Source: Diphasiastrum complanatum | Lineage: Eukaryota; Streptophyta; Lycopodiopsida; Lycopodiales; Lycopodiaceae | DNA length: 64,000 nucleotides | Direction of reading: 5' to 3' | Assembly (NCBI GenBank): GCA_029204225.1 | Contig: CM055100.1 | Coordinates: forward strand, 56,934,239 to 56,998,238 | Program-made: the position numbers and the translations under genes | Notes under the pieces: model-generated | Told to the model about the DNA's origin: nothing | What the model saw: only the letters and a program-made list of their open reading frames with translations | Database searches by the model: none | Shown: positions 1 through 64,000 of the stretch, one piece after another | Numbering within the stretch: the stretch's first letter is position 1 | Layout of the letters: every line of letters starts with the position of its first letter

Positions 1-30
1 AGGCTGGATGACACTAAATCTACCATCTTT

Positions 31-110
31 GATAGCGGATGTTGTAAGATATAGCTTGAGATGCAGGTAACTATTGAGGTACTATGTCCTGAGGACCTCT
101 GTGAACAAGA
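31..110. repeat. Left arm of an 80-bp inverted repeat
   Basis: This stretch, from gatagc to gtgaacaaga, reappears as its reverse complement at 2964-3042 with only a few mismatches and a one-base gap. Similarity stops abruptly on the inner side after gtgaacaaga and fades on the outer side. The arms enclose the Gypsy-1 gag remains and two minisatellites. They could be termini of a larger composite element, or two oppositely oriented copies of one repeat. No target-site duplication could be fixed because the left arm is at the window edge. Confidence 0.75.
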
Positions 111-446
111 GATTCAGAACTGAATCTCTATCTGGATTTTCGAATCGAGAAATATTGTGGATTGGCACTTTGGAAATCTTATCAGCATGTGGAAAGACAA
201 ATAGATTTGAGGTTGTAGAAGTGGAGAAAATGTCAATTCCCTGTGGAGATTGCTCTGGTTGGACATTGTAGTAGATGACGGAATACCGGTTTCACTTTCT
301 TTCGACAAGGACTCATTTCATATTGTCTTTTTTCATTATGGAGCTGGTGTATTGTATGGTATTGTAGAAGGTTGCTAGAAAGTTCTCGAGTGAGCAGCAG
401 GTTGAGCGGGAGGGTGCTATAGTGCTCGTGTTGTTGTCGTGAGATC

Positions 447-920
447 CTATTGTGATTCATAACTGACGTGACGGGCATGTAGGATCTTAGTTGGTTGTTT
501 TGGACAGCCTTTGAAACTGTGTTTTCTGATACAGTCAAGACACTCAGCAGGGTACTTGGGCTTGACTGGACAATCAACCATGAAGTGGCCAGTTTCACCA
601 CAGATGAAACATCTGGTGTGCAATGGCCCTTGTATAACGGCATAGCCATCTTGTATGGCTAGTGGGTCTGGACTTTGAGGTGGATATTCATGATAAGTAA
701 TGGCATTTCCAGATTGTGATGGTTGTTCTTCATATCGTTGGATTGTATGTGCTTGGATAGGCAGATATGAAGGACAAGCCTCAACAAGATGCGTAGCCCG
801 GCAGTGTGGGCACCATATTGCTTTTCGTCTATAAGGTACATGTGCAAGGTTTGACTGACTAGGCATACTGCTTTGGATAGACTTCAGGGTAGCTTGAAAC
901 TCATTGGTGAGTTTCTCCAT
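447..920 (-). pseudogene. Ty3/gypsy-type gag C-terminal fragment with three zinc-knuckle-like modules (Gypsy-1)
   Basis: A 157-codon frame with a canonical CX2CX4HX4C zinc knuckle at residues 104-117 (CFICGETGHFMVDC). Two further Cys/His clusters of the form CX2CX3HX4C flank it, at about residues 37-49 and 127-139. The knuckle is typical of retroelement nucleocapsid, which binds the element RNA in the virus-like particle. The gag N-terminal part lies upstream on the same strand (1307-1576) in another frame, so this is a broken gag rather than a host gene. No protease or pol follows toward the left edge. A host CCHC protein is possible but less likely given the neighbouring gag-like motif. Confidence 0.6.
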
Positions 921-1306
921 CTATAGTTGGTGTTGCTTATTAAACAGCTCCAACTGGATTTCCAAAGCTGATCTTGGGTATCCTCGATCGGCGTCGACTC
1001 ATGGAGAGGAGCATGTGGTGCTCATCTTTCCCTGGATTCGTCAATATCTGATCCTTCGTCTTCTTCCTTGATGACATCAGACATAGCTAACTTTAGGCTC
1101 ATATATTCATCATTGGATTAAGCTCGTGTCTAATCCATCTTGGAAGTCCGACTAGGAACCAGATGATGAGCATCTATTCGGAGGGCTGTTCCTATACTTG
1201 ACTTTTGAGGCATTTGAAACACTCGATATAGTCTCGTACACGTTCATCTTTTGCCATTTTGATGTTACTCAATTTGACAAAAGGGCTCTTGATCAAGCAA
1301 AAGGGC

Positions 1307-1576
1307 TTAAAAAGCTTGATAAAGGATTCTCTCATGCATTCTCAAAGATTTGCAAAATCTTTGAGGGTCCGAACTACCGTCAAACTTTGGTAGATCTAGC
1401 TTGAGTGTACGTCTTTCAAAATGAGCTCCGTGGGTAGCAGGAAAACCATTAGGGTTGGTTCTGACCTGTGAGGGCTCAGCACCAAAAAAATGGAGTCGTG
1501 CGCATGAAGACTCGGCTCTATCAAGTTCTTGTCCCTCGAATGGGTTTGTTGATTGGTCTTGTAGTTCGGCCTGCAT
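1307..1576 (-). pseudogene. Ty3/gypsy gag N-terminal fragment (Gypsy-1)
   Basis: This frame carries LKLDLPKFDGSSDPQRF, the motif that opens the retrotransposon gag (capsid) domain of plant Ty3/gypsy elements. The frame ends soon after the motif. The zinc-knuckle part resumes about 390 bases downstream on the minus strand, so the gene is broken by indels. The part upstream of the motif (residues 1-55) is not conserved in any way I recognise. Confidence 0.6.
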
Positions 1577-2190
1577 TCAGTAAAACCTATGGCGTCTGAT
1601 TTGTTTAGCTACAAGGGACCTGACCTCGTATGGATAATCATCTGGGATTTTAGGGTCATTTTGCTGGTCCATTGAGGACTGGGGTGTCTTTTTATCGTTT
1701 TTTGGATTTTTTGAGTTTTTTGGTGTTTTTGAATATTTTTTTTACGATCCCTACAATTTACGGTGGATGCGGTGTGCGGTTTGCGGTGGGGTGCGAGTGA
1801 TTGCAGTTAGTGGCATTATGGGATCTGTTAGGGTCAGTTACGATCTGGTTTGGTTTAGACGGGAAAATGTGGTTTGATGGTGGTGTGTGTGTGATGAATG
1901 CGATCTGGTGATGTTTGTTGCAGTTGTGGATTGGAGAATGTGTTTTTCACGGTGCGATGGTGTAAGCAGTCAATGTGTGTTTGGAATGCGATTCACGGTG
2001 GGCTGCTGTACCTACGGGTTATGGTGGAATGGATGTATGTGGATTATTACGGGTGAAGGAATGATGTGAGTGGATTGTGATCACTACGATTCAAGACGGC
2101 TGGTGCAATATTTGAAATTCGGTTTCTACCGTTGGAAGAGTGGAGGTGTGTGACTATGGTTTTGACAAGAGCGGTGGTGCTGGTGTTGGT
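1577..2190. other. No gene seen; G/T-rich stretch
   Basis: The plus strand is strongly G+T-rich (runs such as ttttttggattttttgag, then repeated ggt/gtg words). Short open frames here have no recognisable domain. It may be the leader of Gypsy-1, which would read leftwards, but no LTR border or primer-binding site was found. Confidence 0.5.
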
Positions 2191-2287
2191 GATGGCTACG
2201 GCTCAAGGCGATCACATAGTGGTTTGTGATGGCTACGGTTCAAGGTGATCACATAGTGGTTTGCGATGGCTACGACTCAAGGCAGAT
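2191..2287. repeat. 37-bp tandem repeat, about 2.6 copies
   Basis: The unit gatggctacg...ggtttg begins at 2191, 2228 and 2265. The first two copies differ at only a few positions and the third is truncated. Confidence 0.85.
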
Positions 2288-2700
2288 ACAGGCCCGTGTC
2301 GTTGCTCTCGTTTATAGCGGTGCAGCTTGTATGTCATTTGGTTTGACAGAAAGATTGTCGTTGAAAAGGCTGGTGGTCGAGCATGAATCTGGTCTGGTTG
2401 AGATTGGAAGAACTCCATTCGGTCAAGATTGGACCCAGACCCTCCGGTCGAGAATTGAGCAAAAACTCTTTTGTCGAGATGTGATAAGATCTCGTCGGTC
2501 GAGAGTTGAGAAATTGCTTCGGTTGAGATTGAGAATCTCTTCAGTTGAGATATAAGTGTTGGGTTTTGGCTGAGATTGAATAGAGCACTTCGGCTCCGAT
2601 TGAGATGTGAAGGATCGCTTCAGTTGAGATCGGAACTGAAGGCTCCGATTGAGATTTGAAGATTACCTTTGGTTGAATTGTAACTGATGGCATCGGTCGA

Positions 2701-2892
2701 GATCTAACTGAGGGTGTCAGTTGAGATCTGACTGAGGGCATCGGTCGAGATCTAACTGATGGCATCGGTCGAGATCTAACTGATGGCGTCGGTTGATATC
2801 TGACTGATGGCGTCAGTTGAGATCTAACTGATGGCGTCGGTCGAGATCTGACTAATAGCGTCGGTTGAGATTTCATGGGGCACCGTCGGTTG
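2701..2892. repeat. 24-bp minisatellite, about 8 units
   Basis: Units of the form gatctaactgatggcatcgg + tcga start every 24 bases at 2701, 2725, 2749, 2773, 2797, 2821, 2845 and 2869, with a/g, t/c variation. Degenerate copies of the same word (cggtcgagat, ttcagttgagat) extend upstream to about 2420. Because 24 is a multiple of three, an 8-residue repeat is open on the minus strand; I regard that as a by-product. Confidence 0.9.
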
Positions 2893-2963
2893 AGATTTTA
2901 CTGAATGGCAAAAATCTCGACTAACGCAACATGGATGACCACTGTCATATCTGTGATTTTGTT

Positions 2964-3042
2964 TCTTGTTCACAGAGGTCCTCAGGACATAGTACCTCAA
3001 TAATACCTGCATCTCAAGCTATTTCTTACAGCATTTGCTATC
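2964..3042. repeat. Right arm of the inverted repeat
   Basis: Reverse complement of 31-110 (tcttgttcac ... gctatc). See the left arm. Confidence 0.75.
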
Positions 3043-4264
3043 TGTCCATGCTGTGATTGACGCCATCAAATCGTTATGTGTGCTCTTGATCTTACAATGC
3101 CAAACCAGGCAGAAGGGACAGATTGTCATTGTAGTATGTTGTTGTCCTACCTGTCAGAGGACTACTTAGGTTCGAACTCTCTTGAACGCACTTACATTCT
3201 AACAGAGATGCAAGCCAAGAAAGCTCATTCACAGATCAGAGTGCAGCCCATATGAACATTCAAAAAATTCTATAGCTATCTACTCCTAAAAACAAACTGA
3301 ATCAAAGCCTAAGCACTACTAAACTAAGTTACACTTGCATAAATTGACAAAACAAGAAACAAGAACTAATCTACAGCATGTTAGAAGTCCAAGAATCAAG
3401 AAGCCAACCAGTCTATTAATTCTTGGACATCCCAAGAACATCAAGAACTGGATTGTAAAGAGATATGCAAGAATTACACCACAGATCCAGTCTATTTAGT
3501 TTACCTGAATGAATCCACTCTAGGAAAGCAACAAATCTAATCCACTCTACAATCCACAACCACACACAAAAGGAGGGAAGGGCAAGATCATAAATGCATC
3601 ACTCAAGAAACAAGAATGATCAAGGAGCTCAATGGATGCACCAAACTCATGAAGGCTCTTCTCATTTCAGCATGGAGTTGATACAATTCACAAAAAGCTC
3701 CTCTTCACAAAGAGGGAGTCTCTTGAATAAGCAAGAGAGCTCCTTAGGTGGCATCCTAGTGGAATTTCCACATTTCACAAATTACAAGTGGAATAATGCC
3801 CTCCACTAGAGGTCACCATCAAAAGGTGGCTCACTCTACTTTCTTTAAGAGAGGTGTACTTGCATTTATTACATTTGCTTAGAAATACTAGTTCCTACAT
3901 GGTCATTCCATCTTCCGAGATTCACCATGAGGCTTACACAGTTCTTGCATGTCTTTCCTAGCTAGTATTTCTCGACTCTCATACTCGGCTCTCAATCTTC
4001 ATTAGTCTCGTCTTCTCAGAGACCTCCTCGGTCTAAGGTGAGAGGTTCTCTTGAGTTGCTTTGTCCGAGTATCTTGGGGATTCATCAGAATCAGCCAACT
4101 TCCACTTGCGTAGCATCATCTACACAAGAAGATTCCCCAAAATGTGTGAGTAAAGCAAAATGTGTCACTTCCTCTTGCTTCCCTTTTTCTATGCATTCAA
4201 TTTGCAGGACCTAGATACGTGACTATCGATCACAGACATTGCAGCAATCAATCAATCAATCAGA
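3043..4264. other. No gene recognised
   Basis: About 1.2 kb without a frame that shows a known domain. A 71-codon open frame at 3594-3809 has no recognisable features. A short tetranucleotide run, (atca)n, is at about 4243-4262, directly left of the candidate LTR. Confidence 0.5.
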
Positions 4265-4725
4265 TGCAACACAACAACTAGAGATGGAAGAACAAAATGT
4301 ATTTTGTATTTGTGTTTTGATTGCAGAGCGAGTCAGCAGTGTCTCGCTCGTTGGTGGCCTGACGCTCCTCTTATAATTATATTGCACGGATATTTTATGT
4401 GCATTGATCACTTGAATAATGATTGAACAAAATGATATGCTATTCTAAATTCTAACCTATTCTTATGTCTCACCAAGTGAGATTACAAGATAGATTAACT
4501 AATCATTACAAGAGAGGTTTAAGCTAAAATATTGGTTAACTAAATTTCCGCAAAGTTGCCCGATGGGCTAGGGTCCCGATAGTTCGGCCTTGCCTGACAA
4601 TGTCTTCTGTTCTTCGTCTTTGTTGAGGCTTTGGTTGGGTCCCGATGTGTCATTGTCGATGTGTCCCGATATGTCGGGACTGGGAAATGCAGGAAAATGA
4701 TTACATGACTTCACCATTTCCAACA
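4265..4725 (-). mobile_element. Candidate 3' LTR of a Ty1/copia element (Copia-1)
   Basis: Read on the minus strand this begins TGTTGGAAATGG directly after a polypurine tract (caagagggag, 4726-4737), which itself follows an RNase H C-terminus at 4755-4875. That order, RNase H - PPT - TG, marks the start of a copia 3' LTR. The opposite end is proposed where the minus strand reads ...gttgttgtgttgca (4265), giving TG...CA ends and about 461 bp. That border is inferred without a second LTR copy for comparison. Confidence 0.55.
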
Positions 4726-4754
4726 CTCCCTCTTGAACGATGTGACTATTCCTG

Positions 4755-4875
4755 TTATCCAACTCTAATTGATCCTTTGTGTTTTGTGAACAATGGTTTG
4801 TCCAGCGACTTTGTCAGCAGGTCTGCAATCATTTCTTCTGATCTTATGAATTTGACACGATTTACGATGGTGGCA
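4755..4875 (-). pseudogene. Copia RNase H C-terminal tail (Copia-1)
   Basis: The minus strand encodes RSEEMIADLLTKSLDK followed by a short tail and a TAA stop. This is the conserved last segment of Ty1/copia RNase H (consensus ADxLTKPL). Nothing of the upstream pol is recognisable beyond about 4880, so only the extreme 3' end of the element remains. Confidence 0.8.
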
Positions 4876-5403
4876 TTGGTGGCATTATTTTCACTAACCT
4901 TTGTGGAAATTCAAGATCAAGCATCGATGAGATCTTGTTGGATCTAGATCACATGTTTGAGAGGGAGTATGTCCAGAGGTTCAGGTCTAAAAATATTCAT
5001 ATCTTTGATGTTTTCAATATTTTTTCATTTAGAATGTCCACTGGCTACCAAGCCTTAATCGAGTGGCACCCATTTACTTTTGATTTTTTTCAATCTTTGA
5101 TAATGGGAGCATAAGCTCAACATTCGCTTTTCTATTTGATAACAAAAGCACATGGAAGACATTTTAATTCTACATTCTATTTCTCCATCTGATTTTGTCC
5201 CAGCCTTCATCGATAAGTTCAGATAATAAACTATTTGATAAATGTTTGCATACAAACATTGTTGGGATTTTGTGTACATTGACACTTGAAAAGAAATCCA
5301 CAAATATATTCAAAGAAATATACCAACTTAATCGGACTGTTTTTGATCTCGTGCTTATCTTTAATGAATTTTTTACATCATTATATAGCATGCAACAAAA
5401 TGA
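4876..5403. other. No gene recognised; AT-rich
   Basis: AT-rich sequence between the Copia-1 tail and the orphan exon. Open frames on both strands (for example 5195-5518 + and 5055-5303 -) have no recognisable domain. If the block at 5404-5657 is a terminal exon, the adjacent part (minus strand, leftwards) would be its 3' untranslated region. Confidence 0.4.
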
Positions 5404-5657
5404 TTATGAAACTGCAGCATCTGGAGCAACCCATTCATCACTTCCAAAACTAGGTAATGGAACTGGAACCATTTGCCCAAAATTTTCTTTTATATCAAGA
5501 GTGTACATAGATTCATAAAAAAAAATCCCACAATCAGCAAGATCTTTTGCAGTTCTACCTCTATATTGCAACTTTCCAATATCAGTGTGTACTACATCTA
5601 ACACACCTTCAAGAGATCCACTTGGCCCCCATTCATTTATATTGGATGGATATAAAT
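5404..5657 (-). CDS. Orphan exon-like block, unidentified protein C-terminus
   Basis: On the minus strand a clear 3' splice-site context (pyrimidine-rich ttttctcttgtag, AG at 5658-5659) leads into 254 bases of open frame ending at a TAA (5404-5406). The peptide includes NINEWGPSGSLEGVLDVVH and later GRTAKDLADCGIFFYES, ending in WVAPDAAVS. It has protein-like composition and shows no retroelement motif. I do not recognise the family. It may be the last exon of a host gene, or a gene fragment carried here by a transposon, since copia remains lie on both sides. No upstream exon was found to the right up to 6067. Confidence is for the exon-like nature only. Confidence 0.4.
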
Positions 5658-6067
5658 CTACAAGAGAAAAATGGTCAGATTGGCAAGTATAGTAGTAGAA
5701 GATAATGAATGACAAAAATCAAAGTATTGTAATACATCAATACTCTCAATTGTTTTTTTTTGTGATCTTGACGGTTGAATCCTTGCACATTTATCTTTGA
5801 ATGCATATATACATGTTGGACTAAAATTTCAAAAATAGATTTTTCTCTTGATGATGTTCTAAAATCCAAATTTCTGGCCTTCCACTAAGATCAAAATGAT
5901 AGTTTTGTCTTCTTGCTTTTTCGAAATGTTCCTTTTGATAATGGATGCATCAGAATCGAAGAGTTTTTTGAATATTTTCTTGGCACTTATAATTCATTGT
6001 CATCTTTCTCATTGAAGAGAAGCACATAGTCGACTGAGGAGCACGGCTTCCTTGATGGCGCCATTCG
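5658..6067. other. No gene recognised
   Basis: AT-rich stretch between the orphan exon and Copia-2. The minus-strand frame at 5675-5869 directly upstream of the acceptor site overlaps the proposed intron and has no recognisable domain. Confidence 0.4.
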
Positions 6068-7285
6068 TTATGTGTAGGCAAAAATTTGAAACATTGAACT
6101 ATGAATATGAAAATATGTGTAGGCAAAAAGCCATGAACTTGAAAATAAGATGGTGCTTCTTTGATAGAGCTTTCGTGAAGTAATCTGCTGCCACCTAGAG
6201 TAAACCAGTGACACTTCCTTGCTTTGCACTTCCTCTCTAAGGTAGTGATACCTGATTTTGATATGTTTGCTCCAAGAATGAAATCTCAGATGTAGAGATA
6301 GCGCGATTGCACTTTGATTGTCACAATAGATTGTGGTTGGATGTGACTGAGCAAGATCGATATCTGCAAATAGGTTTCTTAGCCAAATTGCCTTCTTGGT
6401 AGCATTTGTGACAGCTATGTATTCTGATTCGGTTGATGATAATGCTACTGAGGTCTGCTTTCGGTTATTCCATGAGATTGGTCCTTGATTGAATAAGAAT
6501 ACAAATCCAGAAGTTGATCTTCTGGTATCGATATCTCCTACCCAATCTGCATCTGTGTAACCTTCGCGAATATTGGCAGATTGGCTACCTCCATAACAGA
6601 TGTTGAGATGCTTCGTTGCTTGGACATACTTCATAATCTTCATGAGTGCTTTCCAATGTGTTGGCCTTGGATTTGATAGGAACTTGCTAAGTGAACTGAT
6701 CAAGTATACAAGATCGAGTCGATTGCAGATCATTGCATACATTAGTGACCCAATGATGGAGTGAAATGAATATTGCTTCATTTCCTCATGTTCTGTCTCT
6801 AGTTGAGGAGATTTTTTCTTTGATAGCTTCATATCAGAGTCGAGTGGAAAGTGACTCGATTTGCAGTTGGTCATTCCATATTTGTCCAGCCATGTTGGTG
6901 AGATATCGTTGTTGATTGATGAAAATCTGTCTGCTGGATAGAATTCAAAAATTTGAATTCTGAGACAGTAATGGGCTGGACTTGTATCAGTCATTTTGTA
7001 TTCATGTGCTAGCATGTATTTTGTATCCTTCATTAAATTCAGATTCTTACTGAATAGTAATGTATCATCTACATAAAGAATGATGATAATGAAGGAATTC
7101 GATACAGACTTGAAATAAATGAGTCTGCCAAAGAGCTTGTATGCCTTGTGATATGGGGAATAGCCAATGAAAATCGATTTTTTGCTTGTGTCGTCCAACT
7201 TCTTTCTTAGATCAGCAGGGATATGAGCGTAAGCTTTGAATTCAAACACTCGAATATGTTTGAGTGAAGTTTCGATCTTGTCCAT
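6068..7285 (-). pseudogene. Ty1/copia pol fragment: integrase end fused to RT/RNase H after an internal deletion (Copia-2)
   Basis: A 405-codon frame. Residues ~10-50 are the integrase C-terminal segment (KKSIFIGYSPYHKAYKL). Residues ~51-130 are the second half of the copia reverse transcriptase with the catalytic YVDD (LYVDDTLLFS). Residues ~175-350 cover the connection and RNase H with YTDADW, SSTESEY and CDNQSA. The segment normally between integrase and YVDD, including the QMDVxxAFLNG motif with the first RT aspartate, is missing, yet the frame stays open. The last ~45 codons are frameshifted: the ADxFTKAL tail is encoded in another frame near 6130-6200. Copia-7 (24960-27663) is a close relative that retains the lost RT part. 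Non-functional. Confidence 0.85.
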
Positions 7286-7880
7286 ACCCTAACCTTCCAT
7301 TTCGCGTCTAAAACTGATATCCAAACCCTAAATTTATAAGTTTGTCAGAATCTTTTTTGATATGATTTTTTTTTTGTGAAATTTTTAATTTTGATTCCAA
7401 TTTGTTATCCTTTTTTTTTAAATTTGGTATTAGTGACAATACAGAGTATTTTAAGTTACTTTTTTCTCTTTTTTTTTTCCCTTCTATTACAAAGGGTCTT
7501 GGTGTGAAAGCTTTTTCTGAGATTTATCTCAGATTTAGGTCAAATCTCAAAATAAGGACATGATTCTTTATCAGGACTTGGTGAACCTCGACAGACATAG
7601 TTATAAAGCTAAGCTTGACAGAATGTTCACCAAGTTGCATGATGATTTCAAGTCTGTAGATGATTGTCAAATACACAATAAAAAGTTTAGATTTGTAGAG
7701 TTTCAGTCTACTTATGTTTTTTTTTTCTTTTGTTAAATATTTTTCACTACTTCTGAAGCTGCTTCTTCCAGCGGTAAAAAAGCTGACAAGTCCAAGCTTT
7801 AGATATAGAATCTTTTTTTATTGATATAAGGGCATTATCTAAAGTATAGCAGCAACAGCAATAGAAGCCTCATACTCAAG
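7286..7880. other. No gene recognised; T-rich stretch
   Basis: Long T runs (7360-7480). A 57-codon plus-strand frame (about 7559-7735) beginning MILYQDLVNLDRHSYKAK has protein-like composition but no family I recognise. A second short frame ends SSGKKADKSKL at about 7801. Either could be decayed gag of Copia-3, which begins just downstream, but neither can be assigned. Confidence 0.35.
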
Positions 7881-9842
7881 GTGAGAGTAGTGGATCGCGC
7901 AAGAAGCTCTTCTATAGATAATGCAAGGGAGCTAATCACGACATCAAGAAAAGTCGAATCCACATCTACAACGAAGCAAAGACACAACAACAACAACAGC
8001 CAGATTCCTCCAATGCGGTGGAATTCAAGGAGCAAGATTCACATCTGTTAATGGCTTACAATAGTGGCAACGAAGACCACGATAGCTGGTATATGGACAA
8101 CAACGCTACCCAACACATGGCCTCTCGCAAGGAATGGTTTATCGATTATGCAGCTTATAGCAGAGATCAACTCATCTACCTTGGAGATTCAAGCACCATA
8201 CGTGTGGAAGCAAAGGGATAGTCCAGTCTCTAAGATAACTGATGAGGGCTACACTATTACTTTCTCTTATGAGCAATGCACAATCTTCGATGAAGATACT
8301 ACTCTGACTACATGTACTAGAGTTGGAAATCTAATCTACTCTCTAACTTAGTTGCATTAGCTAGTATCTCTCATGAAAATGTAAACGATAATGCTATTCT
8401 ATGGCATAGTCGATTTGGACACATAAATACAATATCACTTTCCTATATGTGTTGTAATAATCTAGTTGATGGACTGTATTTTTCTTCTTCATTAGATAGG
8501 GAATCTTTCTTTTGTGAATTATGTATCTATGGCAAACACTCTAGAAGCAAACTTCCCAAATCACATTCTGTCAAAACAAAGCATGTATTAGATCTTGTAC
8601 ATTAGTGATCTTTGTGGTCCAATGCCAACTCCATCCTTAGGAGATGCAATTTATTTCACTTTTATAGATGATTATTCTAGACAGTCTATAGTCGTCTTCA
8701 TTAAGCACAAATCAGAAGCCTTTGAATGCTTCAAAAGATTCAAGGCCATGGTTGAGACACAAACATCTACAAAAGTCAAAGCTCTCCAAATTGACGGTGG
8801 CAATGAATACCTCTCTAACGAGATGTCTGACTATCTGGCAGAACATGGCATTCGAAGACAGTTCACAACTTCCTATTATCCTCAACAAAATAGAATTGTA
8901 GAAAGGAAGAATCGAGCAATTCTCAACTCAGCTAGATCCATGCTACATCAAGCGCACCTACCTGCGAAGTTTTGGGCAAAAGCTACTGCCACAACCTGTT
9001 ACATACTTAACAAATCAAGCACTAAAGCCATTAACAACAAAATTCCTTATGAAATATGGCATGGACACAAGCCTAGTGTCAGCCATTTAAAAATCTTTGG
9101 TTGTGTATGTTTTGTTCACATTCCTAAACAACTTAGGAAGAAGGTAGATCATAGGACAAATGAATGTATTTTCATTGACTATCTTGATGAGCATAAAGCT
9201 TACAAAGTTTATGATCCATCCACCAATGTAGCATTTGTCTCTAGGGATGTAATCTTCCAAGAACATACATACTATGATTTTAAACAACCATCAATAAACG
9301 ATGCTATGTCATTTCATCCTATTTTACGTAGCATGGAATCTTCGAACGATAATTTTCTTCTACAGAACCTGCAGCTACAGCTACAGAAGCCGAGAGAAGC
9401 CAACAACACTTATCAAAGCTAGCTCGAGCAGAATCAGATCAATTCAAGAAGAAGCACCATCGGATTTTGGTCAACCAAAAGTTCAAAGATCCTCACGGAC
9501 TCGGACAGTTCTTGAGAGATATACACCTCAATCATTCTGTACTTTATCAGAAGAACCAGAGACCTAGCCGAATCAATGAACTCCAAGGATGCTGTGAAGT
9601 GGCAAGAAGCTATGGAAAGTGAGTACAACTCACTTTTGACAAATCAGACCTGCACACTGGTCAACTTCCCCACTCACAAGAGAGTTATCGAAAACAAGTA
9701 GATCCTCAAGAAGAAGATCAACTATGATGGTTCCATTGCAAAATGAAAATCATGACTGGTGGCTAAAGGATTCTCTCAAATCCAAGGAGTGGATTATCAA
9801 GAAATTTTTAGTCTTGTTGTTAAAATGCAGTCAATTAGGACT
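7881..9842 (+). pseudogene. Ty1/copia gag end - protease - integrase - RT start (Copia-3), cut by Copia-4
   Basis: In order: a decayed zinc knuckle at ~7900-7960 (remnant CKGANHDIKK with cysteines lost); the protease site at 8081-8120, where the usual DSGA/T reads DNNATQHM, so the catalytic Ser-Gly is gone; a gag-pre-integrase segment (LWHSRFGH) at ~8400; integrase in one 275-codon frame at 8595-9422, with the catalytic Asp in SDLCGP, Asp in IDGGNEY and Glu in VERKN all present; then RT N-terminus from ~9570 (WQEAMESEY, VAKGFSQIQGVDYQE) up to 9842. Stop codons at ~8607, ~9702 and ~9747 and frameshifts interrupt it. RT stops at the point where the Copia-4 LTR begins, so that element inserted here. 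Confidence 0.85.
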
Positions 9843-10714
9843 CTGACTTCCTCGACTTTTTCAACAATCAAGTCTTCTAAGTCTTCGACTTGCTTGACTT
9901 CTTCAACAATCAAGTCACTCGACTTCGAAGTCTTCAAAGTCTCCAACTTCGTTCATCAACCGAAGTGTCCGACTTCATTCATCAACCAAAGTGTCCGAAG
10001 TCACCTGATCATGTATTTAATGTACAACTATCATTCTGTCATAGTAGTTCAACTACTCCCTGAGTGCGACAAAGCACTTAGTAAGATGACAAACATTTAT
10101 TGTAATAAAATACATAAATCCGGTGTATAAATACACCTTCATCACACACTCTATGTGATGTTCCGTCCATGAGACGAACGATTTTGAGCCTCCAAGTTAC
10201 GCCGCCATTTTGGTTGTAACTCATTGTTATGCTTCAGTGTAATATAGCAGCAATATGCTTTTCTTTCTATGTATAACATAGATGAATGCTTGTTGTGATT
10301 TGAATGCACTTCGCTTCAGTTTGATCATGCTCGTTTACTCATTCTGATCAGAACATGGACGTCTACAACTCCTCAGTTTCTGATCAAACGATGGTTGTCT
10401 TTGACGCCTGAGGAACTTGCATTATCACACTGCTTTATCGCTTTGATTTTCAGAACTGAACCTCTTATTGAATCTATTTTTCAGTAATACCTCACACCAT
10501 TTCTAATATCTTCAGTGGACTGTATCATCCATTTGTTTTTGAGTATGAATCGAATTTTTAAGATCCTGTTGGATAGAGCGATTGAGCTATGATTATAATT
10601 TAGCATTCATTCTTTCATATTGTTCTTGTGCGTAGCAGCCCATAACAACGGGAGAGTTATTCCGCAAGTATTTCCTTCCCCCTTGTTAGTTCACGTTCTA
10701 TCGCCCTATTAGAC
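9843..10714 (+). repeat. 5' LTR of Copia-4
   Basis: This lies between the interrupted RT of Copia-3 and a perfect primer-binding site, tggtatcagagc (10715-10726), complementary to the 3' end of plant initiator tRNA-Met. A TATA-like tataaatac is at about 10126. The left part holds a degenerate repeat of gacttcttcaacaatcaagtc-type words (9846-10010). The left border is set by the loss of RT homology; I could not confirm it with a second LTR. Confidence 0.7.
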
Positions 10715-10804
10715 TGGTATCAGAGCATAGCTCAATAAACCGAGAGATTATTCTATTTGTATTTCTGTTAACACGTCTCTTATCAGTAACTCTTCATCTT
10801 CTTC

Positions 10805-11300
10805 ATCCAATGAGGCTAGAATCATTGACAAGTTCAATGGTTCTAACTTCTAAATGTGAAAGCTAAAACTCCGAATGATGCTGATAAATAGAGATCTTTG
10901 GGATGTAGTAGAAAGTTCTGACCTGAAACCAGAAGATGGTGATCAAGCAAACATGGAAGATCAAAGATCAGAAGGCCTTAACATGTATCACACTCAATCT
11001 GGCCGACTCTCAAATATCCCAAGTTACCACATGCAAAACCTCTAAGGAAGCACTGGATTTGTTATCAAGTATATACGAGACTCAAGATGTAACCACTAGA
11101 TTACACGTTAGAAGGAAGTTAGTCACACTTAGCATGACTGATTCTACTATCATCACTTCTCACATCAATAGCTTTAAGTCTTTAATGGATTGGTTATCAG
11201 CTGTAGGGTGTGCTATTCAAGATGATGATGCCGTTATGACCTTGCTTTCTTCTCTTCCAAAGTCGTATGGGTCTTTCATCCATCTGAACTCGATGTTTAG
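10805..11300 (+). pseudogene. Ty1/copia gag N-terminal fragment (Copia-4)
   Basis: It starts ~80 bases after the primer-binding site with IDKFNGSNF and LKLRMMLINRDLWDVV, the opening of copia gag (UBN2/DUF4219 type). It continues, after a frame change, at 10936 with DSQISQVTTCKTSKEALDLL and LLSSLPKSYGSF. The gag ends abruptly at ~11300 where the SINE-like sequence begins. Nothing of protease or pol follows, so the element is truncated. Confidence 0.8.
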
Positions 11301-11490
11301 GCTAGAGTGGTTGACTAGAGTGGTTGGGCTAGAGTGGTTGACTGCGACCGGCAAGGCGTAGGTTCGAATCCCAGCCGCTACGTAGTGACATGATACCTCT
11401 TAGGAGCTTGCTCATCACTTGGCGCTGCTAGGCTGTATTTGTTGTATATAACCCACTAGTGGCGTAACTCTGTATACAAAAGAAAAAGGT
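11301..11490 (+). repeat. tRNA-derived SINE-like sequence
   Basis: A perfect RNA polymerase III B box, ggttcgaatcc, is at 11361-11371. About 30 bases upstream is an A-box-like gctagagtggttg (11329-11341) resembling the D arm of tRNA-Leu or tRNA-Ser (gagtggtt). The A-box word occurs three times in a row (from 11301, 11313 and 11329). The sequence cannot fold as a complete tRNA, since the anticodon arm is missing. It is followed by ~110 bases of unrelated sequence and ends near an A-rich tail (acaaaagaaaaagg, to about 11490), the layout of plant SINEs. The 3' border is approximate. Confidence 0.55.
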
Positions 11491-12056
11491 CTTTCACATG
11501 GAGGTACCTGGGCTTTCAAATTGGAGGGTAAATGCATAATTTGCAATGGGCCCGGCCCTCTTCCATGTGAAACCACCCTAAGAGCACTTCCCTAGTAAAA
11601 CTAAAAGATTTTTTCCCTCCATCTGTCTTCATCTTTTGTCACTTGAAACTGCAAATCCGTTTTCCCATGAGTAGTGGCTTTAGAGAGCCCTTCTACTCAG
11701 CCTCTTAAACCCCTACTCATCAGAACAGATAACTTGGTCCTCAGTCTCCGCTTCATGGGGACACGCTCTAAGCTCCATCAATTTCTTGATGCCCTCTCAT
11801 GAGGCAGCCAAGTACCTAAGTACCTACTTCTTAACATATGGTCCCCAAAACACTACATATACCTCCACTTTGCACACGTGGCATGAGGTGAAGGGTGTTT
11901 GAAGCATCCAAGGGTTGCGAGCCAAATGCTTGGAAGTGCGCCCAAAATACTCCTACATTTTTCTTCTCCTTTGCGTTTCTTGTCTCGCTCGCCTTTCGTT
12001 CTTTGGTTTTGTTGATCGATCTATATCTCGTTCTCTGTGTTTTGTGGTTGGCGGCT
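11491..12056 (+). promoter_or_regulatory. 5' flank and presumed promoter/5' UTR of NTF2
   Basis: No other gene or transposon was recognised here. It includes gggcccggccct at ~11548 and a weak TATA-like tacatatacc at ~11855. The 5' UTR before the ATG at 12057 is CT/T-rich (ttcttctcctttgcgtttcttg), as often in plant leaders. The transcription start cannot be placed from the sequence. Confidence 0.4.
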
Positions 12057-12359
12057 ATGGAGATGGATCCCGACAGTCTTGCCAAAGCCTTCGTGGAGCA
12101 CTACTACAGGACCTTCGACACCAACCGCTCTGGCCTGCTCGGCCTCTATCAGGACTCCTCCATGCTCACCTTCGAAGGCCAGAAGATCCAAGGCGCACAG
12201 AATATTGCAGTGAAGCTCACCAGCCTGCCCTTCCAGCATTGCAGCCATCACATCAGCACTGTGGACTGCCAGCCCTCCGGCGCCCCTGGCGGCATGCTGG
12301 TTTTCGTCAGCGGCACCCTGCAGCTGCCAGGCGAAGAGCACCAGCTTAAGTTTAGCCAG
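12057..12359 (+). CDS. NTF2: Nuclear transport factor 2 (NTF2), exon 1
   Basis: Codons 1-101 of a small NTF2-domain protein. NTF2 carries RanGDP from cytoplasm to nucleus by binding it and FG-repeat nucleoporins at the nuclear pore, as a homodimer. The sequence follows plant NTF2 almost residue for residue: AKAFVEHYYRTFDTNRSGL, LYQDSSMLTFEGQKIQG, LPFQHCSHHISTVDCQPSG and MLVFVSGTLQLPGEEHQLKF. The ATG at 12057 gives MEMDPDS; the next Met, two codons on, would match the usual MDPD start exactly, so either may be used. The frame is also open upstream to 11895 but without NTF2 similarity. The exon ends in phase 0 at CAG|GTTAGG (donor GT 12360-12361), precisely where homology to the family stops. 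Exon 2 lies 8.7 kb downstream. GC content is well above that of the flanks. Confidence 0.95.
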
Positions 12360-12619
12360 GTTAGGGCACATTACCTACTCCCTCACAGCTTTTGGTCTTT
12401 GAGTGGCTGTGTTTTTTATTGCAACTTTCTTTTTTTCGGTTTTCTTGTTGCGGTGTCTTTTCACAGCTTTGGTCCTTCTGTGTGTTTCTTTCATTGCAAC
12501 TATTGTTTTTTCTTTCTTTCTTACGGTGTCTTTGTGCTTCTGATGAGGTTGATATTGAAGATTTGTAAGTGTGCAATCATCAATAGATAAGAGGGATGAC
12601 AAGTAACGAAATACAAAAC

Positions 12620-13170
12620 AAAAAAGAAATAAAAAAGAAGGAACAAAGTCCGGTAGGCTGGATCCAGAGCCCTTTGAGAAAACAGTTTGAAAGGGTCTAC
12701 TTTTGTCACATAGCCCCCCCTCAGTGTGAAAGGGGTTTCTGATTTTTGATTAATGAAAAAAGAGGATAAAATCGAAAGGGAGCAGAGGCTATTGGGGTGG
12801 CTCTAGATCCCTTCGGGAAAATGGTTCGAAGGGGTTTACTCTACTGACATAAGCCCCTGCCTTAGTGTGAAAAGGGTTGATGTTTTTTTGATAGCAGTCA
12901 ATGCAAATAAATAAAAAGACAGAAACAGAAACAGAAGAAGGGACAAAGGCCAGTAGGCTGGCTTTAGACGCTTTTTGGAAAACAGATTTGAAGGTTTTAC
13001 TTTTTTCACATAGGCCTGCCTTAGTCTGATAAGGGTTTTTGATATTTTAATAATAGAAGTCAATCAGCAAGCAGAAATAACAAAATAGAAAAAAGAAAGA
13101 AGTGACAAGGGCCGTTAGATCCTGTCTGGATAACAGGTTGAAAGAGTTTACTTTTCTCTCCCAGGCTTTT
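12620..13170. repeat. Diverged ~140-160-bp tandem repeat, four units, in NTF2 intron
   Basis: A block with the order gtaggctggat...gagccctttg...aaaacagtttgaaagggt...tcacatag.cc...tcagtgtgaaaggggtt recurs at about 12652, 12791, 12951 and (truncated) 13113. Copies differ by many substitutions and small indels. An A-rich purine stretch (aaaaaagaaataaaaaagaagg and similar) precedes each unit. Confidence 0.8.
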
Positions 13171-13738
13171 GATTATTTTCTTGAAAAAGCAAGAATATCT
13201 TGTGAGAAATGCTGTCCATCCATTGACACTGTGCTGCTTTTAATCACCATTAAGTGAATAGGTAGAAACACAACCTAAATGGGTATATGCTTCCAAGTGC
13301 TCACATCATTGTCCCAATGTTGTCTATTGCTACATTCTCTAAATTGCAATCTCACATGCTGGTTTAAACCTTTTTCTGGTTATCAAGAAAAATGAAGGAA
13401 AATCTTGGTTCCATTATCTTTTAACAAGAAAACCCCATAGGATATACAATTAGTGTCCATTTTGGCCGATTTATGGATATTAGTCTTAACGATTACTACT
13501 TTCCATTCAATAGTGTTGCTAATTATGCAAGCTCATGAGACCTCTCCTACTTAAACATTTTTGTCCCCGAAAATGGATAGGTGAATTTTGAATTGTCTTA
13601 GTAGTCGATCTTTATTTAGTTGAATTAGGGTTGCTGTCACACTTAATGAATAGTAGTTTCACAAATTTTGTCTCTCTCAAAATCCCTAGAAGATGACCAG
13701 CAGAGACATTGATGACCTACAATTTTGTAAGTTCAAAG
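13171..13738. other. Intron sequence, nothing recognised
   Basis: AT-rich, no frame with a known domain and no repeat seen. It ends with the 8-bp target site gttcaaag (13731-13738) of hAT-1. Confidence 0.5.
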
Positions 13739-14001
13739 CATAGTTGCACTGCGTTTCAGAAACGCGTTTTGGAAATATGGAATTTTTTTCCAGAAACGTT
13801 TTTTAATTTTTTTTTTTTTTGGTTTTTTTTTTGTGCAATATGGGTATCAGGTGAAAGCTCTAATTAAGAGCATGATTACTATGTATTTTGCCGAACGTTT
13901 CGGGTGCAGGATGGTCTAGTTTAGGTGCATTAACTCCTAGGTTTACGCTTTAACTCCCAGGTGCATTAATAAAAAAACATGATGCCCCAAAATTTAACTC
14001 C

Positions 14002-14005
<4 letters not shown>

Positions 14006-14050
<45 letters not shown>
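14006..14050. repeat. (CT)n microsatellite
   Basis: Uninterrupted CT dinucleotides of about 45 bp inside hAT-1, after cctctg. Confidence 0.95.
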
Positions 14051-14055
<5 letters not shown>

Positions 14056-14200
14056 CTCTCTCAGATCCAACAAACTAAACAAAAATGCTGAATCGTGCTA
14101 AACAAAAACCATGCTAAGTGTTCTAAACCATTCACCATACTGCATCGTCCTGAACCGTACTGAAGCATTTTTCAACCATATGGAATCGTTTTTCAACCAT

Positions 14201-14201
14201 A

Positions 14202-14246
<45 letters not shown>
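14201..14246. repeat. (CT)n microsatellite
   Basis: A second CT tract of about 45 bp, one interruption (cgc), inside hAT-1. Confidence 0.95.
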
Positions 14247-14249
<3 letters not shown>

Positions 14250-14367
14250 GAACAGTACTGAATCATTACACTGCTATGAATAGGATCATCGTAATATATA
14301 ATATTGGGCCACATGGCACCAAAATGGAGTACAATGATGTTCCATGAACATAATGAAAACTACACAA

Positions 14368-15666
14368 CTAAGGCTCGTCAAAGTCATGGTAGGAACCATC
14401 ATCTGAATCTGTGCCTGACTGCAGATCCCAAGGGTCTGTAGATGAATCAGAACTGGAGGGAGCCATATGCCGTGGTGTGGCCCTGGCTCTGCCGTGTGCT
14501 CTGGCTCTCTGTTGTGTGCTCTGGCTCTGGATCCTCCCCCTGCCTCTCCCTCTGCCTCTGCCTCTCTCCCCTCCTTTGCCCCCACTCTGCCTGCCCCCAC
14601 CCTTGTGTGTACCCCTGCGTGTCTGTGTGTCAAGTGACTGTGATCCAATGCCCTGGGATGGCCCTACCCACTGTGATGATGCCTAGCCGACGACTGCCTG
14701 TGATGCTCCACTCCTGTGACGCTCTCCCCTCTGAAGTAAGCCTTGCTGCTGCGGTTTAGTACACCTAAACCCTGCCAAGAACGTGCTGTACTAGGCTCTG
14801 CACCCGTAGTAGGCCGTGCCTGCATACCTGTGACCCCTGCCTGTGAACCTGCAGCTGCGCCTGCCCCCTGTCCCTGTCCCTGTCCAGAAACCTGTGATGC
14901 AGCACCCTGTCTCTGTCCCAGTCCCTGTCCCTATAAAGAAACCTGTGATGCAGCACCGTGCCCGTACGTAATAGACAACCTCTGTCTCTCCTCATCTGAA
15001 ATCCTGGGGCAATCAGATATGCCCAATGCCCGCCCACCCGGCCCTCTGACCCTCAGTAAGTGAGCCCTAACCCTAGTAAGTGATCATGTGAAGAGACCAC
15101 CACAATGCAAGCATCTCCATCTACGGACTCCCAAGCCATGGCGTGTAGCCACATCCCCCTCAGTAAGCTCAACCTTGCCCCAAAGGCCTCGGCCCTGCAC
15201 CGACATCGTGTCCACACGAGATTAAACCTGCGAACAAAAACAAGCAAACAACCGTTCAGTAGAAGAAAACACACTGCATTGAAAAACTTTACCAACCTAA
15301 AACAGAGCTGAACACATCCGAGCATGCGTCACATTGATTCTAGCAAGATCATAGCAACTGCCAAAAAACACACGAGACATGGCGAGGGATAGAATAATTT
15401 CAGTGCGAGCGAAAACGGACGACTGACGCTAGCATGGGAGTCCTTGCAGGCGTCTATGAGTCCAGTGCAGGCCTAAACCACGCTACTGGCGAATGCTTGC
15501 ATGATGCTCTAACCCTAAACCCTAAAAAACATGGAATTAGGGCAACAAAATTGAAATTTGTGCAACGGACGTAGACGGGCAGAACGGAGGTCACAGGAGT
15601 CTGTGCGGGCATGTGGAAATGCACTCTAGGCTCAGACACCACCTGAATCGGTTGCCCAGAAGCCAT
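14368..15666 (-). pseudogene. Degenerate low-complexity coding region inside hAT-1
   Basis: On the minus strand an ATG at 15664-15666 opens MASGQPIQVV. Further on, a Gly/Gln/Ala-rich segment (GQGQGAGAAAGSQ) and an Arg/Gly/Glu-rich segment precede an acidic Ser/Asp tail (SGTDSDDGSYHDFDEP, in another frame) ending in a TAG at 14368-14370. The pieces are in different frames, so the region is either an intron-containing gene or a broken one. Low-complexity linkers and acidic C-terminal tails occur in plant hAT transposases, but the conserved catalytic and dimerisation blocks are not visible, so the assignment is a guess. It could also be a captured host gene fragment. Confidence 0.25.
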
Positions 15667-16183
15667 TTTCTGAAAATGGCAAAAAAAAAAAAGCATTTGG
15701 ATTGTGGTGTTCAAATCTCGCAAGGTGTGCCGTAATGGTTGAAACTGCCCCGTAGGAATCACCGTGGGCATGAAGAAAGGTGGTCTAGAGCCAAACTGCG
15801 CTTGATTTGGTTGCCTACAGTTCAATGTCAACACTTGCAAAAAAACAAGCCTACACTTACCAAAAATCGAAAACTGATCGTTTCGATCTCCACGAAGCTC
15901 AGATCCCCCTGGCACCGTGCACACCACCTCCGTATCGCTGAGTAGATGCCTATCGACTATCCACACGCCAAGATCCGATGCCTACAGCTCAAAACAAAAA
16001 AAATTAACACCTCCACGGCTGGCGCGATTCTGGCCGTGAAGAGGTGTTCAAAAATTTTTATTTACTATTTGTTTTAAAAAACGTTTTTGGAACGATTTTG
16101 GGCTGAGAATCGCGTTTCTCAAAAACGCGATTTCCGAAACGCTCAACCCCAGAATCACGTTTCGGTGCAACTATGGTTCAAAG

Positions 16184-16607
16184 CATAGATGCAGCAAATC
16201 GTGATCTGCTTCATCTCTGTTTTGGACTGGGGAAAGCTGTATGGATCACATATTGTTTTCTCTTGAAGGAATGGTTGGACTTTTTTTGATAGTTTTTTTT
16301 AGGTTTTTTAAAGAGTGGACTTATTTTTTTGATAGATATGTCATGTGCTGCGTGCAATTAGCCCATGAGCTTACTAAATATTATGTTTTTGTTTAGTTTT
16401 TGACCAATTAATCTTCATTTTTGTGTGATTTCTTTCTTTAGATCAGTAGCTCTTCCTCTTAGCTTTCTGGAGGTAGTGCATTTTCTTGATTTGGAGCTAA
16501 TGACCAAGTTATGGCCATTTTAGTGAATTCATTCCAATTTAATTTTTTTGTATTCTTCATTTTGAAGTTTCGATTTATAAAAAAAATTATTTTTTGCCAC
16601 ATGTGAG
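16184..16607. other. Intron sequence, nothing recognised
   Basis: T-rich intron sequence between hAT-1 and the ATTACTCGC array. No open frame with a known domain. Confidence 0.5.
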
Positions 16608-17115
16608 ACCATTACCTACGCCTACTATAAATAGTAATTCCATTACTCGCCATTTGAGGTGATTACTCATGCATACTATGAATGGTAATTCCATTACTCA
16701 CTATTTGAGGTGATTACTCGCACTAGCTATGAATAGTAAATCATTACTTGCCACACGTGCGAAACCATTTCTCGTGCCCTACTATGAATAGACATTTTTT
16801 GCCCATTACTTGCCTTGCTATTTATAGCCATTTTTTGCACATTACTTGCTGTTATTATTTTTTGCACTGAAGCCATTACTCGCCACCTGCTATTATCGCA
16901 ATTACTCGCACTTCATTTTTGGAAAGTCATTACTCGCCTGTCATGTTTTGCCATTACTTGTGCTTTGTATTTTTGAAAAGTCATTACTCGCATGTGATTT
17001 TTCGCCATTATTCGCGCTTACTATTTTGGGCTACTTTTCGCACCTGCTATTTTTGGAAAGTTATTACTTGCCTATTTTTCACGTCTACTAATTCGGGTCA
17101 TTTCTCGCCTGTGCT
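16608..17115. repeat. Degenerate ATTACTCGC-type array in NTF2 intron
   Basis: The word ccattactcgc and close variants (attacttgc, attactcac, attattcgc, atttctcgc) recur roughly every 20-50 bases. The left part shows at least two units of ~51 bp containing actat(a/g)aatagtaattccattactc...tttgaggtgattactc (starting near 16624 and 16675) and a partial third near 16728. The right part is shorter and more scrambled, alternating with ctatttttggaaagt. Confidence 0.75.
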
Positions 17116-18305
17116 CGGGAAAAATTTTGTTTTCGACATTTTTCATTTTTTTTTTACGAGCTCTTTGATTTTATTACGAGCACTTGGAGAGTTCACCAAG
17201 GTGATTGTTTAAAAAATTTGTCGTAAATTTTGTGATTTTTCTCGGTCCCTACAGAATTGCTAAGAGCACACAAATGTCCATGGAATCCAGGATATTATCA
17301 AATTCAATTTGAGGGACCCTTAGCGAATTTTCTTTTCGTTACTATTTTGTCAACTGCTATAACTTTCTTGTTTGAGCTCGGATTTCAGTACAGTGAAAAG
17401 CAAAAGTAATCAGTATGTCGAGTTTGACACTGTGCAATCAATTGTATTTTTATAATTATTATTTCATTTTAATGATTTTAGCCCGTTCTTGCTAAGTTGT
17501 TGAGTTTTACATTTCATATTCTATTTGAACTATCATATTTTCTCCGTTTGAGCCCGAATTTCGGTGCCATAAAAAAAAAGCAAAATTCATTAGCTCAACA
17601 AGATGGACAGTGTAGAAGTCTTATTAATATCCAAAATTTGACCTCTTCGCAAGTTTTGTATTACTCTAACACATTGTGAAAAATGCAAAAATAAGCTTGG
17701 TAGAGGCCAAAAATCTTGTATATAGATAAACACACATGTGTGGAGCCTGTTCCCACGTGTGAAAATAGTGTACTTGTCATGTGCCATAATCATATAGGTT
17801 GTACATATGATTTAATTCAAGTTCTAGTGGCTAAAAAGGCCAAAAACTAGTTTTCTAGACATATGACATCTATTGATTGCATGAGCCACATCCTTTGGTT
17901 AGGTGTCATATCCCATGTGTAGAGGACAGCTCACATGTGTGGAATAAGCTGAAGTAGGCGAATTTTGACTTCTAGAAGATTTCCAAGTAGATCTCCATAT
18001 AGAAGGAAAATGGACCAAAAGTGCTCAAAATAGAAGGTTTTGTCCAAGTGTCAGTTTTGCATGATGAATCATCATATGACAAAGCACCTTTACACATGTG
18101 GGATCATAGGGATGATCAGTACCACGAGCTCCCACTTATTGTATATATAGAGCCACATTTGGCCATAATCAATGTGAGACACCAATCTTGGTTTTGGAAG
18201 CAATTTTGAGTGATTCTCTCCATTTGTTTACATTTGAAAACGAAACAAAACTAACTGTAAAGATCGCGCACAAGAGGGATATGTTGGTAAAGAAACCCAG
18301 CTCCT
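17116..18305. other. Intron sequence, no gene; repeated CACATGTG/CACGTGTG palindromes
   Basis: No coding similarity. The words cacatgtgtgg, cccacgtgtga, cacatgtgtgg and acacatgtggg occur at about 17732, 17753, 17933 and 18092. Similar words recur in Copia-12 LTRs and near Copia-13, which suggests that part of this stretch derives from a related LTR. Confidence 0.4.
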
Positions 18306-18844
18306 TGAAATCTTCCCTAGACCTCAAGTTTTGTCTTCGTAACTCTTCTTGAAGTAGCAAACCATTGAGGTCGTCGAATGTCGGCGATCTCTCGCTCAAA
18401 CTCAATGTCATAACAAAGTTTTAATATTGAAAATGGTAAGCTGTTCAAAACAATTTGTACAAGAGTATTGTCAAGTACAATTTCCCCTATCGAAGACAAC
18501 TGATCTCTTAGATCCTTCACCCTGGTAATAAAATCCGTAATGGATTCTTCTGATTCCATTTTCAAGGTATAAAGTTTATTATTCAAGAAAAAAGCTCGAG
18601 CCTTGCTCACCGTTTCATATATATTCCTAAGAATATCCCATGCATCCTTAGGACTAACCGCATTCTTGATCAAAGGAATAACCTTCACGGATAAATTGAT
18701 GATATGGTTTGCACGCTGTACCCGCTTCTCAAATATCCTTCTATCTTGATCATTGAGACCGTGAGCCATCACCTCGTCCCGTGACAATTTCCCAATAATC
18801 TCTGTCCTGAAGTTTGAACTTCCACAAGCTATAGTTAGATCCAT
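18306..18844 (-). pseudogene. Ty1/copia gag fragment (Copia-5)
   Basis: The frame 18317-18844 encodes typical copia gag: DAWDILRNIYETVSKARAFF, LYTLKMESEESITDFITRVK, DLRDQLSSIG and LVQIVLNSLPFS. A frameshift leads to PTFDDLNGLLLQEELRRQN in the adjoining frame down to ~18306. The nucleocapsid, protease and pol are absent, so the element is truncated on its 3' side. It is antisense to NTF2. Confidence 0.85.
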
Positions 18845-18949
18845 CTAACTTGCTTGATTCCTGTAAAGTAGATTTATGCAGACTCCCCATCGTTGTCTTA
18901 CAAAAAATGATAGCATTTTTAATATAATCGCATGCAACAATTTATTAAT

Positions 18950-19500
18950 TGTCGCCTTCCCTGGATAGCACCTGTCCAGATACTACCTGCCTCAGATTTG
19001 CCTGTCTGCTGTCTCAGATAAAACCTGTCTGGTTCTGACCTGAATCTGATCTGATCTCCCTCAGATAACACCTATCTGATCTCTGCCTGTACCAGATAGA
19101 ACCTGTCTGGTTCTGACCTGTCCAAGTTCTGCCGCTCTCAGATAACACCTATCTGATTGCTACCTGTCCCAAATAGAACCTGTCTGGTTCTGATCTGACC
19201 TGTGCCTGTCCTCAGACGACACTGATCTCAGTTGTTGCCTCCTTTGCTGCAGATATAACCTGCACCAGTTGCTGCCTCCACCTGAACTGCCTACGCCAGA
19301 TGCTGTCTCCACCAGAACTGCCTGCGCAGATCTGCCTGTCCTCAGAAGTCACCTGCAGCAAATCCTCAGGTAAAGCCTGTCCTGGAAACTGCCTGCAACA
19401 GATCTGCTTAGATACTGCTGCCCTCAGGTAAAGCCTGTACCTGTCGCTATCTTCACCAGATGTGACCTGCACCAACACCTTCTAGGGTAGATCCCGATCT
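18950..19500 (-). repeat. Copia-5 leader with internal direct repeats
   Basis: This is the region between primer-binding site and gag. It is rich in the words cagata-acctgtctggttctgacctg. A longer unit, ctcagataacacctatctgat...cagatagaacctgtctgg, occurs at ~19050 and ~19137 with a partial copy at ~19012. A second group of caccag/cctgc words fills 19250-19480. Confidence 0.75.
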
Positions 19501-19522
19501 CAGGAACCCTGCTCTGATACCA

Positions 19523-19905
19523 TGATAGAATTCACAAATCGTAGTAGACTAATCTTATTAGTACTCACACAACATCATCACAATCTGAAGAAGAGAGACT
19601 GCAAGAAGTTATGCTTCATAAACTGAAAACTGAGATGACAATGGAGGTGGGCGCCCATCTGCTCTTATAGAGACTGCCCACGCTCAAAAGCAAAAGCTAT
19701 TCTTCTACTATAGCAATTGGAATGCTAAATATGAAGTCTTAACAATAGTAATCTTTGCTATCTTAGTTAAAATAGGTTTCTATACTATTGTAGCAAAATT
19801 GGTACTTATACTAGAGATAGAAGTACCTATACTTCAAACAAAAATAGGCCTTCTAGCACGCAGGCTGGCCTCTACAATGAATTAATTAACCATTAATTCC
19901 TAACA
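19523..19905 (-). repeat. 5' LTR of Copia-5
   Basis: The 383 bp begin TGATAG and end CTAACA on the plus strand. The adjacent 19511-19522, gctctgatacca, is a perfect minus-strand primer-binding site for initiator tRNA-Met, which fixes the inner LTR border. The outer border touches the Copia-6 leader (19906), so Copia-5 inserted into Copia-6. Confidence 0.8.
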
Positions 19906-20131
19906 AGACTTCGTAGTCTCCTCATGCAACACAGCTTGTAACGTTGAATCTCCTTTGAGTCCTTTCACGATGCTGCCACCCACCCTTTTAGATGAAAATT
20001 GAAATTGAGAGCTGGCTAGGGACACCATCTACACACCTCGAAGATGGTCGAATCAATCTGCATATGATGATTGGTCCCGTTCGTTGAGTACCTCCTTGTT
20101 CTCTCGAATCTTAAACCACGCTCTAATACTA
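19906..20131 (-). mobile_element. Copia-6 leader fragment
   Basis: It lies between the Copia-5 LTR and the Copia-6 LTR. It ends with a mutated primer-binding site (gctctaatacta, 20120-20131) beside the LTR. No coding part of Copia-6 was found. Confidence 0.6.
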
Positions 20132-20580
20132 TGTTAGAAAACTGACTTGTTCATAACAAGCAACCAAGATAAGATTCATATTGTTGTTAGACAATAGCCA
20201 TACACATACATGGAAGAGAGCACAAACAATGATGACGGAACGATAAGAGATGTACTCCCAACTATGTCCCATTGCAAATGGACTAGGGTGCACTACTACA
20301 TACTTATAGACAATAGTCTATGCAAAAAAGCAAAAGCAAAAGCAAAAGAATTGCTAATTAATGTCTTTATGTAAGGTAAAAGCCCCCAACATCTATTTAT
20401 AGCAAAACTTGTGCTCCAAATCAAGCACTAGAAGCTCAAACTTGAGTCTAATTAAATTCTAACTTGACTTACTAAATATAGATAGAGGCCCCTAGAATTA
20501 GCACGCAGGCATGGCCTAATAATCTTAATTAATCATAGATGACAACATTAGGGGTAACAATGTAAACATTCCCTCTAACA
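20132..20580 (-). repeat. 5' LTR of Copia-6
   Basis: The 449 bp have TGTTAG...CTAACA ends. Both this and the Copia-5 LTR contain gcacgcaggc-tggcct and runs of gcaaaagcaaaag-type words, which suggests that they are distant relatives of one family. Confidence 0.75.
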
Positions 20581-21049
20581 CATGCAACCCCATACATGCT
20601 AGAGCCACCTCTAGTCATAACTAATGCAACTCATCATGCATATAGATGTGACACAGCATGTCATGGTTCCTTGAAAGTCGAGATTAGTTGGAATCACCTT
20701 CTTTATCTAGCCCATACTGAGGAGGCATTTTTTGCCCATCTGGGTAGCATCGCGGTTCGAAGAATGTAGGAAATTTGTCTATTGTTCCAGTTTTTCCCTC
20801 GTAAATACTTCAAATATAACAAATTTTGACCACTTCTCCAGTACATGCAGTCCATGGTATTATGTTCCTGCTTTTAGGCTTTGCATTAGTGGTTGTTGAG
20901 ATACTTCAGAGTTCTTAGTGTTGTAGATTCAAGAAGCTTAACGTTGATATGTGCATCAATGTTACGCTACCTCAACCTGTTTTCCAATCATTTTAGAACT
21001 TTGTGATAACCTTTTTAGTTGTTGATGGCATGTGTGTGAATGTGTGCAG
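20581..21049. other. 3' end of the NTF2 intron, nothing recognised
   Basis: Unique-looking AT-rich intron sequence up to the acceptor tgtgtgcag. Confidence 0.5.
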
Positions 21050-21121
21050 ATGTTTCACCTTATACCTGCGCAGGGGAGCTTTTTCGTTTTCAACGATATC
21101 TTCCGGCTCAACTATGCTTGA
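21050..21121 (+). CDS. NTF2: Nuclear transport factor 2 (NTF2), exon 2
   Basis: Codons 102-124: a 23-residue C-terminus beginning MFHLIPAQGSFFVFNDIF and ending LNYA, then TGA at 21119-21121. This is the conserved end of plant NTF2, the last strand of the NTF2 fold. It begins right after an AG acceptor, in phase 0, and continues exactly where exon 1 stops at KFSQ. The joined product is 124 residues, the usual length for the family (about 123), so no exon is missing in between. A possible poly(A) signal, aataaa, lies ~610 bases downstream (21733-21738). Too short to appear as an obvious open frame, so easily missed. Confidence 0.93.
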   Translation: MFHLIPAQGSFFVFNDIFRLNYA

Positions 21122-21900
21122 TAACCTAGTATATACTTCAAATATTTGGCTGTTTCATGTGTAGACATTTATGGTGCTCAATAATATTCCTCTGCTGTGA
21201 CCTGTCCAGTTCAATTGAAAGTAGCTTCCTGTATTGGTGAGTATTATCAAAAAAAAAAGGGAAAAAGAAATTTTTTTGTAACTTCAAGCTCTACCTGGAG
21301 GCATAAGCTCCATAGAATTTTTCTATTCCTAGAGGTTCTTGTAACATTTTGTCTTAATTTGCGGAATTTTAGCTGTGCTCTTAAAAGCAATCACTCTTCA
21401 TTGCAAAACTGTTGATACCATTGAATCTTTTATTGATTAAAATTCTCTGTTTGTCAGGTTTGGATTTTCTGACTTAAGGTAAACATTGAGATATACAAAT
21501 TTTATGAAGATGTGATTGATGACCAGTTTAAGTGTTCAATATGTGAAGTATGTCATCACCGAGATAAAATGAGAAGATATCTGTTTGAATTTGTTTTGGA
21601 TATAATTTTCATACAAATTTCAATATTGAGCCTACAGTCCATCCAGGTTTCACACCAATGGGCTGTAGAGTATTCAAATATGAGATGGCAATCTCTTGTG
21701 TTCTTAGGGAATGCAGTCCTTTTTGAAGGAGCAATAAACTTGATATGCTATGTAAGCTTGTCCTTACTACTAGCTGACATTTTTTCTTAATAGCTTAATA
21801 GATGACAGGAAGTTGTTTCTTGTCTTGCTGTAAAGTTCTCCTGTAGCCATGGTTTCTTCTTGCCCAGATTTGTAGACTATTATAATGATAGCCTGAATGT

Positions 21901-21970
21901 GTAGATGCTTATCACCCTTTCAGTCAAGCCTCTTTGTAGATGCTTATCACTCTTTCAGTCAAGCCTCTTG
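21901..21970. repeat. 35-bp tandem duplication
   Basis: gtagatgcttatcac-ctttcagtcaagcctctt occurs at 21901 and again at 21936, with one C/T difference. Confidence 0.9.
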
Positions 21971-22643
21971 ATGTGAAAGTTTCTGGATCCCATGTACTTT
22001 GAACCAGCCAATGCACAAAAAGTCTGGAGTTACTTGTAGCTCGTATAAGACATTCTCCATTTTGACATTGCAATTTGTGCTGAAATTTGGTTCGTTGGGT
22101 GTATGTTTGCATCATTATACCAGCATTTACTTGGTCTAAGACAGTGTGGGGACTCCATAATGTGGAGATTGATGCCTCTTTTGTCAGAGGGGGCACTATT
22201 TTAGTCATAATGTTGATATATCACTATACCAGTGTAACAGCTTGTATCATTTGTTTGATTACATGTGGGCTTAGCAGTACCGGTTTTAGGGCCAAATCTG
22301 TTGGACAATTATTGGCACTACAACCTGCAAACTTGGCTTCATACACTACTTAATTCTCTGGGCCTTACACACTTTTTGAAGATAGAATCAATGTATGATT
22401 GGACGAATTTAACAATTCCAATCCATGCTTGTGCCTCCAAACCTGCGTGAGTGAAAATCAATGCCTGGCATACCATGCATACACCCCCATGCCATTACAA
22501 ACATCCCTAACATGCAAATTGAATAGTTCACAATAGCTTTAATTACTTGAGCCGTTATTGCAGCATGCTGAACACTGTACACAGTCTCCTTGCCATAGTC
22601 TATTCTCTAGCCCAAGATCCCTTGGAAGGCTTCTTTCCTAGGA

Positions 22644-22656
22644 TCTCTCTCTCTCA

Positions 22657-22689
<33 letters not shown>
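22644..22689. repeat. Compound (CT)n(CA)n microsatellite
   Basis: About 30 bp of CT repeats followed by about 14 bp of CA repeats. Confidence 0.95.
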
Positions 22690-24959
22690 CCTTTCCAAGA
22701 GCCAACAAAATTAAGGGCACCAACCTTTGATGGTAGATAAACTTAGGTTTGCTCTTAACTAGGCTGGTGTATTGCCCTAACCCACGACCAGTCTCGTTAT
22801 GCCCTATTGGAGACAACACATACTTAGGCTTACATGCTCATCTCAATTCTAGATTTAACATTACTAGCATAATTCATAAAGCCCGTGAGCTAGGCATATG
22901 TATGCATTACAGCTAATGGTCTTGGGCTTGGTAGCTAGATTGTTATGCACTTTTGTATTCCTCAATGCTCCAAAATGCCTATCTAGTTCATCATTTATGC
23001 ATTGAATATACAACCTTCTCTCACTGAAGAATATATACTTATCATGAAGTTAACTGCTGTCTATATCTCCTTTTTGCCATGTGCTTCTGGTCAATTGCTT
23101 TCCATATCATGTTGGTGTTTGTCTAACATTAGTCTCCTATTAAATGAGATGCATGGTTGGTCCTATTGGAATTTTCCATTTTGTATTGCAATTTTTGAAA
23201 ACGTTGGTTCAATTAATCAGTGCTGAAAGTATGTCCAATTTACAGAATTCACATGACTCTTTCCTCACTAGTCTATCTAATACTTCTAGATACTTATCCT
23301 AAATAATAATTTTTGCACTTCAAAACCTTTTGACTTGCATCTAGTTAGTGACAACACCGTTGTTTTTGGATTTACAATTTGCACACAATGATTTGCAAAT
23401 AGACAAAGCTAGATATGTACTAGCTATTGTGCTTTATTTTTGTTGTTAGTTAGTTTGGTAAATGATTAGTTGCTAACCACTACAAATTGATTAATCATTC
23501 AAACATATTTATTGAAAAGCTTTACCAATCATCTTCAACAAGGGGCTTGTCCTTTGTGTGCCCCCTTGCTAAGCACAATATGCTTCATCTTGTCCATCCA
23601 TTTCCTTCATGGCTAAAGACTATGTTGATTGCTTTTCATACTTGAGGATAGAATCTAAACCCTAATCACTAAAGTATGGCATCTCGAGTTTAGGGATGAT
23701 TGCTTTATAAATTGGTGAAAAAGGAAGTTCTTATTTTCTTTGATTCATAGTTAATAAAATAGTTTTAGGTAGATTCTTGTTGACAATACAATAGGCATTT
23801 TTATGTAGTACTTGTATTTTGGATCTCCATTTACCCAAATTGGTTACAATGCATCGCATATATCACAATATGCTTTGAGCAATTTTAGTCTCAATTTTTT
23901 TAAAGATTGTAAAACACAATTTAGGATCTCATATTGCTCACAATGTCAATAAGATGCTAGCAACAATGCAGCACAAAAATTTAGATAACGGTTCTTCAAT
24001 TTACTTGCCAAAGTCAAATATTTTGGGAAATAATAAAATTTTACACGTTCTTAATGCTAGGTATACATAGCAGTTGCCATTGGAAAAAGTGAGCCTTAGA
24101 CTATGTAGAAGACCCATGTATTGAATAAAATGAAGATTTTTAGTTTCAGTTATACAGACATATGCATGGTCACAAATGGCCAAGAAGTCTAAAATTGCTT
24201 AGCAAACATGTAAATCTTTCTCTACATCAAGGAAAAGTGTGATGGAGCGTTTAATTGTGCGTTGTGAAAAGTATTTTGCATTCTTGTCATTTCAAATCTT
24301 GACAACCTTAGGTATACCATACAAATTCTTACATAGATATCTTGGTCTTCGTTATGCCTAAATATTGAAAGGTAAAACCCTTTAGAATTAAGCTTGTATA
24401 AGTATGTTTTGATGTGTTGTGTGCTAGTTAAGAAAATTTGATGTTTTCAATTGTGTCCAACACATTAATTATACCTCAATATTTGAAAGTGTCTATTTAA
24501 AAAAATCGTATGTCACCAATATGTTTAATAGAAAGAAACTAATTTAAGACCATATAAATTTCCTATGGTGAGGGCTAAAGAAATTGTTAATTGGAAAGCT
24601 CAAGGGATTATGTACAACTACATATTTCTTATAAGAATTGTGACCAACATGGTGAAGTGATTTATTGTTAGATGCAAGTATGTAGCATAAATGCGTGAAA
24701 TTTATCAAGCCTATAAACATGATGTAACTTATCAGGTAGTTCTTTTCATTAACAATGTTAGCAACAAGGATGAACTAATCAGTTTCCCACACACTAGTAT
24801 GGACATATTTACTTGGGAAAAGACACATCTACTATAGCCAACCAAAAGGATCCCTCAACTTTCATGTTCGGTGGTTGTTTTCCCCTTGTAGTTTCAAACT
24901 ATGTATCCACAACCTTACTACCTATACATCCTCGGCTCTCACCCAATAGTTGTACTTAG

Positions 24960-25962
24960 TGTAGGAAATCAATGAAAACGTGGTGCAGCGGAAGTGGAGC
25001 AGGTGGTGATGGATCGGAAGTGCAGCAGTTACCAGCAAGAAGAGAGTTTAAGATGAATCGCAGAAACACAATGCACAATAGAGTAGTATATTAGTGGAAT
25101 GATGCACTTTGATTAGATAGATAAAATCTGAGTACAATGCTTGAAGCTGGGCACAAGACAGTAGGCGCAAATACCAGTACTTCAGCTGAGTTCCTTGATG
25201 CTCTTTTTTAAAAATTGAATGCAAACTAACTGATTCTAGAACTATCTTAACCACTGATCATCGTTGCAGAATAATGCTTGTACATTGTTGCAAAAGATGC
25301 ATGTTAGGGTGTTGACTTCATTGGATGTCAGTTGATCAGTGTATTGAAAGCCTCAGTTAATCTACTTACAGTCCCACAGAATGTAGCCGTTATTCTAACA
25401 GTATGTGGGTCGAAATTCTAGTTAACAGTATCGAAATTTACAAGGACTCGAGAATATACAAAGACTCGAAAAATATACACTGACTTGAAAATCACAATGA
25501 CTCAGAAAATTACGGAATTTTTGAGTCGATCCCGTATCGGAAAATTATGACTTTTGGATATAAAAAAATCTCGGATTTTTCAAGTCGTTAAAGTATTGAA
25601 AAATTTGAGTTGAGAGTGCAAATTATACAAAGGGTCAAAAATATACAAAGGGTCAGAAATTGCATAGTAAACCAAGGCCGAAGAAGTTAGCCTAATCCGA
25701 TCCGATCCGATCCGATCTAGGGTCGAAGACACCCAGATATTTTTCGCCTTGATCCGATCTGATCCAGGGTAGGAAAAATTTCTCTTTGATGGGATTGACA
25801 TTGGGTCGAAAAAATTCGATCATGAATTTTTTGATACTCTGTAAGGAAATTCGAGCCTTTTTCTTCCTTCATTTTTTTGTAGTTTTTTTTTTTGAATAAG
25901 TATAAATAGATTTTAGGATGCTCATTACCTAATGGAATTGGGCTTGAGCATGAATTCGAACA
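24960..25962 (-). repeat. 3' LTR of Copia-7
   Basis: On the minus strand the sequence runs from TGTTCGAATTC, right after a polypurine tract (taagggagag, 25963-25973), to ...TTTCCTACA at 24960: TG...CA ends, 1,003 bp. The base 5' flank is cttag (24955-24959). A short (gatcc)n run is at about 25695-25717. The right-hand LTR of this element is absent, so the borders rest on one copy. Confidence 0.7.
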
Positions 25963-25984
25963 CTCTCCCTTAATGTGGATCCTG

Positions 25985-27663
25985 AAAAATTTTGATTTTC
26001 AGATATAGCAGATTGTTAAATCTGAGATGGTGCTCCTTTGATAGAGCCTTGGTGAAATAATTTGCTGCCTGTAACTCTATCCTGTAGTAAACCAAAGAAA
26101 TTTCTTTGCTTTGCACTTTCTCTCTAAGGTAGTGATACCTGATTTTGATATGCTTATTTCGAGAGTGAAATCTCGGATTCAGAGATAGTGCAATGGTGCT
26201 TTGATTGTCACAGGGTCGTTGGATGTGATTGAATAAATTTGATATCTGCACGCGGGTTCCTCAGCCAAATTGCCTCCTTGGTAGCATTTGTGGCAGCTAT
26301 GTATTCCGATTCAATGGAGGATAATGCTACTGAGGTCTGTTTTTTACTGTTCCATGAAATTAGGCCTTGATGAAATAGGAACACAAATCCAGAGATTGAT
26401 TTTCTATTATCGATATCTCTTGCCCAATCTGCATCTATGTAGCCCTCTAGAATATTGGCAGATTGGCTGCCTCCATAGCAGATGCTCCGGTGTTTTGTAG
26501 CTTGGACATACTTCATGACCTTCATGAGAGTCTTCCAATGAACTGGACCTGGATTTGAAAGAAATTGGCTGAGAAAGCTAATTGAGTAAGCAAGGTCAGC
26601 TCGAGTGCAGAGCATAGTATACATCAATGATCTGATTATGGAGTGAAACGAATACTACTTCATTTTCTCCTCCTCTAACTTGGATTTTGGACATCACTCC
26701 TTTGACAGCTTCAAACTAGGGTCGAGTGAAAAGTGGTTCAGTTTACACTCAACCATTCCATATTTTTCCAACACATTGGTGAGGTATCTCTGCTGACTGA
26801 TGAAAGTCTGTCTGCTGGATCGAATTCGAAAAATCTAAACTTCGAGACAGTAGTGTGCTGGATCCATATCGGTCATCCTGTACTCCTGTGCTAACAAGCA
26901 TTTGGTATCCTTCAACAAATTTAAATTGTTACTAAACAATAACGTGTCATCAACATAAAGAGTGATGATTATGAAGGAATCCGATACAGACTTAAAATAA
27001 ACATTTGAGTCTGCCGAGTTTGGAATGAAACCATTCTTGATTAGAAAAGTATTAGTTTTCTGAAACCAAGCTCTTGGAGACTGTTTCAGACCGCACATGG
27101 CTTTGTGAATTTTGCACACTAGGTGCTCCTTGCCCTTTAGCTCATATCAATGGTGCCATTGAGGAAGGCAATTTGGACGTCCATTTGGTGAACTTCAAGG
27201 TCGGCTACAGCTGCATATGAAAGAAGTAAACGAATTGAAGCATGCTTTATTACAGGACTGAAGGTTTCGGAATAGTCCAGATCTAAAATCAGAGAGAAGC
27301 CTTTGGCTACCAGTCTGGCCTTGTATCGATTTATTTTACCTTCAACAACATACTTCACCTTGAATAACCACTTGCATGGAATCAGATTTTGATCCTTTGG
27401 CAGCTCAGTTACGGTCCACGTTTGATTCTCGATCAGAGAATCGAATTCTACATCCATGGTAGCTTTCCACTGGTCAGCACTGGTGTTGACATTGCCTCAT
27501 GAACAATATTTGGTTCTTGCACAAATGAGTAGACCGGTTCATTCATGAATCTGAGATGGAGGTTGTTTGGGTCTATTTGATCATCTGGGTTGAATTTCGA
27601 CCCTTTGATCTTGTTCGATCCGTTGAGGTTCTGACTCACTATTGGATATTGAGACAACTCCAA
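25985..27663 (-). pseudogene. Ty1/copia pol 3' half: RT and RNase H (Copia-7)
   Basis: In minus-strand order: a linker frame at 27448-27663; RT N-terminal half at 27137-27457 with KARLVAKGF and the first catalytic region QMDVQIAFLNG; RT second half at 26835-27119 with GLKQSPRAWF and LYVDDTLLFS; connection and RNase H at 26208-26627 with YIDADW and SSIESEY; and the tail at 25970-26251 with CDNQST, KHIKIRYHYLRE and NYFTKALS. At least four frame changes separate these blocks. The sequence is closely related to Copia-2. Gag, protease and integrase core are missing; sequence to the right is Gypsy-2. Confidence 0.88.
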
Positions 27664-28372
27664 CCCTAGTTAATCAGTGAGAGGGATTTGACCATGCGTG
27701 TGTAAGTCCAACTCGATGATCACATAGTTATTTGATTAGTTACAAGTTAATAACAAGACTTTAGGCCTTTTTGCGGGACTTTTAATGTTACATGGCCTAA
27801 ATGTCAAGTTAGTCAATGAAGTTGGGGCTCCCACCAAAACTGGCTTAAAATTGAAATTCAAATTGGTTCCCTCCAATTTTTGAATTGAATTCCCTCCATT
27901 TTTTGGAACTCAGGTTAGAATTGGCTACTATAAATAGGAGCAAACTCGAGTTTGTAAAGCATGTTTCATTTTCATTTCAATACAAGCTAGTTGGTCCTCT
28001 TATGAAGTGGATGTGGAATGTCCTTGCTTTTATTCTCTTTTCTTCCATCTCTCATGCTTTCTTAATGATTGCTAATTATTGGATTTGATTATTGTTGGAT
28101 TTGCTAATTCTTATGCTTTATGTGAGAGAAAGGGAGAGAGAGAAGGGTAAGCTTTCGTCATTGTGGATTAGTGTTAATGGATGTAGGGTTAATGCTTAGT
28201 GTTAATGGATCTTAGAGTTGATTGTGGATCACCTATGCATGCTGGATTTGGATTTATACTATTGCTCTCATGGGATCAAGAACCTCTGCGTGACATCTAA
28301 CTTCGTCTCCTTGATGCTTGTGTGCTTGGATCTTGGGTTGAGAATAGGTTAGAAATAGTCCCACAACAATTT
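27664..28372 (+). repeat. 5' LTR-like repeat of short element Gypsy-2
   Basis: Its first ~355 bp recur as a direct repeat at 28922-29272 with ~10% divergence by eye, including a TATA box in ggctactataaataggagc (27924-27942). It ends just before a tRNA-Asp-type primer-binding site at 28373. The left border is truncated against Copia-7 and could not be fixed. Confidence 0.7.
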
Positions 28373-28915
28373 TGGCGGCATCGCCGGGGAGCTACGCCAA
28401 TTTATCAGTTTGCAGTATGTTTGGATGGATGTTAGCTTGCATTAGGCATCTTGTTTTGGCATAAATAGGGTTAAAATTGCATTTTAGGATGAGATTGAGA
28501 GTGACTTTGCTTGATTTGAGTGAATCTTCTTGTTTGAATTGTTGAGCAGAGGAATCCATTCAGGTCACAATTCTTAAGATCCATTTGGATATGAGAAATT
28601 AGAGAAAACAACAAAAATTGGTCATTTTTGTCAGATTTGAACAAAAAGGAGACAAAGTCATCATTAGATCTGATAACTTTTTACCCTCTTACAGGAAACC
28701 TTCGCCAAGTTGCAGGAAGCTTCGGTTTCACTCAAAGAACCTTCAGATTGAAGGGCGAAGGTTAATTCCCAACAGATTTTCAAAAACATTAGAAAACACC
28801 AAAAATCCATTAAAACCCTAAAAAATACAAAAATAGCCTTCGTCTGATTCACTGTGCATAGGTGTGATTCAGATCTATATACTGTCAAGTCGGCGAAGAA
28901 TAATACTAAAAATAG
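28373..28915 (+). mobile_element. Gypsy-2 internal region with tRNA-Asp-type primer site, no coding sequence
   Basis: tggcggcatcgccgggga (28373-28390) matches 15 of 18 positions of the TGGCGCCGTTGCCGGGGA primer site typical of plant Ty3/gypsy elements primed by tRNA-Asp. The interior is only ~540 bp, and its longest frame, ~74 codons, is not retroelement-like. That is the format of a non-autonomous LTR element (TRIM/LARD type), or a full element with its interior deleted. Confidence 0.6.
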
Positions 28916-29272
28916 ATGGCCAAACCCTAGTTAATAAATGAGAGGGATTTGGCACCCTGCACGTGTAACTCCAATCCAATGATCACATAGTTATTAACTA
29001 GTTACAAGTTAATAAAAGGACTTTAGGCCTTTTTGCGAGACTTTTAATGTCGCAGAGCCTAAATGTCAAGTTAGTGAATAAAGTTGGGTCCCACCAAACT
29101 GGTTTAAAATTCGAATTCAAATTGTTCCCTCATATTTTTGAATTGAGCTCCCTCCATTTTTTGGAACTTAGGTTAGAATCGGCTACTATAAATAGGAGCA
29201 AACTCAAGTTTGTAAAACATGTTTCATTTTCATTTCAGTACAAGCAGGTTGGTCCTCTTATGAAGTGGATGT
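28916..29272 (+). repeat. Truncated 3' LTR of Gypsy-2
   Basis: Direct repeat of 27664-28010, including the TATA box (29184-29202). It stops exactly at the TG of the Copia-8 5' LTR (29273), so Copia-8 inserted here or joins here by deletion. The rest of this LTR was not found on the other side of Copia-8. Confidence 0.7.
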
Positions 29273-30478
29273 TGTAGGAGTTAAATCTTACTCCTACTCT
29301 TCCTAAATGCCCTCCTTCTCTCAATTTTACTCTCTCAAATGAAACCTGCAGAAAATGAATTGTTTTTCAACAGTCTGCATATTTGAACTGATTGTTGCTA
29401 CAGTCTGTATTTTTACTCAGGTTTTTCCATAGGCGAAAAACTTGACACCCGACACTGTCGCCATTTTACCTTCAGGCCATCTTGAGCAACTAAGTGTTTT
29501 GCAACAATGACCCTAAATTGGTTTTTAGGCCATTTAGGCACTTCCAGAAATGCGACACTATTTTGCAAAAAATGCGACATTGCATTTTTCCTCGCATTTT
29601 AAAACAGACGACAATTTGCAAAAAAGCGACACTGCATGTTTACATGCAGTTTGTGACAGACGACAATTTGCAAAAAGCGACACTGCATTTTTACATGCAA
29701 TTTATGACAGGCGACACTTTGCAAAAAAAGACGACACTGCAGTTTCACACGGGATTCTACTCAATTGAAAAATCCGACACTCTATAGAAATACAGATTCC
29801 TCACAGGCTGTCTACGTCTTCACGCTCCAACAACAACTGTTCTAATTAGCCAGTTGATCAGCTGAGCAATCTTATAAATGTAAAGCTAGAATTATGCAAG
29901 ATCTTCCAATTGATATAAATGTAAATGAGCGATTGAAGGTATAATAAGTCATTATATATTAGAGGATAATCTGGCAGAGATTACATAGAGAGAAAGATAT
30001 TCAAAACTTTAGCAATTGCTTTGAATATGTGAGTAGGATTACGCGCTTATCAGCACAATTGTATTGTGGTCTGATCGTTGTTACTACAACTTTATTATAT
30101 AGATTCGCTACTGTTCTACATCCTTTTGCATTCTTGTTGAATGAAATTAACTCTCACTCCTCTTAAAGAAAACATCAACATAAAGAAAAATGTATGGCTA
30201 TCTCTGACGTCTAAATTATTTCTACATTATCTTCATATTAGATTATTAGTATCAGAGGATTGCATGGCTGTCTTAGACGCCTAATCGTTTCTGCAATCTC
30301 TCTTTCACGGCAGTCTAAGACTCCTACACTGATAATCCTTTTAAACCAAAAAGAACAGCTCGCAACCTCCGTTCTCTAAGTGATCCATGTTCCTGTTAAG
30401 CACAATCATCACTGTGCTTTCATTAATCGTCTTTCTTTTCCTGTTGGCATCACAAACACAAACTACTGCCAATAGATG
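29273..30478 (+). repeat. 5' LTR of Copia-8
   Basis: It starts TGTAGGAGTTAAATC, and the first ~490 bp are repeated at 38894-39385. It ends at a perfect primer-binding site, tggtatcagagc (30479-30490). An internal array of ~52-bp units (gacgacaatttgcaaaaa...gcgacactgcattttt...catgcagtttatgaca) spans about 29565-29745. The exact 3' border is approximate because the bases before the primer site do not read CA. Confidence 0.75.
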
Positions 30479-30600
30479 TGGTATCAGAGCACTGGTTTAT
30501 GGATTACTAGAGTCTAGGATTTATAGTAGAATTTGATACATTCTTATTTCATAGAAGCTGGTTCATTTTGTTCGTGTTCAATCTTTGTCCCTCAATTTTA

Positions 30601-30903
30601 ATGGAAGGTTCAACCTCAGAGATCCGCTTGATTAACAAATTCAACGAAGATGACTTCCAGATGTGGAAGTTCAAGTATGGGAATACGTAAACGATTCAAT
30701 AGCTAGATTGGAAGAACCTGAACTGCTTCCAACATGGGAAGCAAAGGATGGCAAAGCGCTTGCCATTGTACCTTGAATCTGAAAGACACTTAGATTGCTC
30801 ACGTATCAAACAATACCACCTCCAAAGAAGCGTGAGATATCCTAACAAGTATCTACGAGACTTCAGATGTATCGACTCGTCTCTTTCTGAGAAAGAAGGT
30901 ACT
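30601..30903 (+). pseudogene. Copia-8 gag N-terminus, interrupted by Copia-9
   Basis: ATG at 30601 begins MEGSTSEIRLINKFNEDDF then MWKFK, the start of copia gag. Frameshifts and stops follow (the ~30688 TAA is the first). The gag breaks at gtact (30899-30903), where Copia-9 begins, and resumes at 36269. Confidence 0.75.
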
Positions 30904-31844
30904 TGTTGGAAAGAGGTGTATGAAAGATAGGTCGAACTCGAAAAGAAAAGAATTCAAATAAAAAGAATTCGAACGACAAGAAAGAAAATTTATTGTGCGC
31001 AGCAGAATAAACTATCTTTCTCTTTTTTCATGCATGACTATGCCTATCAATTTTGAACAAAACAAAAGTGATAGAAATCACGTTCAATCTTATAGTAACT
31101 AACTTTGAAATCATTAGTACTACAGTGATTACGTAGCCAAACATTAAGCATTGAAACATCAGAGAAATAATTTGTCGCATTAAATAATTAGTCGCAAATC
31201 ATCAGACAAATAATTAGTCGTGAAAAACTACATAAACGCATACATTCTAAGACAAGGCTGAATGCAATAAGAAGATAGTATTGATTCAATATGGAAGCAA
31301 AACAAATGTAAATGAGTACAACAAGTTGCGGATCAGAGCCGCGTACTCTAAGCTATCTCTGAGCGGCTAAAGTGTAAGTTTGAATTAAGTGAAACTACTG
31401 AAAAGCAGTAAGCGCAATAGCAATCTCTAATCAACTCTAAAGAAATGAGCTAGAATGCTCAAGAGTGTACAAGCTCGCAGGCTTGAGAGAGAGAGAGAGC
31501 TAACTATTCGATACTTGATCCTCTTCTTGATCATCAAATGTTGAAACATGAATAGCTATTTATACTAAGCAATTAGGTCGTCAAAAGCATCATCCAATTG
31601 GCTGTGATGTGCTAGCATCCATCCAATTATGAACTCTTAGAAACTACTTGCTGATGGATTAATGCAAGTAGGTGGCTTTGGTCATAAACAGTCTGTCTAC
31701 AGAAATGAACGTGAACTGTCACTGTGAGCCGTTTCGAGTAGTTATGTAGATTGTGTAAAAACACGAAGAAAACTACAGGTCTGGATAGAAGTTGGACGAA
31801 GATTAAAATGTTGATTAGTCAATTAGTGAGAGAATAATCCAACA
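30904..31844 (-). repeat. 3' LTR of Copia-9
   Basis: 941 bp. It contains a minus-strand TATA-like tataaata at about 31558 and a short (ga)n run near 31483. It keeps ~120 bp (about 31560-31670) that the other LTR has lost. Confidence 0.85.
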
Positions 31845-31857
31845 CTCCCCCTTAATC

Positions 31858-34800
31858 TCAATCCATGAATGCCTTGACCTTTAAACTTATTTCTGCAGAA
31901 AACTTCTTGTGTGCAGCCAAGCTTAATGTTTTAGTAAAAGTATCTGCTGTCATATCTTGCATTCGACAGTACTGCAATCTGACCTCTTTGTTGAGAACTT
32001 TGCTTCTGACATAGTGATACTTAAATTCAATGTGCTTAAACCTAGAATGAAATCTAGGTTGGCTGACAAGGCAATGGCACTTTGATTATCACAAAATAAT
32101 AATGTTGGAGCATATTGACTCAGACTGATATATGAAAGTAAGCTTCACCCAGATCGGTCATGTTGAATTCAGAGGATAGCATTGTCTTAGCTTCTTTTAT
32201 CAAATATTGTTGCTGAAGAGCAATGTGTCATCCACCTATAAAGTGATAATGGTAAAAGACTACTGCACTATCTTGAAGTAAACATTCAAGTCTGAAGAGC
32301 TTGGTGTATAGCCATGATCAATAAGGAAAGTATTGATTTTTTGAAACCACGCTCGAGTAGATTACTTCAAGCCATAAAGTGCCTTATGGAGTTTACACAC
32401 ATCATTGTGTTTACCTTGGATAATATAACTTTTGGGTTGCACCATGTAAATGTCTTCTTCGATAACTCCATTGAGATATGATGTTTGTACATCCATTTGA
32501 TGTATTTCCAAGTCTGCTACAACAACAAATGATAATAAAAGTTGAATAGAAGAACTCTTGACTACTGGACCGTAGGTCTCACTGTAATCGACGTTGTATA
32601 CTTGAGAAAATCCTCTGGCGACAAGTCGAGCTTTCTTTTTGTCGATGCTTCCGTCCGCTTTGTACTTGACTTTGAAAATCCATCTACAATCAACTACGTT
32701 TCTGCTAGCAGCTAATTCGACAATCGTCCATGTCTGGTTCTTGATAAGAGATGAATACTCTTTATCCATAGCTTCTTTCTAGAGATCGAAATCGGGCTGA
32801 CTGAGTGCCTCTTCGACAGTCGGCTCCTAAACAAGATAGGCTATAGACTCGTCAATATACCTGATAGGTGGTCTGCTAGTTCTTGATGATCTTCTGGGAA
32901 ATAGAGGAAGTTGATTACTTTCATCATGCTGCAGTTGTCATCATCTTCGGATTCGTCATTGATATGTTGTTCATCGAAAGTAGATGAACTTGGACCTTCG
33001 ACAGGAATAGTCAACTGAGGAACTGGGAAGTTCAATGTGTCGGATGAAATCGAAGAGTCAACTATATGGGCTTTGTCTTTTCCCTTGAGGTCAATAAACT
33101 GATCTTTGATGAAGATGACATCCCGATTAACGATTATCTTCGACTCGATAGGATCGAACATTTTGTAGGTTTGATATGAAGTAGTGTAGCTGATGAAAAT
33201 ACATTTGATGCTCTGGAAGTCGAGCTTCTTCCCGAGATCATGAGGAATCTGTGCATAAGCGATACATCCAAAAACTCATAAGTTTGATAAAGAAGGTTTG
33301 GTACCTGTCCAAATTTCGAATGGTGTTTTGTTTGAGAGACCTTTAGTAGGACATTTGTTCTGAATATAGGTTGTTGTTGAAACAGTTTCAGCCCAGAAGG
33401 ACTTCAGAAGTGTCGCTTGTGATAACATGCACTTTGCTGATTTGACTAATGTTCTATTCTTTCTCTCAACAAGATCATTTGACTGAGGCGAATAGGAGGT
33501 AATGTATTGTTGCTCAATGCCGTCATTAAGGCAGTACTCCTTGAATTTAGTGGAGATGTATTCTCCAGGCCGTTATTGGATCTCAGTGCTTTGATTTGTT
33601 TACCAGTCTAATTTTCTACATGCTCTTTGAATTATCTGAATTTGATGAAAGCTTGTGACTTCTATTTAATGAAGTAAACAACTGTTCTTTTGGAAAATCC
33701 GTCAATAAATGTAATAAAATACTTTGCATCTAGTAATGAAGGAGTTTGCATAGGTCCACATATATATGTATGAACAACAACTAACAGACCTTTTGCTACA
33801 TGTCTATAGCTCGATCTAAAAGGAATCCTAGTCTGCTTCCCAAAGATGTAGCTATGGCAAACAGGGACATCGACTTTACCAGAAGGATAGTCGAGATCAA
33901 GTACTAAGGATTGTCTGGACATGTTTGAAACAGATGCATAATTCAAGTGTCCTAAGCGAGTATGCCATTATAATGCTTTATTGACAAGAACAAAGGTTTT
34001 CAAAGCTTGACTAGAATCAGAATAACAATGTGCCAATCTATATAAGTATCCATGCCTCTTGCCGAGTGCAAGGATCTTATTACTCCTATCGATAATTTTG
34101 CATTGGTCAGATTCAAACTCCACCCTATGACCTAAATCCGTGATTCTACTTACTGATAACATATTTGTAGATAGTTTAGGAACATACAAGACTTTTGACA
34201 GTAGTTTGAATTGATCATGCAGGAACCTTAATCTTAAAATACCTTCACCGTCGATAGTGTGAGTGCTATCGTCACCAAGATGAACATACTTCTTTGTGTT
34301 GTAAGGCGTACATGATTGGAAAATTTCACGATGATTGGTCATATGTTGAGTAGCTTCGGAATCTAGAAACCACGAATCATTTGAATTCGCGTATTTGTCT
34401 TTGACTATAAAAGCGCCTTTGTCCATTTCGACTTCAGGAGATGCTGTAACTATATTTGCTTGGTGATCTGATTGCTTGGTTGCATTCTTCGCTTTGAGAA
34501 TTCGGCAATCTTGGATATCATGGTTATTGTGTTTGCAAGACCTGCAAAACATCTTCTTCTTTGACGAATGTGGATTTGATGATTGTTCTTGACCTTGAGT
34601 CTGTTTCCGATTTGATGTAGACTACTTGGAGCTTTTCTGCTTCTATCATTTCAAGCTCTTGTTGACATACAGAGCATGAGACGAAGAGGTAGACGAAGTG
34701 TCTTGACTTCTTCAATTATCTTCTTGCAGCAACATAGTGATAACTCTGGTAAGAGTTAAATCTGAGTGTGTCATGATGATCATCACCCAGTTCTCATATG

Positions 34801-35270
34801 TAGAGGGTAGACTTGAAGGTAATGTCATAATTGCATCTTGATCATCTATGACTGATCCGACAACGACCATCTATTGCAAGAGATTCTTAAACTGGTTAAT
34901 AGGATTCTTTATAGAATCATTATTCGACATCTTGAGTGTGAAGAATTTTCTTCGAAGATGTAACTTAGTGGTTACATCTCTCACATCATATAGTGAGCTC
35001 AAGATCTTCCAAACTTTCTTCAAAGTTCTGGCTTTAGCTACGCGGCCAATCTGAGTGTCTGATATATTGAGGATAATAAGCGCAAAAGCTTTACCATCCT
35101 TTGACTTCCATTTCGAGTCGTATGTGTCATCTTCAGGCTTCACTTTGATATTTGTAACAACATCCCACACCTCATTGGCGATTAGCAAGGTCTTCATCTT
35201 AAATTTCCATAAATGATAATTGGATCCATTCACCTTCTTTGATAAGACCGACTTTACTTTGAGAATCCAT
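31858..35270 (-). pseudogene. Copia-9 gag-pol, multiply broken
   Basis: Gag at ~34871-35270 (NGSNYHLWKFKMKTLL, LSSLYDVRDVTTKLHLRRKF). A zinc knuckle at ~34510-34550 (CRSCKHNNHDIQDC, CX2CX4HX4C). Protease at ~34350-34380 reads DSEATQHM instead of DSGA/T. Gag-pre-integrase and integrase start at 33662-33946; here the first catalytic aspartate, normally in D-L/I-CGP, reads YICGP. The integrase remainder at 33160-33650 is in pieces. RT at 32362-32769 has KARLVARGFSQ and QMDVQTSYLNG. The YVDD region is at ~32230 with stops. Then RNase H begins only at CDNQSA (~32095), so the YTDADW...STEAEY half is deleted. The tail ADTFTKTLS ends at a TGA at 31858-31860. Not functional. Confidence 0.85.
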
Positions 35271-35449
35271 CTGGAACTTTAGATTGTGGATGATTCGATT
35301 GTAGTTAAGAGAAAGATATAGTGCTGTGGAAATCAATTCTTTGATACCAAAACAAATTGATTGGAACTGAAGAATAATTTGATATCGCAAAAGATACCAA
35401 GCATAAAAGTAATAGTATTAGGCCTTGAAGAATCAATGCTCTGATACCA

Positions 35450-36268
35450 TGTTGAAAAGAGGTGTGTGAAAGAAAGGTCGAACTCGAAAAGAAAAGAATT
35501 CGAATGACAAGAAAGAAAATTTATTGTGCGTAGTGGAATAAACTATCTTCCTCTTTCTTTATGCATGACTATCAATTTCGAGCAAAACAATAGTGATAGA
35601 AATCACATTTGATCTTATAGTAACTAATTTTGAGATCATTAGTACTACAGTGATTACGTAGCCAAACATTAAGCATCGAAACATCAGACAAATAATTTGT
35701 CATGAAACATTAGACAAATAATTAGTTGTGAAACATTAGACAAATAATTAGTTGCGAAGAACCATAGAAACGCATACATTTTGAGACAAGGCTGGACGCA
35801 ATAAGAAGATAGTATTGATTCAGTGTGGAAGCAAAACAAATGTAAATGAGTACAACAAGTTGTAGATCGGAGCCACGTACACTAAGCTATCTCAAAGCGG
35901 CTAATGTAAGTCTGAATTAAGTGAAACTACTGAAAAGCAGTAAGCGCAATAGCAATCTCTAATCAACTCTAAAGAACTGAGCTAGAATGCTCAAGAGTGT
36001 ACAAGTTCGCAGGCTTGAGAGAGAGAAAAAAATATTTGATACTTAATCCTCTTCTTGATCATCAGATGTTGAAATATGAATAACTATGCCAGTCGGTGGC
36101 TTTGGTTGTAAACAGTCTGTCTGCAAATAAGAACATAAATTATCACTGTGAGCCATTTTGAGTAGTTATGCAGACTGTGTAAAAACACTAAGAAAGCTGT
36201 AGGTCTGGACAAAAGTTGGACGAAGATTAAAATGTCGATTAGTCGATTAGTGGGAAAATAATCCAACA
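35450..36268 (-). repeat. 5' LTR of Copia-9
   Basis: 819 bp, TGTTGAAAAGAGG...ATCCAACA. It aligns with 30904-31844 apart from the ~120-bp deletion (near 36083) and scattered substitutions. Confidence 0.85.
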
Positions 36269-38875
36269 GCACTTACACTCAAGATGAGTGAAGGCACCTC
36301 AGTCAACAATCACCTGAATGAATTCAAACAGTTGCTGAATCAATATGTTGTCATAGGTTTTTCTATTTCAGAAGAAGACTCAACTATGTCTCTTCTCGCC
36401 AGTCTTCCATCCTCCTATGACAACATAGTATTGCTTTTGAGAAATACTCCTGCGTTGTCTCTCCAGACACTGACAACAAGCCTATTGCAAGAAGAAGTCA
36501 GGAGAAAAAGCTTATCCACAACGAGGACCAAGTCAATGGCATTGTACTCTAATAAGCAGCAGTCCAAGAAGAAGAAGAACTTCAAGGACAAGAAGAGAAG
36601 GTGGAACAACCAGTCTCCATGCAACAACAACAGCAACAACACATTCAACCACCATCATCCAAGACCAGACTCTTTTGTAGGTATTGCAAAAGATCGAATC
36701 ACGACATAAAGGATTGTCACATCCTCAAGCACAATGGAGCGAGGAAGAAGATGCAGCAGCACCAAGAGGGAGGCTCTGACACTGTTAGAAATCCACAAGA
36801 AGAGGACAAGGAGCTGATGGTACAAGGTCAACCAAGTAGAGATGCCTATCAATGGTATCTTGATTCAGGTACTTCACAGCACATGACGCCATGCAAGAAC
36901 CTATTTTCTACTCTCACAATAATAGATTCAAAGTACATTTTCTTCGGTGGCTCAAGTTCACACAAGGTTGAAGGACAAGGTTCCATTCGACTGTAGTTCC
37001 CTGACGGCATCACTAGACAACTAAATGGTGTACTTTATGTACCCAAATTAACAAAGAATTTATTATCTATCAACAAGATTATTGATCAAGGCTATAGAGC
37101 TCTGTTTATTGCTAGTCGATGTACTATTTTTGATGAGAACTCCAATGAAATCCTCTCTACACACAGAGAAGAAAATTTGTATATCTTGAGTCACGATTAT
37201 GCACTTATTGTGAGTAACTTTGATGCTCATGTTTGGCATCAAAGACTAGGTCATTTACATGCATCATAACAAATTGGTCAAGGATATGAATATCAATGCT
37301 ATTTCTACAACTAATCAAACTGCCTGTGAAAATTGTCTAGGGAAACAACCTAGAACAAAATTTTCAAGAGGACAAGCCAAAAGAGTGAAGTCCATTCAGT
37401 CACTAATTTGCAGTGACTTATGTGATCCTATGAGCGTTCACTCTTTGGGTCAAGCTCTATATTTCATTACATTTATTGATGACTTCTCCTGAATTCACTA
37501 GAGTCATGTTCATAAAGAACAAGTCAAAAGCATTCAATTGCTTCAAGGAATTCAAGCAATATGCTGAGAATCAGACTGGTCAGAAAATCAAGGCCCTGTA
37601 TTCAGGGGGAGTGTACCTATCAAATGAAATAGCGGACTACTTATCATCATGTGGCGTGCACCATCAGTCACAACCAGCTACACTCCACAGCAGAATGGCG
37701 TAGCTGAGCAAAAGAACTGAACATTATTGGAAGCTGCATGACTGTCAATGCTCAATTACCCTAGAATTTTTCAGGTTGAAGCAATTTCTACAGTCTGCTA
37801 TCTGCAAAATTATTCCAGCATGAAAACAGTCGACTCCAACACACCCTTTGAAGCCTACTATGGCTACAAACCAAGTCTGAAACATTTACATATATTCGGA
37901 TGTCTCTGCTATGATCAAATTAGCTATGTTCAAATGTAGGAGTTTGTCCCAACAGCTCCATTTACCATCAATGGATTATATGTTGATGATTCTTTAATTA
38001 TCAACAATTCAAATCAGTTATTACAAGAAACCAAATCTATGCTTTTGTCAGAATTTGAGATGACTGATTTAGGCCCAGTCCATTACCTACTCGGTATGGA
38101 GATTCACAGAGATCACGCAGGCAAAAGGATTACTATAACCCAAGAGTCCTATCTAAACAATGTATTTCACAGATATGGCATGGATGACTGCAAGCCCATA
38201 GATACACCTATGGATCTAGGATCTAAGCTGTCCAAAGACATGTGCCCCAGAACTCAAGCAGATCAACAAGAAATGTACAGATATCCTTATTAGTTCGTCA
38301 TAGAATCTATAATGTATTCTATGGTCTGCACGCGACCTAATCTAGCATATGCAGTAAGCACATTGTCTCAATACATGTCCAATTCGGGCTTATAGCATTG
38401 GAAAGCTCTGCAAAGAGTTCTAAGGTAGGAGACGTGGATACTAGAAAATCCACATCAGGTTATATTTGTTTTCTTGCAGGAGCACCCATTTCATGGAATA
38501 GCAGATTGCAGAAATACGTTTCGTTGTCCTCCACAGAATCTGAATATGTTGTAGCTACATCAATAGTGAAGGAGATAATTTGGCTAAGAAGGCTACTATA
38601 GGATCTGCAATTCCCACAGATTGGTCCAACAGTACTCTAGTGCGACAATTAGAGCTGCATAGCTCTATCTTTAAACCCACACACTCATGCTAGAACTAAA
38701 CACATAAAAGTTTAGCTCCATTTTCTTAGAGAGAAAGTTCAGAACCAAGATGTTGTACTAAGTTATCGTCATATAGATAGTATGTTGGCTAATATTTTGA
38801 CAAAGCCTTTGTCCAAAGATCAACATTCTACCTTAGTAGATATGATAAATCTCAATTGTAGTTCAGAATCATAGT
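36269..38875 (+). pseudogene. Copia-8 gag end - protease - integrase - RT/RNase H, with RT core deleted
   Basis: Gag resumes at 36284 (VNNHLNEFKQLLNQ, LASLPSSYDNIV). Gln-rich linker, then a zinc knuckle at ~36673-36720 (CRYCKRSNHDIKDC). The protease site DSGTSQHM at ~36865 is intact. Gag-pre-integrase WHQRLGH at ~37236. Integrase start at 37430-37495 and pieces onward with frameshifts. The integrase C-terminal HLHIFGCLCY at ~37885 is followed within ~75 bases by GLYVDDSLII (~37980): the RT fingers and first palm motif are missing. Connection, then RNase H at 38398-38601 (STSGYICFLAG, SSTESEYVVA) and the tail ILTKPLSKDQH to ~38875. More than ten frame changes or stops. Confidence 0.85.
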
Positions 38876-38893
38876 AGTAAGCTTAAGAGGGAG

Positions 38894-39385
38894 TGTTGGA
38901 GTTTAATCTTACTCCTACTCTTCCTAATTGCCCTCCTTTCTCTCAATTTTACTCTCTCAAATGAAACCTGCAAAAAATGAACTGTTTTTCAACAGTTTGC
39001 ATATTTGAATTGATTGTCATTACAGTCTGCATTTTTACTCGGGTTTTTCCACAGGCAAAAAACCCGACACCCGACACTATTGCCATTTTACCTTCAGGCC
39101 ATCTTGACTAACTAAGTGTTTTGCAACACTGATCCTAAATTGGTTTTTAGGCTATTTAGGCACGTTCAGAAATGCGACACTATTTTGCAAAAAATGTGAC
39201 ACTACATTTTTCCTCGCATTTTCTGAGAGGCGACAATGTGCAAAAAACCGACTTTGCATTTTTACATGCAGTTTATGACAGGCGACAATTTGCAAAAAAA
39301 CGACACTACATTTTTACATGCAGTTTATGACAGGCGACACTTTGCAAAAAAAGACGACATTGTAGTTTTAGGCAGGATTCTGCAC
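38894..39385 (+). repeat. Truncated 3' LTR of Copia-8
   Basis: It follows the polypurine tract taagagggag (38884-38893) and starts TGTTGGAGTTTAATC. It aligns with the first ~490 bp of the 5' LTR including the ~52-bp repeat array (about 39170-39350). Homology stops near 39385, where Copia-10 gag begins without any LTR. Confidence 0.85.
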
Positions 39386-39883
39386 AGGCAAAAACCCGAG
39401 AAACCAGCCACAAAATGTGGAAAAGGCTACAAGCCAAACATGAGAAAATGTCAAGTGCAGAGATCTTGCATCTCAATAACCAACTTTTGAACATGAAGTG
39501 GGACGGCAATGATCTAGACAAGCATGCTAGGAAGATGAAGGCCATCTTTGATCAACTGGAAGCTGCAAATCATAATCATGCTATTCCACCGGAGCAACAG
39601 TTCTTACATTTCATAAGAACTCTACTATCCTCCTACTACAACATGAGGTCAATACTCATGAAGACACCTAATATGACATTCAGTGATGTTGTTAAAGCTA
39701 TAGCAGATGAAGTCATCATTAGAGATCATACTAATTGTCAAGACAGCGGAGACCAAGCATCTTTTGTCAGAAAAAAGCATAAAGAAAAAGCCCAGAAGCA
39801 AAGCCCATCTTCAACCAAGCAAGAACGCAGCTCAAGGCCGCTTGTGGTATGCAATTACTGCAAGAAGAAAGGACACTTGGAGA
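39386..39883 (+). pseudogene. Copia-10 gag, broken inside the zinc knuckle by Copia-11
   Basis: Frame 39415-39890: copia gag with EILHLNNQLLNMKW, HARKMKAIFDQLEAAN and FLHFIRTLLSSYYNM, a basic linker, then CNYCKKKGH, the first three ligands of a CX2CX4HX4C knuckle. The TG of the Copia-11 LTR begins right after ggaga at 39879-39883. The knuckle's last cysteine is found at 45455 onward. The 5' end (LTR, leader, gag start) of Copia-10 is missing against the Copia-8 LTR. Confidence 0.88.
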
Positions 39884-40147
39884 TGTTAGAAATCAATGGT
39901 AAACTTCATTGTTAATGTTTATGATATACATTAATATTGACAGTTGTTACCAGCTGTATTAGTCGTAGGCTAGTCTATTAGTCTATTCGTAGGTTTTCTC
40001 TCTCTATCAGGGTTCTGGGTTTATATGTACATTTTATATTCAGTATGATTGTAGTGTGATAGTGTGATATTGTGTGTTCTTCTTCTGCCTCCCTACTTGG
40101 TGATTGCTTATGGTGAATGCTTGATGTTGCATATCTGATTCTTGACA
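39884..40147 (+). repeat. 5' LTR of Copia-11
   Basis: 264 bp, TGTTAGAAATC...ATTCTTGACA. One of the shortest LTRs in the window. Confidence 0.92.
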
Positions 40148-41050
40148 TGGTATCAAAGCTACGATAGTCTTGCGTGCCTAATCAGTGGATACAGCTTGTC
40201 ACAGGCTCCGCAATGAAGTGAGAAAGTCCTTCACAGGAGGTGAAAGCTTGGAGAGACAAAAACGGTTGGAAGAAATCCTTCTTGATGTATTTTGCAAGTT
40301 TTGGAGCTCACAATTATTAGTGGGAAACAAAGACACAGTCTCAGAGGCATCAGAAAGGCTAGGGCAACATCAGACAGATGAAAAATCTGTTGAGTGGAAA
40401 ACTTTTAACAATTTTTTTTTTTTAATCTTTGTGAAAAGTGTCATTTGTCAGAGAGTTGTGCCAAGAAATCTCTCATTTGTTTGTTTGGGGTACTGCAAAT
40501 CACACCAGACAGTGTCTAGTACTGCCATTTAGAGCTTTGAGGCTTCATACTTTTCACATTATTGATATCTGTCTATTTGAACAATCACTCGTTTCGAAAT
40601 CTAAGCAAAGAGGAGGCGGCGTAGCCGCCGCGCCGAAGTAGAGAATCTAGAATATTCCCTCTAAAAGCTCTTATATTCTCTCCTTTTTTATATCCATACC
40701 AATATCGGATCCAAGCGCGCTAGCTGAAGAGAAACTTGAGCAGTCGTACATCTGCGCTCCAGTCCGATATTGCATGTTCGTACCGATATCGGATCCAAGC
40801 GCACGAGCTAAAGAGAATTCTGAGCAGTTGTACATCCACGCTTCAGTTCGATATCGCATGCTCCAATATCAGATCCACGTGCACAAGTTAAAGAGGATCT
40901 TGACAGTTGTACTTCCGCGCTCCATTCCGATATCAAGTGTATAACCAAAAAAAAAATTATTATACAGTTCTGTGGCGTGATAAAATTTGGAGACTAAGTT
41001 GTGTGCTCAAACTGAGCCATTTTTGTGATCCGAACTTGTCTATCCAGTAA
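40148..41050 (+). other. Copia-11 leader, with unexplained open frame and ~82-bp tandem repeat
   Basis: From primer site to gag ATG. A plus-strand frame (40185-40532) carries a hydrophilic, charged segment (HRLRNEVRKSFTGGESLERQ ...) of about 70 residues before it becomes T-rich. I do not recognise it. At 40690-40935 three units of 80-84 bp start with atatcggatcc (40702, 40786, 40866) and contain gagcagtygtacatc and cgctccagtycgatat. Confidence 0.6.
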
Positions 41051-44000
41051 TGGCAACTCTAAGTGAGAGTGTCCTCAATTAGTCAAGCAAATTGGAAGGA
41101 GCCGGCAACTATGCAGTTTTTAAATTCAAACTGAAGAACATTTTGATAGAAAAGGAGCTATGGGAGATCGTGACAGGTGAAGAGACAAGGCCATTGATTG
41201 AAGAAGATCAACGGGCATTTGACAGAAGAAAACGAAAATCACAGAATGTCATCAACTTATCAGTTAGAGATGCAATTATTGCCTACATTTCGGATTCAGA
41301 AGGACCAAAAGAAGCATGGGATACATTGAAGGCATTGTTTGAGACCACAAACACATCTCGAGTGCTATTCTTGAAGACGACGCTGCACACATTGCGGATG
41401 GATGATGGTGCAACTGTTGCTAATCACCTACTAAAGATCAAAGAGATTCGTGACCAATTAGCAGCAGTTGGAGAGCGAGTACAAGATCGTGAGATCGTGT
41501 AGTTGACATTGAATAGTTTGAGTGAGTCACATCAGATGTTTGTGACAAGTATAGCCACACCGGAAAATCTTCCAACCTATGAAGAGTTAGGTGGATTGCT
41601 TTTGCAGGAAGAACAACGTCAAGAGAACTTGAGTCATTGCAACAGGGAATTTGATCAAGCTCTTGCAGTCCGGGGACGTGGTGGTAGATTTGGTCGTGGA
41701 AGACACCAATCAAGAGGTGGAAACTCAAATAGTGGATCATTCCAACAATTTCAAGAACAATCCAATGATGGCCCAAATCGAGGCAATTGGAATCAAGGCC
41801 AAAGATGCGGCTATTCCAAGCAAAATAAACTTGAAAATTGTAGGTATTGCAACAAATCTGGCCACTGGGAGTGTGAATGCTTCAAGAAACAGAAGGAGAT
41901 GGAACAAAGAAAAGACAAAGGGCAAGTGGAAAATTATGTTGATCAACATCAATTTGATGATTATTATTATGAAACCAATTATACTGATCAACATCAATAC
42001 GATGATGATCAATATGAAGATGATACAGGTGAGAGCTCAAAATTGTTCATTACAGCATTAATGACAAGTAATGAAACCATGATACTTGGTACATTGATAG
42101 TGGTGCATCCAAGCACATGACTTCAAGGAAAGAGTGGTTTTCAGAACTCAAGGAAACTCACAATGGTGATGAAGTTGGACAAGCCGATGGCAAATTGCTA
42201 TCTGTTAAAGGAGTTGGAGTGGTATCAGTGAAGTTAGCTAGCGGGAAGATAAAGCGGATAAGCAATGTGCAATATGTACCTGGCTTAGCTAACAATCTAC
42301 TATTTGTTGGGACGATGGCTGATCAACAACTCAAGGTTGATTTTGACAGCGACAAATGTCTTGTCAAAGACATCAAGAATCACTACAAAGTGATTGCTAT
42401 AGGAGCTAGAGTCAACGGGAATCGACTCTACAAATTGAATGCGAGATCTTTTGCTCAAGCTATGGTAAGAACGGTTGATAGTCAAAGTGATCTTTGGCAT
42501 CAATGATTTGGTCATATTAGTGCTCAAAGTTTATAGATTCTCAAAAGAGGTAATCTGGTTATAGGATTGCTTGATATTTCTTTTGAAGATAAAATTTGTG
42601 AAGGTTGCATTTTGCGAAAACAAAACAGAGAGAGGTTTCCCAAAAGTGGAGCAAGGAGAGCCAGTGGCATTCTAGATCTTGTCCACATTGATCTATGTGG
42701 ACCTATGCAAACTAGATCTCTTAGTGGCTACTATTACTTTATCACCTTCATTGATGATTATAGCATATGCATTTGGATTTATTTCATAAGCAAGTAATCA
42801 GATGCTTTTGCTAAGTTCAAGGAATTCAAGGCATTAGTTGAAAAGCAAACAGGATGTTGCATCAAAACTTTGAGATCTGATGGAGGTGGTGAGTATTTTT
42901 TGACAAAATTTATTGATTCTTGCAAAGATCAAGGGATCAAGAGGCAGACTACAACACCTTATTCACCACAGCAAAATGGAGTTGCAGAACAATAGAACAG
43001 ATCTATTGTTGAGATGGCCAGGGCGATGCTCAAAAGCAAGGGTCTGCCAAACACCTTTTGGGCAGAAGCTTGTAGCACAGCTACGCACATCCTGAATCGG
43101 TGTCCTACAAAATCCGTGGAGGTAAGACACCTCATGAAGCTGTTATTGGAAAGAAACCTAATATTTCTCATTTGAGAGTATTTGGTTGTGATGCTTATGC
43201 TCATATTCCTAATGAGAAACAAAGGAAATTGGTTGCAAAAGCTATCAAGTGTATTTTCCTTGGATATGATGAGAAGGCCAAGGCATACAAGATGTATGAC
43301 ACAAATGCACAGAAGCTTGTAATTTCTAGGGATGCTACGTTTGACGAGATGGGCCAAGGTGAACAATCTGAAGTAATCACTGAACCTTTTGATGCGGGAG
43401 CGAAAGTACAGGTCAAGAAGGAAGTGGATTTTGATATAGAAAATCCATTGGACAAAGGCAAGCCTGATGCTGAAATTCCCAAGAGAGTACCTAGATGGTA
43501 CTTATCAGTCACAGATGGTGCAAAGAAGGGAGATACTCCCAAATCTAGTGAGTAGGGAGAGCTTAGAAGATCAAGTAGAAATAAAAAATCTCCTGCAAGA
43601 TTAGAGATGAATCTAGTCCTAATGGGATCCATCTTAACGACTCAAGAACCTAAAACTTTCAACGAAACAAAGGAGCACAAGGAGTGGCGTGTAGCTATAG
43701 AAACAGAAATGGAGGCTATATCGAAGAACAAAACGTGGGACTTGGTTGAGCTACCTGATGATAAGACGCCTATCACATGTAAGTGGATCTACAAGACGAA
43801 GTATGAAGCGGATGGGCAACTCAACAAGTACAAGGCATGATTAGTTGCAAGAGGTTTTGAGCAGCAGGAAGGTATAGACTTTGAGGAGACCTTTGCACCT
43901 GTAGCCAAAATGGTAACTATTCGTTCTATCATTGCAATTTCTGCTTTCTATGCTTGGAAAATCCAGCAAATGGACGTCAAATTTGCTTTTCTTAATGGAG

Positions 44001-45117
44001 TATTGGATGAAGAGGTATATATAGAGCAACCTCAAGGGTTTGTTGAGCCAGGAAGAGATCATTTGGTTTGTAAACTCAACAAAGCCATATATGGATTGAA
44101 GCAAGCACCACGAGCATGGTACTCTTGCATTGATGAGCACTTCAAGCGAAGGGGAATGGTAAAGAGTGATGTTGATCCTAATCTTTACATTCTAAGACAA
44201 GATTCAGATATAGTGTTCATTGTGTTGTACGTGGATGATTTGATTATTACAGAAAGTAATGAGAGGTTAATTAATGAAATCAAATCAAATCTTTCCAATG
44301 CTTTTGACATGAGTGATCTAGGATTGATGCACTACTGTCTTGGCATTGAAGTATGGCAAAAAGAAGACATGGTCTTTCTTACACAAAGCAAATATGCATG
44401 AGATTTGCTTTATAAGTTCAATATGCAAGATTGTAAGACCTTGAGTTCACCTATGGATGTCAACATGAAGCTTACTGCATATGATAAATCTGAAAAAGTG
44501 GATGCTTATTTGTATAGACAGCTGGTGGGTAGTTTGATTTATTTGACACACACACGACCTGATATTTCTTATGTTGTTGGTGTTGTTAGTCAATTTATGC
44601 AAGATCCTAGTCAAGCACATTGGAAGTCTGCTAAACGTATTCTCAGATACATTCGAGGGACATTGAATTTTGGTTTGAAGTATGATCACCCTGAAGCACC
44701 AATGTTGGTAGGTTATACAGATGTCGATTGGGCAGGTAATTTTGATGACAGAAGATCTACCAGTGGTCATACATTCAGTTATGGTATAGCTGCAATTTCA
44801 TGGAGCAGCAAAAAGCAACTTACAATAGCTTTATCATCAACGGAAGCTGAATATCGAGCATTCAACAATGCTACACAAGAAGCAGTATGGTTACGAAGAT
44901 TGCTTGTGGATTTAAGTCAGCCACAGGTGAATGCGACTACTATATCTTGCGACAATCAAAGCTGCATTCAGCTTGCCAAAAATCTAGTTTTACATGCTTG
45001 AACCAAGCACATCGAAATACACTATCATTTTATTCGAGAGAAAATTCTTGATGGAGCCATTGATCTTTTTTTTGTAAATTTGAAGATCAAATGGCAGATA
45101 TGTTTACTAAGTCATTA
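41050..45117 (+). pseudogene. Copia-11 gag-pol with stop codons, mostly CGA to TGA
   Basis: Gag 41050-42120: MATLSESVLN, stop, then FKLKNILIEKELWEIVTGEE; RG-rich linker RGRGGRFGRGRHQSRGG; knuckle CRYCNKSGHWECEC. Protease WYIDSGASKHMT at ~42085 is intact but in a shifted frame. Integrase 42480-43360: DLCGPMQ, LRSDGGGEY and NGVAE keep the three catalytic acidic residues; a TAG follows the Glu. Linker to ~43555. RT 43607-44401: KWIYKTKYEADG, QQMDVKFAFLNG, LYVDDLIITE. RNase H 44405-45001 and beyond: YTDVDWAGN, SSTEAEYRAF, CDNQSC. Four TGA stops sit where the family has Arg: WHQ*FGH, KA*LVARG, KYA*DLL and HA*TKHI. A few frameshifts also occur. Close to intact but non-functional. Confidence 0.9.
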
Positions 45118-45189
45118 GGTAGATGTAAATTTGAGAGGTTTCGTACTCTATTAGGAATAGAAGAATGTAATTTTATCATTGAGGGAGAG

Positions 45190-45454
45190 TGTTAGAAATC
45201 AATGATAAACTTCATTGTTACTGTTTACAATGTACATTGATGTTGACAGTTGTTACCAGTTGTAATTAGTCGTAGGCTAGTCTATTAGTCTATTTGTAGG
45301 TTTTCTCTCTCTATCAGGGTTCAGGATTTATATGTAAATTTTATATTCAGTATGATTGTAGTGTGATAGTGTGATATTGTGTGTTCTTCTTCCGCCTCCC
45401 TACTTGGTGATTGCTTATGGTGAATGCTTGATGCTGCATATCTGATTCTTGATA
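45190..45454 (+). repeat. 3' LTR of Copia-11
   Basis: 265 bp, TGTTAGAAATC...ATTCTTGATA, following the polypurine tract gagggagag. Confidence 0.92.
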
Positions 45455-48400
45455 GGAGAAGGATTGTTGGGAAAATCCCAACAATGTTTGCATTCATTGC
45501 AAGAAGAAGGACCACTCAGCATTTGATTGTTGGTGCAATCCTAAGAGCAAGAACAAAGACAAGGCCCATCCTCCAGAATCTTCCCATTAGGAAGAAGAGC
45601 CGGAGCAAGCTATGGCAGCAAGAGATGTGCTCAATGCATGCTCAAACTTGAAGATTGTGATAGACTCTGGGGCCACGTCGCACATCACTAGCAAAAAGAA
45701 GGTCTTAAAAGACTATAAGACTTCCAATGGAGAAAGAGAAGTCATTCTTGGTCAAATACCACGTCATGGGGACTGGAACTCTACTTCTGAAGACTGTTTC
45801 TGGTTATAAAGATCTAGAGGGAGTCATGTACGTTCCCACATTGAAGAGTGATCTCATGTCAGTTGCCAAGATAATACATTCAATAGTGGAGAATGTCAGA
45901 TAAAGGACTGCAGAAATGACCAAATCCTTGTGACAGCTGAAAGAAAAGGCAACTTGTATACAGGAGTCCTGAATCCTGCTGACCAAGTTCTGGTGACTTC
46001 AGAAGAAGACAACAAGAATGAATTATGGCATAAAAGGATGTGCCTCTGTAGCATGAGCACACTCTATAAGATGGCAAAAGGGATAGATGTCACTGACAGA
46101 CGTGTGAATCGTGTTTGAAGGGCAAACAGCACCGTGAACCATTCAGGTTCGACGGAGCACGAGCCAAAGAGGTTCTTGGACTAATTTATAGCGACCTATG
46201 TGGGCCTATAAAGGTTCCATCTGGAGCAAAGTACTTTGCCACTACACACACGACCTTCATCTACTTCTAGAAGAAAAAGTTTGATGTGTTTACAGTTTTC
46301 AAGCAGTTCAAGAGTTTGGCTGAAACACAAACAAGAAGAAAAAAAAATTTGAGATTTGATAATGGTGGCAAATACACCAATACAAAACTCAAGAATACTG
46401 TCAGAATGAAGAAATCGAGAGGTAGTATATTGTGCCCTATACACCACATCACAATGGGGCAGCCGAGAGAAAGAACCAGACCCTGACGGAGGTAGCAAAG
46501 TGCGTGATGGCACAGGCAAAGCTATCGAAAGAATTTTGGGAAGAAGCTATCTTGACAGCCGTTTATCTTCAAAATAGGAGTATGACAGCTGCTATAAGTG
46601 ATGCCACACCTTATGAGACCTGGGCTGGTGAAAATCCCAACTTGTCACATATCAAAATATTTGGTTGCAGGGTGTATATGCATGTAGCTCAAGAGAAGAG
46701 GTCGAAGCTTGTTGGAAGTCTAAGTTCACGATATTCGTGGGCTATGCAATCAATTCACCTGAATATAGGTTGTATAATCTTGAAACCAATAGAGTTCGGG
46801 TGAGCAGAGATGTAAAGTTTGATGAAAAAGCGTTTCAAGAAGACACAGACTTCTGTGGAGCCATATCAACAGCCTATTCAAGAAGATCAACAAGCAGTTG
46901 AACAACAGGAGTTGCAGGCCCCACAACAACCAGTACAACATCAAGAGCAAAATTTTCTTGCCCAACCAAGACGCTCTGCCAGAATCAGAAAACTCACAAA
47001 GAAGGCTATTGAAAATGTTGCAGCAAACAATTGTGAAAGCAATCGATGCCTAATGATTATTGAGCCCGCATCTTACTCAGAGGCACTGGCAAGTCAGGAA
47101 TCTGAATAATGGAAAAAGGCAATGCAGGAAGAAATTGATTCAATGGCAGAAGAATGAAACATGGACACTTGAGAACCTGCCAGAAGGAAGGAAAATTGTG
47201 GAATGCATATGGGTCTACAAGATAAAGCTGAAACCATATGGGAGTGCTGAGTGATACAAGGCTAGATTAGTAGCCAAGGGATATTCTTAGAAGTATGGAA
47301 TAGACTATCAAGAAACATTATCTTCTATGGTAAAACGGTCTATGATTCATCTCTTATTTACTTTGGTTGTTACACATTCCTTAATTGTCCACCATATAGA
47401 TGTCAAGACTGCATTCCTTTATGGGTTTTTTGATGAAAATGAGGTAGCCTGAAGGTTTTCTCAACCCACAGTTTTTTTATCTGTCCTACAAACTAAAGAA
47501 ATGCATTTATGGGTTAAAACAAGCTGCAAGAGCTTGGCATAAAAGAATGTGTGAACTTTTAATCTCTATTGGTTTTAGAACACTCGTTTCAAACAGTAAT
47601 GTATTCATCAAAACTAAGGGTGATATTTCTCTAATTTTAGTCGTATTCATTGATGATACTCTAGTGTTTGGAAATAACTTAGAGATGATACAAGAAACCA
47701 AGGCTCTCATAGGGCAAGAGTTCAAAATAACAGACCTTGGAGAAGCTAAGAAACTCCTAGGAATTGAAATCGCGAAAGATAAAAGAACTGGAAACATAAA
47801 ACTTTATCAACAAAGTTATATTTGCAAAATTTTGGCAGACTATGCAATGCTTGAATGCAAAGGGAAGGAAACTATTATGGCACTTGGAGTAAAACTTTCA
47901 AAGGATGACTGTCCAAGCATTGAGCAAGAAGAATTCAAAATGAGTAATACACCTTTTTGAAATCTAATCGAAGCTCTAATGTATCTTGTTGTATGTACTC
48001 AACCATATTTGGACTTTCATATTTATGCTTTAGCATGACTTTCTAACAATCCAGAAAGGTATTATTCGGAGCTAGCAAAAAGAGTCTTGTGGTACCTCAA
48101 AGTAACTACAGAATTTGGCATTTTCTATTCAAAGCCACGGCATACAGTGATGCTACTTCGGCAAGTTCAAAATATGATAGTAAATTAGTCATTGGCGGAT
48201 GCTTCATGATGTGTGGAGGGCCAGTTAGCTGGGTTTGCAAGAAGAAAACACTTGTGGCACAATCTTCATGTGAAGTTGAGGATGTGGCAGCTTCAAAGAA
48301 TGTGAACGAAGTTGTGTGGCTGAGGCAGTTGCTATAAATGAACTTGGAAAAAAGCAAATAGAGCCTACTGTCATGTATATGGACAATACAAGTGCAATTT

Positions 48401-48596
48401 CCATGACTCAAGATCCGGTCTTTCATTCCAAGACTAAGCATATATCACTCAAATATCATCATGTCAGAGATCTTGTGCAGAGAAAGGAGATTCAGATTAA
48501 GTATGTGAAAACCAGTGAAATGATAGCTGATGTTCTGACAAAACCCCTTGAAAAGCAACTGTTCCAAAAGCATAGAAAGATTATGGGAATTGGCTG
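45455..48596 (+). pseudogene. Copia-10 gag end - protease - integrase - RT - RNase H
   Basis: It resumes the zinc knuckle cut at 39883 and adds a second one, CIHCKKKDHSAFDC (~45491-45532). Protease VIDSGATSHIT at ~45657 is intact. Gag-pre-integrase LWHKRMC at ~46022. Integrase 46170-46800: YSDLCGPIKV, LRFDNGGKYT and NGAAERKNQT retain D, D and E, but a frame change splits the core. RT ~47100-47960: KARLVAKGYS, HHIDVKTAFLYG and VFIDDTLVFG (FIDD instead of YVDD). RNase H 48089-48596: AYSDATS, SSCEVED and MDNTSA, ending VLTKPLEKQLFQKH and a TGA. Numerous frameshifts and stops. It belongs to a different copia lineage from Copia-11. Confidence 0.88.
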
Positions 48597-48799
48597 AAGG
48601 AAACTTCAGTGTTGAAAAACAAACTTCACTTTCCTTCATCCCCGAAGTTCCATGCGGCACAGTCCGATCTCACAAAGAAAGATGATCGCAAGTACAGTCT
48701 ATTCCAATGGAAACAGACAGTCGCAACTAACCAGCATTTAGCGTAGCCATTAGTTTACAAGATTGACTTAGAATAAAATGATATACAAAATACAAATGT
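48597..48799. other. Unassigned; possibly the start of the Copia-10 3' LTR
   Basis: After the RNase H stop there is a TGTTGAAAAAC at 48612, in the position expected for an LTR, but the purine tract before it is weak and no second copy exists to confirm it. Confidence 0.3.
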
Positions 48800-49060
48800 G
48801 CCTACAGTGTTCCTAGTCTGAGCCTCGACCATTTTCATGATGATGATAAAGAGTACCTTGTTTGATGATTCTGCTTGTTCGTTACAGCATGGATAATAGG
48901 GCATACCTTTTCGATGGACAACTATATATGAAGATAACGAGTGATGGTTTCATTTAGGACATGGGTATGACAATCACTCACAAGCTCCAAGGGGCAGCCA
49001 AAATGGATGAGGATGGTTTCATACACTCTTTAGCTTTGACACATTTGGTTAGGTAGTCTG
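48800..49060 (-). pseudogene. Ty3/gypsy integrase core remnant (Gypsy-3, distal part)
   Basis: Minus strand: DYLTKCVKAKECMKP, then HFGCPLELVSDCHTHVLNET in another frame, the integrase segment of gypsy elements around the second catalytic aspartate (consensus FGxPxxIVSDRGTHF). The part further on (VCPIIHA) corresponds to the YYPQANGQ region. It continues across Copia-12 into 55492-56290. Confidence 0.75.
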
Positions 49061-49715
49061 TGTGAAAAATACAGATCCTAAGTGGATCTAAACTCCAAGA
49101 TCATTGGCTTGAATGCTTGCACTCCAAACTACATAAGCTAGGAATTGGCAACACATTCTATGCTACCTAGAATGCAAAGAACTTGATCAAAAAGCATTTA
49201 TCACAAATGGAAACTTCCATAAACATCAAGTGAGGCCCAAAATAGCATTATACAGTCCATAATACATCAGCCTATCACTTTTGGAAAGCACCTAAGATCA
49301 TACACAATAGCTTGAAGACAATACACACAACAATGCTCTCAATGGAGGAAGAAACAATGACAATGATCTATTGATCTCAATGAAGCATACAAAAGGTTTC
49401 TCCAACCTGTTCTCCACGACTTCCCTACTATTTATGGATGAGGAAGATGACTCTCTCTCCTCTCTCTAGAAGGTACTTGACCCTAGATATTCCCTATATA
49501 GGAAAAATAGCTAAAAATGGCTTATATGACCAAAATACATCAAAATGGTCTCATTTTGAAGGGTATGAAGTTTGACACTTCATCATACTGAAAAAATACA
49601 GTAAATAAAAACATTGTGGCCTGGTTCACACGTGTGAAACTCCAGAACCAAAACTATTTACAATTTTAGCCAATTTAGGCCTCAAACTAGCTAGGAAATG
49701 TTGACAATTTTCACA
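49061..49715 (-). repeat. 3' LTR of Copia-12
   Basis: 655 bp with TGTGAAAA...GACAATTTTCACA ends. A minus-strand TATA box (tatatagggaat) lies at about 49489-49500. It carries the palindrome ttcacacgtgtgaa near 49626. Confidence 0.97.
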
Positions 49716-52700
49716 CTCCCTCTTCAACATTGGATGCTAGTTTCAACATAGTCTTTGAGCACATTCCAAGATTAGATCTATGCATTAAATATAGGTCCTT
49801 TCCCAATGGTTTGGTGAAGATATCAGCCACACACTCCTTTGAAGAGACATGTTGAAGCTCCACCTCTTTGGCAATGACTTGATCTCTCACAAAATGGTGA
49901 GCAATCTCAATGTGCTTGCTCCTTGCATGAAAAACAGGATTGCTTGCCAAGCTTTGGGCTGAAAGGTTATCACAAAGTATGATTGGAGTCTTCTCTGGTT
50001 CCAGCAAGTGAAGATCCAATAACATCCTCTTGATCCAAAGAATCTCCTTGGTGCATGTTGTTAATGCCTTGTACTCGGCTTCGGTGGAAGATAGAGAGAT
50101 AGTTGGTTGCTTCTTTGATAGCCATGAGACCACTCCATCTCCAAGATAGATTGCAAAGGCACTTGTTGACTTCCTATCCATTTGATCACCTGCAAAATCT
50201 GAATCTGAAAATCCACAAAGGTTAGGTGTAGTACCTCCATACAAGATGCCAAAATCTCTAGATCCCGAGATGTATCTAAGTACTCTCTTTCCTAGCTTCC
50301 AATGAGCCTCACTAGGATCTTGCATAAATTGACTTAGTTTACCAACCACAAAGCTTAGATCAGGTCTTGTGATGGTTAACCATATAAGAGATCCTATTAG
50401 CTTTCTATAGAGAGTAATGTCCTTGAAGGATCTTTCATTACTTCTTGTAGTTAGCTTTACATTTGATTCCATAGGAGTAGAAACAACTTTACAATCTTCC
50501 ATATGAAACCTTTTTAGAATAGAGTTAACATACTTTTCTTGACATATGAATGTAGATTTAGAAGTTCTAATAATCTCTATTCCTAAGATATAATGAAGTT
50601 TACCAAGATCTTGAATTTCAAACTCTCTTTTGAGTGCCATCTTGATTTCATCTATATCTAGATTGTTACCACCACTTAAGATAATGTCATCAACATAGAT
50701 CAAAAGTAAAGTGATATCATTTTCATTCAATCTAAAGTAGAGAGAATGATCATACTCACTCATAACAAAGTTTTGAGAAAGTAAGAAGGAATTGAGCTTA
50801 GCATACCAACTCCTTGGTGCTTGCTTTAGCCCATACAAACTCTTTTGGAGATAGCACACATGATTAGGCTCATCATGTGAAACATAGCCCTCGGGTTGCT
50901 CCATGTAAATATCTTCTTCAAGATCACCATTCAAGAAGGCATTAGTAACATCCATTTGCCACATATCCCAATCATAAAGAGTTGCAAGAGAGATTAGGAT
51001 TCTAATAGTTACCATCTTTGCCACGGGTGCAAAGGTCTCATCATAGTCAATACCATATTCTTGAGCATACCCCTTTGCCACCAACCTTGCCTTGTACTTG
51101 TTGATTGATCCATCTTGATTTGTCTTGATCTTGAAGATCCACTTACAACCAATTGCCTTCTTGTCCTTTGGAAGCTTTACCAACCTCCATGAGTTGCTTT
51201 TGATGAGTGCTTGATGCTCATGATCCATGGCTTGGATCCATTCCTTCTTTTGAATTGCTTCACCTACACAAGTTGGTTCATCAAAAGAGGTAAGAAAAGC
51301 AAAGTTAGAGTTGTCCACCACTTGCTTTCCTTTTTCATCATAGGTTAGCCTTGATGGCTTAGCCCTTTGCCTTTGAGTCTTCCTTGAAGTTTGCTTTGGA
51401 GTGGCATCTCCATCTTCATCCAAGACATCTTGCACATCATGATGATTAGTAGGCACATCAACATCAACATCAACAACATTGGAAACATTCTCTTCATGAA
51501 AGATGACATTCCTACTTATGACAACTTTCTTTGTAGAAGGAATGTACACTTTGTAAGCCTTGCTTACTTCACTATAGCCAACAAACACACCCTTCTTTGA
51601 TGAAGGATCTTCTTTAGTTCTATCATCAAGTGTGATATTGACAAAACATGTACATCCAAAGATCCTACAATGCTTGACACTCGGCCTTCTACCATAAAGA
51701 ACCTCATGAGGAGTTTTACCATCCAAGGAAGCACTTGTCCATCTATTACATAGATAGTTAGCACATGCTAAAGCTTCCCCCCAAAAAGACTTAGCAAGAT
51801 TAGCATGTAGTCTCATTGCCTTGGCACATTCACAAAGGGTTCTATTCTTCCTCTCGGCCACTCCATTCTGTTGTGGAGTCCTAGGACTAGACATCTCCCT
51901 CTTAATCCCATGTGCTATACAAAAGTCTTTGAACCTATTTGAGGTGTATTCCCCTCCATTATCAGATCTTAAGCATTTGATCTTTGTATTGAATTGGTTT
52001 TCCATTTCATTCTTGAACTTGACAAATGCAGCAAACACTTCATCCTTACTTTTAAGAAGATAGATCCAAGTATACCTACTAAAGTCATCAATGAAAGTTG
52101 CATACATCTTTGCCCCACCATTGCTAGTTGTACTAGAAGAATGAATATCAGAATGCACAAGTTGAAAAGCTTCTTTAGATCTAGAAGTAGATCTAGAATA
52201 AGCAAGTCTATGAGATTTGGACAAGGCACAATGTTCACAAACACTATTGTTTGCAACAAGACTTTTAGGGAGACCAAGAACAAGCTCTTTCTTTGCCATT
52301 ACCTCCAAAGATTTGAAGTTGGGATGGCCCAACCTCTTGTGCCAAACTTCTTGGTTTGTCAATTGCTCCCTAGCCATACATCCTTCATGATTAGAGATCA
52401 CACATGCATCAAGCTTGAAAAGTTTACCATGCCTCCTACCTTGAGCAATCAAGGATCCACATTTACTTATCAAACATGCATCTCCAATGAACTCCACATC
52501 AAGTCCTTTGTCAATCATTTGACTTACACTAAGCAAATTCTTAGTGATTGAAGGAATGTACAAAACATTTTCAAGATTTGCTTTCCTATTTGTTGAAAGG
52601 GAAATAGGAATAGTGCCTATGCCTTTGATGTCACATTGACCATCATTTGCAGTGTAGATGATGTTACCTTCTCCCTCATAAGACAATAAGGATGTAAAGT

Positions 52701-53664
52701 ATTCCTTATGTCTTGTCATGTGAGATGAGGCTCCACTATCAATCCACCAAGGATCATTATCATCTATGTTGGCTAACAAACTTGAAGTCATAACAAGTGA
52801 TTCACATGTGTTATGTTCTTCCTCATCTATTGTAAGATTTCCTTGCCTCTCTCCTTGCTCTCTTTTCTTCTTATAACATTCATTTGCAAAATGACCTTTT
52901 ATCCCACAATAAAAGCACTTGAACTTTGACTTATTGTTCTTAGTAGAAGAGGAAGAGGAAGAGTGATCATCATGATCAAAGTTACCACCTTTGGACCATT
53001 TCCCTTTGCCTTTACCTTTGCCCTTGAATTTGCCTTTTGTGAAGAAAGCCTCTTCACCTCCACCTTGCAAGGATGCACCATCAAGCTTTGATTGCAACCT
53101 ATGTTCTTCAGCCAATAAGATTTCTTGCAAGTCAACCACACTTGGCAAGACTCTTTGAATGGCAAAACTTTGCACAAGGTTAGCATGTTCATTTAGCAAA
53201 CCATTCAACATAACTTGGACTATTTCACCATCTTTTATGTTCTCATCAATGCATGCTAAATCATCACTTAGGGACTTAACTCTCAAGATAAATGCATGAG
53301 CACTTTCACCCTCTCTTTGCCTACTAGAAAATATTTGTCTCCTTAGGGTCAATACCCTAGATGTGGACTTTGATTCAAAGAGCTTCTTTAAGGCATTCCA
53401 TGCCTCACTTGCACTTTGACACTTTCCAACTTCCTTGAGAAGTTCATTTGTAACATTCATTTTAATGATATGAAGAGCCCTTTTGGCCTTCTTATCAAAC
53501 CTTTGTTGCTCTTGAAGTGTGAGAGGTCTCTCTTCAATTTCTGCAACTATGTCCATGAGTTCATTCAACTCAAGTAAGGACTCCATCCTCACTTTCCAAG
53601 TAGAGTAGTTTGATGAACTCAACCTTTCACTAGACTCTAGCATGATCCCACCATTGGAAGCCAT
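49711..53664 (-). CDS. Copia-12 gag-pol polyprotein, 1,317 aa
   Basis: One open frame encodes all proteins of a Ty1/copia element. Approximate residues: gag capsid (UBN2 type) 10-195; Gly/Lys-rich linker 205-230; zinc knuckle CFYCGIKGHFANEC 250-263; aspartic protease active site DSG 309-311; integrase zinc-binding H442, H447, C476, C479; integrase core D506, D568 and E604 (HSDIHS, RSDNGGEY, VAERKN); GYxxxxKAY segment ~697-704; RT 805-1050 with D905 in QMDVTNAFLNG and YVDD 990-993; RNase H with D1154, E1195 and D1232 (FSDSDFAGD, STEAEY, CDN) and the tail DIFTKPL 1281-1287. No catalytic residue is missing. The integrase lacks the CGP after its first Asp that most copias have. The start is MASNGGIML, also found in Copia-13. 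The stop TGA lies inside the first bases of the 3' LTR. Expressed as one polyprotein and cut by its own protease, by analogy with the family. Confidence 0.97.
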   Translation of the reverse strand: MASNGGIMLESSERLSSSNYSTWKVRMESLLELNELMDIVAEIEERPLTLQEQQRFDKKAKRALHIIKMNVTNELLKEVGKCQSASEAWNALKKLFESKSTSRVLTLRRQIFSSRQREGESAHAFILRVKSLSDDLACIDENIKDGEIVQVMLNGLLNEHANLVQSFAIQRVLPSVVDLQEILLAEEHRLQSKLDGASLQGGGEEAFFTKGKFKGKGKGKGKWSKGGNFDHDDHSSSSSSTKNNKSKFKCFYCGIKGHFANECYKKKREQGERQGNLTIDEEEHNTCESLVMTSSLLANIDDNDPWWIDSGASSHMTRHKEYFTSLLSYEGEGNIIYTANDGQCDIKGIGTIPISLSTNRKANLENVLYIPSITKNLLSVSQMIDKGLDVEFIGDACLISKCGSLIAQGRRHGKLFKLDACVISNHEGCMAREQLTNQEVWHKRLGHPNFKSLEVMAKKELVLGLPKSLVANNSVCEHCALSKSHRLAYSRSTSRSKEAFQLVHSDIHSSSTTSNGGAKMYATFIDDFSRYTWIYLLKSKDEVFAAFVKFKNEMENQFNTKIKCLRSDNGGEYTSNRFKDFCIAHGIKREMSSPRTPQQNGVAERKNRTLCECAKAMRLHANLAKSFWGEALACANYLCNRWTSASLDGKTPHEVLYGRRPSVKHCRIFGCTCFVNITLDDRTKEDPSSKKGVFVGYSEVSKAYKVYIPSTKKVVISRNVIFHEENVSNVVDVDVDVPTNHHDVQDVLDEDGDATPKQTSRKTQRQRAKPSRLTYDEKGKQVVDNSNFAFLTSFDEPTCVGEAIQKKEWIQAMDHEHQALIKSNSWRLVKLPKDKKAIGCKWIFKIKTNQDGSINKYKARLVAKGYAQEYGIDYDETFAPVAKMVTIRILISLATLYDWDMWQMDVTNAFLNGDLEEDIYMEQPEGYVSHDEPNHVCYLQKSLYGLKQAPRSWYAKLNSFLLSQNFVMSEYDHSLYFRLNENDITLLLIYVDDIILSGGNNLDIDEIKMALKREFEIQDLGKLHYILGIEIIRTSKSTFICQEKYVNSILKRFHMEDCKVVSTPMESNVKLTTRSNERSFKDITLYRKLIGSLIWLTITRPDLSFVVGKLSQFMQDPSEAHWKLGKRVLRYISGSRDFGILYGGTTPNLCGFSDSDFAGDQMDRKSTSAFAIYLGDGVVSWLSKKQPTISLSSTEAEYKALTTCTKEILWIKRMLLDLHLLEPEKTPIILCDNLSAQSLASNPVFHARSKHIEIAHHFVRDQVIAKEVELQHVSSKECVADIFTKPLGKDLYLMHRSNLGMCSKTMLKLASNVEEGV

Positions 53665-54824
53665 GATTCTAATGTTTCTTCAACTTTTAGGTTCTGTCCT
53701 AAAGCACTTAGCACTCACTTTTCTCTCAACAAATGATAGATAAAGAGATCTATGAAGATTTAGGACCCTAAAACACTTCTATCTTGAACCTAGATGGTTT
53801 CCAAGCATAGAAAGGAAGATTGAAACACATGCAACACTTTGCACACACTAAGAATGGATTACAAAATCAAACCAACCTGAACACACTCTTGCTTAAGCTC
53901 TCAAACTTTCCAGCAAGTGACCAAATCAAGTTATGGTGTGAAGAGTTACTTGCATTCTTAGAAAATACCCAAAACTAGGATGCCAAGATTACCTAGTAAT
54001 GAACAAACTTGATCAACATATGATCAACACACTAAGATATTGATTCAACCTGTAAAACCACATGTAAACCACACTTCTAAAAGTTTATAAACTCCAGCAA
54101 GTGATAAATACAAGATTTAGAGGTGAATGAATGAGCACACTTAGTGAATCACAAGACTAGCTTCACTATCTTGTCAAATCTTGGTGTTTAGATGTAGATC
54201 TAAGATCACTTCACATGAGAATGTTCCTCAACCTGTTAAGAACCTGAAAACACACTTGCATAATGGTTAACACCTTCCAGCAAATGCTCCAATCAAATTA
54301 CATAAGGAGAGTTACTTACATGCTCAACAAAGTACACCAAAATTTATGCCAAAATTGATGACAATCTTTACAATATGCTCTTCACAATGGAGCTTACAAT
54401 ATGTTCACCCAAAAAAGGGGATCTTTCATCCAAATGGGAGCTTTGCTCAGCCTTTAGGAGAATTACAACTCACTCAAAAGAGCATTTGTCATCCACTTAA
54501 GGAGAAGTTTCATCCACTTAAGGAGAGTGTTCATCCAAGAATGGAGATTGTCAACAATAGGATTGAAAAGAACATTGTTAGTATTGAATATGCACAAGCC
54601 TCACAATCACAAATGATTAGGTGTTATGATCTGATCCAAAATAGTTTCTTTTCAGCCTCTGATCTTCAATAGACCTGAAATATGCTTTTGATCCACAAGT
54701 TCAACTCACAAAACAAAGGTTAGTAAGATTTGATCAACAAAGCAATGCAAAATCATGCTAGAACTTGATCAAACATCCAAATATCACCAAAAATGGAATA
54801 CTTACTGTAAATAGAAGCCAACCA
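53665..54824 (-). other. Copia-12 5' leader with ~185-bp internal repeats
   Basis: About 1.16 kb between primer-binding site and gag, without element coding sequence. The phrase caacctgwwaa...cacac...tccagcaartg...caaat occurs three times (tccagcaagtga at ~53911 and ~54092, tccagcaaatgc at ~54277), a diverged repeat of ~180-190 bp. The plus-strand frame at 54346-54672 contains short repeats (catccacttaaggaga) and is not considered coding. Confidence 0.75.
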
Positions 54825-54836
54825 GCTCTGATACCA

Positions 54837-55491
54837 TGTGAAAAATACAGATCCTAAGTGGATCTAAACTCCAAGATCATTGGCTTGAATGCTTGCACTC
54901 CAAACTACATAAGCTAGGAATTGGCAACACATTCTATGCTACCTAGAATGCAAAGAACTTGATCAAAAAGCATTTATCACAAATGGAAACTTCCATAAAC
55001 ATCAAGTGCGGCCCAAAATAGCATTATACAGTCCATAATACATCAGCCTATCACTTTTGGAAAGCACCTAAGATCATACACAATAGCTTGAAGACAATAC
55101 ACACAACAATGCTCTCAATGGAGGAAGAAACAATGACAATGATCTATTGATCTCAATGAAGCATACAAAAGGTTTCTCCAACCTGTTCTCCACGACTTCC
55201 CTACTATTTATGGATGAGGAAGATGACTCTCTCTCCTCTCTCTAGAAGGTACTTAACCCTAGATATTCCCTATATAGGAAAAATAGCTAAAAATGGCTTA
55301 TATGACCAAAATACATCAAAATGGTCTCATTTTGAAGGGTATGAAGTTTGACACTTCATCATACTGAAAAAATACAGTAAATAAAAACATTGTGGCCTGG
55401 TTCACACGTGTGAAACTCCAGAACCAAAACTATTTACAATTTTAGCCAATTTAGGCCTCAAACTAGCTAGGAAATGTTGACAATTTTCACA
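54837..55491 (-). repeat. 5' LTR of Copia-12 (promoter LTR)
   Basis: Same 655 bp as 49061-49715 with two differences. As the 5' LTR it should hold the active promoter; the TATA box is near 55265-55276 (minus strand). Confidence 0.97.
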
Positions 55492-56290
55492 GTCTGTGGA
55501 TACGATGATATATTGAGCTTGGGAACTTTCACGCAGTTGGCCGTATAGGATTGGCATAGTCAATGCCCCATTTCTCAAATGTCATCTCAACTAAGATTGG
55601 TTGTAGCATCATCCTTTTCACTCATGGATTCTATCAAAATGTTGGCATGTGTCACACCTCTTAATCTGGCAATGAATATCCTTAAACATTTTGGACCAAC
55701 ACAACCCATGTTGTAGTGTCTTCATGTTCTAGCTTCAGCAACGAAGTGCACTCCTAACTATTCTTTCATGGACAATACTCACCACTTGGGGCCATGTGAT
55801 AGGACACACCATTGTATAATCTCATCATTACATTTATGATACAGTTGTCCGACTATTAACACATAGTAAGTATATTTTATAATTAATCTGCGTCATTCCA
55901 TCTTAGTCATTTCCAAGGGTGGACATTTTGACATAAGATATCCAACGATGTCAATTTCCCATTCTAGAACAGCATCAACGTGGAATAATATGGCATCAAA
56001 AAGTTCATCATCTATCCTCTTACTCTCCAGTACGCTAGGTATCCATGAGAGATGATCGGCCAAATATTATTGCTTGCCCTTGTAAATGGCAATTTTAAAG
56101 TCAAACTCTTGAAGAAGTAATAGTCATCTAGTGATCCATCCTATGGTGCATGGTCTATTTACTAGATACAATAGGGCTTGATGATTGACGAATGGGATAA
56201 TGGCAAAAAAATTCATGTTATATACCATCACTAGCGCTTTTCGTTCAATTGTGGTATAGTTTATGTCTACATGGATCAGCTGCTTACTGG
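55492..56290 (-). pseudogene. Ty3/gypsy RNase H and integrase zinc domain (Gypsy-3, proximal part)
   Basis: Minus strand from ~56265: NYTTIERKALVMVYNMN, FVNHQALLYLVNRP, ITRWLLLLQEFDFKIAIYKG and LADHLSWIPS, the gypsy RNase H with its end-of-domain LADxLSR motif. Then, after ~250 bases, RRHYNMGCVGPKCLRIF and a Cys/His integrase zinc segment. Stops and frame changes occur throughout. It is continuous with 48800-49060 if Copia-12 and one copy of gtctg are removed. Confidence 0.75.
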
Positions 56291-57421
56291 AATGTAGGGT
56301 CGTAGATATAGTGTAAGCAGCCCTCTACCTGTCAAGAAGGGTTAGATCCACAAGGATAGGTCTCTAACTATATTTAATTGCTTATTTTGGTTGCTATTTC
56401 AACAAAACTAACACTTATCCCCAATCCTAACAGTAACCAAACATGCCATTAAAAATAGAGGAAAGAGAGAAGAGTAGAGGGAGGTAGCTCATTTGCTAAT
56501 GCTATAATCTAATGGAGAACCTATAATCCAACAAAGTCTTCCACATGTGTGAAACACCTTTTGGTAATGAATGAATGCATGTAGAATGGTTTTTTTGCCT
56601 TAGATTTTGCCATTGATCTTGGATTTCAACCAATAGGTGATCTATAGTGCATGAATTTTCACTTGGTATCAAAGCCTACCTAAGCTTTTGATGCATCTAT
56701 CATCCAAAGTTTCAAAAATTTCATGAAAATCAAGATCTAGAGAGTGTTGATGCATCTCCCATGCTATCTCAAGAAAATTTGGATCAAGAGAGTTCATTAT
56801 CATAATGATTGAATCATTTCAGGTATTGTATGGAATTCAGTGCTCAGACACATGTGAAGGACAACCAAATTCATTTGGGTGGTTCTCTTCCAAGTTAGAT
56901 CCAAATTTGGTGCTAGATAGCTTGTTTGAAAGCTAGTTTTGTCTAGTTTTTGTAGCAATTTGTTTCAATCCATTTGGTTGAGCCAATCAAAAGTTATCAA
57001 CTTTTAAAGAGAGTTAGGTAGGGCACCTAGACTTGTGTGGACGCATTTGGTTTGATGATATCTTGCTAGTTTGACCAAAAAATTCAAGAAGAGGCTTGCC
57101 AATGTCATCTATTTGAGACTTAGTCATCATTTTGAGGTCATAGCCACTTTCTTTCATACAATTGGCTTGTATTTGAGTGATTTGTGGATTCTTGGAGTGT
57201 TTCACACGTGCCAAAGATAATTTGACCCAAACTTTGCCTATACTCCATCAATTGATGAGAGGTTGATCTAGTTTGAGAGAGATTGGTAGAGCTAGTGAGA
57301 TCCATCTCACATTTTGTTGCAAAATCTTGCATAGGAGTTGCTATTACACCTTTCAAGGATCCTATATTGAGAGAGAAAGCAAAATTTTATCGTCTAAATC
57401 ACAAGGAGTCTTCACTATTAC
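56291..57421 (+). mobile_element. Probable 5' LTR remnant, primer site and leader of Copia-13
   Basis: tggtatcaaagc at 56664-56675 is a primer-binding site with one change from the usual tggtatcagagc. It is preceded by gaattttcact, close to the LTR end ttttcaca of Copia-12. The left border of that LTR was not found: no tgtgaaaaattgtc lies upstream, so it is truncated or diverged. 56676-57421 is leader without recognised coding sequence. Confidence 0.55.
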
Positions 57422-58057
57422 ATGGCATCTATGGGTTCCTTTCTATTGGAATCTAGTGAGAGACTATCTACCTCCAACTATTCTATTTGGAAGGCTAGAA
57501 TGGAGTCCATTTTGGTGCTCCAAGATGTGATGAAAATTGTGCTAGGACTTGAGGAGGAGCCTCAAGAGCTTCAAGAGGTCCAAAAGTACAAAAAGAGAAC
57601 TAGGATGGCTCTACATATCATAAAGATAAATGTTTCAAATGAATTGTTGTGTGATATTGGCTCATGTACCGCATCCAAGGAGGCTTGGGACACATTGGAA
57701 TCCATCTATGGTCGAAAGGTGAAAGTATACTTCACAAAGGACAAGCCCAGAGGAAGGGACAAAGAGCAACATCAACATTTCATGAAGGACAAGTCAAAGG
57801 AGGAGAGTGATGAAGAGTCATCACAAACATCAACAAGTTGCAAATCTGACAAGAAGTGTTTCCTTTGTGGTAAGAAGAGGCATTTTGCTTCTAATTGTTT
57901 CAAGAAGAGAAATGATGATAATGTAGCAATAGGGACTAGTTGTGGTAAGCTTTTCAAAATTGATGCTAATCCTTGTGCAAGTGTGGCCAAAAGGAGCTTG
58001 GATCATCTCAAGGAGGCGGCAAGTGATCTACCTCAATCTATGTTCCAAGATGGATGA
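57422..58057 (+). pseudogene. Copia-13 gag with two internal deletions
   Basis: It starts MASMGSFLLESSERLSTSNY, homologous to the Copia-12 gag start, and follows it for ~100 residues (AWDTLESIYGRK). It then jumps directly to the charged linker and zinc knuckle CFLCGKKRHFASNC (about residues 142-155). After that it jumps again from KKRNDDN to CGKLFKIDAN, which in Copia-12 lies ~110 residues after the protease site. So the C-terminal capsid half and the whole protease are missing, while the frame stays open over 211 codons. Integrase and RT are also absent downstream. An element like this could only move in trans. Confidence 0.85.
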
Positions 58058-58232
58058 AGATAATGCTTTGGCAAAAGCACATGGAAAGTTATTGCCAAGG
58101 AGGTCTACTTTTTATCAATTCTCTTATCTTGTTCATCTGGATGATTTCATTTCATCATGTAGAAGCAAAGATAGTGCTATTTCATGTGACTTCTTGCTTG
58201 AAGACTTCAATTGGAGGTACCTCTTATGAAAA

Positions 58233-59186
58233 GTGCTTGATATGAAGATTGCAATAGTTGATACTTTGGGGATCTTTAGATCCATTTTCTTTGCCAATAT
58301 TCCTTTGCGTATAAGGATTAAGGAGGATCCAATTTCAATCAAGAGGATGATGGTAGGATTCTCAAATCTACCAAAATTCCAAGTGTATGATGGAGATTTG
58401 CCAAGGCTTGAGGAGGAGTCTTCTCAACACATGGTTTCATGGGGATCTTCAAGGGGCAAGGTCGAGTCTTTGTGGCTCAAAGTTCATGGTAAAGAGAGGA
58501 AAGTTTCAAGTGGTATTCACTCCAATATATTCTCTCATGTTTCTCTTTCATTACTTGATGTACCATCTTGCTTTTATGAGGTTTCTACATCTCATAGTTG
58601 GAGTGAGGTAATGATTGTCTTGTATCATGCCTCTGGTATGGACATATTACTTGTCATTCATGGCTTAGATATGTTTCCAAATTACTTAGAAAGCAAGTGG
58701 TTGAGTCATCAAATGTATGCTCTTGGATCTAGTAAGAGCAAGAATGAGCTTGTTGCTCATAGTTTGAAAACTCATGCTTTTACATGGTCTGAGGCATTTT
58801 GTAAACTTTTCTTGAGATTAAGTGAAGCATCCAAAGAGAACACTTACATCCTTGAGCAAGTATTTAGCCTCAAGAAGATCAAGATAGAATTTGATTTCAA
58901 GATTAGATCCATCATAGATAAAGTTCATAATATGTGGAGTAGTCAAGCTAGTTTGCTTCATCTTGATAATCAACACTTTTGCTCATCTTATGATCTTGAT
59001 CTCTATGATCTTTGTGATCTTTATGAGGCATGGAAGCCTCTGATTTTCATCATGGTTCAGCCATCTTCATGCAAATGGTACTTTCAAATCAAAGATCATC
59101 ATCAAGCATGGAGGAAGCACCTTGATATAGTGGCAAATTGGTGGAATGCTCTCCAAAGGTGTTGGCAAACGATTTCTACCAAATAA
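58233..59186 (+). CDS. 317-codon open frame of unknown nature in Copia-13, before the polypurine tract
   Basis: It begins MLDMKIAIVDTLGIFRSIFF and ends in CWQTISTK. It lies in the place where pol would end, ~125 bases before the polypurine tract and 3' LTR start. I see no protease, integrase, RT or RNase H motif, no CCHC cluster and no convincing membrane segment; the N-terminal ~25 residues are moderately hydrophobic. Asp/Leu/Tyr-rich repeats (YDLDLYDLCDLYEAW) occur near residues 245-260. A stop-free 954 bases is long for AT-rich DNA, but coding is not proven. Options are an additional gene of a copia lineage (some have an extra frame here), a transduced host fragment, or a chance frame. A shorter frame (57942-58229) ends four bases upstream in another frame. 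Confidence 0.35.
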   Translation: MLDMKIAIVDTLGIFRSIFFANIPLRIRIKEDPISIKRMMVGFSNLPKFQVYDGDLPRLEEESSQHMVSWGSSRGKVESLWLKVHGKERKVSSGIHSNIFSHVSLSLLDVPSCFYEVSTSHSWSEVMIVLYHASGMDILLVIHGLDMFPNYLESKWLSHQMYALGSSKSKNELVAHSLKTHAFTWSEAFCKLFLRLSEASKENTYILEQVFSLKKIKIEFDFKIRSIIDKVHNMWSSQASLLHLDNQHFCSSYDLDLYDLCDLYEAWKPLIFIMVQPSSCKWYFQIKDHHQAWRKHLDIVANWWNALQRCWQTISTK

Positions 59187-59321
59187 ATCTTATCATGGAT
59201 ATGATGAGGGTGCTGCTATGATGGATCCTTTTGCTGGTTTTTTACTTCATATGCATACCAAAGGATCCACTCAAAAAAGTTTCACAAACTCCTTGATCTT
59301 ACCAAGCTAGTTTTTGAGGAG

Positions 59322-59540
59322 TGTGAAAAATTGTCAAAAATCTATCTTGGTTATTTTATGATTTTATGTTTGTGAGTACTTTCTTAATAATTTTAATTGT
59401 ATCATATAGGCTTAAAATATTTCAAAAAATCATATGCTCGCACAAACATGCTAAATCGAAGCATATAGCAGATCGTGGGAAAGCTAATTTTGCAAAGAAA
59501 ATTCATGCACAGTTAACAGACAGAGAACAAACACAGAATG
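59322..59540 (+). repeat. 3' LTR start of Copia-13
   Basis: It follows the polypurine tract tttttgaggag (59311-59321) and starts TGTGAAAAATTGTCAA, matching the first 16 bases of the Copia-12 LTR except one inserted A. It diverges after that, and its end is not visible; the purine-rich block begins at ~59540. Confidence 0.6.
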
Positions 59541-59578
59541 AATGAGGGAGAGAGAACAAATAGAACAAACACAGAATG

Positions 59579-59582
<4 letters not shown>

Positions 59583-59675
<93 letters not shown>
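59583..59675. repeat. (GA)n microsatellite, tract 1
   Basis: About 93 bp of uninterrupted GA dinucleotides. Confidence 0.98.
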
Positions 59676-59677
<2 letters not shown>

Positions 59678-59858
59678 CCCAAGAGCTAGAAGGGAGGAGA
59701 GGCAGCAACGAGTGAGGGTGGGGCAGCGAGAGGAGAGCAGCCCCAATGGAGAAAGAGGAGAGGAGAAGAGAGGCAGAAGCAAGCGAGGAGAGAGAGGAAA
59801 GAGAGGAGAGGAAAGGCAGAAGCGAGCGAGGACAGGCATCAAGAGGAGAGCAGCCCAA

Positions 59859-59860
<2 letters not shown>

Positions 59861-59947
<87 letters not shown>
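59861..59947. repeat. (GA)n microsatellite, tract 2
   Basis: About 87 bp of uninterrupted GA dinucleotides. The spacer before it repeats words such as gaggacaggcatcaagaggagagcagccc found also around 59710-59750 and 59970-60000. Confidence 0.98.
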
Positions 59948-59952
<5 letters not shown>

Positions 59953-60058
59953 AAAGACAACATTAGTGAGCGAGGACAGGCAGTGAGCGAGGCAGCAGCG
60001 AGGAGAGGCAGCAGTAGCAGCAGCGAGGGAGGCCGGTGCAGAGGAGAGCTAGGGAGGG

Positions 60059-60060
<2 letters not shown>

Positions 60061-60155
<95 letters not shown>
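60061..60155. repeat. (GA)n microsatellite, tract 3
   Basis: About 95 bp of uninterrupted GA dinucleotides, ending at gagagcacgtc. Confidence 0.98.
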
Positions 60156-60156
<1 letters not shown>

Positions 60157-60167
60157 ACGTCATGTGG

Positions 60168-60340
60168 GCCAAGCCACCTGTCAGTTTCGCTAACGTGTCG
60201 TGCAGCATGTGTTTCGACATGTTGATGTGGCACGTCACATGTCTGCGGGACAGGCCAAGTGTCAGGGTGGCTAGAAAAATTTCGAACACGTGTCACGCAC
60301 CATGTGTTTCGACATGTTGATGTGGCATAACACATGTCGT
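60168..60340. repeat. 95-bp tandem duplication rich in ACATGT/CACGTG words
   Basis: catgtgtttcgacatgttga + tgtggca is identical at 60206 and 60301 (27 bases). Flanking cacgtgtcacgcac / taacgtgtcgtgcag and gccaagtgtcag / gccacctgtcag are similar. Many short palindromes (cacgtg, acatgt, cgacatgtcg) lie within it. Confidence 0.85.
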
Positions 60341-63300
60341 GCACATACTCACCAATGGTATGTATACCATGTCCGTGTCGATCGCGTATTGGTCGACTAA
60401 ACTTTTTTTCACCTACGAAAAAACATTCGGAAGCATAAACCATAGAAATAGCAAATCATGAAACAATAACAGCCTTTAACAAAAAGCATTAGACAAGAGA
60501 GCATTAGCACATGAGGATACTTGACTACACAAAGTGGTAGAGTTTCTTCTTTTCAATTAACATGTAAAATGAAATACAAGAGATGCTTTTTTATTCTTGG
60601 GGAGGCCCTTGTCCCTTTGCCTCTATTGGCTACTTCAATGAGGGAAGGATTGAAATCCTAGCCCTTCAAAAAAAACACAACTAAATCTAAGGTGCACAAA
60701 GAAGCACACTCCACCTACCGCCACTTTGACTTTGACTACTACTTACAACTTAAACAAAATTTTATCAACTTAGACTTTGGGCCTTTTACATTGTTTTATT
60801 TACATGGCCCAAGTCTATTTTATTCCATAAAACAATATTTTACATGTGCTCATTGGGCTATGGGCTTAGGCACGCAAGATGCCACGGCCCTCGCACCTAG
60901 ATACCCTCAACAAGGCCCCCAACTTGAAATAGTGCCGATCCCTCGACACTATGGCGCTAGTATGGCCAGCAGGTTTCACGTCGAAGCCTTATTAAGTAAC
61001 ATGTTACTTGCACCATAAACTCGACGCGAGCGAAGAAGTGTTCATCAATTGGTGGAAAAAATATTGTGTGGACACCCTCTGACCAAAATTGGACGATCCA
61101 CGTTTAAAATTTATTTGGCCAAAGAGGGCCTAACATGATAAGTAGTTGGTTTTTCATAACCTAATGACCTATTATTGCTACATCACTCTTATAAGATGTT
61201 CAACCAAAATATGAAATTCATTAATGCTTCTAATTAATTATGATTGTAGCATGCTTTTTCTAGTCGCAATAGTCATAGGTGCTTACCCATAGCTTGGATC
61301 CAACAGGACCCTGAATTGAGAAGCTTCCAAGACTTCCACATAGTAAAAACTACATCACATTATATTCAAAAACTCAAATTCAGCAAAATAGGAAATTTAA
61401 CCAAGTTGATGATCATTGATGTTCCCCCAAGATTTCTTCATTTTTATAGAGCTTTATAAGTTTAGAAATATCGTAATACAATGAAACCTATGGAGTTTTT
61501 GCATGCATATTATTCAATCAACAATTCCATTAACTTTTTCTAGAAACAACCATTCCAATACATTTCTAAGACATTGAAGCGACTTAGCAAGTAATGTTGG
61601 AGGGGTTAGATAATGATTGACGCACATTTTGCCTAGTAGCATACCACCTTGAGACATTAAAGATGATGGGTACCATTTGTTGATTTAAGACCACAAGGAC
61701 TTCACAAAATTGCCTTTTTGGTTGTTTCCAAATTTCCTTCCATTATCTTTGAAAGGTTAACTTGCAACTATCAAACAAAATTTCTCTTTCCTTATCATAT
61801 ATTACAAGCTCTAAGAAGAAAGCTTACTTTTTCTCAGCAACAAGCTGAAGACTAATTTTAACATAGAAACAAACAAAGTAGTGGAATATTTTGCAACAAA
61901 ATACATTCATTTCATGAGCCTAGTTTTGGTATACATTCACTTCCATCACAATAGGTGCCATATAGATCTATTGAATACACATTCGCCATTAAGACTTCAA
62001 TTTGGACCCGTCATTGAAAATCGTCAACAAAGGTAGTCTCTTGATTGTGCGAAGAATGATATGTTACTTCAAGAAGTTAAATTAGTAACGCATGACTTCC
62101 AAAAGTTCATGCATCAATGATTAAAGAAAATCAAATGATGTTCGCAAGTGACAAGGCAATTAAGCTTAAGATCCTGACTAAAATGGTCACACAAGGTTGG
62201 ATGAGGCTAGGCATTTCATGGCAAAAGGCAAAGAAGATGGAATAAATGCCAGGTCGTGAGCAAGCAACTATACCACATTGGCTTGTTTTGCAGATGGAAC
62301 TAGAGAATGCATGCTCAATAGTTATGGTAAGACATTATGGCCATTATTAAATATTTCGAGAGGCCAATGGCACTAGGTTGACAATGGGGAAAATCAGACA
62401 AGCATGGTTGAAGCCTTTACACATTCATGGAACAAAGTCCAATTAGTCACATGGGCTCCATAATTTTCATCACATATCTAGTATAAAAAACCTAGTTCTT
62501 GACTTCAAGGGGAGGTTTGAGTCCTTGTGACACATGCAACAAGAAACTCATTTGGAGTCCTCAATACTACAAACATGTCATGAATTCTCAGCAAGAGACT
62601 TTGGAACATACTGGAATGGCATCCGCATGCCATAATCACATACAGAAATGTTCCGGCATGCCTGAACTTTTTTGTTAGAAGATTAACACCATTTACGTTC
62701 ATGAACAAATTCATGAGGTTTACGAATATAATGGGATTGCAGATATCATACGCTCAGTAGTTTGAAACAATCAATGACCATGATTTATATTGTTCCCTAT
62801 GGCACCTAGAAAATATCAAATATATTTGCAAAGAAAATGCTGCTGATGAAAACTAACAATTGAGTAAAAGTATTTAATGAGATTGTGTGATTCATACATT
62901 AATGATCTGTGATAATTAATAATCATCATCCAAATAGTTTCATATGGTGTCGAGGAGATATCAAATATACTCACAAACAAACCGTCACTTGACCTTACTA
63001 CTTTTAGGTAACACATGATCATTATGTTAAGCTCCTATAACACCACCGCTAGCACCTCAAAAGTACTATCAATAAATGAGACTAATTGACCTGCTTTGAA
63101 ATTAATAAATTTCCTATCTAAGAAATGGAAATTATTTGCCATTTGAGAGTAATATGTTTAATAGCTATCTTTAGATACTCAACAAAACCCAATTTAGCTA
63201 GAAATGTGAATGGTTTCAGCCTTTACATAACTTTTCTTGAATAGTCTATTTCAACCATTAGTATTGGAATTCACCACTCAATTGCAATTTAATCCTTGTC

Positions 63301-63503
63301 TCAAGGATGTACCTTTTGTCTTATATGGCACCTCGGGTTTTTCTACTTTCGCATAATATTCTCTCCACTCCCAGTAGATAAAATCCAGAATTGTGTTTTA
63401 ATCAATGGAGCCCCTCATTGTCAATGTAGTGATGCAGAAAGTTGAGATTTGTAAGAGCATACACATCCACAAAACAAATATGCGTAAGTGCAGTCATAAA
63501 TGC
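60341..63503. other. No gene recognised
   Basis: About 3.2 kb. A plus-strand frame at 60692-61018 (108 codons) and a minus-strand frame at 62505-62714 have no known domain. No retroelement protein motif, tRNA or long tandem repeat was found. gccttattaagtaacatgttacttgcacc near 60985 contains a short palindrome (agtaacatgttact). Confidence 0.45.
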
Positions 63504-63563
63504 TCACTTCGCTGCAGAATTAGAAGGATCAGGATCAAGCCTCCTTTGAATAGCAGCAGCAGC
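63504..63563 (-). CDS. Candidate last exon of an unidentified host gene
   Basis: Minus strand: acceptor ttttcacttcag (AG at 63564-63565) followed by 20 codons encoding AAAAIQRRLDPDPSNSAAK and a TGA (63504-63506). The phase is 0, compatible with the candidate exon at 63665-63722. I do not recognise the protein. It lacks any transposon motif. Confidence 0.35.
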   Translation of the reverse strand, partial: AAAAIQRRLDPDPSNSAAK

Positions 63564-63664
63564 CTGAAGTGAAAACAGGTTCCATAAAATGAACAAGCCA
63601 AATTAGTTATGCATTCAGTATGGCTGATACTCAATGTGGTTGAGAAGCTAGCACAATTGGCAAC

Positions 63665-63722
63665 CAATCTAGAAAGTTCAGCTACTTCAGGTGCATGACC
63701 TGCAAGTCTTCTAACCCAAAAG
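63665..63722 (-). CDS. Candidate penultimate exon of the same unidentified gene
   Basis: Minus strand: acceptor tgactttgcag (AG at 63723-63724), then 58 bases encoding, in phase 1, FWVRRLAGHAPEVAELSRL up to TTG|GTTGCC. Joining to 63504-63563 across a ~100-base intron keeps the frame and gives a helical, basic C-terminus. An intron of ~100 bases is typical for plants. The rest of the gene would lie to the right of the window. Confidence 0.33.
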
Positions 63723-63724
63723 CT

Positions 63725-64000
63725 GCAAAGTCAGATAGCATTTACTAGTTACAAGCAAGAAAAGAGGTCAAGTTCACCGACCCTCTACTTCTGAAACAAG
63801 TCAAGGAGAAATCGGGCTATAACACAACAATTGCATTTACGTGTAAGAGTCTTAAAAACCAAAACCCCAATGAGAGTTGCATGTAAGTATGAAGAGCTTT
63901 GAGAAGGAGAGATGAAATGCTCAACGAATTCATATCTATGGAAAAGTGTATAGTTGGGAAACTTAAGGTTAGTTTCTCAGGATGATAGAGCAAGGAGCAT
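63725..64000. other. Presumed intron or flank, nothing recognised
   Basis: If the two exon candidates are real, this is intron upstream of them on the minus strand. It is pyrimidine-rich on that strand (cttctcaaagctcttc, tgacctcttttcttgctt). No open frame of note. Confidence 0.35.

What the first reader, a model, noticed from the sequence alone, without database searches (positions are those of the whole stretch)
12057..21121. A 124-residue NTF2 gene stretched over 9 kb by a repeat-filled intron
Exon 1 (303 bp) and exon 2 (72 bp) join in phase 0 into a full-length plant NTF2, yet 8,690 bp lie between them. The intron holds a hAT-like element, two copia fragments and two tandem-repeat arrays. 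NTF2 is a housekeeping import factor, so splicing must tolerate this load if the gene is active. Exon 2 encodes only 23 residues and would be missed by frame-based annotation.
Basis: partly seen in the sequence, partly recalled or inferred. Interest (0 to 1): 0.7.

Follow-up and report, generated by a model that had tools for sequence, protein, structure and literature searches.

The report
Plant NTF2 gene with transposon-swollen intron
A normal-looking plant gene for a small nuclear import factor is split by an 8.7 kb intron that grew mainly because several mobile elements landed in it, an ordinary kind of event in large plant genomes.

Summary
Exons 12057-12359 and 21050-21121 join in phase 0 across a GT-AG intron of 8,690 bp into a 124-residue NTF2 (PF02136, 130.5 bits). 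The exon-2 match (45.4 bits) exceeds all 100 shuffles (best 21.9). A paralogue on another chromosome has its intron at the same place, only 671 bp long. A near-identical second copy of the locus on the same contig, probably the other allele or an assembly duplicate, has an 8,671 bp intron and one synonymous CDS difference. The first ~1.4 kb is essentially single-copy, as expected for an old intron filled from inside. The frame looks constrained. 'Housekeeping, so it must tolerate this load' is weakened by the second, short-intron NTF2 locus; expression was not testable. Long gaps between exons occur in other genes here, and TE-lengthened introns are documented in ferns and gymnosperms. A sound gene model; an ordinary case.

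The parts
12057..12359 (+). NTF2 exon 1, codons 1-101
   Evidence: translation; Pfam NTF2 on the spliced protein; same protein in the second C9 copy
12360..21049 (+). spliceosomal intron, 8,690 bp, GT-AG, phase 0
   Evidence: same position in C11 paralogue with 671 bp, and 8,671 bp in the second C9 copy
12360..13738 (+). first stretch of intron, essentially single-copy; holds degenerate ~150-bp repeats
   Evidence: query 12360-13740: full-length matches only in the two C9 copies, 4 other matches of 45-70 bp; repeats
13739..16174 (.). non-autonomous hAT element, internally deleted; TSD GTTCAAAG at 13731-13738 and 16175-16182; TIR CATAGTTGCAC
16175..17674 (.). unassigned stretch with 51-54 bp minisatellite-like arrays (16622-17027)
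   Evidence: no copy other than the C9 pair among the 40 scored of 3,545 candidates, so a repeat origin is not excluded; a search of this stretch alone did not complete
17675..18236 (+). truncated piece of a very high-copy LTR-like repeat beginning TGTGAAAAATG
   Evidence: 38 copies outside the C9 pair at 96-98% identity among 40 scored; three fetched copies share the left edge and run on at the right where the window copy stops
18284..19905 (-). copia fragment 1, antisense: LTR 19523-19905, tRNA-primer site 19511-19522, leader with 77-/31-bp repeats, gag (18317-18844), no pol seen
   Evidence: PF14223 1.4e-20; primer site; LTR ends; left edge at query 104-105 in many copies; repeats
19906..20580 (-). 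copia fragment 2, antisense: LTR 20132-20580 (TGTTAGA...TCTAACA), degenerate primer site 20120-20131, leader remnant; copia 1 abuts it
Evidence: main genome matches at 79-85%, nearly all ending at query 644-670.
20581..21049 (+). last stretch of intron, no repeat match seen beyond the C9 pair
   Evidence: where only 40 of 2,077 candidates were scored and copia 2 took them; a search of this stretch alone did not complete
21050..21121 (+). NTF2 exon 2, 23 codons plus TGA
   Evidence: one synonymous difference between the C9 copies, at CDS position 351

Best explanation
This is an intact, probably functional plant NTF2 gene whose intron within the coding region, at a position shared with a paralogue, was lengthened from inside by successive mobile-element insertions: two abutting, perhaps nested, copia elements in antisense (now truncated), a high-copy LTR-like element (truncated), and a hAT element that left a perfect 8-bp duplication. 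The intron ends, which carry the splicing signals, were not hit. The intron is most likely removed by ordinary spliceosomal splicing, giving a 375-nt coding sequence for a Ran-GDP import factor. Shown: gene model, intron position and lengths, element identities. Inferred: that the gene is transcribed and spliced, the protein's function (from its family), the order of insertions, and that the intron has no function of its own.
For: Full-length NTF2 domain across the junction. Same phase-0 intron position in the C11 paralogue with 671 bp. Coding constraint against C11: 102 of 122 aligned residues identical; of 90 nucleotide differences 64 fall at third codon positions; 52 synonymous against 20 nonsynonymous differing codons of 122; dN 0.10, dS not computable by NG86. 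Second C9 copy: one synonymous CDS difference, 43 mismatches in 8,627 aligned intron bases. hAT: 8-bp duplication and terminal repeats in the window copy and 8-bp duplications in 4 of 4 relatives fetched for this (L070-L073). A 4.5 kb relative (L070) encodes Dimer_Tnp_hAT, 2.7e-7, in a ~2.1 kb part that the window copy lacks. Copia: PF14223 in fragment 1, primer sites. First 1.4 kb single-copy.
Against: No RNA was available, so transcription and splicing are not shown. The donor CCAG|GTTAGG departs from the common GTAAGT (recalled). The protein is one codon shorter in exon 2 than C11 (HLIP-AQGSF against HLIPTPQGSF), though yeast NTF2 aligns there without a gap. A fifth hAT relative, in the second C9 region, showed no 8-bp duplication. 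Whether constraint was relaxed recently could not be measured because dS is saturated. That the last 469 bp is single-copy is not established (one search scored 40 of 2,077 candidates).
Confidence: 0.88

Rival explanations
1. The C9 locus is a recently silenced copy: the intron filled with elements because the gene is no longer expressed, and the C11 locus supplies NTF2.
For: A second NTF2 locus with a 671 bp intron exists; C9 carries a one-codon deletion and changes in exon 2 relative to C11.
Against: The frame is open in both C9 copies, splice sites are intact and the only CDS difference between them is synonymous. Differences from C11 are concentrated at third positions (64 of 90). The intron elements are in both copies, so they predate their split, with no decay of the CDS since.
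Confidence: 0.08
2. Exon 1 is spliced to a different, closer last exon, or ends in the intron, and exon 2 at 21050 is a relic.
For: Four AATAAA motifs in sense in the intron; exon 1 frame stays open to 12590.
Against: No other good exon-2-like sequence in the window; exon 2 keeps frame, stop and acceptor in both C9 copies.
Confidence: 0.03
3. The 8.7 kb spacing is an assembly artefact.
For: The assembly holds several near-identical duplicate segments.
Against: The C9 partner region has the same order of parts and 8,671 bp; the hAT element has an exact target duplication.
Confidence: 0.01

Closest known systems
Transposon-lengthened introns of large plant genomes (Ceratopteris richardii, PMC9477723; gymnosperms, PMC9364684; passages of both seen)
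   Same: Intron lengthened by mobile-element insertion between conserved exons; copia elements among those named for gymnosperm long introns
   Different: None of kind; the host is probably a clubmoss (inferred), and a hAT element is the largest single piece
Nuclear transport factor 2 (yeast 1gy7; plant NTF2)
   Same: Whole-length PF02136 match; aligns end to end with yeast NTF2
   Different: One residue shorter in the exon-2 loop than the C11 paralogue
hAT DNA transposons, non-autonomous derivatives
   Same: 8-bp target duplication, terminal repeats, a relative with the hAT dimerisation domain
   Different: Window copy lacks the part that holds that domain

Membership tests
NTF2 (PF02136) | full NTF2 domain above the curated cut-off | tested here: met
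   130.5 bits against 21, positions 2-116 of 116
NTF2 (PF02136) | small single-domain protein, not a G3BP-type protein | tested here: met
   124 aa, of which 9-121 are the domain; the six genome matches outside the C9 pair and C11 are 34-42% identical to it, G3BP-like by recall
NTF2 (PF02136) | binds Ran-GDP and FG repeats | not testable with these tools
   needs protein
hAT transposon | 8-bp target site duplication | tested here: met
   GTTCAAAG on both sides; 4 of 4 relatives fetched for this have one; a fifth, in the second C9 region, had none
hAT transposon | terminal inverted repeats | tested here: met
   CATAGTTGCAC at both ends
hAT transposon | hAT transposase in the family | tested here: met
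   PF05699 at 2.7e-7 in relative L070; three other L070 frames and a typed L072 frame gave no Pfam match; that part is absent from the window copy
Ty1/copia (fragment 1) | copia-type gag and tRNA primer site next to an LTR | tested here: met
   PF14223 1.4e-20; primer site at 19511
Ty1/copia (fragment 2) | copia-type coding piece | tested here: inconclusive
   only LTR, degenerate primer site and leader; no frame of 70 aa or more lies within 19906-20580
Ty1/copia (both fragments) | pol with integrase before reverse transcriptase | tested here: inconclusive
   no pol match in the 9 frames of 70 aa or more that start between 16828 and 19634; consistent with truncated remnants, which cannot show it
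TE-lengthened intron | same position, shorter intron in a homologue | tested here: met
   C11 paralogue, 671 bp; orthologues in relatives not available

The most novel reading that the evidence does not exclude
The long, element-rich intron has acquired a regulatory role: slow or conditional splicing (for example through methylation of the elements) makes the C9 NTF2 a regulated copy, while the short-intron C11 copy provides the constant supply.
Probability: 0.04. Interest if true: 0.45.

Novelty: new member of a known kind. Interest (0 to 1): 0.13.

Why it matters
It is a clean, checkable example of intron growth with a built-in control (a paralogue with a 671 bp intron at the same position), and a warning for annotation: a 23-codon last exon 8.7 kb away is easily lost. 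It does not change what is known about introns or NTF2.

Tried and rejected
Recursive splicing: no strict ratchet site (pyrimidine tract plus AGGTRAG) in the intron; 8 loose YAGGTR sites, of which two, at 19367 and 19425 inside the copia 1 leader, read CTCAGGTAA and were not examined further. A closer exon 2: none with a good score. A processed NTF2 copy: none among 9 PF02136 matches, 18 of 18 candidates scored. Origin: 23 contigs of 42-102 Mb plus one of 10.9 Mb, 1.74 Gb in all, fit the clubmoss Diphasiastrum complanatum (n = 23, recalled). Two paper searches did not confirm the number and the genome paper (PMC10823260, seen only as a reference) is not held, so this stays an inference. Pfam scans of a 329-residue L072 frame, of L070:5387-6067 and of two more L070 frames found nothing. 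A 14-3-3 search for more intron lengths did not complete. Searches of 20581-21049 alone and of 16175-17674 alone did not complete. Orthologous introns could not be compared: the genome has no relatives in the collection. Structure prediction was not used.
Full report
Observation. The joined protein is 124 residues and matches Pfam NTF2 over 2-116 of 116 positions, and yeast NTF2 (1gy7) from end to end without a gap. Exon 2 is not a chance match: 45.4 bits, against a best of 21.9 in 100 two-base block shuffles. The next best window hits are E 0.088 for the window's own peptide and E 0.036 for a peptide altered toward the usual plant form; the second lies upstream of exon 1.

Copies in the genome. 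A search of the whole genome (1.74 Gb, 5,176 contigs) for PF02136 gave 9 matches. Three are true NTF2 first exons: the window, a copy at C9:43.716 Mb in the opposite orientation, and C11:30.173 Mb. The other six are NTF2 domains of 34-42% identity to the window protein, of the G3BP kind by recall. None is an intronless NTF2. The C9 partner matches the window at 99.3% over the first 33.7 kb and at 97.6-99.2% in three further blocks of 1.5, 12.0 and 8.5 kb, the last reaching the window end; 33694-35380 and 48807-55490 have no such collinear block (in which pieces of 300 bp or less were dropped). Its intron is 8,671 bp, with 43 mismatches in 8,627 aligned bases and 12 gaps, and its CDS has one synonymous change. 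Other pairs in this assembly (C5 with unplaced contig C1714 at 99.4% over 8.3 kb; two places on C12 at 99.98% over 8.9 kb; further equal-scoring pairs) make allelic or duplicate assembly segments the likely cause. I did not prove it.

The control. The C11 paralogue has an intron at exactly the same codon boundary (FSQ|MFHL), only 671 bp long. The two proteins share 102 of 122 aligned residues. Of the 90 nucleotide differences in 122 aligned codons, 16, 10 and 64 are at codon positions 1, 2 and 3; dN is 0.10 and dS could not be computed (saturated). The C9 gene therefore evolved under constraint for most of the time since the two split.

What fills the intron. The query 12360-13740 matches at full length only the C9 pair, plus four matches of 45-70 bp. 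A hAT element occupies 13739-16174, with target duplication GTTCAAAG and terminal repeats CATAGTTGCAC. The search for it met 4,916 first-look candidates, of which 40 were scored; the 38 outside the C9 pair are 88-96% identical in their main piece. In four relatives fetched with flanks (L070-L073), 4 of 4 have an 8-bp duplication. One more relative, in the second C9 region, had none. L070 is 4.5 kb and encodes the hAT dimerisation domain (PF05699, 2.7e-7) in a part of about 2.1 kb that the window copy lacks, so the window copy is a deletion derivative. The stretch 16175-17674 has 51-54 bp repeats and stays unassigned; one search scored only 40 of 3,545 candidates, so a repeat origin there is not excluded. 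Three fetched copies share its left edge but continue at the right, where the window copy is cut. From 18284 to 19905 lies an antisense copia fragment: LTR, primer site, repeat-bearing leader and gag (PF14223, 1.4e-20). It abuts the leader of a second antisense remnant with its LTR at 20132-20580, which has no coding piece to confirm copia. Pfam found no pol in the nine frames of 70 aa or more between 16828 and 19882. The last 469 bp showed no repeat match, but one search scored 40 of 2,077 candidates and a search of that stretch alone did not complete. The four pieces sum to 5,295 of 8,690 bp, 61%.

Mechanism. The pattern is that of an old intron filled from inside. The donor end stays single-copy (the acceptor end probably too), elements accumulate between, and both copia pieces lie antisense, the orientation in which an LTR's own poly(A) signal does not cut the host transcript (established knowledge, not tested here). 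Splicing by the ordinary spliceosome is inferred; no RNA could be examined.

Is it unusual? In the same genome an actin-family search shows classical actin exons about 0.2-0.5 kb apart, but matches that probably belong to single actin-related genes 4.1 kb apart (C8:17459964 to 17464039), 8.8 kb apart (C10:63656714 to 63665490, profile positions 253 to 366, so possibly more than one intron) and 30.8 kb apart (C23:41256320 to 41287117, likewise). That is a handful of genes, not a genome-wide distribution. In print, Ceratopteris has a mean intron of 5,555 bp and 17,745 introns over 10 kb, attributed to transposon insertion, with no correlation of gene length and expression (PMC9477723, passages). 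Gymnosperm long introns are reviewed in PMC9364684 (passages), and the tree fern Alsophila averages 11.46 times the intron length of Arabidopsis (PMC9122828, passages). By contrast the quillwort Isoetes sinensis averages 426 bp (PMC10541799, passages), so long introns are not general in lycophytes. The finding is a correct gene model and an ordinary case of intron growth.

'Housekeeping, so splicing must tolerate this load' assumes this is the only NTF2 gene; the C11 locus makes that unsafe. The proposed check, RNA across 12359|21050, is right and remains the decisive one.

Corrected: 102 of 122 (not 123) residues; the exon-2 runner-up hits; the single-copy claim for the last 469 bp; the copia pol test, now inconclusive after a further Pfam scan; the loose splice sites.

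Noticed in passing
window 49061-55494: A copia-like element with an open 1,322-residue frame on the minus strand (49711-53679) and end repeats 99.5% identical (3 mismatches in 658). The second C9 copy has the empty site with a single GTCTG where the window has one on each side, so the insertion is recent and differs between the two copies.
   Followed up: partly
C9:43.655-43.740 Mb (L009, L010, L018-L024) against the window: An inverted near-identical copy of the window region 13 Mb away on the same contig; probably an allele or assembly duplicate. Equal-scoring pairs between chromosomes and small contigs recur in the assembly.
   Followed up: partly
L011 (C11:30164000-30173500), minus strand: The C11 NTF2 has an in-frame upstream ATG that would add about 16 residues (MDFPEPQAVDPFPTQV) before the usual start of the protein (read by eye); real extension or upstream exon not decided.
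   Followed up: no
window 17675-18236; L074-L076: A very abundant, 96-98% conserved LTR-like repeat of this genome, starting TGTGAAAAATG and at least 0.8 kb long in three other copies; the element it belongs to was not identified.
   Followed up: partly
L072 (C7:8553000-8562999), about 4.25-4.54 kb: A long CT microsatellite run inside a hAT relative, expanded compared with the window copy.
   Followed up: no
window 6071-7288, 8592-9419, 33971-34621, 39331-39912, 43841-44398, 47448-47957, 57398-58054: Retroelement coding pieces on both sides of the gene: 7 of 9 flanking frames scanned match gag, integrase, reverse transcriptase or related Pfam models (two frames, 41503-42117 and 44402-44998, gave no match), so NTF2 sits in copia-dense DNA.
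   Followed up: partly
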